Below, piece by piece: positions 1 through 38,196 of a stretch of 38,196 nt of DNA. The translations under genes and the position numbers were made by a program. Positions within the stretch are counted from its first letter, which is position 1; every line of letters begins with the position of its first letter. The DNA lies in contig JAPLCW010000010.1 of assembly GCA_026392015.1 (NCBI GenBank), positions 1 through 38,196 on the forward strand. Reading direction: 5' to 3'. The DNA is from Candidatus Auribacterota bacterium (GTDB lineage Bacteria > Auribacterota > Tritonobacteria > UBA1439). The notes beneath the pieces were generated by a model. It was not told the origin of the DNA. It saw only the letters and a program-made list of their open reading frames with translations, and did no database searches.

Positions 1-18
1 CCTGATCTATTCACCAAC
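1..18 (-). promoter_or_regulatory. Conserved kinase-leader motif at the left edge
   Basis: On the minus strand this reads GTTGGTGAATAGATCAGG. It matches the leader in front of the kinases starting at 3920 and 10570, where the ATG begins 22 bases after the shared GTTGGTGAATAGA core. Only five of those 22 bases lie inside the window. If the spacing holds, a homologous gene on the minus strand starts about 17 bases left of position 1. This is inferred and cannot be confirmed here. Confidence 0.45.
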
Positions 19-321
19 TCAAAACTGACATAACTGCCCAATAGCACAAAAGACTACACGCTTTTAACCACTGAAGACGCTGAGGTCACTGAACGGTTCA
101 CACAACTATCTCATTGATATCTTAATCGCCATTCAGGACGCAGATGAACGCAGAACACGCAGATACAAATACAGCTTGCGGTTAAAACTTCAAGGGTTCA
201 CGCTGCTTCTTTTGTTAATCTGCGTTCATCTGCGCAAATCTGCGTCCAAACATTCAGTATATTCATTGCCTCAGTGGTTACGTCCCTTTTAATACGGGCG
301 CCTCGTGAATAATCCAGGTTA
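1..321. repeat. Long intergenic direct repeat, copy 1
   Basis: This block aligns by eye almost end to end with 3938-4231. Shared stretches include CTATTCACCAAC, ACTGAACGGTTCA, AATCGCCATTCAGGACGCAG, AAAACTTCAAGGGTTCA, ATCTGCGCAAATCTGCGTCC and TTTTAATACGGG. Copy 2 is shorter by about 27 bases. The middle carries the 'CTGCGTTCATCTGCGCAAATCTGCG' type of word repetition that is common in intergenic DNA of environmental bacteria. No credible gene is seen here. The copy contains the same leader motif that precedes the two receiver-first kinases. Confidence 0.8.
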
Positions 322-356
322 GTGTGGTGTCTCAAAATTTCCTTCTACTATGCCGC

Positions 357-434
357 CATTGCGAGCAAAGCGAAGCAATCTAAACATTTATTGGAAGATC
401 AATAGATTGCTTCGTCGCTTCGCTCCTTGCAATG
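357..434. repeat. Palindromic CATTGCGAG element, copy 1
   Basis: An imperfect inverted repeat begins CATTGCGAGCAAAGCGAAGC and ends with its near reverse complement, finishing CCTTGCAATG. Related elements lie at 14280-14379 and 14490-14580. The form resembles widespread REP/MITE-like intergenic repeats, and no protein is encoded. It sits just downstream of the lipoprotein gene on the minus strand and could also act as a terminator-like hairpin. Confidence 0.7.
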
Positions 435-469
435 ACACGACTTTTTAAAGCTATTTACGGGACACGACA

Positions 470-820
470 CTAGAAGATCGTCCGGAATACGTTCGCGATA
501 AGCTGGAAAGGAAATGCCAGAACTTCTCCGATAAAATGGAACGTCATCGTCAGAATTCCCCCCTGCGATTCTGATCTGTATTCCGTCCTTGTCTCCCGCT
601 CTTCCACTGTAGTGCGCGCTTTCCCGGCCTTGACGCTCTCCCCTTCCGCGGCGGTTCCCCCTGATGTGCGGCTTGTAACAGACTCTTCCCTGATCACCTT
701 TCGACTACCGCCGCATCCGCTCATCCCAAAAAATCCCAGAACAACAGCTGCAATAAACAGGCACAAAAAACGCTGTTTCATAAAATCAGAGCTCGTTGTT
801 GTATAACGCATTACACCCAT
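470..820 (-). CDS. Small putative lipoprotein
   Basis: Predicted 116-residue envelope protein of unknown function. Start chosen at the ATG ending at 820, because AAAGGAGGG lies at ideal distance upstream. The later ATG at 781 would give a tidier signal peptide but lacks a comparable ribosome site. With the chosen start, about 13 polar residues precede a basic-then-hydrophobic stretch (residues 14-35) ending in a lipobox-like GMSGC with the putative lipidated Cys at 36. The mature part begins with Gly, Ser, Lys and Arg. It continues as a charged, Glu/Arg/Thr-rich, probably disordered segment (about 40-86) and ends in a hydrophobic, aromatic tail that could lie along or in a membrane. I do not recognise the family. 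The gene stands alone, between repeat DNA and a divergent azoreductase-like gene. Confidence 0.65.
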   Translation of the reverse strand: MGVMRYTTTSSDFMKQRFLCLFIAAVVLGFFGMSGCGGSRKVIREESVTSRTSGGTAAEGESVKAGKARTTVEERETRTEYRSESQGGILTMTFHFIGEVLAFPFQLIANVFRTIF

Positions 821-1326
821 GACGCCCTCCTTTCGGTTACAGTATCCCCAGATGACGAATATCATCAATGGGGCGATTCCTCTTTCTTCTGACTTTTTTC
901 CACCTGGGAGCCTGGCGGGATATCGGGCTCTTGCATGCCGCCAGCCGCGTGCGAGAGGGCCTTAAAGCCTCCCTGCAAAATCGGCTCTATTTCGTTTTAT
1001 GCGACTGCCTCAAGCTACCCCTCCCCCTTCACAGGGGGAGGGAATGATATCTATTTACCCACACAAATTGGAAGCGAACCACAAAATTTGGCTATCCTGT
1101 ATGGATGCCTAATGATTGCCTTTCCCCTCGGGGTGGAAAAAAGTCAGTAAAAAAGCGAATCTGCCACTACCCATAACGTATGTAATATACCATCCTACAT
1201 TCAGAAAATATATATAAGCGAGGCTTCTCACGCCAAATAATAGTAACAGTGGAGCGCCTCACACCCTATTAGGTATGTTGCGCTATTTTTAAAGCAGCAG
1301 AATGATTCGCCATCAGGAAAGGGGGG
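821..1326. other. Divergent intergenic region with a GC-rich hairpin
   Basis: This lies between the lipoprotein (minus) and the azoreductase-like gene (plus), so it must hold promoters for both. A hairpin made of CCCTCCCCC and GGGGGAGGG occurs at about 1018-1042. It belongs to the 'ccctcccccttcacagggggaggg' family seen repeatedly in the window. An AT-rich stretch at about 1170-1215 is the likeliest promoter area for the plus-strand gene, but I cannot assign -35/-10 boxes with confidence. No other gene is supported. Confidence 0.45.
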
Positions 1327-1959
1327 ATGAAGGTCATGGAGAAACTGCTTCATATTATCGCGACACCCCGGGAGGAGGAATCCAGGACATTGCGCGTCAC
1401 GGCTTCTTTTCTTGAACCGTTCCGCAGTAGCCACCCGGACTGGGTTATTGAAGAGCTCGACCTTTTCAAGGAGACACTGCCTTCCCTCACCATGAAGCGC
1501 GTCGACGGGAAATATGTGCTGCTTGGGGGAAAGGACCTGTACGGAGAGCTGAAGGAGGCATGGCAGGAGATTATCGCGCATATCGAGAGATTCATGTCCG
1601 CGGATGCCTATCTCATCAGCACGCCGATGTGGAATTTCAGCATCCCCTATCTCCTGAAACAATATATCGACATCATTGTGCAACCGAAATTTCTTTTCCG
1701 TTATACGGAGAAAGGGGTTGAGGGGCTTGCAAAAAACAGGAAAATGATCGTGATCACAAGCAGGGGCGGAGAGTATGCGACTCCGGAGACAAAGAATGCC
1801 GATCTCCAGGAGCCGTATCTCCGCCTCATATTCGGTTTTGTCGGGATCACCGATATCACTTTTATCATCGCACAGCCGATGGACATGGGGGCGGAGGTGC
1901 AGGAGGCAAAAATCCGCCAGGCGCAGGAAAAGGCAGAAAAGCTGGCGCGATCGTTTTAA
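1327..1959 (+). CDS. FMN-dependent NADH-azoreductase-like flavodoxin-fold protein
   Basis: A 210-residue protein of the AzoR / flavodoxin_2 family, usually a homodimeric cytosolic FMN quinone/azo reductase using NAD(P)H. Visible features are an N-terminal beta-strand and phosphate-loop region (residues 6-21), the FMN-binding loop PMWNFSIP (100-107) followed by the family-typical segment of Leu, Lys, Gln, Tyr, Ile and Asp, and the second FMN loop TSRGG (144-148). Length is normal for the family. The ATG at 1327 follows AGGAAAGGGGGG; an in-frame ATG nine bases later is possible. It appears monocistronic. A role in quinone or electrophile detoxification is an inference from the family, and the physiological substrate cannot be read from sequence. 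Confidence 0.85.
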   Translation: MKVMEKLLHIIATPREEESRTLRVTASFLEPFRSSHPDWVIEELDLFKETLPSLTMKRVDGKYVLLGGKDLYGELKEAWQEIIAHIERFMSADAYLISTPMWNFSIPYLLKQYIDIIVQPKFLFRYTEKGVEGLAKNRKMIVITSRGGEYATPETKNADLQEPYLRLIFGFVGITDITFIIAQPMDMGAEVQEAKIRQAQEKAEKLARSF

Positions 1960-2393
1960 CCGACAAAGGGGTTATAACCACTGAGGTCACTGAATTCACT
2001 GAGATATAATCGGTGTTTTGTCACGGCTTTAAGGTTTGAACCGCAGATTACACGGATTGGATAATGTGGTTCTCTGCTTCAAAGTTTGAACCGCGGATTG
2101 TGCGGATTAAGCGAACTAGATAATCTGGTTATCTTCCATTTTGTGTGGATAGAAACATTGTCCCCTCCCCCCTTGAGGGGGAGGGTCACGGGGGGTGCTT
2201 CTCAAAAAGTCGTGTTTTTCACCCCCTCCGCACCTCCCCCTTCACAGAGGGAGGGCTATGTGAGGTTCTTGGGTTCACAATAATCAGTCTTGAGCCCAAT
2301 AATGGTTTGAGGGGAAATACCCAACGCGGGAAGATGCTATCTTAGTAATCTGCGCTATCTGCGGTGTCTGCGTCCGGATTTCAAGTCCACTTG
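1960..2393. repeat. Intergenic repeat cluster between convergent genes
   Basis: There is no credible gene between the azoreductase-like gene and the kinase. The sequence holds two direct copies of 'tttgaaccgcrgatt..cggatt' (about 2034-2060 and 2084-2110). It also holds two GC-rich hairpins, CCCCTCCCCCCTTGAGGGGGAGGG at about 2161-2186 and the related cctcccccttcacagagggagg at about 2232-2254. A further tract at about 2346-2375 (atctgcgctatctgcggtgtctgcgt) is of the same word-repeat style as 1-321. Confidence 0.6.
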
Positions 2394-3920
2394 TTATTGC
2401 CTTGATCTTCTCTTCGGCAAACTCACCGTAACAGTCGTCCCTTTGCCGGGTTGGCTTTCGATGCGGATCGCGCCGCCGTGCAAATCAACTATCTCGCGAC
2501 ACACTGAAAGACCGAGGCCTGTTCCGTTTGTCTTGGTGGTAAAGAACGGGTCGAATACCTTGTCCAAATTATGCTTATCAATACCCGCGCCATTATCCTT
2601 GAATCCCACTTGAATAAAGCCAGTGTCGTCACGAGCCTCTATTTCTATCGCTCCCTTTCTATCCGGAACCGCGTCATACGCATTGTTTAATATATTCTGG
2701 AATACCTCTTTTATCTGACGGGGATCGGCATCCAGAAAATTATTTTCCAGAGATGCGAACTTCTTTTTAACCGATAATTTTTTCTTGGACAATTTCTGCG
2801 CTACTTCGATACATTCATCAATAATATCATCAAGACAAATAGTCTCATGTTCCGGCATTCTGATTCTGGCGTAGTATAAGAGATCACCTATAATCTGGTC
2901 GCTTTCGACTATTTTCTTATCTATATTCTGAAGATGCTTTTTTAGCACCGCCTCTTTCACTTTTAATTCAAGATTCGACACAGACAATCTCATTGCCGCG
3001 AGCGGATTCCGCAGCTCGTGGGCAACGGTCGCTGCCAGGGTTCCGATATCCGAAAGGCGCTTTGACCTCTCGAGTTTTACCTGGGCCTCTACCAATTCGT
3101 GCGCCTGTTCCTCTACCATCCTTGCCAGCGTCTCCCTATCCCTATGCAAAATCGCTTCGGACCTTTTCTGAAGCGAGATATCGCGCAGGATGCTCTGGAC
3201 AAACGTGTTTTCACCTATCTTTATGACGGACATGCTGGCCTCTACAGGTATAATCTTTTTATCCTTTGAGAGAAGTTCCATTTCCATGCGGATATTTTTT
3301 ACATTCTGGAGAGTTCCATAGCGCAGCACCACTTCTTCTCTTTTCTCCTCCGTCACAAGATCGCTCACACTCATGGAAAGGAGCTCACCCTTCGAATAAC
3401 CGAGCAGCGCTTCGACCATTTTGTTACAGTCCGCCAGCATCCCCGCCGTCAGACCCGAGACGATAATGGCGTCGTTGCTGCCCTCAAATAGATTTCTGAA
3501 TTTCTCTTCGCTCGCCGCCAATGCGGCTTTGATCAGCTTGCGCTCAATCGCATAGCGTATGCTGCGCACCAGGAGATCCGTATCCACCATTCCCTTTACC
3601 AGGTAGTTCTCCGCGCCCCTTTGCATCGCCTCAATGCCGATCTCCTCGTCGGAGAGGCCCGTCAGCACGATCACCGGGATATGCGGTTCCTGCTCCGAAA
3701 TCCTTTCCAGCCCGTTGAGACCATGGCTGTCCGGTAAATTTATATCCAATACTATTGCATCTACCCTGTCTTGTGACAGAAGATGCAGGGCGTGCTCAAG
3801 CCGATCGGCATGAACTATCCTGAAACAGTCACGGGCGGATTCTTTGAGCATTTCGGCTACCAGCCTCAGATCCGCCGGGTTATCCTCAACAACAAGGATG
3901 GTTATTTCTTTTTGCTTCAT
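2394..3920 (-). CDS. Receiver-first hybrid histidine kinase (REC-PAS-HisKA-HATPase)
   Basis: A 508-residue soluble sensor kinase with no membrane segment. The receiver domain (about 5-122) has the acidic pair E12/D13, phospho-acceptor D59 and K109. A PAS domain follows at about 138-252. A coiled segment (255-288) leads to the HisKA helix with H301 in the box VAHELRNP. The ATPase domain has the N-box (NILNNAYDAV), DNGAGI, FDPFFTTK and NGTGLGLS. All catalytic motifs are intact, so kinase activity is expected. Having the receiver at the N-terminus suggests the kinase is itself controlled by phosphorylation, but that is inference. It resembles the protein at 8288-10570 in order and in wording of the receiver and H-box. 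It is separated from the next response regulator (4477-4926) by repeat DNA. The ATG at 3920 is preceded by AAGGTACATA, a modest ribosome site. Confidence 0.9.
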   Translation of the reverse strand: MKQKEITILVVEDNPADLRLVAEMLKESARDCFRIVHADRLEHALHLLSQDRVDAIVLDINLPDSHGLNGLERISEQEPHIPVIVLTGLSDEEIGIEAMQRGAENYLVKGMVDTDLLVRSIRYAIERKLIKAALAASEEKFRNLFEGSNDAIIVSGLTAGMLADCNKMVEALLGYSKGELLSMSVSDLVTEEKREEVVLRYGTLQNVKNIRMEMELLSKDKKIIPVEASMSVIKIGENTFVQSILRDISLQKRSEAILHRDRETLARMVEEQAHELVEAQVKLERSKRLSDIGTLAATVAHELRNPLAAMRLSVSNLELKVKEAVLKKHLQNIDKKIVESDQIIGDLLYYARIRMPEHETICLDDIIDECIEVAQKLSKKKLSVKKKFASLENNFLDADPRQIKEVFQNILNNAYDAVPDRKGAIEIEARDDTGFIQVGFKDNGAGIDKHNLDKVFDPFFTTKTNGTGLGLSVCREIVDLHGGAIRIESQPGKGTTVTVSLPKRRSRQ

Positions 3921-3955
3921 TATGTACCTTATACTCGCCTGGTCTATTCACCAAC
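3921..3955 (-). promoter_or_regulatory. Conserved leader upstream of receiver-first kinase
   Basis: On the minus strand GTTGGTGAATAGACCAG is followed, 22 bases after GTTGGTGAATAGA, by the kinase ATG. The same 13-base core at the same distance precedes the second receiver-first kinase (10571-10605). The equal spacing argues for an element in the 5' untranslated region, or for shared descent of the start region. Confidence 0.55.
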
Positions 3956-4231
3956 GGATAAGTCTTATAGACCTCTCTTAACCATCAAAGACGCTGCGGC
4001 GGGTACTGAACGGTTCAAACAACTATCCCATCGGTATCATAATCGCCATTCAGGACGCAGATGAACGCAGAACACGCATATGCAAAGACAGTTTGAGGTG
4101 AAAACTTCAAGGGTTCAATCTGCTTCTTTTGTGAATCTGCGCTCATCTGCGCAAATCTGCGTCCAAACATTCAGTGCCCTCAGTGGTTATGCGCCTTTTA
4201 ATACGGGTGCCTCGTGAATATTTTCAGGTTA
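3938..4231. repeat. Long intergenic direct repeat, copy 2
   Basis: This is the partner of 1-321, same orientation, with many exact shared words including AATCGCCATTCAGGACGCAG and ATCTGCGCAAATCTGCGTCC. It ends in CCTCGTGAAT..TTCAGGTTA, as copy 1 does. It fills the space between the kinase at 2394-3920 and the response regulator at 4477-4926. Confidence 0.8.
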
Positions 4232-4476
4232 AATGCGTGCGGAATTCAATATCTGTTGGAGCGGCTTCCATCCGCGATAATCGGGGCAGGAGGCCCCTCC
4301 CACAACTGCGAAGCCTGATTAAAATCCAGGAGATTGCATAAAATTCTCTGTGTTCTCGGTGACCTCTGTGGCTACTTTAGTTTTGGTTGCGGCCAATAGC
4401 CGCGCGTTGAACCATTACAATCCGCCAAATCCGCTTAATCCGCGGTTTTTCTTTCTCCTCCCACGAATAGTTCAGG
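4232..4476. repeat. Intergenic repeats downstream of response regulator
   Basis: No gene seen. It holds a GC-rich hairpin-like repeat at about 4257-4305 (GGAGCGGCTTCCATCCGCGA followed by ATCGGGGCAGGAGGCCCC). Cousins occur near 13583-13625 and 13788-13832. A 'TCCGCCAAATCCGCTTAATCCGCGG' tract lies at about 4421-4445. The sequence just after the regulator stop codon (CCTGAACTATTCGTGGG, minus strand) resembles the end of the long direct repeats. Confidence 0.55.
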
Positions 4477-4926
4477 CTAGTTCTTGGGCGGCAGCTTCAC
4501 GATCGTGAGCCAGAAGTCCTGGATGCCCTTTGCCACCCTGATGAACTGCGTCAAATCGACCGGCTTTGTTATGTAGCAGTTCGCGTGAAGGCTGTACGAT
4601 CTCAATATGTCCTCTTCCGCCTTGGAGACCGTCAATACCACCACCGGTATAACCTTCAGCCTGGGGTCATTCTTAATCTCTTTGAGTACTTCTCTCCCGT
4701 CTTTCTTCGGCAGATTCAGATCCAGCAGGATAAGGTCCGGGCGCACCGCGTTCGCGTAGTTGCCTTCCCTGCGGAGAAACGCCATGGCTTCCACGCCATC
4801 GGTAACCACATATAAATTATTGTAGATCTTTTCCTCTTTAAGCGCCTCGGTGGTCAAGCGCACATCAGCCGGATTGTCCTCCACCAATAAGATCTCAATA
4901 GGACGGACATAATTCCCGTTGCTCAT
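4477..4926 (-). CDS. Single-domain response regulator, Rcp1-like
   Basis: A 149-residue stand-alone receiver of the cyanobacterial-phytochrome Rcp1 type, with no output domain. Acidic pair E16/D17, phospho-acceptor D69 in LLDLNLP, T99 and K121 (TKP) are all present. The C-terminal extension ending [10 protein letters not shown] is typical of this subfamily. It starts three bases after the stop codon of the membrane kinase (4930-7761). Its ribosome site GAGAGGAG lies inside the kinase's last codons, so the two are almost certainly co-transcribed and translationally coupled. The kinase is its likely phosphodonor. It closely resembles the regulator at 10807-11262. The output is unknown; such proteins act through protein contacts or phosphorelay. 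Confidence 0.92.
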
Positions 4927-4929
4927 CTC

Positions 4930-7761
4930 TTACTCCTCTCTGCCTGCCAACAGGCTGGCCTTCTCTGGTACTGTAAAATAGAAGGTAGACCCCTTGCCCG
5001 GTTCAGATTCCACCCATATACGCCCTCCCCCGGTCTCAACAATCTTTTTGCATATTGCCAGTCCTATCCCTGTCCCGGGATATTGATCCTTCCCATGGAG
5101 GCGCTGAAAAATTATGAATATACGGTCTTTATACTGCGGCTCTATCCCAATCCCGTTGTCCTTTATCGAAAACAGCCATTCCCTGCCTTTTTTAACCGCG
5201 CCGATATGGATACGGGGCGGCTCCGCTCCGTGGAATTTCATCGCATTCCCTACAAGATTCTGAAAAAGCTGGAAGAAATTGCTCTCGTTCCCGGCCACGA
5301 TAGGCAGTGTATCATGTGTGATACGCGCGCTACTATTTTTAATTGAAGGATCCATATTCTTGATTATCCTGTCCACAATAAAATTGCAGTCGATCTCTTC
5401 CAAAACTTTACCGACCCGGCCCACACGAGAATATGCCAAGAGATCCTCTATCAATTTTTGCATCCGTTTTGCGGCATCGACAATAAAGCCTATAAAGTCG
5501 TCTGCGTCGCTGTCCAACTTACTTTTATAACGTCGTCCCAGGAGTTCCGAATAACTTGCCATAACCCGCAGTGGCTCCTGAAGGTCATGCGAGGCGACAT
5601 AGGCAAACTGCTCCAGATTCTCATTGGAACGCCTGAGCTCTTCCTGTGTTATATTGCGTTCGGTGATGTCCTGCCCCTGGGCTATGGTGGCGAGGATTGT
5701 CTTGCCGTCATTCGCGTAAACGTTGGCCGAGTTCCAGAGCGCTATCCGGACAGTCCCGTCCTTGCGGAGAATCGGGACCTCCACGACTTCCCAATGCTCC
5801 CCGGTCAAAGTAAGCTGGATCTTATTTAACGACTCTTTCTTGCTGTCTCTCGGAAACAGAATAGTCAAATCTTTCCCCAGCACCTCTTCCGCATGGTAGT
5901 TTGTAAGATGCTCAAAGGCGCGATTAAACCGCGTGATCTTGAATTTCGCGTCCCAGCAGATTATGGGGGCGTTGGCGTAGTTGAAAAGGCTCTCCAAGTA
6001 GTCGTGTGTCTGACGCAACGCCTCCTCCGCCTTCTTGCGTTCGGTGATGTCCTGCCCCTGGGCGATGATGGCAAGAATTGTCTTGCCGTCGTTCGCGTAG
6101 ACGTTAGCCGAGTTCCATAGCGCTATCCGGACAGTCCCGTCCTTGCGGAGGATCGGGATCTCCACGACTTCCCATCGCACGCCACTGAGGGTGCCCTGGA
6201 TCCTATTTAGCGACTCTTCCCTGCTGGCTTTTGGAAACAGCATGCTCAACTCTTTCCCTAACACCTCCTCCGTCTTGTAATCTGTAAGATGCTCAAAGGC
6301 GCGATTAAACCGCGTGATCTTGAATTTCGCGTCCCAGCAGATTATGGGGGCGTTGGCGTAGTTGAAGAGGCTCTCCAGATAGTCGTGTGTCTGACGCAAC
6401 TCCTCCTCGCTCCGCTTGCTCTGCAAAGCTCCGATGATCGCGGGAGCCAGAACCTCCAATGCTTCCTGGTCCTCCGGGCGATATCCTCCCTTCCGATTCC
6501 CCATCGCAATCATGCCGATGGTTCGGCCGGCATCAACGAGCGGCACGCCGAGAAATGCCGTCAGCGGCGGATGGCCTGCCGGCACTCCGATGCTGTCCGG
6601 CTGAGATGAAGGATCGTTTGTGAAGAATCCTTTCCCATCCTTGAGCACCCTGCCGTAGATGCCGTGAATTTCAAAGCCCCCCGGCACCGTCTTGTAACCC
6701 GTATGCCCTGTCGGAATCGCCATCCTGCAACTGGTCCAGCCGGGGTCACTGATCGCGATGTCATCCAATCGGCCTTTGGCATTGATTTCCCCAATGAAGC
6801 CGAATTTGCTCTGCGTCACGTCTTCGGCAACTATCAGGCAGACGCGTCCCAGCTCCTCCTCCGTCTTACAGGTCAGGGCTGCGTCTAGTACCCGATTGAT
6901 TCCCTGCAGAACTGTATTCTGTCGACGGGCTCTTTCTTCCGCCTTCTTGCGCTCGGCATTTTCCGCTTGAAGCTGACTGGTGCGCTCCTTGACCAACTCC
7001 TCCAGGTGATGGCGATACTTCTCCAGCTCCGCTTCAGCCTGTTTTTGAATAGTCACATCGCGCGCGGCGGCGAAGACTCCAAGAATATCTCCCTTATCAT
7101 CCTTGTAAACCGTGGCATTATACAGTACGTCGATCAGTTTGCCGTCTTTATGGCGTAAGGTTAACGGATAGTCCGAGACGAATCCTTTGTCAAAGACTTG
7201 CTGGTATCCTTTGCGCGCTTTTTCCTGCCCTGTGAAATAGTTTGAGAAGTCGGTTCCTATAAGTTCGTCTCTGGGTATACCTATGGCTTTTGTGGTGGCC
7301 TCGTTGACGTCGGTAATCTTCCCTTCCCGGCTTATGGTCACAAGGGGGTCGAGCGATGCTTCGATGAGGCTGCGGTTGTAGATATTGGCGCGGCGCATTA
7401 CCTCATTAAGCTTTTCCTTGCCTTTGCGATAACTTTCGGCCACCACACTCATCAAGGCTCCCATGCCCAAGAAAAATATTAGTCCTACGGCATCTGCAAC
7501 ATTCTCTACCCCAAAACCTTGCGGCGGCAAATACCAATAATCCACAATAAGTGCGGACGTCAGCGTAGCTACTATCCCTGGCCCTAATCCAAGCAGGACC
7601 GCCACAAACATAATAAAAGGATAAAAAGTTATATAGGTAGGGAAATTTGACCCGACGAAGTTGGTAAGTGCTATGCGAAGGAGAAATGCCGCACCTATTG
7701 CCGCTAGCGCAAGTGCATAGCGTGTGAAACTATTACTATAATCCGCAACCGCTTTTTTCAT
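4930..7761 (-). CDS. Membrane sensor histidine kinase (DUF4118-PAS-GAF-PAS-PAS-HisKA-HATPase)
   Basis: A 943-residue kinase. The N-terminus (about 14-107) has four hydrophobic segments of the KdpD-like DUF4118 type. Next come PAS at about 122-240, a coiled coil (240-285), a GAF domain (about 285-450), two nearly identical PAS domains (about 455-575 and 582-702) and a phytochrome-kinase type HisKA with H725 in YVASHDLQEP. The ATPase has N835 in NLVGNAMKF, DNGIGI (868-873) and GTGIGLAIC (896-904). All motifs needed for kinase activity are intact. GAF and PAS domains can bind small ligands or redox cofactors, but none is identifiable here. The partner response regulator follows after three bases. 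The start ATG has a weak GAGAAAG site. A short Cache-like remnant lies 35 bases upstream. Confidence 0.9.
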   Translation of the reverse strand: MKKAVADYSNSFTRYALALAAIGAAFLLRIALTNFVGSNFPTYITFYPFIMFVAVLLGLGPGIVATLTSALIVDYWYLPPQGFGVENVADAVGLIFFLGMGALMSVVAESYRKGKEKLNEVMRRANIYNRSLIEASLDPLVTISREGKITDVNEATTKAIGIPRDELIGTDFSNYFTGQEKARKGYQQVFDKGFVSDYPLTLRHKDGKLIDVLYNATVYKDDKGDILGVFAAARDVTIQKQAEAELEKYRHHLEELVKERTSQLQAENAERKKAEERARRQNTVLQGINRVLDAALTCKTEEELGRVCLIVAEDVTQSKFGFIGEINAKGRLDDIAISDPGWTSCRMAIPTGHTGYKTVPGGFEIHGIYGRVLKDGKGFFTNDPSSQPDSIGVPAGHPPLTAFLGVPLVDAGRTIGMIAMGNRKGGYRPEDQEALEVLAPAIIGALQSKRSEEELRQTHDYLESLFNYANAPIICWDAKFKITRFNRAFEHLTDYKTEEVLGKELSMLFPKASREESLNRIQGTLSGVRWEVVEIPILRKDGTVRIALWNSANVYANDGKTILAIIAQGQDITERKKAEEALRQTHDYLESLFNYANAPIICWDAKFKITRFNRAFEHLTNYHAEEVLGKDLTILFPRDSKKESLNKIQLTLTGEHWEVVEVPILRKDGTVRIALWNSANVYANDGKTILATIAQGQDITERNITQEELRRSNENLEQFAYVASHDLQEPLRVMASYSELLGRRYKSKLDSDADDFIGFIVDAAKRMQKLIEDLLAYSRVGRVGKVLEEIDCNFIVDRIIKNMDPSIKNSSARITHDTLPIVAGNESNFFQLFQNLVGNAMKFHGAEPPRIHIGAVKKGREWLFSIKDNGIGIEPQYKDRIFIIFQRLHGKDQYPGTGIGLAICKKIVETGGGRIWVESEPGKGSTFYFTVPEKASLLAGREE
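5656..6399 (-). repeat. Tandem duplicated PAS-coding segment
   Basis: Two adjacent 381-base units inside the membrane kinase encode residues 455-581 and 582-702. By hand count about 17 of roughly 120 aligned residues differ. The first ~39 residues and the last ~35 are essentially identical at protein level and very close in DNA. The differences fall in the middle (about residues 494-535 of copy 1). Confidence 0.9.
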
Positions 7762-7795
7762 ATAGGTTTCTTTCTCAGCTAATCGCCTCCAGATG

Positions 7796-7948
7796 CTATA
7801 TCATACCATTAACATCAACTTCAGCGGCAATGACCCCGATAAAATTACCACTCACATCAAAAGCCGGGCCCTTTATCAGCGTACACGGCTTGTCACTATA
7901 GGTTTTGTTGAGAAAATATCCAAAAGTATATTTTATTTTCACCCTCAT
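7796..7948 (-). pseudogene. C-terminal remnant of a Cache-like sensor domain
   Basis: A 50-codon reading frame too short for usual gene calls. It ends with DVSGNFIGVIAAEVDV followed by four more residues. This wording (ligand-strand, then D-x-x-G-x-F-x-G-V-x-A) is typical of the membrane-proximal half of periplasmic Cache/PDC sensor domains, whereas a whole domain needs over 100 residues. An AAAAGG stands before the ATG, so a short peptide could still be made. The best reading is the tail of a lost sensor gene, possibly the former neighbour or input domain of the kinase starting 35 bases downstream. No matching N-terminal half is recognisable upstream. Confidence 0.45.
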
Positions 7949-8083
7949 TGAATGCCTTTTGTTGCGGGGCTGGTAGAAAACCCGAGAATTATTTTGGGGG
8001 AAGGGAATGTGCTTTTATCACTCCCGCATCTAGGAAGGTGTGTAATAATCAGATCCCTGAGCTCGGTTACTTGCATATCTATT

Positions 8084-8139
8084 GTAGGGGCTTGATTTAT
8101 CAAGCCCTTTAGCGAGGGCCGGATGAATCCGACCCCTAG
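8084..8139. repeat. GTAGGGG..CCCCTA palindromic element, copy 1
   Basis: Outer ends GTAGGGG and CCCCTA enclose a second hairpin (GGCTTGATTTATCAAGCC). The same design occurs at 12481-12580 and inside 28971-29040. The rest of 7949-8287 holds no gene; a further GC-rich hairpin with CCTGCCTGCCGCCAGGCAGG occurs at about 8241-8262. Confidence 0.6.
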
Positions 8140-8287
8140 AGTAATGCGCAGAACTAGTTCTTTCACACCTTCTGACCGATTGCTCGTTCAACCCTCTTTA
8201 CGCGAATAAATTCTTTATCCACTCCCCCTGCGAAGGAGGAGCCTGCCTGCCGCCAGGCAGGGGAGAGGGGGGCAGCAGCCAAAAGTG

Positions 8288-10570
8288 TCAGGAGGCAGGA
8301 TCCCCGTCTCCTGTCGCGCGTTTCGTTTTCCTCACCGGCAGGCGCACCGTGACCGCCGTCCCTTTGCCGGCTTTGCTTTCGACATGGATTTTGCCGCCAT
8401 GCACTTTTGCGATCTGGTGGCACACCGCGAGACCCAGCCCCGTCCCTTTGGCTTTGGTTGTAAAGAAAGGCTCAAACACTTTTTCCAGATCTTCTTTGCC
8501 GATTCCAACGCCGTTATCCCTGAAGACAATAGTGATGAATTCTCCGTCCACACTCGCCCCTATTTCTATTTTTCCGCTCTTTTCCGAAACAGCGTCATAG
8601 GCGTTGTTTAATATATTGCCGCACACCTCCCTCACCTGAAGGGGATCCGCCTCGATTATTATTCCCTTTATGGCATTCAATTTATTATTAATCGCTACTT
8701 TCTTCTTGAACCGATTTTTTGAAATATTTACGCAATCTTGCACAATATCATAAATATTTATATCTTCATACTGAGGCAATCCTATTCGAGAATATAATAA
8801 TAGATTGTTTATAATCTGATCGCTTTCAAATATCTTTTTTTCTATATTGTAAATATTGCCATTGATCAGCGGATTCTTTGCCTTTCTCTTCACGTTGGTT
8901 ACCGCCATGCTTATTGCTGCGAGTGGATTACGCAGCTCGTGGGCAACGATCGCGGCCAGGGTGCCTATATCCGCAAGGTGTTTTGCTCTTTCCAGTTCTA
9001 ATTGGGCGGCGAGTAATTCCTCGGTCCGTTCTTTGATAAGCTTCTCAAAAGTGTCTTTGTCCCGTTTGAGAACCTCTTCGGCCAGCTTGCGATCGTGAAT
9101 ATCCGTCGCCGTGCCGATCCACCGCACGATCCGGCCTTTGCTGTTGCGAATCGGCACGCCCCGCGTCAGATGCCAGCGGAACTGGCCGTCCGCCCGGCGC
9201 AGGCGATGCTCCACCATATAGGCCTCTCCCGTCTTCAGTGAATGTCTCCAGGCAGCCGTTGTTTCCGCAAAATCGTCCGGATGGACCACGGATTTCCAGT
9301 GCCAATCCATGAGTCCGTCAGATTGCATCCCTTCGTATTCATAAGCCCTATGATTGAGATAATCCATCTTGCCGGAGGCTTCTGCGCTCCACACGACCTG
9401 TGGCATCGCCTCGGTAAGCACCTTGAAACGCTCCTGGCTCTCGTGGAGAGCCTCCTCGACCTTCTTGCGCTCGGTTATATCCCATACAAAGACCACCACT
9501 CTGCCGTTTTCAATGTTCAGGTAGTTCGCCCGGATATCGACGTCAAAGAAAGTTCCATCTTTGCGCCGGTGCCGGCTTTCAAACTGATCTTGCCCTCGTT
9601 CCTGCACCAACTTTATGTGATTGAAGACATCCTTCCGGCGCTCTTTGGCCACTAAATCCTGGACGTGCACTTTCAGGAGCTCTTCCTTGCTGTAGCCGCT
9701 CATGCGACAATAGGCGTCATTGACCTCAAGAAGCTTGTCTTTCATGTCAATAAGCCAGAAGCCCTGTGCAGCGGTTTTCAGGATTACAGAGTGTTTCATT
9801 TCAGCCTGCTTGCGGCTGGTTATATCAATGGAAAAGCCTATGACCCCCGACACCTCGCCTTTCTCATCCAGGCAAGGTATTTTGTCCGTCTGCAATAATC
9901 TCATGCCCCTGGGCGTTTCCATCAGCTCGATTATGCCTCGTTTGGCTTCGCCGGATTTTATTACCTCTAAATCATCTCTCCAAAACATCTCTGCCCGATC
10001 TTTAGGAAATATCTCCGACAGGGATTTGCCTTCCAACCCTTCTTTCGGCAACTCCATCGTGTCTTCAAATGCCTTGTTCGTGCGTATAAGACGGTTTTCC
10101 TTGTCCTTGTAAAATACCATTGCTGGAACGGAATCAAGAAGGGTTCGAAGTTCTTCCGCTCTATTCGCGAGGAGATACTGAAGTCGCTTGCGCTCTATAG
10201 AGTAGCGCATACTCCTTATCAAAGCATCGCTCTGGATCCTGCCCTTGACAAGGTAATCCTGAGCGCCCTTTTGAAGCGCCTCTATTCCTAATCTTTCATC
10301 ATCAAGGCCTGTAACAACGACTATCGCCAATTGCGGGTCTGCATTCACCACTGCAGTTAAGGTGGCTAATCCTCGACTATCGGGAAGGTCCAAATCCAGC
10401 AATGAAACGTCGGGCTTTTTCTTTTCGATGATTTTAAGCGCTCCTGCTATAGTATCCGCGTGCATAATTCCAAAGGAAGAAACAACGGATTCCTTTAAAT
10501 ATTCCGATATCAGGCGGAAATCCGGCTGGTTATCTTCTACGATTAGCACTTTTATAGGATCAGAACTCAT
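8288..10570 (-). CDS. Receiver-first hybrid histidine kinase with three PAS domains
   Basis: A 760-residue soluble kinase. The receiver (about 5-122) has E12/D13, D59 and K109. Three PAS/PAC units follow at about 137-252, 258-368 and 375-495. The third contains a W-x-x-x-V-H-P-D-D motif and R-x-D-G-x-x-R-W, typical of PAS_3 folds. A coiled linker (497-530) precedes HisKA with H544 in VAHELRNP. The ATPase has NILNNAYDAV, DNGVGI, FEPFFTTK and KGTGLGLA. No transmembrane segment is seen. The order and the receiver/HisKA/ATPase wording match the kinase at 2394-3920, so these are paralogs that differ in PAS number. The ATG is preceded by AGGAAGG at good spacing. The nearest likely partner is the regulator at 10807-11262, encoded upstream on the same strand. 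The stimulus is unknown. Confidence 0.9.
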   Translation of the reverse strand: MSSDPIKVLIVEDNQPDFRLISEYLKESVVSSFGIMHADTIAGALKIIEKKKPDVSLLDLDLPDSRGLATLTAVVNADPQLAIVVVTGLDDERLGIEALQKGAQDYLVKGRIQSDALIRSMRYSIERKRLQYLLANRAEELRTLLDSVPAMVFYKDKENRLIRTNKAFEDTMELPKEGLEGKSLSEIFPKDRAEMFWRDDLEVIKSGEAKRGIIELMETPRGMRLLQTDKIPCLDEKGEVSGVIGFSIDITSRKQAEMKHSVILKTAAQGFWLIDMKDKLLEVNDAYCRMSGYSKEELLKVHVQDLVAKERRKDVFNHIKLVQERGQDQFESRHRRKDGTFFDVDIRANYLNIENGRVVVFVWDITERKKVEEALHESQERFKVLTEAMPQVVWSAEASGKMDYLNHRAYEYEGMQSDGLMDWHWKSVVHPDDFAETTAAWRHSLKTGEAYMVEHRLRRADGQFRWHLTRGVPIRNSKGRIVRWIGTATDIHDRKLAEEVLKRDKDTFEKLIKERTEELLAAQLELERAKHLADIGTLAAIVAHELRNPLAAISMAVTNVKRKAKNPLINGNIYNIEKKIFESDQIINNLLLYSRIGLPQYEDINIYDIVQDCVNISKNRFKKKVAINNKLNAIKGIIIEADPLQVREVCGNILNNAYDAVSEKSGKIEIGASVDGEFITIVFRDNGVGIGKEDLEKVFEPFFTTKAKGTGLGLAVCHQIAKVHGGKIHVESKAGKGTAVTVRLPVRKTKRATGDGDPAS

Positions 10571-10605
10571 TCTTCTTGCCTTCCTACTCTGATCTATTCA
10601 CCAAC
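10571..10605 (-). promoter_or_regulatory. Conserved leader upstream of second receiver-first kinase
   Basis: On the minus strand GTTGGTGAATAGATCAG lies with its core 22 bases from the ATG, exactly as at 3921-3955. The intervening bases differ except for the ribosome site, which supports the core as conserved in its own right. Confidence 0.55.
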
Positions 10606-10615
10606 TTTAATGTCT

Positions 10616-10718
10616 TAACCGCGGATTACGCAGATTCGCATTGTGTAATCCGCCCAATCCCTGCCTATGCCGAAGCGGAGATCCTGCTCCGCGCAGGCAG
10701 GCGCGAAATCCGCGGTTT
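10616..10718. repeat. AACCGCGGATT palindromic element
   Basis: Ends TAACCGCGGATTA and AAATCCGCGGTTT enclose further 'TCCGC' words and a hairpin GCCTATGCCGAAGCGGAG..CTCCGCGCAGGCAGGC. A related palindrome lies at 17097-17166, and the same words build the tandem array at the right edge. It sits between the kinase and response-regulator genes. Beyond it, a 'GTGAATAATCCGGGCTA' tail (about 10760-10776) resembles the ends of the long direct repeats. Confidence 0.6.
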
Positions 10719-10806
10719 CATACTTTAACTCGTTAAGATTGCACTTTTATTCTTCCGGTGAATAATCCGGGCTACAGATAGAATTCTCGATTATCAAATT
10801 TCCCGA

Positions 10807-11262
10807 TTACGATCTGTTATTCGGCGGAAGCTTCACAATGGTAAGCCAGAAATTATTTAGTGATTTGACCACACGGGAAAACTGGTTTAAATCTATAGGT
10901 TTTGTAATATAACAGTTCGCGTGCGCACCATATGTTTTCACTACGTCCTCTTCCGCCCGAGAAACCGTGAGAATAACCACAGGGATAGATTTCAAGTCGT
11001 CGTCATTTTTTATCTCTTGAAGCACTTCGCGGCCGTCTTTTCTTGACAGGTTCAAATCAAGCAGTATGAGGTCGGGCCTGACTGCTTTTGAATATTTGCC
11101 TTCTCTTCGCAGGAATTCCAGTGCCTCCATTCCGTCCTTTACTCTACTCAAATTATTGTGCAACTTCTCCTCTCGTAACGCCTCCTGAGTCAAGCGCACA
11201 TCTGCTGGATTGTCATCCACAAGCAGTATTTCAATCGGGTTAACACAATTTTCGTTAGTCAT
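10807..11262 (-). CDS. Single-domain response regulator, Rcp1-like (second copy)
   Basis: A 151-residue stand-alone receiver, clearly paralogous to 4477-4926. It shares the N-terminal PIEILLV, the phospho-acceptor D69, K121 in TKP and the C-terminal [10 protein letters not shown]. The acidic pocket is D16/D17. All phosphotransfer residues are intact and no output domain is present. It precedes the kinase at 8288-10570 on the same strand with ~236 bases of repeat DNA between. The likely scheme is signal relay between these two, but cross-talk with the other kinases is possible. The ATG at 11262 follows AGAGAAG. Upstream DNA (about 11285-11400) is AT-rich and is the likely promoter area. Confidence 0.92.
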
Positions 11263-11589
11263 TTTTCACTTCTCTTTCAAGTGACTCCCTACAGCTTATA
11301 GCAATTAGTAATTATTGTGTTATCTAAATTAATATCATACCAGCTTTAATCTGATAAATAAATCAGCTTAGATTATTCTATTTGACCACTGAATTATTGA
11401 ACTGTACGTGATGGGTCAGTCTCAAGGGGGGCGTGTCACTCCTGCCCTCGTTTTCACGAGGGTAAACTCCAGCAGGAATCTAAGTTTCATATCGGATCCC
11501 CGCTTGAGTTTACACTGACCCCTGACAAATGTACCGCGGCGAATATCGGATGGCCGATTTCCCCGAAGCGACTCTTCGCGGTATAGCCG
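11263..11589. other. Intergenic region with an AT-rich promoter area and a nested repeat
   Basis: The first ~130 bases are AT-rich (for example TTAGTAATTATTGTGTTATC) and would carry the promoter of the response regulator. The remainder holds a nested palindromic element (11408-11525). No gene is supported. Confidence 0.5.
11408..11525. repeat. Nested palindromic element, copy A
   Basis: The left end GTGATGGGTCAGTCTCAAGG matches the shared outer terminus of four other elements in the window. The right end (ACACTGACCCCTGAC) is a weaker reverse complement. The interior holds a CTCGTTTTCACGAG hairpin within CTCCTGC..GCAGGA arms, and a GGATCC-containing arm also found in copy B. Confidence 0.55.
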
Positions 11590-12099
11590 CTATCGCAGCT
11601 TCGAGAGGGACGCCTTGATGAAGGAGGGAAGGTCCCCGGGGTCGCGGCTGGAGATCAGATTTCCGTCCTCCACCACCTCCCAGTCGACAAAACTTGCCCC
11701 TGCGTTCTTGATGTCCTGGATTATTGATTTCCACCCTGTGATCGTGCGCCCCTTGAGAACCTGTGCCGTGATGAGTAGTTGCGCCCCATGGCATATCACG
11801 AATACCGGCTTGCCGCTCCGCACAAATTCCGCTGTGAAGCTGACCGCTTCGCCATGGGCCCTGAGACGATCGGGAGAGTAACCACCCGGTACCAGGAGGG
11901 CGTCAAAGTCACCGGGAGATACGCCACTCACCGCCTTTTCGATCGTCACCTTCGTTCCCTGCTTCTTCCCCTGAACCGTTGAACCGGCCTTCAGTCCCAC
12001 GTGAACGATCTTGTGCCCCGCGTCCCTGAACGCCTTCACGGGCTCCGTGTACTCCGAGTCCTCAAACCAATCATCAATGATGACCGCAACCGTTGCCAT
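11590..12099 (-). CDS. DJ-1/PfpI family protein (type 1 glutamine amidotransferase-like)
   Basis: A 169-residue protein. Start placed at the ATG ending at 12099 because AAAGGAGGT stands at ideal distance; the upstream in-frame start has no such site. It shows the PfpI/YhbO pattern: N-terminal strand with E13 in DWFEDSE, the loop LLVPGGYSPD, and nucleophile Cys103-His104 in VICHGAQ. These make the Glu-Cys-His active site. Relatives act as glyoxalase III/deglycase-like stress enzymes or, in archaea, oligomeric proteases. Which activity applies cannot be told from sequence. Length is typical. It is apparently a single gene, with promoter upstream of 12100. Confidence 0.88.
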   Translation of the reverse strand: MATVAVIIDDWFEDSEYTEPVKAFRDAGHKIVHVGLKAGSTVQGKKQGTKVTIEKAVSGVSPGDFDALLVPGGYSPDRLRAHGEAVSFTAEFVRSGKPVFVICHGAQLLITAQVLKGRTITGWKSIIQDIKNAGASFVDWEVVEDGNLISSRDPGDLPSFIKASLSKLR

Positions 12100-12869
12100 A
12101 GCGACCTCCTTTCCGCAGTACCGCACACCTTGCGTTGTCTATCTCACGAGACGGGATCTCACAGGGACAACCCGCACAATAGCGGGTTCATTCCTTCCAC
12201 ACACACTATCTCACCAAATAGGCCGGTATTTCAATTGGCACCTTCCCCTTTGAATTGACTTTGTTCCACTCCGGGAATTAGGGATACATATTCTTATATT
12301 TGGCTCATGACGGATTATTGTGAAAGAAACGTACGAAAATATACTGCATAACATCTGCCAATCACGCTGCATCTTGTTGGCTGGCTTGAGGATGAGCCTT
12401 TACGAGCCCCTCTCACACCGGTCAAAATAGATGTGAGTCATGAGTACTGATACATGGAGACAAGAAAGGGGTCATCTTTTGTAGGGGTTCGATGAACCTG
12501 TCCTGAGCGAAGCCGAAGGGTCGAACCCGCTGCATACCAATGCATTCGATGAGGGCCCCGATATTTATCGGAGCCCCTACAGATTCTGTTTTGTCGATCA
12601 CAAAATTCCGTCATGAGCCTTATACACACAAAATCGGATTCGTGATCCTTCGGCAAGCTCAGGACAAGTTTTATCACGCCCTTGTTCGATCCTTAGGCTT
12701 CCATCGAACCCCTGCAAATCAATGCTCCCCAAATTGACCTGCTACCCGATTATGCGCATTATTGCCAAAGTCAAAAAATTATCGGCAAAGAGAGATTAAC
12801 TTAACCATGGAATATGTATATAATAACTAAGGAAGTTGATCTGTCCCTGTTCAACCTATGTGGAGAATC
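12100..12869. other. Gene-poor divergent region with nested repeats
   Basis: This separates the PfpI gene (minus) from the epimerase (plus) and must contain both promoters. An AT-rich stretch at about 12800-12830 (GGAATATGTATATAATAACTA) contains TATAAT and is the best promoter candidate for the epimerase. The middle is occupied by repeat material (12464-12747). No protein is supported. Confidence 0.5.
12464..12747. repeat. Nested palindromic element, copy E, with two inner palindromes
   Basis: The right end CCCCAAATTGACCTGCTACC is a clear match to the shared outer terminus; the left end (AAAGGGGTCATCTTTT) is weak. Inside are a GTAGGGG..CCCCTAC palindrome at 12481-12580 and a second hairpin segment at about 12640-12685. 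That second segment is essentially the reverse complement of the inner part of copy C (28990-29035), sharing the 'cttcggcaagctcaggacaa' word. Confidence 0.5.
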
Positions 12870-13568
12870 ATGAACTCAACTGATAAGAAACAAAGCGAGC
12901 GGATCGTGATCGTTCCCTCTCTCCTTTCCGCCGATTTCGCATACCTGGAACGCGATATAAAGAAGGTCGAAGAGGCCGGCTGCCGCGACCTCCACCTCGA
13001 TGTGATGGACGGGCATTTCGTGCCCAATATCACCATCGGGCCTGTAGTGGCGAAGGCAATCCGGCGTGTCAGCCGATCGTTTCTTACCGCCCATCTCATG
13101 ATCGAAGATCCGGAGCGATACATCGGGGCGTTCAAAGAGAGCGGCATGGACCAGATCATCATCCATCAGGAGATCGAGGCCGATTTCGTTGAAGTGCTCG
13201 CTGCGATAAAGAAGGCGGGCATGGCAGCAGGGGTATCCATCCGGCCCCAAACCCCCGTAAAGACCATTGTGCCCGGCGTTGAGCTGTTGGATTCCATCCT
13301 GATCATGAGCGTCGAGCCTGGGTTCGGGGGGCAGGAATACATCCCCGGCAGCGAGGCGAAGGTGGCGGACGCTCGACAGCTACTGGAACGGCACGGGCGC
13401 GTGATTCCCATCGGCGTCGACGGCGGGATCAATATCAAAACAGCGCCCATCGTGGCCAGGGCGGGAGCAACCCGCCTCATCGCCGGAAGCGCCGTGTTCA
13501 AAGGAGACGTCCCCCGGAATATTGCCTCTCTCCGCGAAAGCGCGCTGCACGCCGTGAGTGGGCGGTGA
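12870..13568 (+). CDS. rpe: Ribulose-phosphate 3-epimerase
   Basis: Interconverts ribulose-5-phosphate and xylulose-5-phosphate in the pentose phosphate pathway. It is a 232-residue single-domain TIM barrel of normal length. From the chosen ATG (12870, with GGAG just upstream), visible motifs are PSLLSADF (16-23), the metal-binding HLDVMDGHF (H42, D44), H75 in AHLM, MSVEPGFGG (146-154) and VDGG with D184. All metal and catalytic positions of the family are present. An in-frame ATG at 12858 is an alternative start with a poorer site. It lies alone on the plus strand, but supplies the missing step between gnd and phosphoketolase encoded on the opposite strand. Confidence 0.95.
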   Translation: MNSTDKKQSERIVIVPSLLSADFAYLERDIKKVEEAGCRDLHLDVMDGHFVPNITIGPVVAKAIRRVSRSFLTAHLMIEDPERYIGAFKESGMDQIIIHQEIEADFVEVLAAIKKAGMAAGVSIRPQTPVKTIVPGVELLDSILIMSVEPGFGGQEYIPGSEAKVADARQLLERHGRVIPIGVDGGINIKTAPIVARAGATRLIAGSAVFKGDVPRNIASLRESALHAVSGR

Positions 13569-13948
13569 GGTAATTGATGTGCGGCATCCTGCCGCGATGA
13601 TCGGGGCGAGATGGTCGCGGCAAAATCCCAAATCCCAAACTCCAAATCCCAAACATTTATGACGATCGGGTCAGGATAGCTATGGAGCCTCAGTCAGGGG
13701 GAATTATCATACCCCCCACCCTGCCCTCCCCCTCAAGGGGGGAGGGGATATTAAATCTATGCCCACAACAATGAATCTCCTGGGTGAGAGCAGCATCCCG
13801 CTGCGATGATCGGGCCAGGAGGGCCCCCCCAATCAGCAGATTAGGATAGGTGGAATAAGGTCAGAAAATAGTGGAATCAGCCACTGTACATATTCTCTCA
13901 AGATAATATGATTTGTGCATAAACTTCTCTCAAAAAGGAGGTGCGGAT
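13569..13948. other. Intergenic repeats between rpe and cysteine-rich mini-gene
   Basis: A perfect 6-bp stem hairpin GCGGCATCCTGCCGC (13583-13597) lies just after rpe. It is followed by repeat words ATCGGGGCGAG also found near 4270 and 13800. A second GC-rich hairpin CCCTCCCCCTCAAGGGGGGAGG occurs at about 13724-13747. The AT-rich stretch TACATATTCTCTCAAGATAATATG (about 13886-13912) could be the promoter of the mini-gene. Confidence 0.45.
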
Positions 13949-14059
13949 ATGTGTCAGTCATGCGGATGCTCCCCGTGCAGTAAGTGCGGAAAGCCGATTG
14001 AAAACGGCGTATGCAGCGGCTGCAATAAAAAAGCCGAGGCGTGCACCTGTAAGAAGTAG
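13949..14059 (+). CDS. Cysteine-rich 36-residue mini-protein, metallothionein-like
   Basis: The frame starts at the ATG at 13949 and ends with TAG at 14057-14059. AAAAAGGAGGTG stands just upstream, one of the best ribosome sites in the window. The peptide has nine Cys in 36 residues (positions 2, 5, 7, 10, 13, 22, 25, 32, 34), arranged as CxxCxCxxCxxC, CxxC and CxC, with several Lys and no aromatic residue. This spacing suggests binding of Zn or another soft metal, as in metallothioneins or paired zinc knuckles. A redox or metal-chaperone role is equally possible. It resembles small 'MCxxCGC' proteins I believe occur in anaerobes, but I cannot name a family. It is a single gene in a repeat-rich area. 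Confidence 0.75.
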   Translation: MCQSCGCSPCSKCGKPIENGVCSGCNKKAEACTCKK

Positions 14060-14279
14060 CTCTGGCCCGATCGGCTGGCGCAATAGTATTCACAATCCGG
14101 TTCTGGACAATCCAGCATAATGAACTTGATTAGGTAAGGGCTATTTTTGTCTCTGGATAAGTCTGTTCTTTCAGCATTGCCTTTTTAGGGGGAAAAAGAG
14201 GATTCTTAAGTGCTCTGGGCCACAAATTCGGTGACGTATTCTTTACTTTGCAGCAGCGCTTGCTGCCTACTATTCCATG

Positions 14280-14379
14280 TCATTGCGAGCCCCGCGGAGG
14301 GGGGCGTGGCAATCTCAAATTCACAAGCCCTTATAGTAGAATTGCTTCGTCTCCCGCTACGGGGGACTCCTCGCAATGA
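14280..14379. repeat. Palindromic CATTGCGAG element, copy 2
   Basis: It begins TCATTGCGAGCCCCGCGGAG and ends CTCCTCGCAATGA, with inner GGCAATCT and AATTGCTTCG arms. Same family as 357-434 and 14490-14580. Confidence 0.7.
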
Positions 14380-14489
14380 CAAGGTGCAATGTTCTCCTCG
14401 CGGCGATAGACAACGCAACCGTCGTTATAACATTGTACTACTACACTGTTAAATTAGTTTTTACTGATATAAATGCCGTAAGCATTATG

Positions 14490-14580
14490 TCATTGTGAGG
14501 ATCCCGCCGAGGAGGGAGACGAAGCAATCTGTTTTTATCTTTTAACAACGAGATTGCCGCGCCCTTTGGGCTCGCAATGA
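14490..14580. repeat. Palindromic CATTGCGAG element, copy 3
   Basis: It begins TCATTGTGAGGATCCCGCCG and ends GGGCTCGCAATGA. Inner arms GAAGCAATCT and AGATTGCCGC pair imperfectly. It is separated from copy 2 by about 110 bases. Confidence 0.7.
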
Positions 14581-14857
14581 CAGGTTACCTCGTAAGAATT
14601 AACTTAACAGTGTACTCCTAACGTCAAAATGCTAGTTTTCTTGGCAAAGATCTCTACATCTAAGTACGTAACACATTGTTTCGCAGTGTAGTGCTTTATC
14701 TGTGTTCATCCGCGGTTATCTGTGTGAATCTGTGGTACTCTTTAAAGCTTCAACGTGCATCACTGATAAACACAGATAGATTTGGTTACCGCCAATGGCC
14801 GCGCCATGTAGTAATGCGGATAATATCCGGGTAGGCGAACCGGAATAGGCTGGAACA

Positions 14858-15616
14858 ATGACATCGAAAAGTCTGGCAGGGAAAACAGCTCTAGTTACCG
14901 GCGCGCCCAGGAGAATCGGCAAGGCGATATCGCTCGCCCTTGCCGCGGAAGGGGTGAACATTGCTCTCCATCATAACGACCCCGAGGCGGACGTGGAGAG
15001 ACTTGCCACCGAGCTGGCAGATTATAAAGTCCGCTCCTGGGCCATAAAAGCGGATTTCTCGAATCCGCATGAATATGAAACTTTGGTGGAGAGGGCACGG
15101 GATATCGCGGGAAGTCTGGATATCCTGGTCAATAACGCCTCCATTTTTTCCGCTGCGACGCTCGATACCATTGACTTTAAAAGCCTGACGCAGCACATAC
15201 AGATCAACGCATGGGCACCGTTCGTGCTCAGCCGCGATTTCGCCCGTCTGTCCGGAAGCGGTCAGATCATCAATATCCTCGATTCGAAAATCAAGGGGTA
15301 CGACTGGGCCCATGCGCCGTACATCCTGAGCAAACACATGCTCGCCGTGCTGACAAAAATGTGCGCGCTCAGTTTCGCTCCCCATATCACGGTGAACGCC
15401 ATAGCGCCCGGATTGATACTCCCTCCCGCAGGCAAGGACGAGAGTTATCTCGACCGGCTCGCGGATACCGTCCCGCTGAAGCGACATGGCGGGCCCGATG
15501 ATATTGCGGGCGCGGTACTGTATCTCCTCAAGAACGATTTTCTCACCGGACAGGTTATCTACGTCGACGGAGGCCGGCATCTCGCGGAATACGGAAATGG
15601 ACCATATCCTCATTAG
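14858..15616 (+). CDS. Short-chain dehydrogenase, pteridine reductase/FolM-like
   Basis: A 252-residue NADPH-dependent SDR. It has TGAPRRIG (14-21), the form of the dinucleotide loop found in pteridine reductases and FolM with Arg for NADPH. It also has NNAS (92-95), D142, Y155 and K159. The Asp-Tyr-Lys set, with Asp where most SDRs have Ser, is the PTR1-type active site. It should reduce dihydropterins or dihydrofolate to the tetrahydro form. It is first in an operon with folB, folK and folE (20-base overlap with folB). This supports a pterin substrate rather than a lipid or sugar. Whether it replaces a DHFR or makes tetrahydromonapterin cannot be decided here. Confidence 0.85.
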   Translation: MTSKSLAGKTALVTGAPRRIGKAISLALAAEGVNIALHHNDPEADVERLATELADYKVRSWAIKADFSNPHEYETLVERARDIAGSLDILVNNASIFSAATLDTIDFKSLTQHIQINAWAPFVLSRDFARLSGSGQIINILDSKIKGYDWAHAPYILSKHMLAVLTKMCALSFAPHITVNAIAPGLILPPAGKDESYLDRLADTVPLKRHGGPDDIAGAVLYLLKNDFLTGQVIYVDGGRHLAEYGNGPYPH

Positions 15617-15953
15617 CGATCTGCGCGCGCGCTGCGTCATAGGGGTCTCCAGAGAGGAGCGCAGGGAGAAACAGGATATTCTCATCAACCTGGATATCGG
15701 AACCGATACTCGAGACGCGGCCCAAAGCGACAAATTCCAGGACGCGCTGGATTATCGGGCAATCAAGAAAAGCATACTGAGCCTTGTGGAAAATTCCCGC
15801 TGCCATCTGCTGGAAACCCTGGCTGAGGCGATTGCCGATGTCTGCCTTTTGAATCAAAAAGTGCTGAAAGTGAACGTGCGCGTGGAAAAACCCTTCGCGC
15901 TTCGTTTTGCGAGGAGCGTCGGGGTGGAAATCACCCGGCGGAGAGAGGGCTAG
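15597..15953 (+). CDS. folB: Dihydroneopterin aldolase
   Basis: Converts 7,8-dihydroneopterin to 6-hydroxymethyl-7,8-dihydropterin plus glycolaldehyde. It is a 118-residue single T-fold domain of normal length. The start ATG at 15597 lies inside the end of the SDR gene, since the protein matches the family from MDHILISDL onward; longer frames upstream are antiparallel reading of the SDR. Visible residues are the GVSREER segment (16-22), E73 in LLETLAE and catalytic-type K98 in VEKPFAL. It is translationally coupled to the SDR gene and followed after two bases by folK. Confidence 0.93.
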   Translation: MDHILISDLRARCVIGVSREERREKQDILINLDIGTDTRDAAQSDKFQDALDYRAIKKSILSLVENSRCHLLETLAEAIADVCLLNQKVLKVNVRVEKPFALRFARSVGVEITRRREG

Positions 15954-15955
15954 CC

Positions 15956-16528
15956 GTGCCGCAGGCATTCGTCAGCGTGGGATCGAATATCAATCCCGGG
16001 AAGAATGTGCGACGCGCCATACGGCTCCTCTCATGCCTCGTCGAAATCACAGGCATCTCCACAGTCTATCGCACCCAGGCGGAGTCGCGGCCGAGTCAGC
16101 CTCCCTACTATAACTGCGTCATAAGAATAAAAACAGACGTGGGGCCGGAGGATCTGAAATACCGGGTGCTGCACGGCATCGAGGGGCTGCTGGGGCGCAG
16201 GCGCGAAAAAGACAAGTTCTCCCCCCGCACCATTGATCTCGATCTGCTCCTCTACGGCAACAGGCGGATAATAACACCGTCGCTTACGGTGCCGGATCCG
16301 GAGATATCCACGCGGCCGTATCTCGCGTTCGCGTTGCAGGAGTTGCAGCCGCGTCTGCGTCTGCCCGGTTCCGGGGTGCGCATCGGGACGATCGCCTCCT
16401 CAACGGCACCACGCACCATGGCGCCGTTGAGAATCTATACCGGATTCTTGAGAAAGGAGATACCCGTTGGACACAAACATAGAAAAACTGGAAGGGTTGG
16501 TACGAGAGTTGCTGATCGCGCTCGGTGA
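15956..16528 (+). CDS. folK: 2-amino-4-hydroxy-6-hydroxymethyldihydropteridine pyrophosphokinase
   Basis: Transfers pyrophosphate from ATP to 6-hydroxymethyl-7,8-dihydropterin, the step after FolB. It begins with GTG at 15956, with GAGAGAGGG upstream. Visible features are VSVGSNINP (6-14), YYNCV (51-55) and the signature [14 protein letters not shown] (88-101) with Mg-binding D94 and D96. At 190 residues it is about 25-30 longer than usual. The extra C-terminus (from about residue 155) has no family look, and its last 62 bases overlap folE. A lost stop codon or small frameshift near the end would explain this; the catalytic domain is complete. Confidence 0.92.
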
Positions 16529-17039
16529 GAATCCCGAACGAGAGGGATTGATCCGCACTCCCCAGAGGGTCGCCCGGTCTCTCGCATTTTTGACGTCGGG
16601 CTATGGCTCCGACCCGCAGAGATTGATCAATCAAGCCTGCTTCACTCAGGAAACCAACAGCATGGTCATCGTGAAAGATATCGAGATATACAGCCTTTGC
16701 GAGCATCATATGCTGCCCTTCTTCGGGCGTTGTCATGTCGGTTACATCTGCAAGAATAAGGTTCTCGGATGCAGCAAGATTGCCCGCATTGTGGACATGT
16801 ATGCGCGCCGGCTTCAGATCCAGGAGCGCCTGACGGAGGAGATCTCGCACGCCGTGAAGGAAGCCGTGAACGCCGATGGCGTCGGGGTCATGATCGAGGC
16901 GCGGCATCTCTGCATGATGATGCGCGGGGTGGAAAAACAGAATTCGATGCTGGTAACCTCCTCTCTCCTCGGGGTATTCCGCGAAAACCCGTCCACCCGT
17001 AACGAGTTTCTGTCCCTCGTCGGCAGAGGGAAGGTATAG
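16467..17039 (+). CDS. folE: GTP cyclohydrolase I
   Basis: Opens GTP to 7,8-dihydroneopterin triphosphate, the first step of pterin synthesis. It is a 190-residue type IA enzyme. The start is a TTG at 16467, chosen because AAAGGAGAT lies at the right distance and the protein matches the family from there. Zn ligands C78, H81 (CEHH) and C149 (HLCMMMRG) are all present, so it is the zinc enzyme. The [12 protein letters not shown] segment (99-110) is near-canonical. The start overlaps folK by 62 bases, an unusually long overlap that suggests coupled translation. It is last in the pterin operon; no folP is seen next to it. Confidence 0.95.
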
Positions 17040-17096
17040 CTAACCTAGATTACTCAACAGACGAATAAAAAAGCAATTTAAGCGGTCTAACGTATG

Positions 17097-17166
17097 TAAC
17101 CGCGGATTACGCGGATTGGGCGGATTGCACAATGCGAATCCGCGTAATCAGCATAATCCGCGGTTA
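17097..17166. repeat. TAACCGCGGATTA palindrome downstream of folE
   Basis: Ends TAACCGCGGATTA and TAATCCGCGGTTA are perfect reverse complements. Inner CGCGGATTGGGCGGATT and GAATCCGCG continue the pairing with a small loop. It lies about 60 bases after folE and could serve as a terminator, but there is no T tract. It uses the same words as the array at the right edge. Confidence 0.75.
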
Positions 17167-17273
17167 AAACAATAAAGTCGATGAATGAATAAGGCTAATG
17201 TCATCCGCACAAAAGGTAAGGGAACCAAATATTCATGCGCGGAGCGCACATATCCGGTTCGAGAGGAGCATAT

Positions 17274-17627
17274 ATGCTCAAAATCAAAAGGGTGTAGGAA
17301 AAAGCCGAAAAGGGCGATGGCGTGAGAGTGCTCGTTGACCGCCTCTGGCCTCGGGGACTGAGCAAGGAAAAGGCGAGAATCGATATTTGGCTCAAGGAGA
17401 TAGCTCCGAGCGATCAATTGAGACGCTGGTTCTCACATGATCCTGAAAAATGGGGAGAATTCAAAAAGAGGTATTTCAAAGAGTTGGGGAGCAAACAGGA
17501 ACTGGTCTCGCAGATCGTGCAACAGGCGCGAAAAGCCGCTGTCACCCTGCTTTATGGAGCAAAGGAGGAGAGATGTAACAATGCGACAGCGCTACAGGAG
17601 TATTTGAAAACCAGAATCAAGGATTAA
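17274..17627 (+). pseudogene. DUF488 family gene with in-frame amber codon
   Basis: The family normally starts 'MIKIKRVYEPP..DGYRVLVDRLWPRG'. Here the ATG at 17274, with GAGAGGAG at ideal distance, gives MLKIKRV. TAG then replaces the expected Tyr codon at 17295-17297, and the same frame continues EKAEKGDGVRVLVDRLWPRG to the end. The rest of the domain is intact, about 110 residues. A GTG at 17322 could restart translation, but it would drop the first strand and has no good site. Either the gene is freshly inactivated by a single base change, or the amber is read through or is a sequencing error. DUF488 function is unknown. The neighbours do not hint at one. Confidence 0.8.
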
Positions 17628-17645
17628 GCGCTAAGGATTGAAATT

Positions 17646-17747
17646 CAGGATTAAGGATTAAGCGCTAAGGATTAAGCAAAAAAATCATCTCTCTATAACC
17701 TGCTTAATTCCTACGGCTTAATCCTTAGTGCTTAATCCTTAATCCTG
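17646..17747. repeat. 32-bp inverted repeat between convergent genes
   Basis: The arms at 17646-17677 and 17716-17747 are reverse complements with one mismatch. They are built from the words AGGATTAAG and GCTTAATCC, and the loop is 38 bases. It sits exactly between the end of the DUF488 gene (plus) and the end of the mutase gene (minus). It could therefore act as a two-way transcription terminator, although no T tract follows. Confidence 0.85.
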
Positions 17748-17758
17748 GTGCTTTTGCG

Positions 17759-19120
17759 TTACTCTATCACCGCCATTGAAGGGTCTGCATGGGAAATAAT
17801 CGCGAGGACCTCTTTTTTCTTCTCCTCCCCGAGTTCCCTGTCATTCGCCTCCAGGTTCAGCCGCATCGCAGGCTCGGTCTGAGACGATCGCAAGTTGAAC
17901 CACCAGGGGGCATACTCAACCGTTAATCCATCCAGATGATCTTTCTTTGCATCGCTGTATCTGCTCTCCAGCGCGGCGAAAATCTTCTCCCTCTCCCCCA
18001 CCCTCAAATTAATTTCGCCGGTGGAATAATATTTCTCGAGGGGGAGGATCAGGCGGGACAGGGGCTCTCCTTTCGATGAGAGATAGTTCAAAATCTGGAT
18101 CATGGTCAGCATGGCGTTGTCGGTGAACCCCATTGCGCGGTGGTAATAGTGTCCGGAAAGCTCGCCCCCGAAGGCCGCATTTTCTTCCCTCATCTTCTCC
18201 TTGATGAAGGCGTGGCCCACCCGGCTGCGCACAGCCCTCCCCCCATATCGCGCAATGGTCTCGGGAACGATCCGGCTCGATCGCAGGTCGTAAAGGATCG
18301 TGGCGCCCGGCACTTTCGCGAGTGTGAACTCCGCGATGAGCGCCGTGATCAGGTCTTCCGATATCCTCCTCCCCTTCTCGTCAATAAAACCGCAACGGTC
18401 GGCATCCCCGTCAAAGGCCACGCCGATATCCGCCTTCTCCTCCACCACCCTCTTCCGGAGGTCCGCGGTGGTGGAGGCAATGAGGGGGTTGGCAATGTGG
18501 TGAGGGAAAGTTCCGTCCGGCTCCGTATACATCGGGATATATTTCCACATGGGCGCTTTCTCAAACAGAAGCGGAAGCTCTGGTCCCGACATGCCGTTCC
18601 CCGAGTCGATTACAATCTTCAGCGGTTTGGGATTATCAATAAAATTTTTCAGCTTGCCGATGTACGTATCCAAAAAATCGACGCTCCTATATTTTCCATG
18701 CTCCGGACCGCCGAGGGGCGCAAGCCGTCCCTCCCGAACCATCTGCTCCAGGACCGGCAGGCCGTGGTCTCCGCTCAGGGGAATGGATTCTTCACGGCAG
18801 AGCTTAAAGCCGTTGCTATCGGCAGGGAGGTGAGACGCCGTGACCATTGCGCCTCCGTCATATCCGCCCTGGATGATGGCATAGTAGAGCATGGGTGTGG
18901 AGACCATACCTATGTCCGTTATATCCGCGCCGGCCGCAAGAGCCCCCTCTATAAACGCCTCGGCGAGCGAAAAAGAGGAGACGCGCATGTCGCGCCCGAC
19001 AACGGCGCGATTCGCGTTCGTCAGGCGTACATAGACATCGCCTATCTTCCGCGCCATGGCATCATCCAGTTCGTCGGGGTATCTTCCCCGTATATCGTAT
19101 GCCTTGAATATTCCCGTCAT
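17759..19120 (-). CDS. Phosphomannomutase/phosphoglucomutase
   Basis: A 453-residue alpha-D-phosphohexomutase of the ManB/AlgC type, moving phosphate between C1 and C6 of mannose or glucose. The phosphoserine loop is VTASHLPADSNG with S96; the usual motif is TASHNP, so Leu98 for Asn is unusual. The metal loop DGDADR (237-242), sugar loop GGELSGH (318-324) and phosphate loop RSSQTEP (411-417) are intact. The ATG at 19120 follows GAGAGGA. It ends the long minus-strand gene run, 24 bases after cydB. Beside glycogen phosphorylase and zwf, a glucose-1-P to glucose-6-P role is attractive, but GDP-mannose supply is equally possible. Confidence 0.9.
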   Translation of the reverse strand: MTGIFKAYDIRGRYPDELDDAMARKIGDVYVRLTNANRAVVGRDMRVSSFSLAEAFIEGALAAGADITDIGMVSTPMLYYAIIQGGYDGGAMVTASHLPADSNGFKLCREESIPLSGDHGLPVLEQMVREGRLAPLGGPEHGKYRSVDFLDTYIGKLKNFIDNPKPLKIVIDSGNGMSGPELPLLFEKAPMWKYIPMYTEPDGTFPHHIANPLIASTTADLRKRVVEEKADIGVAFDGDADRCGFIDEKGRRISEDLITALIAEFTLAKVPGATILYDLRSSRIVPETIARYGGRAVRSRVGHAFIKEKMREENAAFGGELSGHYYHRAMGFTDNAMLTMIQILNYLSSKGEPLSRLILPLEKYYSTGEINLRVGEREKIFAALESRYSDAKKDHLDGLTVEYAPWWFNLRSSQTEPAMRLNLEANDRELGEEKKKEVLAIISHADPSMAVIE

Positions 19121-19144
19121 TGTGATCCTCTCTTCCTCATACGA

Positions 19145-20164
19145 TCACTCATTCCTATATTCGCTTCCCTCCCGGACCTTTCCTCGAAATACCAGGTACA
19201 TGTAGCCGTTATACACCATGATGATCGGGATGAGGGCTCCGATACCGGCGAGCATGAACTTCAGAGTTTCGGGAGATGCCGCCGCCATCTGGACGGTGAC
19301 CGCGTCAGGAACGATGGAGGGATACATACTGGCCCACAACCCCGCAAAGGTGAGCAGGAAGATGGCAATGCTTGCGAAAAACGGGATGGATTCCCGCCTC
19401 TTCGTGAGACTGAAGATAAGCAGCCAAAATATGGATGTCACCGCCAGGAAAAGCCCGATGAAGTAAAAGAGAGCGGGGGGCGTGGTCCACCGCCGGGCCA
19501 CCGGTATGTGGATGAACGACATGGCAGCGGTCGTTGCCGCCGCCACTCCCACGGCAATGAAAGCAGTGACCATAGCCCATCGGTAGTTTCGCATTTGGAT
19601 GGGACCTTCCGTTTTCATAACAAGGTAGGTCGCCCCCAACATGGCATAGCCGCTGACAACGCCGATCACCATTAACACCGTGAAAGAGTTCACCCAATCG
19701 AACATGCCCCCCGTGAAATTGCCCGCTCCGTCGGTGCGGATCCCACCCAGGGCGCCACCGAGGATGAAACCTTGGGAAACCGCAGCCAGGAGACTCCCCA
19801 TCCCGAATGACCAATCCCAGAGACGCTTGCGCACGGCGAGATTGTGAAACTCGAAGGCCACACCTCGAAATATCAGACCGACCGCCATCAGAAATACGGG
19901 AATATAGAGGGCGTTTAAGAGCAGGCTGTAACAGAGAGGAAATGCACCGAAGAGCGCGCCGCCGAAAATGACCAGCCAGGTTTCATTGGCGTCCCATATC
20001 GTGCCGAGGCTGCCCATCATGATCCTCCGCCGATTTTCATCGTTCGAAAAAAGGGAGAGAATCCCGATGCCGAGATCGAAACCATCGAGAACGATATAAA
20101 GGGCAAGAATCAGCCCGAGAAGATAAAACCATACCGTTGCGAGAATATTCACGCTCTGTTCCAC
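19145..20164 (-). CDS. cydB: Cytochrome bd-type quinol oxidase subunit II
   Basis: A 339-residue membrane protein with about eight to nine hydrophobic segments. The N-terminal ALYIVLDGFDLGIGIL is the CydB signature. W57-D58 and the GSLGTIWDANETWLV segment are typical. Partner of CydA in the bd/CIO oxidase that reduces O2 with quinol. It starts with GTG at 20164, with GAGGGAG upstream. It lies 253 bases after cydA, a gap that contains a repeat hairpin and is wide for an obligate pair. No cydX-like small frame was recognised. Confidence 0.93.
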   Translation of the reverse strand: MEQSVNILATVWFYLLGLILALYIVLDGFDLGIGILSLFSNDENRRRIMMGSLGTIWDANETWLVIFGGALFGAFPLCYSLLLNALYIPVFLMAVGLIFRGVAFEFHNLAVRKRLWDWSFGMGSLLAAVSQGFILGGALGGIRTDGAGNFTGGMFDWVNSFTVLMVIGVVSGYAMLGATYLVMKTEGPIQMRNYRWAMVTAFIAVGVAAATTAAMSFIHIPVARRWTTPPALFYFIGLFLAVTSIFWLLIFSLTKRRESIPFFASIAIFLLTFAGLWASMYPSIVPDAVTVQMAAASPETLKFMLAGIGALIPIIMVYNGYMYLVFRGKVREGSEYRNE

Positions 20165-20417
20165 AGGCTCTGCTCCCTCACGTCTTTCATCTCCTGCCGG
20201 ATAATCCGAACCGGAGATTTCTGATTACTACACCCCCACCGTCGCCCTCCCCCTTCACAGGGGGAGATAAAGGAATTACACCATTGTTTTTCATTTTTTT
20301 CGCAAGGCCCCAGTCTTATGGGGAGAATTTTAGAACCTGATCACGAATTACACGAATTAAATGAATATATTTTGCCTGCTGTTTATTTCAGCATTATACA
20401 ATTTCCCTAACTACTAA
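20165..20417. other. cydA-cydB spacer with GC-rich hairpin
   Basis: The hairpin CTCCCCCTTCACAGGGGGAG (20246-20265) is the same family as at 1018 and 13724. Short 'ACGAATTACACGAATTAAATG' words follow at about 20343-20363. No gene is seen. Confidence 0.5.
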
Positions 20418-21776
20418 CTACTGTTTTGTTACAGCTGTCGTATCAGGGCCTTTCTGGATAATTCTTCTCGCAAATATGAAGAAGAGGACGAACAATAGTG
20501 TATAGATAATCACATATGCCGCGAGCGACGCCTGTACCGGCCTCGCGCTCAATCGCGAAACAGTACTCTCTGTGCGGAGAATGCCGTACACCACCCAGGG
20601 CTGACGGCCCACCTCGCGCACAATCCATCCCATCTCCAAGGCGATATAAGGTGCCGGAATACCGAAAAGCCAGCAACGGAGAAGCCACTTCCGGGTTGCC
20701 GCCCTCTCCGGCGAAAGGAGTCCCCTGAGCCAGTCCCAGACGGTCCACAGCATGAGAAAGAAAATGCCGATCCCCAAGACCGCCATGATGCGAAAGGCGT
20801 AGAAGGGCAGCACGATCGGTGGCCTGTCTTCCCGCGGAAATTCTTTGAGACCCTTTACCTGGCCGGTCAGCGAGTGTGTGGTGAGAAGACTCATCAGGTA
20901 CGGAATCTCTATCGCCCATCGGTTTTCCTGCCTCTCCGGATCCGGCCAGGCGACGACCGCCAGGGGGGCTCCGATGCCGGGGGGATTGGTATCCCAGTGA
21001 CTCTCCATGGCGGCCACCTTCGCCGGCTGGTATCGCGCGATCAACCGGCCGCTCGCATCCCCCAGGTATATCTGGAGAGGGGCCGCCACGATTGCGGCGA
21101 CGACCGCCATCTTGAACGAGAGAAGAAAAAATTCGGTATCCCTCTTCTTCAAAATATACCCCGCGCTCAACCCCGCCACGACGAAAAGCCCGACGATGAG
21201 ACACGCGAACCACATGTGCGAGAATGACAAGAATATATCCGCGTTAAAGATCGCCTCTCTGTAACTCACGGGAACCAGATGCCCTGCGCGCATGGTCACG
21301 CCGGCCGGCACCTGCATCCAGGCATTGCCGTCCATGATCCAGAATGCGGAGAGCGATGCCCCCAGGGTAACAAGAACGGTGGAGAGCATATGGACAGCCC
21401 GTGACACACGGTTCCACCCGAACATCATGATCGCCAGGAACGCCGCCTCCATGGCAAACGCCATCGCGGCCTCGAAGCCGAGGATATTACCGAAGAAATC
21501 TCCCGTGACCGCTGAAAATCCCGCCCAGTTTGTCCCAAACTGAAATTCCATCACCACGCCGGTGACCACGCCGATGGCGAAGTTCAGCAGGAAGAGCGAG
21601 CCCCAGAAGCGGCAGTGACGGTAGTACCTTGAATCAGCGGTCTTCAGCCAGATCGCTTCCATCACCACGAGGAACACGCTCATGCCGATGGTCAGAGCCG
21701 GCCATAGGATATGGAACATTATCGTGAAGGAAAACTGGAGGCGGGAGAGAAAAACGGGATCACTCAGCCATTCCAT
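20418..21776 (-). CDS. cydA: Cytochrome bd-type quinol oxidase subunit I
   Basis: A 452-residue heme-bearing subunit of the O2-reducing quinol oxidase. Expected ligands are present: H22 for heme b595; E102 and E110 in GFEAAMAFAMEAAF; H187 and M331 (FRIM) for heme b558; and the quinol-loop K253 and E258 in AKVAAMESHW. GRQPW stands at 390-394. The Q-loop is short, as in the CIO/short-loop bd group rather than E. coli bd-I. The start ATG has GAGGAG upstream. It lies 217 bases downstream of the cytochrome b-c fusion gene. Short-loop bd oxidases are often high-affinity and resistant to NO or cyanide. That would suit the nearby NO reductase but is inference. Confidence 0.94.
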   Translation of the reverse strand: MEWLSDPVFLSRLQFSFTIMFHILWPALTIGMSVFLVVMEAIWLKTADSRYYRHCRFWGSLFLLNFAIGVVTGVVMEFQFGTNWAGFSAVTGDFFGNILGFEAAMAFAMEAAFLAIMMFGWNRVSRAVHMLSTVLVTLGASLSAFWIMDGNAWMQVPAGVTMRAGHLVPVSYREAIFNADIFLSFSHMWFACLIVGLFVVAGLSAGYILKKRDTEFFLLSFKMAVVAAIVAAPLQIYLGDASGRLIARYQPAKVAAMESHWDTNPPGIGAPLAVVAWPDPERQENRWAIEIPYLMSLLTTHSLTGQVKGLKEFPREDRPPIVLPFYAFRIMAVLGIGIFFLMLWTVWDWLRGLLSPERAATRKWLLRCWLFGIPAPYIALEMGWIVREVGRQPWVVYGILRTESTVSRLSARPVQASLAAYVIIYTLLFVLFFIFARRIIQKGPDTTAVTKQ

Positions 21777-21993
21777 GCGACCTGCTCCTCATCGTCCGTC
21801 CCGGCGCACGCATAGGCCGCATTCTTAGAGTACCTTGACTTTCCCTATTTTTCTTAAAAGCTTACCAGCTCATCGCAGAGACGCAGAGTATGCAAAGGGC
21901 GATTGCAAAAAAACAACCCATAATAGTCTAATTCTCTGCGTGATGCATCATATCTGCGTTCTCCGCGTCTCCGCGGTAAAATATATAATCCGG

Positions 21994-24360
21994 TCATTTC
22001 CCGCGCCACCCAATCCAATAGAAACCGATGACCGTCCACAACAGGCCGAGCACGACGGCGGTCAGGATGAAGAATTTACGCGGCTGCATGCCGGGCACGC
22101 GAATGGCCGAGCGGTCCACTCCGTTGAGCGATAGAATATACGCCTCGATCTGGGAAATCATCTCCTGGGTGAGGATAAGGTTATCCCCGAACGCCGGCAT
22201 GACCTTCTCCGGATGTTTTCCCGGAGGAACCGATCCGTGCTGGATGAAACGATCTATAGTACGCGCGAAGGTGAGAGGGTCCTTGCTGTATAGCTCCGGG
22301 TCGATCGGGTTTAACGCGGGAACCTTGCCGTCATCCGAGCCGGAGTTGGGCACATTATCCTTTCCCTCCGGCCCGTGGCAGGATATACAATTTTTTTCAT
22401 ACAAAAGCCCGCCGTGAGACGGATTGCCTACCCGCAGCGCCGCCGGGCCTGGAAGCTCATGCGTGCCGCTTTCAGGCGAATTAGAGGATGAAATCGGCGG
22501 AGCGGAAGTCGGTGAGAGAGGAGCCTCACCCTTATCAGAAGACGAGTCCGGTGGATCGGAAGACGTTGCAGGGGGATCGGCACTCCCCGGAGAGTCTTTC
22601 CCGGGACCGGAGTTGAGGCTCTCGAGATATTTAGCCAGATCGTTCACCTGCTCTTCGCTCAACGACTTAAACCCCGGCATGATCGTGTTGGGGTTGTGCG
22701 CTTGCGGATCGCGGATCTGTGCGGTGATCCAGGAGATCGGGTGCCCCTTGCTTCCCTCGCCTGAGAGGTCGGGGCCCATGATGCCGCCCTTTCCGCCTAT
22801 TGCGTGGCACCCAATGCACGGGAGCGTCGGAAAGAGATTTTTGCCCCTCTCAACTCCGGTCGAAGCGATTGCCTCGCCTTTTTCCACCTCTGTTTTTTCA
22901 GATGCCGCAGTCGGCAGGGCAATTGCATAAGACGGAGATGGGCGCGGCTCTGCGGCACCCGCGGGGGGGGTCTCCATCAGGGTTGTGGGCGCGGGCGGCG
23001 ACACGGCGCCGCCTTTCCCGAGCGTTGCCAGGAATTCCACCATATTGTTCACCTCGGAGCCGCTCAATGATGTAGAGGGCGGCATGACTGTCGACGCATT
23101 ATGCGACTTCGGATCTCGAATCTGCTGGGTGAGCCATTGCCTCGATCGCCCGCGGGTTCCTTCCTTCGAGAGGTCCGGCCCTATGCTGCCTCCATGGCCG
23201 TTCACCGTGTGACATACCCTACAACCCTGTTTCTGAAAGAGATCCGCCCCTTTTTGGGCTCCGGGAGGGAGTGGAGCGGCCAGCAAAAGCGGCGCGCCGG
23301 AGACCGGAGGGGTAGCGTTGCTCAGATATCCAAGAATAGTGTAGGTGATGAGCCACGCCACAAAGGCGGCGCCTCCTGCCATCACCGCCGGACGCTTGAG
23401 CGGATTGCGCTCCATGCTTCGGTCGTAGAACGGCAGCAGAATCAGTATGAGGAACAGCAACAGCGGAACACCCACTGTCCCCACAGATTCCCACGGCCCC
23501 TTGAACAGCTTGATGAACTGATAGAGAAAAAGAAACTGCCACTCCGGCTTCGGGACGTAGGTAGTGTCAACCTCGTCTGCAGGCCCGGTGACGGGCGCGG
23601 GCCAGAATGCGCTCAAGCCCACCAGGATCAGGAAGATGACGGAAACAGCTATCAGGTCCTTCAGCACCTGATTCGGCCAGAACAGGCCCATCTTCTTGCG
23701 GCGTTCCTGATCCCATGGACCAACACTGCCAAACTGCCTGAACGCCACCAAATGAAGTATAATGAGGATGCCCAACAGTCCGGGGAGAACGAACACGTGC
23801 AGAACAAAGAAGCGGGAAAGAGTCATCTGGCTCATCGCAGCGCCGCCGCGCAAAAAGATCTTTAAAAACGAGCCGATGAGGGGGGTAGTGCCGGCGATGC
23901 TGGTGCCCACCTCAGCCGCCCAATACCCGAGTTCATCCCATGCCAGCAAGGCGCCGACGAAAGAGAGAGCGAGAACGGTCAGTACCAGGCATGGCCCGAT
24001 CATCCAGGTCAGTTGGCGGGGTTTCTTATACGCTCCCCAGATGAATACGCGGGCTATATGAAGTCCCACCAGGACGACAAACGCATTGCTGCCCCAGTAG
24101 TGAAGGCCGTGAATGAGCCAGCCGAACGGCACCTCCTGCCGCAGATAGATGACGCTCTGATAAGCGTAATCGCGCGCCGGCACGTAGTAGAACAGCTGCC
24201 ATATCCCGGTCACCGCCTGAATCACGAAGGCGAAGAGGCACGCGGAGCCGAAACAGTACCAGAAGCTGTCCCCGCCGACTATCTCCTCCTCAAGGCTCCA
24301 CCGCAGCGCAGCCCTGACCGGCAAACGATCGGAGAACCATCGTCCTATTCTTGAACTCAT
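21994..24360 (-). CDS. Cytochrome b6/subunit IV fused to three c-type heme domains
   Basis: A 788-residue core of a quinol-cytochrome c reductase. Residues 1-350 form a complete b-type part. Histidine pairs H87/H101 and H188/H203 show 13- and 14-residue gaps, the latter diagnostic of b6 rather than mitochondrial-type b. A subunit IV part follows with PEWQF (272-276, the PEWY quinol site variant). After a TM segment come three heme c motifs, CRVCH (380-384), CIGCH (515-519) and CISCH (658-662), each with a likely Met ligand (M426, M561, M721). The first two domains are similar to each other. Pro/Ser/Asp-rich linkers separate them, and a last TM helix (about 762-782) anchors the C-terminus. The Rieske gene lies just upstream. 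The ATG follows GAGGTTCAT. All subunits needed for the complex appear to be these two proteins. Confidence 0.92.
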   Translation of the reverse strand: MSSRIGRWFSDRLPVRAALRWSLEEEIVGGDSFWYCFGSACLFAFVIQAVTGIWQLFYYVPARDYAYQSVIYLRQEVPFGWLIHGLHYWGSNAFVVLVGLHIARVFIWGAYKKPRQLTWMIGPCLVLTVLALSFVGALLAWDELGYWAAEVGTSIAGTTPLIGSFLKIFLRGGAAMSQMTLSRFFVLHVFVLPGLLGILIILHLVAFRQFGSVGPWDQERRKKMGLFWPNQVLKDLIAVSVIFLILVGLSAFWPAPVTGPADEVDTTYVPKPEWQFLFLYQFIKLFKGPWESVGTVGVPLLLFLILILLPFYDRSMERNPLKRPAVMAGGAAFVAWLITYTILGYLSNATPPVSGAPLLLAAPLPPGAQKGADLFQKQGCRVCHTVNGHGGSIGPDLSKEGTRGRSRQWLTQQIRDPKSHNASTVMPPSTSLSGSEVNNMVEFLATLGKGGAVSPPAPTTLMETPPAGAAEPRPSPSYAIALPTAASEKTEVEKGEAIASTGVERGKNLFPTLPCIGCHAIGGKGGIMGPDLSGEGSKGHPISWITAQIRDPQAHNPNTIMPGFKSLSEEQVNDLAKYLESLNSGPGKDSPGSADPPATSSDPPDSSSDKGEAPLSPTSAPPISSSNSPESGTHELPGPAALRVGNPSHGGLLYEKNCISCHGPEGKDNVPNSGSDDGKVPALNPIDPELYSKDPLTFARTIDRFIQHGSVPPGKHPEKVMPAFGDNLILTQEMISQIEAYILSLNGVDRSAIRVPGMQPRKFFILTAVVLGLLWTVIGFYWIGWRGK

Positions 24361-24374
24361 ATGAACCTCTATTA

Positions 24375-24491
24375 GTAGTTAGTAGCTAGTAGTTAGGGGA
24401 AGTGCTTCCCTAGTCCCTAATTACTAGCCGATTAGTAGATAGTAGCTAGCGGAAGTGTTTTCTTATTGCCTAACTACTAGCTACTAACTAC
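24375..24491. repeat. 23-bp perfect inverted repeat inside the bc operon
   Basis: The arms at 24375-24397 and 24469-24491 are exact reverse complements, built from the words TAGTAGTTAG and CTAACTACTA. The 71-base loop contains more of the same words. It fills the space between the Rieske stop and the cytochrome b start. It may form an RNA hairpin that tunes or attenuates expression between the two genes. Confidence 0.85.
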
Positions 24492-24497
24492 TTTCTT

Positions 24498-25034
24498 CTA
24501 TCCAATCGCCCTTTTTCCCCGAACGCCCACCTCGAAAAGCTCCCACATAACATAGAGATCTCCATTTTCGATCTTGCTCGGGAGGGTATCGAGGGGCCTC
24601 GGGGAAGGGCCCGCGACTACCTTTCCATCCACAGAGAAGACGCTGCCGTGGCACGGGCAGATGAAATTCCGGGCATCGGGATACCAGTCATAATGGCAAC
24701 CGAGATGCGGGCACACGGGCGAAAAGACAGTCGCGCCGGCAGCAGAATGCTTGATCACCCACACGGAGTGCGTCGCGTTCGAATGGATGTACGCGTCGGT
24801 GGTCGGCATTTCAAAATTCATTGAGACCGGCATGCCGAGGGGGAGCGCGTCAAGCGAACCTACTTTCACAAAGCGCGGTTTATCCAGCCGGTATAACGGG
24901 CCGATGAGAGAGGAGAGCATCGGCCAACCGAGAAAGGCTGCGAGAGGGGCGGACAGGACTCCGACGAGGCATTTAAGAAACCTGCGCCGGCTCATTGCCT
25001 GCAGGGAACGAGATGGAGATTCTTGATGATTCAT
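24498..25034 (-). CDS. Rieske iron-sulfur protein of quinol-cytochrome c reductase
   Basis: A 178-residue protein (from the ATG ending at 25034). It has a twin-arginine motif SRRRFLK (15-21) and a hydrophobic anchor to about residue 48, so the Fe-S domain is exported folded by Tat. Cluster ligands are C108 and H110 in CPHLGC, and C126 and H129 in CPCHGS. The disulfide pair C113/C128 is present, typical of a high-potential cluster. It passes electrons from quinol to the c-type hemes of the fusion protein encoded next (137 bases downstream). An upstream GTG (25040) would add two residues. The ribosome site is weak (GGTGATC). Confidence 0.94.
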   Translation of the reverse strand: MNHQESPSRSLQAMSRRRFLKCLVGVLSAPLAAFLGWPMLSSLIGPLYRLDKPRFVKVGSLDALPLGMPVSMNFEMPTTDAYIHSNATHSVWVIKHSAAGATVFSPVCPHLGCHYDWYPDARNFICPCHGSVFSVDGKVVAGPSPRPLDTLPSKIENGDLYVMWELFEVGVRGKRAIG

Positions 25035-25143
25035 GATCACCGTTCGTCACTGCACGATGCGCGGCCTTGTGACCGTGCGTTCAGAAATCCGATGGAGTGA
25101 GCCCCCGACAGCGACGTATGGCTCGCTCCGTCTCCGGCGCATT

Positions 25144-26208
25144 TCAGCCGCGGGTCATCGCGGGGATCGAGCGCCTTCCGATCAGCGCCCCGAACTCCTC
25201 GACGGCCTGCTCCACCAATGCCCGGGCTTGGAGGGCGGCGGCGGCTCGCCGGGGCTTCATCTCCGCCGACTTTCTTTCGACGTCTTTGAGAGCGGAAAAG
25301 ATTACCCCCTCGATGAGCGAGACGCGCGGATCCACATCAGGCGGCTCAGCGAGGTCCACAACGCAGAGCCGCCTTCCACTCCTCCGCTCCATGACCCCGC
25401 GCATATCAGCATCTGAGATAATTTCATGGGGCGCGCCCGTTGCCGTCACGAGAATGTCAACCTTCTCCAGCACCTCAAAAAAACGGCCGAAAGGAACGCT
25501 CTCGCCTGCGCATTCCCGGGCGACTGCCTGCGCGCTCTCGATCGATCTCGAAGAGAAACATATCCGATCGCACCCCATTGCAGAAAGGTGCCGCGCCACA
25601 AGCTTGCCCATCTGCCCGGCGCCGAGAATGAGCGCCTGCGCGCTGCGAAGACCCCCCAGACGCTCCGCGAGCATTCTGGCCGCCAGCGATGCAGTGGAGC
25701 AGACTCCTTCGTCGAGTCTCGTTCTTGTTCTGACCCTTTTCGATACGCAAAGGCAGGTCTGGAAAAGCCTGTTGAGCACCGCGCCGGTGCAGCCATTCTC
25801 GAGGGCGAGCCGGTAAGCGTCCTTTACCTGCGCCACAATCTGTTTTTCTCCGATAATGTTCGAATCGAGGCCGCACGCGACCGAGAAGAGGTGCCGGGCT
25901 ACATCAGTCCCCTCATAGCGGTTCAGCGATCCGGCAATCCCCTCCGGCGTGCAACCGTGCGCGTTCTTCAGATACTCGCCAATCAGACCCCGTGGATCCT
26001 CGCCTTCGCGCGCCACCAGATAGATCTCGAGGCGAAGGCAGGTGGGGAGGATGACGCACTCAAGGATACCGGGCACTTTTATGAGAGAGAGAAGGCTCTT
26101 CGGGAGATCATCCTTCGGCACAATGATCCTCCTCGGTATTTGGTGACCGCTGCTATTACACCTCTGGGAGAAACACACAATGTTCTTCTGCATATTCCCC
26201 TGGGGCAC
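25144..26208 (-). CDS. hemA: Divergent glutamyl-tRNA reductase
   Basis: Family enzyme reduces glutamyl-tRNA to glutamate-1-semialdehyde, the first step of C5 heme synthesis. It has 354 residues, against about 420 for typical HemA. The nucleophile C57 is kept, but its box reads LPTCLRLEIY instead of STCNRxE. The N-terminal GLNHKTAP signature is absent; the same place reads FSQRCNSSGHQIPRR. By contrast, H106 in ARHLFSVACGLDS, GEKQIVAQVKDAY (120-132) and the NADPH loop GAGQMGKL (196-203) are near-canonical. The C-terminal dimerisation helix appears shortened. It starts with GTG at 26208 (GAGGAGAGGGG upstream) or ATG at 26193. Placement between NO reductase and Rieske suggests heme supply for the heme proteins around it. 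It may be a second, specialised copy or a weakened one. Confidence 0.8.
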   Translation of the reverse strand: MPQGNMQKNIVCFSQRCNSSGHQIPRRIIVPKDDLPKSLLSLIKVPGILECVILPTCLRLEIYLVAREGEDPRGLIGEYLKNAHGCTPEGIAGSLNRYEGTDVARHLFSVACGLDSNIIGEKQIVAQVKDAYRLALENGCTGAVLNRLFQTCLCVSKRVRTRTRLDEGVCSTASLAARMLAERLGGLRSAQALILGAGQMGKLVARHLSAMGCDRICFSSRSIESAQAVARECAGESVPFGRFFEVLEKVDILVTATGAPHEIISDADMRGVMERRSGRRLCVVDLAEPPDVDPRVSLIEGVIFSALKDVERKSAEMKPRRAAAALQARALVEQAVEEFGALIGRRSIPAMTRG

Positions 26209-26286
26209 AACGCCCCTCTCCTCTTCGCGGAATAATGATCCGCCATTCCGGTATAGCGCCGGCTATCCAAAATAGCGTTTCCCTTC

Positions 26287-26446
26287 GGTGGTGGGTCAAT
26301 TATGGGATGTATATTGAAGGTATGTCATTCCTGCGAAAGCAGGAATCCAGATTCCATACTGGATCCCCGATCGAGTTTACACTGAACGCAGTCGAAGTGC
26401 AGGGATGACAATTGAACTCAATCCCCCCGAAATTAACTCACTACCC
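26287..26446. repeat. Nested palindromic element, copy B
   Basis: The left end GGTGGTGGGTCAATTATGGG and right end CCGAAATTAACTCACTACCC are imperfect reverse complements of the shared outer terminus. Inside is TGTCATTCCTGCGAAAGCAG, with the mirrored GCAGGGATGACA, i.e. the common GTCATTCC palindrome. The remaining 26209-26625 holds only a GC-rich hairpin (TTCCCCCATCTGAAGGGGGA, about 26478-26498) and no gene. Confidence 0.75.
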
Positions 26447-26625
26447 TCTCTTCCACTTTGTGTTGATACATACTCCTTTTCCCCCATCTGAAGGGGGAGA
26501 GATGGCCCTGCGTACCCCCACAAGGTGAAAAAGAGCCAAATAGCCAATTGAATATTACATAATACACAGCGATGCGGCAACTATCTCATTCCACTTTTTC
26601 CTGATCTTTTTCCACTTCCTGAACG

Positions 26626-28914
26626 CTATCGGACGCCGCCATTGGCGGCGACGCTCCTCATGCGCAGGTATGTTATCCCTGTTGCCATAAGGAGAGGGAT
26701 TATTCCCGCGACGATGAACACGGCATCCGCAGGCAGGCGGATCCAAAAGATAAAGTTCATGAGGGAAAGATTGAGAAATTCAGGACTCCTTGCATGCCAG
26801 TATCCGTTGGCCAGGACGTCCCGCAATTGAAGCACCCCGCCGGGGAAGAGGCTCATCGCCACCATCATCGCAAGGCCGATATTGAGGCCCCAGAACGACA
26901 CGCGCACGTATCTTTCCGTCCTCTTCCATACCGCATCCGTCGACACCTGCCGCAGCGCGAACACGACAAAGGAAATCGCCAGCATCCCGAAAACGCCCAT
27001 CAGCGCCGCATGGCCGTGGTTGGGCGTTAGCATGGTTCCGGCCTCGTAGTAGCTCACAATGGGCAGGTTGATCAGGAAACCGAATATGCCCGCGCCGACG
27101 AAGTTCCAGAACCCCACCGCCATGAGGAAATAGAACGTCCAGTTATGGGGGAATGAAGATCCCTTTACCCCGCCCTCTCGGCGGGTCAGGGTGATGAAGT
27201 CCCAGGCATCGAGTGTCAGAAGGATCAACGGCACGGGCTCCATCGCTGAAAACACGGATGAGAGCGCCATCGAAATGCCCGGCTGCCCCGTCCAATACCA
27301 GTGGTGCCCGGTCCCGATTATCCCGGAGCCGAGGAAGAGGATCGCGTCGAGGTAGATGATGCGTGCAGCCGTCTGCCTGGCGACCATGCCGAGCCTGAAG
27401 AAAAGGACGGCCACCATCACCGTGGCGAACAGCTCGAAGAAACCCTCCACCCAGAGGTGGATGATCCAGAAGCGCCAGGCATCCACCACCGTATAGGAGG
27501 TGGAGCTCCCGAAGAAAAAGGCGGGAAGATAAAAGACGGGGATGGCGAACGCCGCGCCGAGAAAGAGTATCGACATCTCACGCTTCTCCGGATCTTTCCT
27601 TGCCGGCCCGACCCCCCTCATCAGGAGAATCCCCCACAATGCCATGCCGATTGCAAGAAGCACCTGCCAGAAACGTCCCAGGTCAAGATATTCCCACCCC
27701 TGAAGCCCGATCCAGTACCAGAATTTCCCGGCATGCTGAAAGACAGCGGGCCATTCGCAGAGCAGGCTCCCGGCCACCACCACTCCCAGGACGCAAAAGA
27801 GAACAGTGATCCCCATCCGTTGACCGCGCGGCTCCCGCTCCCCCAATGAGGATGCGATAATCAATCCACCGCCCATGAAGCAGGTCGCGATCCAGAAGAT
27901 GCCCATCTGAAGATGCCAGGTGCGCGTGAGGTTGCTGGGGAAAATTCCGGAGAGATCGATCCCGTAAAAACTGGCCGGGTCAACCAGGTAGTGGGCGGTC
28001 ACCGCTCCGGCGAGCGCCTGCGCCAGAAAAAGGAACATGGCGACCAGAAAGAATTTGATGCTCGCCTTCTGGCTTTCCGTCGCTCCTTCCGGAAGCAACT
28101 GGGGCCGGGATCTCGCCCCCTCCCCGCGCCAGCCGAGGTACCTGAATCTTCCAAAGGAGAAAAGCACCGCTGCGGTCCCCGCCAGGAGCGCAATCAGGCT
28201 CAATGCGCTCCACAGCACCGCCCCGGGAGTGGGGCTGTTTCCCGCCAGCGGTTCGTAAGGAAAATTATTGGTGTACGAACAGGCTTCCCCAGGGCGCCTC
28301 GCGACGCTCGCCCACGCAGCCCATGCGAAAAAAGCCGTGAGCGTCCTTATCTCTTCGGGGTCTGCAATATATGCAGCGGGAAGGCCACGGTTATTCCTCG
28401 GCTGCGAGAAGAACTCTTTCCACTTCCCTATCTGAGTGCGATACGAGCCCGCCTCCGGACCGGTGAAGGTGAGGATCTCCCTGTCCGGATCATAGCGGTT
28501 CCCCTTGAGGAGCTCCCGCGCCTGGGAGAGCACCGTGTACCGCTCGGCATCGCTTATTTGATCCGCCCCCCTGTCATAGCTCTTCCTGGAAAGCGCATCG
28601 CAGGAATCGACTGCCAGGTCGTGGAGGTACTGTGCGGCATAATCCGGCCCGAGATATCCTCCATGCCCCCATATGCTGCCATTCTCCATCAGCGCGTGTT
28701 TCAGAAATACCTGCTGGCCGGAACGGATGTCGTCGCCGGTGAACAGCGTTCCGCCCGACTCCGTGACGACCACGCGGGGAACCGGAGGAGCGGCGCGGTA
28801 GGCATTCGCGGACATATAGATGAGGACTGCAAACCCTCCCACTACCGTGATGAGAGTACCCCTCCGCCACCAGGGGGAAAGCTCGGTTGTGATAAAGGAA
28901 TCTTCCCGGCTCAT
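26626..28914 (-). CDS. norZ: Quinol-dependent nitric oxide reductase
   Basis: Reduces 2 NO to N2O in the membrane, taking electrons from quinol without cytochrome c. It has 762 residues: a TM helix (about 18-36), a periplasmic cytochrome-c-like domain lacking heme motifs (about 40-225), then about twelve TM helices. Fe_B ligands H486, H537 and H538 with E490, and the conserved E559, keep exactly the spacing known from cNOR and Geobacillus qNOR. Heme histidines H334 (TWHLQ) and H633/H635 (NHGHAALMG) are present. The quinol-site HxxxE is H308-x3-D312 with F316, a conservative change. These argue for true NO reduction rather than NO dismutation. GAGGA precedes the ATG. A palindromic element lies just upstream, replacing any obvious FNR- or NsrR-like site. 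Confidence 0.93.
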   Translation of the reverse strand: MSREDSFITTELSPWWRRGTLITVVGGFAVLIYMSANAYRAAPPVPRVVVTESGGTLFTGDDIRSGQQVFLKHALMENGSIWGHGGYLGPDYAAQYLHDLAVDSCDALSRKSYDRGADQISDAERYTVLSQARELLKGNRYDPDREILTFTGPEAGSYRTQIGKWKEFFSQPRNNRGLPAAYIADPEEIRTLTAFFAWAAWASVARRPGEACSYTNNFPYEPLAGNSPTPGAVLWSALSLIALLAGTAAVLFSFGRFRYLGWRGEGARSRPQLLPEGATESQKASIKFFLVAMFLFLAQALAGAVTAHYLVDPASFYGIDLSGIFPSNLTRTWHLQMGIFWIATCFMGGGLIIASSLGEREPRGQRMGITVLFCVLGVVVAGSLLCEWPAVFQHAGKFWYWIGLQGWEYLDLGRFWQVLLAIGMALWGILLMRGVGPARKDPEKREMSILFLGAAFAIPVFYLPAFFFGSSTSYTVVDAWRFWIIHLWVEGFFELFATVMVAVLFFRLGMVARQTAARIIYLDAILFLGSGIIGTGHHWYWTGQPGISMALSSVFSAMEPVPLILLTLDAWDFITLTRREGGVKGSSFPHNWTFYFLMAVGFWNFVGAGIFGFLINLPIVSYYEAGTMLTPNHGHAALMGVFGMLAISFVVFALRQVSTDAVWKRTERYVRVSFWGLNIGLAMMVAMSLFPGGVLQLRDVLANGYWHARSPEFLNLSLMNFIFWIRLPADAVFIVAGIIPLLMATGITYLRMRSVAANGGVR

Positions 28915-28936
28915 TTGTCAATCCTCTTCAAAAGTC

Positions 28937-29084
28937 GGTAGTGGGTCAGTTTTAGGAGCATTCATTTGATCGGGGTTCGATTTATCGAACCCGGGCGTGA
29001 TAAATCTTGTCCTGAGCTTGCTGAAGGATCACGCCCCTACAACATAAAATAAATTATACCCTTAGTCGAATTGACCCGTTACCC
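28937..29084. repeat. Nested palindromic element, copy C
   Basis: The left end GGTAGTGGGTCAGTTTTAGG and right end GAATTGACCCGTTACCC are reverse complements. The interior (28971-29040) holds CGGGGTTCGATTTATCGAACCC, then GGGCGTGATAAATC..GATCACGCCC enclosing CCTGAGCTTGCTGAAGG, ending CCCCTAC. It starts 23 bases upstream of the NO reductase gene. Confidence 0.75.
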
Positions 29085-29113
29085 GAAAGTCCCCCTGTCC
29101 CCCCCGATAGAGG

Positions 29114-31510
29114 TTAAGGGGTTCCCCACCGCCAGTTCAGTACCTCCGGAAGCTCCTCGTCATGCGCACGTATATACGACTGGTGCACGGTCAATCTCTC
29201 ACTGAAGCCGTCGATGACATCCCCGGCGCGCGCCTGAAGTCTCGTGCTGCGCGTGAGGGCGGCGATGGCGAGATGAAAGCGGCTCATCTTGTTGAGCACC
29301 AGCATGTCGAACGGCGTGGTGGTGCGGCCTTCCTCGATGTAACCGTGCACATGAAACCGCTGCGGATTGGGGCGATGATGTATCAGCTCGTGAATGACTC
29401 TCGGATATCCGTGAAAGGCGAATATGACCGGCCTGTCCTCCGTGAACAGTTCCACAAAGATAGATTTATCAAGACCGTGCGGATGGTCGTCTTTCGATAT
29501 GAGGGTGAAAAGGTCCACGACGTTCACCACACGCACCCTGATCTCCGGAAGGGCGCGCCTCAGCAGCCAGGCGGCCGCAAGCGTTTCCTCCGTCGGCACA
29601 TCGCCCGCCGATGCCAGAATGACGTCGGGATCGCCTCCATCATTGCTTGCCCACTGCCACACCGATGCGCCCCGCGCGCAATGCTCCCTCGCCGCGTCCA
29701 TCGCAAGCCACAGGGGATTCATCTTCTTTGACGCAACGATCAGGTTTACGTAGTTCCGGCTCCTCAGGCAGTGATCCATAATGGAGAGGAGACAGTTCGC
29801 GTCGGGCGGAAGATAGATCCGCGCCACGGAGCTTTTCTTGTTCACGACGTTATCAATAAAGCTCGGCACCTGATGGGTGTAGCCGTTGTGATCCTGCTGC
29901 CAGACGTGAGAGGTGAGGAGGTAGTTGAGCGAGGAGAGCGGTTTTCTCCACGGCGTTTCACTCGAGACCTTGAGCCACTTGGCGTACTGGTTGAGCATCG
30001 AATCGACGATCGGAATGAAGGCCTCGTAGCACGCGAAGAGCCCATGCCGGCCGGTGAGGAGATAGCCCTCCAGCCAGCCTTCGCAGGTGTGCTCGCTCAG
30101 GATCTCCATGACCCTCCCTCCGCGCGAGAGGAATTCATCGGTCTTCACCAGGGGCCACTCGAAGGCGCGGCTGGTGGCTTCGAATATCTTCTCCATGCGA
30201 TTGGAGGTGGTCTCATCCGGGCAGAAGAATCTGAAATTCCCTGCCTCCGCATTCTCACGGAAAACATCACGCAGGAACTCGGCTACCACGCGCGTCCCCT
30301 CCGCATCCACGGCGCCGGGGGAAGGCACGTCGACCGCGTAGCCCGCAAAGTCAGGGAGACGGAGGGGGACCATCAGCGCCCCGCCGTCGGCATGGGGATT
30401 CATGCCGATTCTCCGTTCCTTACGCGGACAGACGGAGGTCACCGCGGTTGCCGGTTGCCCCTCCGCGTCGAAAAGCTCCTCGGGGCGGTAACTGCGCAGC
30501 CATGCCTCCACCGCCTTTAGGTGTGCGGGATTTGTGGCCGGATCCATGATCGGCACCTGATGGGAGTGATATGTGCCCTCGATCGGGACTCCGTCCAGAC
30601 TTTTCGGGCCGGTCCATCCTTTCGGGGTTCGAAGTATGATCATCGGCCAGGCGGGACGCGGAGGTATTTTGTCGGAGCATGCCTTTCCCCTGATGCCGCG
30701 AATCGCCCCGTATGCCCAATCCATCGCATGCCACAACCCCTTGTGCACCGGATATGGATCGTCTCCCGATACGATACGGACCATGTAGCCGTAGCCGGAA
30801 AAGAGCCGCTTGAGTTCCTCATCCGACATGCGCCCCATCAGCGCCGGGCCGGAGAGCTTGTATCCGTTCAGATGCAAAATGGGGAGGACGGCACCAGAAG
30901 TACAGGGATCGAGATATTTGCCGGAATGCCACGCCGCGGCGAGCGGTCCCGTCTCCGCTTCTCCGTCGCCTATGATACAGGCCACGATAAGATCGGGATT
31001 GTCCATCGCGGCCCCGAAGGCGTGTGACAGGCTGTAGCCGAGCTCGCCCCCCTCATGTATCATGCCCGGCGTCCCCGGGAAGAGATGGCTGGGCATTCCC
31101 CCCGGCCAGGAGAACTCGCGCTCCAGGCGCCTCAGACCGGCCAGGTCGAGCGTAAGATTGGGGTAATAGTCGGCCAACGTAGCCTCAAGATAGAGGTTCG
31201 CGAGAATGGCGGGCGCGCCATGCCCCGGCCCCACAATAAGCAGGATTGAAGCGTCCGTATCCTGTATGAGACGGTTGAGGTGGGCATAAATCAGATTAAG
31301 CCCCGGTTGTGTTCCCCAGTGCCCGAGCAGGCGCGGCTTTATATGTTCCGGCGCGAGTGGCTCCCGCAGTAGCGGATTGTCTTTCAGATAGAGCTGTGCG
31401 GCGCCGAGGAAGTTGGCGGCCCGCCAGTATGCATGGACGCGCTCCAGCCGATCCTCGGGAATTGTGCCTGCATCAACCATTTTGTCTCTCTTTTCTTCCG
31501 CCGCTTTCAT
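29114..31510 (-). CDS. xfp: Phosphoketolase (xylulose-5-P / fructose-6-P)
   Basis: Splits xylulose-5-P (and often fructose-6-P) with phosphate into acetyl-phosphate plus glyceraldehyde-3-P (or erythrose-4-P), using thiamine diphosphate. It has 798 residues, full length. Visible features are H64 in GHWGT, GPGHGAP (94-100), the TPP/Mg motif GDGEAETGP (181-189) with N215 and the C-terminal transketolase-like half. The protein is colinear with known XFP. The ATG follows GGAAGGAG. It lies 46 bases downstream of glycogen phosphorylase, which implies co-transcription. Acetyl-phosphate could feed acetate kinase or phosphotransacetylase, not seen in this window. Confidence 0.96.
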   Translation of the reverse strand: MKAAEEKRDKMVDAGTIPEDRLERVHAYWRAANFLGAAQLYLKDNPLLREPLAPEHIKPRLLGHWGTQPGLNLIYAHLNRLIQDTDASILLIVGPGHGAPAILANLYLEATLADYYPNLTLDLAGLRRLEREFSWPGGMPSHLFPGTPGMIHEGGELGYSLSHAFGAAMDNPDLIVACIIGDGEAETGPLAAAWHSGKYLDPCTSGAVLPILHLNGYKLSGPALMGRMSDEELKRLFSGYGYMVRIVSGDDPYPVHKGLWHAMDWAYGAIRGIRGKACSDKIPPRPAWPMIILRTPKGWTGPKSLDGVPIEGTYHSHQVPIMDPATNPAHLKAVEAWLRSYRPEELFDAEGQPATAVTSVCPRKERRIGMNPHADGGALMVPLRLPDFAGYAVDVPSPGAVDAEGTRVVAEFLRDVFRENAEAGNFRFFCPDETTSNRMEKIFEATSRAFEWPLVKTDEFLSRGGRVMEILSEHTCEGWLEGYLLTGRHGLFACYEAFIPIVDSMLNQYAKWLKVSSETPWRKPLSSLNYLLTSHVWQQDHNGYTHQVPSFIDNVVNKKSSVARIYLPPDANCLLSIMDHCLRSRNYVNLIVASKKMNPLWLAMDAAREHCARGASVWQWASNDGGDPDVILASAGDVPTEETLAAAWLLRRALPEIRVRVVNVVDLFTLISKDDHPHGLDKSIFVELFTEDRPVIFAFHGYPRVIHELIHHRPNPQRFHVHGYIEEGRTTTPFDMLVLNKMSRFHLAIAALTRSTRLQARAGDVIDGFSERLTVHQSYIRAHDEELPEVLNWRWGTP

Positions 31511-31556
31511 TTCCTGCTCCTTCCACCGGGGGACAGATCGCCGTTGTGCGCACCGC

Positions 31557-33299
31557 CTAATCCAGGTATGCTTTCAGAACATATTGCAGAACCATGCGGT
31601 TCGTGTTAAAGAAAGAGCCGTTGATAGCGATCGTGTGCCGCATCACGGTAGTCCAGCTCTGACAATCATGGTAAAACATCGGAAGTATCGTTTTCTCCAG
31701 CTTCTCGTAGAGAGAATCTGCGTTTCTTTCGTCGATGCCCTTTTCTTCATGAGCCGCACCGATCGACCATCCCGTCAGTCCCTCGATGCATCCCTCGATC
31801 CACCAGCCGTCCAGGATGCTGAGGCTCGGAATGCCGTTATGCGCTGCTTTCATACCGGACGTACCCGAGGCCTCTTTCGGTTTTTGAGGAGTATTGAGCC
31901 ACAGATCAACCCCGGAAATAAGCATCTTGGCCAACTCCATGTCGTAATTCTGCAGATAGACTATCTTGATCCGGTCCTTCAGCCGATGGGAGACGGAAAC
32001 TATTTTCTTGATAATCTCTTTTCCCGGCCAATCTTGCGGATGGGCCTTCCCGGCAAATACGAACTGAATCTTTCCCACATCCTTATGAATGGAGAGTAAT
32101 CTGTCGACATTTAAAAATATTAAATCCGCGCGCTTGTAGGCGGTGGCCCGCCGCGCAAACCCGATGGTAAGGGTTTTGTAGTCCATGCCGGCGCCGGTCT
32201 CAGCGTTCACACAATCGACCAGCTTATTCTTTGCCTCCTGGTGCGCGCTCCAGATCTCCTCTCCGGGGATGCTGAGGGCGTTGCGCAAACTGAACGGATC
32301 GCTCTTCCATCCGACCATGTACTTGTCATAGAGCTTCTTAAAGCTATCGCAAACCCAGGTGGCCGAGTGAACCCCATTGGTGATGGAGTCGATGTGGTAC
32401 CCGGGAAACATCTCGCGGGATATGATGCCGTGCTCTTTAGCGACGCCGTTCTCATAATGACTGACGTTGAGACCGAGACGCGTCATGTTGAGACGGTCCT
32501 CGCCCCCCAACTTTTCGAGCAGGGAGAAATCGATAAAATCCCCCAGGACGCGTCCCACCAGGTCGTACGAGAACTGATCCTGTCCGGCGGGGACCGGGGT
32601 GTGTGTGGTGAAGACACACATCCTCCTCACCCCATCGATATCCCACCCGGGCCCCCCCTCCGCCTTCCTTTCGTTCAAGAGCTCGAGCGCAAGCAGACTC
32701 GAATGCCCTTCGTTCATGTGATAGCGGATGAGGCTTCGATATCCTAACTGTTTCAGCATTCGCACGCCACCGATCCCAAGAATTATTTCCTGCGCGAGCC
32801 GATACCGTTCGTCACCGCCGTAGAGATAATACGTAAGGCTGCGGTCATAGTCGTTGTTCCCTTCGATATCGGCATCCAGGAACAGAATCGGAATCTTATA
32901 CCCGCTGACGCCTTTGGCCCGGTATTCCCATGATTGAATCACCACGTTCCTATTTTCTATTGTGACACTCACCTTTTGAGGCAATAGCCGTAAATAATCC
33001 GCCGGGTCCCACGGGCATGCGAGTTCGGACTGATTCCCGTTCGCGTCGAGTTTCTGACAGAAATATCCTTTCTTATACAGCAGGCTGACCGCCACGAGGG
33101 GCACCTTCAGATCTGCGCAGGACCGTATCATATCGGCTGCCAGGACCCCCAGGCCGCCGCTATAGGTTGGCATTTTGGGCTCGATACCTATTTCCATGGA
33201 AAAATAGGCTATTTCCCTCTCGGGCTCTCTCGATCGGGTCTTGGTTGAACTCATTGATTGCGAACGGGTAACCAATTTGGCCTTCATTGACAGACTCAC
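31557..33299 (-). CDS. glgP: Alpha-glucan (glycogen) phosphorylase, short form
   Basis: Releases glucose-1-phosphate from glycogen or maltodextrin. It has 580 residues, the short GT35 type lacking much of the regulatory N-terminus of classical 800-residue enzymes. Near the start EIAYFSMEIGIEP and PTYSGGLGVLAAD are typical. The pyridoxal-phosphate lysine is K484 in EASGTSGMKAAHNG. GWWIEG follows at about 498-503. It begins with GTG at 33299, with AAGGGA upstream at slightly long spacing; the first ~25 residues are Ser/Lys/Arg-rich and poorly conserved, so a start a few codons later is possible. It is followed closely by phosphoketolase and preceded by the oxidative pentose phosphate genes, linking storage glucan to that pathway. 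Confidence 0.93.
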   Translation of the reverse strand: MSLSMKAKLVTRSQSMSSTKTRSREPEREIAYFSMEIGIEPKMPTYSGGLGVLAADMIRSCADLKVPLVAVSLLYKKGYFCQKLDANGNQSELACPWDPADYLRLLPQKVSVTIENRNVVIQSWEYRAKGVSGYKIPILFLDADIEGNNDYDRSLTYYLYGGDERYRLAQEIILGIGGVRMLKQLGYRSLIRYHMNEGHSSLLALELLNERKAEGGPGWDIDGVRRMCVFTTHTPVPAGQDQFSYDLVGRVLGDFIDFSLLEKLGGEDRLNMTRLGLNVSHYENGVAKEHGIISREMFPGYHIDSITNGVHSATWVCDSFKKLYDKYMVGWKSDPFSLRNALSIPGEEIWSAHQEAKNKLVDCVNAETGAGMDYKTLTIGFARRATAYKRADLIFLNVDRLLSIHKDVGKIQFVFAGKAHPQDWPGKEIIKKIVSVSHRLKDRIKIVYLQNYDMELAKMLISGVDLWLNTPQKPKEASGTSGMKAAHNGIPSLSILDGWWIEGCIEGLTGWSIGAAHEEKGIDERNADSLYEKLEKTILPMFYHDCQSWTTVMRHTIAINGSFFNTNRMVLQYVLKAYLD

Positions 33300-33326
33300 T
33301 TTCGGGTTCCCTTCACCTTCGTGTGT

Positions 33327-33391
33327 GTAACCGTAGTTATGCCCTCTCCCCTTTGAAGAGGGGAGGGCGGGAGGGGAATAACTACGGTTAC
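33327..33391. repeat. Nested palindrome: GTAACCGTAGTTAT arms around a GC-rich hairpin
   Basis: The arms 33327-33340 and 33378-33391 are perfect 14-base reverse complements. Between them sits CCCTCTCCCCTTTGAAGAGG followed by GGAGGG, another hairpin. This lies in the pgl-glgP spacer. Further on, 33393-33445 has 'AAGTTTAAGGTGTAAG' and 'TTTAAACTTTACACTT' arms, and 33464-33500 another GC-rich hairpin. No gene occurs in 33300-33712. Confidence 0.7.
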
Positions 33392-33512
33392 AAGTTTAAG
33401 GTGTAAGGTTAAAAATTCAATATATTAAACTTTAAACTTTACACTTTTGGCTGTAGTTAACACCCCCACCCTCGCCCTCCCCCCTTCACAGGGGAAGGGG
33501 ATGGAGAAATTA

Positions 33513-33648
33513 GGTAATGGGTCAGTCTTGGGGGGTATCCCTTTCACTTGTCATCCCCGCGAAAGCGGGGATCCACTATGAAACCTGGATTCCTGCTTTC
33601 GCAGGAATGACATATTAAGCAATGTACCCCCCATAAGTGACCCCTTAC
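33513..33648. repeat. Nested palindromic element, copy D
   Basis: The left end GGTAATGGGTCAGTCTTGGG and right end CCATAAGTGACCCCTTAC are imperfect reverse complements, each next to a six-G or six-C run. The interior has GTCATCCCCGCGAAAGCGGG with a second arm TTCCTGCTTTCGCAGGAATG. The inner palindrome therefore matches that in copy B, while the outer ends match copies A-C. From about 33662 the sequence changes to 'TTGCTTACGGCTTACAACTT' words that run up to the pgl stop codon. Confidence 0.8.
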
Positions 33649-33712
33649 GAAATTAGACTATTTTTTCTTGCTTACGGCTTACAACTTACTGCTTATAGCT
33701 TACTGCTTATCG

Positions 33713-34447
33713 CTACGTTATCGTGCTGCTGTGAAGTTCACCTGCCGCCTCCCGATCCGCCATCCAGAGCAGTTCGCCATGCTCCGGCTGAATCAGTTGT
33801 GCGGGATACCGGGCAGTGTCTCTCGGTCCCTCCAGGACGTCATGGAGAATCCGGGATTTTAAAGATCCCGACACGAGGAACACCACCATGCGCGCGAGGT
33901 TGATAAGTGGGGCGGTCATGGTAACACGCGCAACATCCTGACCCGGGACAGTCACCTCGGCGACCCAGCGCTCCCTCTCTTCGAGCACCGCGCTTCCCGG
34001 GAAGAGCGACGCTGTATGACCGTTCTCTCCAAGGCCCAGCAGCACGAGGTCGAGCCTCGGGTCCCCTCTTTCGAAAAAGGATCGAATGAATTTCTCGCAG
34101 CGCACCGCGGCTCTATGGGGAGATTTCTCACAGCGGATCGGGTGGACCTGGTCCGGAGGAATGGGGACATGATCCAGCAACGATTCACGCGCCATCCGCT
34201 CATTGCTCATCGGGTTGTCCGCCGGGACGCATCTCTCGTCCCCCCAGAAGACGTGCACATTTTTCCAGTTGATGCTGCCCTCAAGCGGTTGCGCCGCGAG
34301 CAGCGCGTACATTCGGCGCGGAGTCTCCCCCCCCGAGAGAACAGCGATAAACCTCCCGCGGGTCCTGACCGCCTCACCCGCTCGCCGGGCAAAGAGCTCC
34401 GCTGCGGCGCGGCTCATGGACTCCCTATCGGCATATATCTCGATCAC
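33713..34447 (-). CDS. pgl: 6-phosphogluconolactonase
   Basis: Hydrolyses 6-phosphogluconolactone to 6-phosphogluconate, the second oxidative pentose phosphate step. I start it at GTG ending at 34447, which shares GTGA with the zwf stop codon. The open frame upstream of that point is only another frame of zwf and does not look like the family. The protein then has 244 residues, normal for the DevB type. Visible motifs are SGGETPRRMY (38-47), WGDERCVP (68-75) and GLGENGHTASLFPG (138-151) with the catalytic-type His. No strong ribosome site is seen, which fits translational coupling with zwf. Confidence 0.93.
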   Translation of the reverse strand: MIEIYADRESMSRAAAELFARRAGEAVRTRGRFIAVLSGGETPRRMYALLAAQPLEGSINWKNVHVFWGDERCVPADNPMSNERMARESLLDHVPIPPDQVHPIRCEKSPHRAAVRCEKFIRSFFERGDPRLDLVLLGLGENGHTASLFPGSAVLEERERWVAEVTVPGQDVARVTMTAPLINLARMVVFLVSGSLKSRILHDVLEGPRDTARYPAQLIQPEHGELLWMADREAAGELHSSTIT

Positions 34448-36000
34448 GTTTTTGGCTCTGTCGTGACCCGGCACACCGCCGCATCCTTCTCGCACTGCAT
34501 GTAGGTAGGCATCATCCAACCATGCCCGTCCTGGGAGATCAGGATCTCGGCCTCCTCCGGTCCCCAGCTCCCTGCCTGATAGTTTGGAAAGTCGGTCGCC
34601 CTCGTCGAATCCCAGACCTCCAGAATGGGGGCGAGCGCCGACCAACCGGCCTCGGCCTGATCGGCGCGCATGAAGAGCGTTGCATCGGCCTTCATCACAT
34701 CCAGGAGCAGCGTCTCGTAGGCGTCTGGCGACGGCGTTTTAAACGCCTCGCGGTAGGAAAACTGCATCATCACCGGAGAAAGGGTCATCGTCGACCCCGG
34801 ATGCTTCACCTCAAAACGCAACAGGATCCCTTCCTCAGGCTGTATAAGCAGCAGCAAGCGGTTCGGGCGCAGTTCCGGCGCCGCCGCGAGAGGGAACGTC
34901 TGATGCGGCACAGGCCGGAACTGGATTGCGACCTCTGAGATCCTGGATGGAAGGCGCTTGCCGGTGCGCAGGTAGAACGGAACATCCTGCCATCGCCAGT
35001 TATCCACGAAAAGTTTGACTGCGGCGAATGTTTCCGTGCACGAGTCTTGAGCCACCCCGGGCTCCTGGCGGTAGCCGCACACCTGCTCTCCCTCAATCCA
35101 TCCCGCGCCGTACTGGCCGCGCGCCGCATAGCGATGCACCTGATCATGCGGGATCGGGCGGATGGCGTGGAGCACATCCACTTTTTTGTTTCGGACCTCA
35201 TTATCGTTGAAGGAAACCGGCGCCTCCATGGCGATGAGGCAGAGGATTTGCAGGAGGTGGTTCTGAATCATGTCCCGCAATGCGCCTGCGCCCTCATAGT
35301 ACCCGCCGCGGTGTTCCACCCCCAGCTTCTCCGCGACGGTGATCTGCACATGATCGATATAGCTCCGGTTCCAGATCGGCTCAAAGATGGTGTTGCCGTA
35401 ACGGAACGCCAGTATGTTCTGCACGGTATCTTTTCCAAGGTAGTGATCGATGCGATAGATCTGATTTTCGTGGAAGCTTTCCGTGAGCATCTGGTTGAGC
35501 TTTCGGGCCGAGTCCAGATTGTGGCCGAACGGTTTTTCCACCACAATGCGCACCCGAGCCCTCTCTATATTCAGCCGGGCCTTGGTAAGACCCCGCGCGA
35601 TGATCTCGATCATATTCGGCGGAACCGCCAAATAGAAGATACAGCTCGGCTCGGCATTCCACTCATTTTCTTTCGATGCCAGCCTCTCCGCAATATCGGT
35701 GTATGTTTTTGGGGATAGGAGGTCGGCTTTGAAGATTGAAACATGGGACGCAAAATCGCGCCATGGAGCATCCTCAGCTTTTCCCCGGCGTGAATAAGTA
35801 TCCACACCCTCCCGCAGGTGCTGGCGGAATTCATCTTCGTTCATCCCCGAGCGATCCAGACCCGCAACCATGAAATGCTCCGGAAGCAGTTTGTCCAGAT
35901 AAAGATTGTAGAGCGAGGGGATGAGCTTCCGCTGGGTAAGGTCGCCCCCCGCGCCGAAGATGGTGATCAGTGTTGCCCCCGGCCTCTCTAGTGCACTCAT
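34444..36000 (-). CDS. zwf: Glucose-6-phosphate 1-dehydrogenase
   Basis: Oxidises glucose-6-P to the lactone, making NADPH (or NADH). It has 518 residues, normal length. The dinucleotide loop is GAGGDLTQRKL (16-26), a variant of GASGDLAKRK. EKPFG stands at 156-160, and the substrate/catalytic signature RIDHYLGKD at 184-192. The ATG at 36000 is preceded by an excellent AAGGAGG. It overlaps pgl by four bases and lies 88 bases after gnd, with an inverted repeat in the gap. The Gln in place of Ala/Lys in the loop means coenzyme preference should not be assumed. Confidence 0.96.
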   Translation of the reverse strand: MSALERPGATLITIFGAGGDLTQRKLIPSLYNLYLDKLLPEHFMVAGLDRSGMNEDEFRQHLREGVDTYSRRGKAEDAPWRDFASHVSIFKADLLSPKTYTDIAERLASKENEWNAEPSCIFYLAVPPNMIEIIARGLTKARLNIERARVRIVVEKPFGHNLDSARKLNQMLTESFHENQIYRIDHYLGKDTVQNILAFRYGNTIFEPIWNRSYIDHVQITVAEKLGVEHRGGYYEGAGALRDMIQNHLLQILCLIAMEAPVSFNDNEVRNKKVDVLHAIRPIPHDQVHRYAARGQYGAGWIEGEQVCGYRQEPGVAQDSCTETFAAVKLFVDNWRWQDVPFYLRTGKRLPSRISEVAIQFRPVPHQTFPLAAAPELRPNRLLLLIQPEEGILLRFEVKHPGSTMTLSPVMMQFSYREAFKTPSPDAYETLLLDVMKADATLFMRADQAEAGWSALAPILEVWDSTRATDFPNYQAGSWGPEEAEILISQDGHGWMMPTYMQCEKDAAVCRVTTEPKT

Positions 36001-36028
36001 GGCAACCTCCTTATCAGCAGTAAGCGGT

Positions 36029-36090
36029 AAGCAATAAGCTGTAAGCTATAAGAAGCTGCATTCTTGCTTACGGCTTACAGCTTATTGCTT
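36029..36090. repeat. TAAGC-word inverted repeat between gnd and zwf
   Basis: An 18-base perfect inverted repeat (36029-36046 and 36073-36090, AAGCAATAAGCTGTAAGC) extends imperfectly to a GCAG/CTGC pair on the outside. The last codons and TAA stop of gnd fall inside the right arm. The pgl 3' end is flanked by the same kind of words (about 33662-33712). Confidence 0.85.
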
Positions 36091-37510
36091 ATCGCTGCAT
36101 TTCCCCCCACTCAGTGTGAAAAGTTCCGCTCTCGTCAATCCTCTGGTAGGTGTGCGAGCCGAAATAGTCGCGGAGCGCCTGAATCAGGTTCGCTGGGGAG
36201 CGAGCCGACCGGTAGCTGTCAAAGTAACCGAGGCATGCCATCATGGCAGGCGCGGGGATGCCGATATCGGCCACGATTCTCACCACCTCACGCAGATCCT
36301 GCTGACGTTTTGCCACCGCTCCTCCCACACCGGGATCCAGCAATATGTTCGGTAGGTCCGCCTGCTTCCGATATGCAGCCTGGATATCACCCAAAATGGC
36401 TGCGCGGATGATGCAGCCCCCGCGCCAGATACGGGCCACTTCATCCAATGCGAGGCCATAGCCGTATGCCCGCGACGCAGCCAGCAATTGTGCCATCCCC
36501 TGGGCATAGGTGATGACAAAGGAGTCATAAAGGGCGTTGCCGAGTTGCTCCACGAAGCCGTTGCGGCCGCCGCTGAACCCCGAAGCGGGACCCGGGAGCG
36601 CCCCCGCTGCCTTCACCCGTTCGTCTTTAAGGCCGGAGAGGTTCCGCATCGCCACCGCAATGTCGATCGTCGGCACCGGCACCTGAAGATCCATCGCATC
36701 CTGTGAAGTCCATTTCCCCGTCCCCTTCTGAGAGGCTTCGTCCAGAATCATCTCCACAAGTGGCCGCCCGCTTTTTCCGTCTATTTCCCTCAGCACCCGG
36801 GATGAGATCTGGATGAGGTAACCGCCCAACTCCCCGCCGTCCCATCCGGCGTACACGCGGCTTATCTCAGCATCACTCATGCCCAATCCGCGCTTCATAA
36901 GATCGTATGCTTCCGCGATCAACTGAAGCATGCCATACTCGATACCGTTATGAACCATCTTGACATAGTGACCGGCGGAGCCGGGTCCGAGGTAGGTCAC
37001 GCAGGGAGCGCCTTCCACCTTCGCCGCCACAGCCTCGAGGACGGGCCGCGTCCGCTCGTAGGCGTCGCGGTGCCCTCCGGGCATGATGCTCGGCCCGTGA
37101 CGCGCACCGTATTCGCCCCCTGAAATGCCGATCCCGAGATAATTGATCTTCTTTCCCTCAAGCTCTCTCATACGCCGGTCCGTATCCCGGAAATGCGAAT
37201 TCCCACCGTCGATAATCAGATCGCCCGGTTTCATCTCCACCAGGAGTTCCGCGATCACGGAATCCACAATTTTCCCGGCAGGCACCAACAGCATCACCGC
37301 CCGAGGCTCCCTGAGCATGCCGACGAATTCCCGCAGCTCCCCGGCTCCACGGACATCCCGCTGCCCGGCCTCGCCCCGCAACGCCTCCACCTTGCTCCGG
37401 TCTTTATCATAGCCGGCGACCGAGTAGCCGTGACCGGCCATATTCAGAAGGAGATTCCGCCCCATCACCCCCAGGCCCACCATTCCTATTTCGTATGTTG
37501 CGGTTTTCAT
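36089..37510 (-). CDS. gnd: 6-phosphogluconate dehydrogenase (decarboxylating)
   Basis: Oxidatively decarboxylates 6-phosphogluconate to ribulose-5-P with NADP (or NAD). It has 473 residues, the long dimeric type. The Rossmann loop is GLGVMGRN (12-19). The substrate motif GISGGEYGARHGPSIMPGG lies at 128-146; the canonical form has GEEGAR, so Tyr134 is a variant. K184, N188 and E191 in HYVKMVHNGIEYG are the catalytic set. It ends with the typical GTFHTEW. The ATG at 37510 follows GAGGAAG. It is the first gene of the long minus-strand run, so the upstream repeat region should hold its promoter. Confidence 0.96.
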   Translation of the reverse strand: MKTATYEIGMVGLGVMGRNLLLNMAGHGYSVAGYDKDRSKVEALRGEAGQRDVRGAGELREFVGMLREPRAVMLLVPAGKIVDSVIAELLVEMKPGDLIIDGGNSHFRDTDRRMRELEGKKINYLGIGISGGEYGARHGPSIMPGGHRDAYERTRPVLEAVAAKVEGAPCVTYLGPGSAGHYVKMVHNGIEYGMLQLIAEAYDLMKRGLGMSDAEISRVYAGWDGGELGGYLIQISSRVLREIDGKSGRPLVEMILDEASQKGTGKWTSQDAMDLQVPVPTIDIAVAMRNLSGLKDERVKAAGALPGPASGFSGGRNGFVEQLGNALYDSFVITYAQGMAQLLAASRAYGYGLALDEVARIWRGGCIIRAAILGDIQAAYRKQADLPNILLDPGVGGAVAKRQQDLREVVRIVADIGIPAPAMMACLGYFDSYRSARSPANLIQALRDYFGSHTYQRIDESGTFHTEWGEMQR

Positions 37511-37807
37511 AGAAAGACTTCCTCACACCCCTGTCATCCTCCAACAGCGACGATTTATAAAACAACGGTTTTAACCGCGGATTTCGCGGATTACGCAGAT
37601 TACCATTATAGAATTTGCCCAATCGGCAATTACAGTCCCTCACCGCCGATAACAGTACTTACGCTGAATAGAAAACTAACTTTAACCACGGATGAACACG
37701 AAAGAACACGGCACCTCACAGGGTACACTGAAAAAAACCACTAATTATTCGAATTTCACGAGTTATATTCGTGCAATTCGTGGTTGATTTATTGCAGCTA
37801 ATAGAAT
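37511..37807. other. Upstream region of gnd with interspersed word repeats
   Basis: No gene is supported. It holds TTTTAACCGCGGATTTCGCG (about 37569-37588) and 'AACCACGGATGAACACGAAAG' (about 37684-37704). An inverted pair 'CGAATTTCACGAGTTATATTCG' and 'TGCAATTCGTGG' lies near 37749-37784. The gnd promoter must lie here, but I cannot pick boxes. Confidence 0.45.
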
Positions 37808-38196
37808 GCCGTGTTCATCCGTGTTTTTCGTGGTTTGAAAACCGCTTGCATTTTAATCCGCAAGATCCGCGTAATCCGCGGTTATGATCTTTTACCGTGT
37901 TTATCCGTGTTTATCCGTGGTTATCCGTGGTTAAGAAAACCGTTTACCTTTTTAATCCGCAGAATCCGCGTAATCCGCGGTTATGATCTTTTACCGTGTT
38001 TATCCGTGTTTATCCGTGGTTAAGAAAACCGTTTACCTTTTTAATCCGCAGAATCCGCGTAATCCGCAGTTATGATCTTTTACCGTGTTTATCCGTGTTT
38101 ATCCGTGGTTAAGAAAACCGTTTACCTTTTTAATCCGCAGAATCCGCGTAATCCGCGGTTATGATCTTTTACCGTGTTTATCCGTGTTTATCCGTG
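37808..38196. repeat. 89-bp tandem direct repeat array, truncated by the window end
   Basis: The marker word GTTATGATCT occurs at 37881, 37980, 38069 and 38158, giving steps of 99, 89 and 89 bases. The longer first step has an extra ten-base TATCCGTGGT copy. Each unit combines TTTTACCGTGTTTATCCGTG, a second TTTATCCGTGG, AAGAAAACCGTTTACC and TTAATCCGCAGAATCCGCGT. A degenerate first copy starts near 37808. Units are nearly identical (one G/A difference seen), so the array is recent or kept uniform. It has no spacers and no coding sense. Confidence 0.9.

Follow-up and report, generated by a model that had tools for sequence, protein, structure and literature searches.

The stretch of DNA analysed here, called the window in the following, comprises 38,196 nucleotides (positions 1 to 38,196 of contig JAPLCW010000010.1, assembly GCA_026392015.1, Candidatus Auribacterota bacterium). 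A gap of 1.3 kb between the genes for a ribulose-phosphate 3-epimerase (12858-13568) and a short-chain dehydrogenase (14858-15616) contains the gene of a small cysteine-rich protein. The features referred to below are the following:

13885-13912, plus strand: weak sigma-70-like promoter candidate, TGTACA-16-TATGAT, matching the consensus at 9 of 12 positions
13935-13943, plus strand: Shine-Dalgarno sequence AAGGAGGTG, a 9-base match, 5 nt ahead of the ATG
13949-14059, stop included, plus strand: gene of a 36-residue microprotein with 9 cysteines, from translation, 32 compared members and pN/pS
17322-17627, plus strand: DUF488 gene, a recurrent neighbour only, with relatives near the peptide at the loci L017, L020 and L072

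The reading frame begins with ATG at 13949 and ends with TAG, the last base being 14059; its translation product (P0001) is MCQSCGCSPCSKCGKPIENGVCSGCNKKAEACTCKK, with the cysteine spacing C-x2-C-x-C-x2-C-x2-C-x8-C-x2-C-x6-C-x-C. The initial annotation had proposed an overlooked gene with a near-perfect ribosome site and nine cysteines in 36 residues in the pattern CxxCxCxxCxxC..CxxC..CxC, and both descriptions were accurate. A Shine-Dalgarno match of at least 7 nt within 20 nt upstream was present for 0.54% of 13,575 ATGs in control stretches. Among the 177 ATG-started open reading frames of 25-60 amino acids in the window, P0001 alone contained at least 20% cysteine; in the control stretches this applied to 2 of 1,594 such frames, with 5 and 7 cysteines. 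The promoter candidate is not significant, since two such sites occur in the stretch and 1.1 would be expected by chance. No terminator candidate was detected on the plus strand 3' of the gene, and no Rfam family reached gathering scores across the window.

The 6 kb upstream of the window copy encode a hybrid sensor kinase rich in PAS domains, a response regulator and a DJ-1/PfpI protein and then, in the gene rpe, the epimerase; downstream come the genes for the short-chain dehydrogenase, GTP cyclohydrolase I and the DUF488 protein and, farther away, those for a cytochrome b that has cytochrome c domains and for a nitric oxide reductase of the NorB type. A Pfam scan of nine genes near the window copy yielded neither a ferritin nor a metal transporter.

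The genome itself (G000) contains a second copy: the window copy is located on contig C43 and a paralogue with 67% identity on contig C53. The comparison set consisted of 32 members from 31 genomes, all different. A scan of genome contigs gave ten loci, nine of which were members; the tenth (L022, archaeal) was rejected, because its match is located at the end of an open frame of 334 residues, by eye an NcsA-like enzyme. The nine titled members were assigned to Omnitrophota/Omnitrophica (3), Planctomycetota/Planctomycetes (2), Oligoflexia, Deltaproteobacteria, Paceibacterota and "bacterium" (1 each), a spread over phyla which could be inflated by misassigned contigs, because all nine are metagenome-assembled genomes (MAGs). 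Profile searches of sampled genomes (cut-off E 1e-5, seeds included in the counts) found members in 12 of 334 genomes of the phylum of G060 (an Omnitrophota MAG), 7 of 345 for that of G066, 7 of 294 for that of G065 (a Planctomycetes MAG) and 5 of 247 for that of G063, four of these last rows duplicating another phylum search. For the phyla of G067 (a Paceibacterota MAG; 1 of 239) and G059 (an Oligoflexia MAG; 1 of 144) the seed was the only one. The family is patchy: counting the seeds, members occur in 0.4-3.6% of the genomes sampled from each phylum. In the phylum to which the window belongs, members at E 1e-3 or better came from 1 genome of 44, the window's own; matches in G017 and G008 of that phylum (E 0.05-0.09) were too weak and were not counted. 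Plasmids and phages gave no tblastn match at E up to 1, a second member, searched against plasmids only, gave none either, and two scans of viral contigs showed no relative; a phage or plasmid carrier is therefore not supported in these collections.

Two further loci in Planctomycete genomes (L032 and L033, in G064 and G065) contain, from position 1480 on the plus strand, a different and longer cysteine-rich microprotein, and were left out of the member counts. The protein from L033 has 47 residues, MCADSALCDCGRELEQGLCSGCKKPVDTCVCEEVCPGCGQPVDECTC, and contains a CxxC-x6-CxC module twice. A further search of 246 genomes for this type gave one weak and unconvincing match beyond the seed.

Missing conservation of the cysteines in relatives had been named in the initial annotation as evidence against a gene; what was found is that every one of the nine cysteine columns is intact in at least 31 of the 32 members. 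C2, C5, C10 and C13 are present in all, and C7, C22, C25, C32 and C34 in 31. The only loss of C7 is in the own-genome paralogue. C22 and C25 are gone, together with two glycines, in L074, which is a decayed copy, and C32 and C34 in L019, where the C-terminus is disrupted. Other residues are similarly constant: M1 and G24 in 32 of 32, likewise position 17 as I or V, G6 and G14 in 31, P9, K12, G20 and K27 in 30; positions 3, 4, 11, 18 and 28-31 are variable, and in six members no residue separates C10 from K12.

Between the window copy and L013, pS was 1.04 and pN 0.08. The pN/pS ratios against the window copy ranged from 0.08 to 0.48 (30 comparisons), with a median of 0.23 across all 465 pairs of 31 members, and both TGT and TGC occur at every cysteine column. 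The combination of low protein change with synonymous change near saturation is purifying selection. Within 20 nt of the start, 29 of 31 members had a Shine-Dalgarno match 5 nt or longer, compared with 8.4% of control ATGs; such a match was missing in L021 and L075, and the match of the paralogue was weak (5 nt, 14 nt away). The paralogue, the conserved cysteines in 32 members, purifying selection and the Shine-Dalgarno matches of the members together settle the status of 13949-14059, which encodes a real gene, kept by selection, and not a chance reading frame.

No significant relative of P0001 was found in Pfam, NCBIfam or PDB. The Pfam comparison extended to E 10 for P0001 and to E 1 for 25 members, HMMER filters dropping most matches above about 0.1. 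The matches of the 25 members were all below the cut-off: zf_C2H2_13 in ten (best E 0.057), Metallothio_Euk in three (best E 0.016), and Zn_ribbon_Nudix, Zn_Ribbon_1 and Zn_ribbon_3 in single members (E 0.025-0.04). Neither the bacterial metallothionein model PF02069 nor the rubredoxin and desulforedoxin models matched P0001 or any of these members. NCBIfam gave one irrelevant weak match (E 0.65), and the nearest solved chains by sequence were the ends of Fpg-type glycosylases (E 0.65, not significant). An AlphaFold2 model from nine sequences had short strands, a mean pLDDT of 81 and a pTM of 0.46; the pLDDT of the five models ranged from 55 to 81, two staying below 60. The best PDB match in Foldseek had an E value of 2.9, and of 15 realigned chains none reached Z 2, so that membership among the zinc ribbons is supported neither by a Pfam match above cut-off nor by a fold match. 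In 31 members, residues 1 to 36 include no histidine. Searches of open-licence PMC papers brought up no description of this family and no paper with the letters MCQTCGC. This is a conserved family from several bacterial phyla, liable to be hidden by length cut-offs, for which Pfam and NCBIfam have no model.

For an analysis of neighbouring genes, stretches of up to 7 kb per side were taken for 31 members (363 kb; eight loci measured less than 9 kb in all). From the same genomes 40 control stretches were taken, five of which were wholly masked, leaving 35 usable ones (430 kb); these are not strictly random, many lying at contig starts and some being short. The best 45 strict blast clusters were examined, those of sigma factor, ArsR, AraC, WrbA and hemerythrin being named by eye. 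Receiver-domain proteins were the commonest neighbour under strict clustering (6 of 31 loci, 1 of 35 controls). A superoxide reductase cluster and a sigma factor cluster were each present at 5 of 31 loci, phosphoribosyltransferase and DUF488 clusters each at 4, and clusters of an AraC-type response regulator, a WrbA-like, an ArsR-like and a hemerythrin protein each at 3, all of them with 0 of 35 controls. Two families were commoner in the controls (3 controls each versus 1 and 0 member loci). Because of shared flanks (L060/L061, L062-L064, L065/L070, L066/L068, L018/L019, L072/L073) the loci are not all independent, and several of the three-locus clusters consist of the trio L062-L064 alone.

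In ten neighbours scanned, Pfam confirmed Desulfoferrodox, Ferritin, Response_reg, ArsP_1, Pribosyltran, FMN_red, VIT1 and DUF488, as well as Rubrerythrin together with Metallophos, and the ODP domain, which belongs to proteins of the flavodiiron type. A metallophosphatase-rubrerythrin fusion is encoded 49 nt upstream of the peptide at L014, and a homologue is located upstream at L058. At L014 the superoxide reductase gene adjoins that of a phosphoribosyltransferase; at L060 and L061, genes for an ArsP_1 permease, a superoxide reductase and a phosphoribosyltransferase are arranged in series upstream of the peptide. At least one query protein of oxygen defence or iron handling was within reach at 13 of 31 loci and at 1 of 35 usable controls, a difference biased upward because the query set was drawn from member loci. 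None of this set was present at 18 of the 31 loci (eight loci being shorter than 9 kb), nor within 7 kb of the window copy. Upstream of the members no convincing operator of a metal regulator was detected: sites of the Fur, Zur, CsoR and FNR type were at about the level of shuffled sequences, and a PerR-like site occurred in 4 of 31 members versus 2.3% of shuffles.

The superoxide reductase family (PF01880) was represented by 24 genes in 22 of the 31 member genomes. A gene of this family was located within 4 kb of the peptide and on the same strand in 5 of 31 genomes (G000 on contig C53, G060, G228, G136 and G211), where 0.098 would be expected on either strand; in G202 and G754 the distances were 7 kb and 26 kb. 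Since G136 and G211 have flanking genes in common and appear closely related, four cases can be regarded as independent, with P 3.5e-6, uncorrected for the choice of the family after the clusters had been seen; if about two thousand gene families are allowed for, an assumed figure, P is about 0.007. The five nearby enzymes are of the one-iron type, because they do not have the N-terminal CX2CX15CC centre. The association of the microprotein genes with one-iron superoxide reductases is new.

The locus of the own-genome paralogue and that of G228, from the Omnitrophota phylum, have a gene set in common: an AraC-type response regulator (62% identity), the peptide, a CheY-like protein (42%), the superoxide reductase (68%) and a ferritin-like protein (70%). 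The order of the last two is swapped between the loci, and G228 has two more genes, for a kinase and another receiver protein, between those of the AraC-type regulator and the peptide. Behind both sets comes a gene for a ferredoxin-like protein (59%, by eye), at a greater distance in the genome of the window. The AraC-type regulator recurs in G202 (52%), here after the peptide. The common gene set and the patchy distribution suggest that the microprotein gene set was passed between phyla.

P0001 is most likely a stand-alone metal-thiolate microprotein with two predicted four-cysteine metal sites, for which eight cysteines would suit a tetrahedral arrangement, and metal binding, taken by itself, appears highly probable. 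The metal would probably be Zn(II) or Fe(II), round which the 36 residues could fold at two sites. The ligands would be C2, C5, C10, C13, C22, C25, C32 and C34, which are kept except in the two visibly damaged members; C7, which the own-genome paralogue does not have, would be an extra cysteine. Two pairings may be considered: a zinc ribbon (C10, C13, C22, C25) with a closing site (C2, C5, C32, C34), or successive modules (C2, C5, C10, C13 and C22, C25, C32, C34). The longer Planctomycete protein, which has CxxC-x6-CxC twice, would rather point to the modular pairing.

The combined reading, a metal-thiolate protein with a role in oxygen or iron stress, is preferred tentatively, its probability coming close to even without reaching it. 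In anaerobes exposed to oxygen, a small and cheap buffer of thiols and metal might take up metal from damaged sites, or release metal once oxidation reaches its thiolates; it would act alongside superoxide reductase, ferritin or rubrerythrin, hemerythrin and proteins of the flavodiiron type. This buffer mechanism in particular, which is suggested because of the oxygen- and iron-stress neighbours at member loci, is possible, if on the unlikely side. The initial annotation had reasoned from a heme- and iron-rich genome towards metal storage or delivery; that reason is replaced here by the recurrent genes for superoxide, oxygen and iron handling near other members, which are better though likewise indirect evidence. 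Storage or delivery would be a reasonable function for nine cysteines in 36 residues, but no model, of metallothioneins or of anything else, was matched significantly.

Several known systems can be compared. The C(P)XCG zinc-finger micro-proteins of haloarchaea (HVO_2753, HVO_0758; PMC11241148) are likewise stand-alone, shorter than 70 residues and equipped with CxxCG knuckles; by the class definition given there, P0001 has two such motifs, CQSCG at residues 2-6 and CSKCG at 10-14. HVO_2753 has four CxxCG-type motifs, hence two predicted sites, and zinc was bound by 9 of 14 measured proteins of the class, so not by all of them (PMC11241148). The likeness is one of description, and no sequence relation is claimed: those proteins are archaeal, and the excerpted text of PMC11241148 mentions neither a CxxCGC...CxC pattern nor an association with superoxide reductase. 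Since prediction programs are reported to have given HVO_2753 a metal site in error (PMC11241148), the cysteine geometry in the AlphaFold models is no proof of metal. SmtA and the Pseudomonas metallothionein (PMC7387436) are also small, cysteine-rich metal-thiolate proteins, the Pseudomonas cluster also having nine cysteines; it is Zn3Cys9His, whereas the 31 microprotein members compared have no histidine up to residue 36, and PF02069 is not matched. MtrI of the archaeon Methanosarcina mazei has 68 residues, with four helices and a 15-residue zinc ribbon, and binds its enzyme, the Mtr complex, in an oxygen-dependent manner (PMC12774963); it resembles our microprotein in being small and overlooked, and it combines a zinc ribbon with an oxygen link in an anaerobe. 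FA519 was considered as a known case and set aside, being a protein of 225 residues (PMC8579941).

A rather unlikely alternative is a zinc-ribbon adaptor or regulator, in which the metal would hold the fold and the surface (lysines and the GKPIENGV loop) would bind a protein or nucleic-acid partner under oxygen stress and alter its activity. The segment C10-x2-C13-G-x7-C22-x2-C25 resembles a short zinc ribbon, in line with the sub-cut-off zinc-ribbon matches in Pfam, and the near-fixation (30-32 of 32) of G6, P9, K12, G14, I/V17, G20, G24 and K27 goes beyond the needs of a pure metal sponge. Response regulators are found near the peptide at several loci, and precedents exist among archaeal small proteins in MtrI and in Brz, a small zinc-finger regulator (PMC2253796). 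Against an adaptor, no partner gene is constant, the 6 of 31 loci of the receiver proteins being the maximum under strict clustering; loose clustering, with kinases and receivers lumped together, reaches 12 of 31. Moreover, 36 residues with nine cysteines would leave little surface.

A more far-reaching version of the metal-thiolate reading appears doubtful: a horizontally spread, previously undescribed family of anaerobes whose 36 residues hold two independent Cys4 modules. Its genes would belong to a mobile set for oxygen stress, together with those for the AraC-type response regulator, CheY, the one-iron superoxide reductase and the ferritin-like protein; the peptide would serve superoxide reductase and ferritin specifically, as their metal or redox partner, and would have escaped notice through its short length. 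Were the microprotein a true partner of either, it would be a missing component of the oxygen survival of anaerobes.

Improbable is a metallothionein-like peptide for storage or detoxification of heavy metals (Zn, Cd, Cu), an idea close to that of the initial annotation. The protein is small, lysine-rich and 25% cysteine, and the sub-threshold matches to Metallothio_Euk (3 of 25 members, best E 0.016) point in this direction. So do, by eye, P-type ATPases of a metal-transporting type (L013, L021 and L061) and ArsR-like genes (L013, L066 and L068), and in addition the ArsP-type permease at L060 and L061. However, PF02069 is not matched, P-type ATPases occur at 3 of 31 loci and also in 2 of 35 usable controls, and the nine window genes scanned by Pfam include no ArsR/SmtB-type regulator. 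The nearly fixed glycines, proline and spacing would also set the family apart from loose metal sponges.

Desulforedoxin has about 36 residues, rubredoxin has CxxCG knuckles, and both have only four cysteines per site. With these proteins P0001 has the CxxC knuckles and a connection to superoxide reductase in common, and it differs in its cysteine pattern and in matching no Pfam model. A miniature Fe(Cys)4 redox protein of this kind, donating electrons to the adjoining one-iron superoxide reductase, could be imagined from the size, from the knuckles and from the five nearby enzymes, all without a CX2CX15CC centre; it is very improbable, since there are nine cysteines and not four, PF01880 was not found in 9 of the 31 member genomes (completeness not given) nor on the contig of the window copy (C43), and the ferredoxin-like gene near both common gene sets would be the more usual donor. 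A chance reading frame or non-functional remnant, to which the sparse distribution, the cysteine losses in L074 and the disrupted L019 might point, is refuted by conservation, pN/pS, Shine-Dalgarno sequences and paralogue, barring an artefact common to 32 records, and retains a negligible probability.

Some further observations concern the window. A GC-rich repeat of the type ccctgccctccccctcaagggggga at 13706-13773 takes 33 of the 40 other own-genome matches of a query covering 13700-14300. Downstream of the microprotein gene, the intergenic region 14270-14600 contains, by eye, two repeats of the type cattgcgag...caatctc, the part of which inside the query is covered by 3 of the 40 matches. 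On the minus strand, 21994-24360 encodes a single protein of 788 residues, in which Pfam finds the N- and C-terminal domains of cytochrome b and three cytochrome c stretches, and 26626-28914 the NorB-type nitric oxide reductase, to which a cytochrome c-like domain is fused; genes resembling cytochrome bd (19145-21776, by eye) are located near the latter. A row of minus-strand reading frames at 29114-37510 would, by eye, encode phosphoketolase-like, glucan phosphorylase-like, 6-phosphogluconolactonase-like, glucose-6-phosphate dehydrogenase-like and 6-phosphogluconate dehydrogenase-like proteins.
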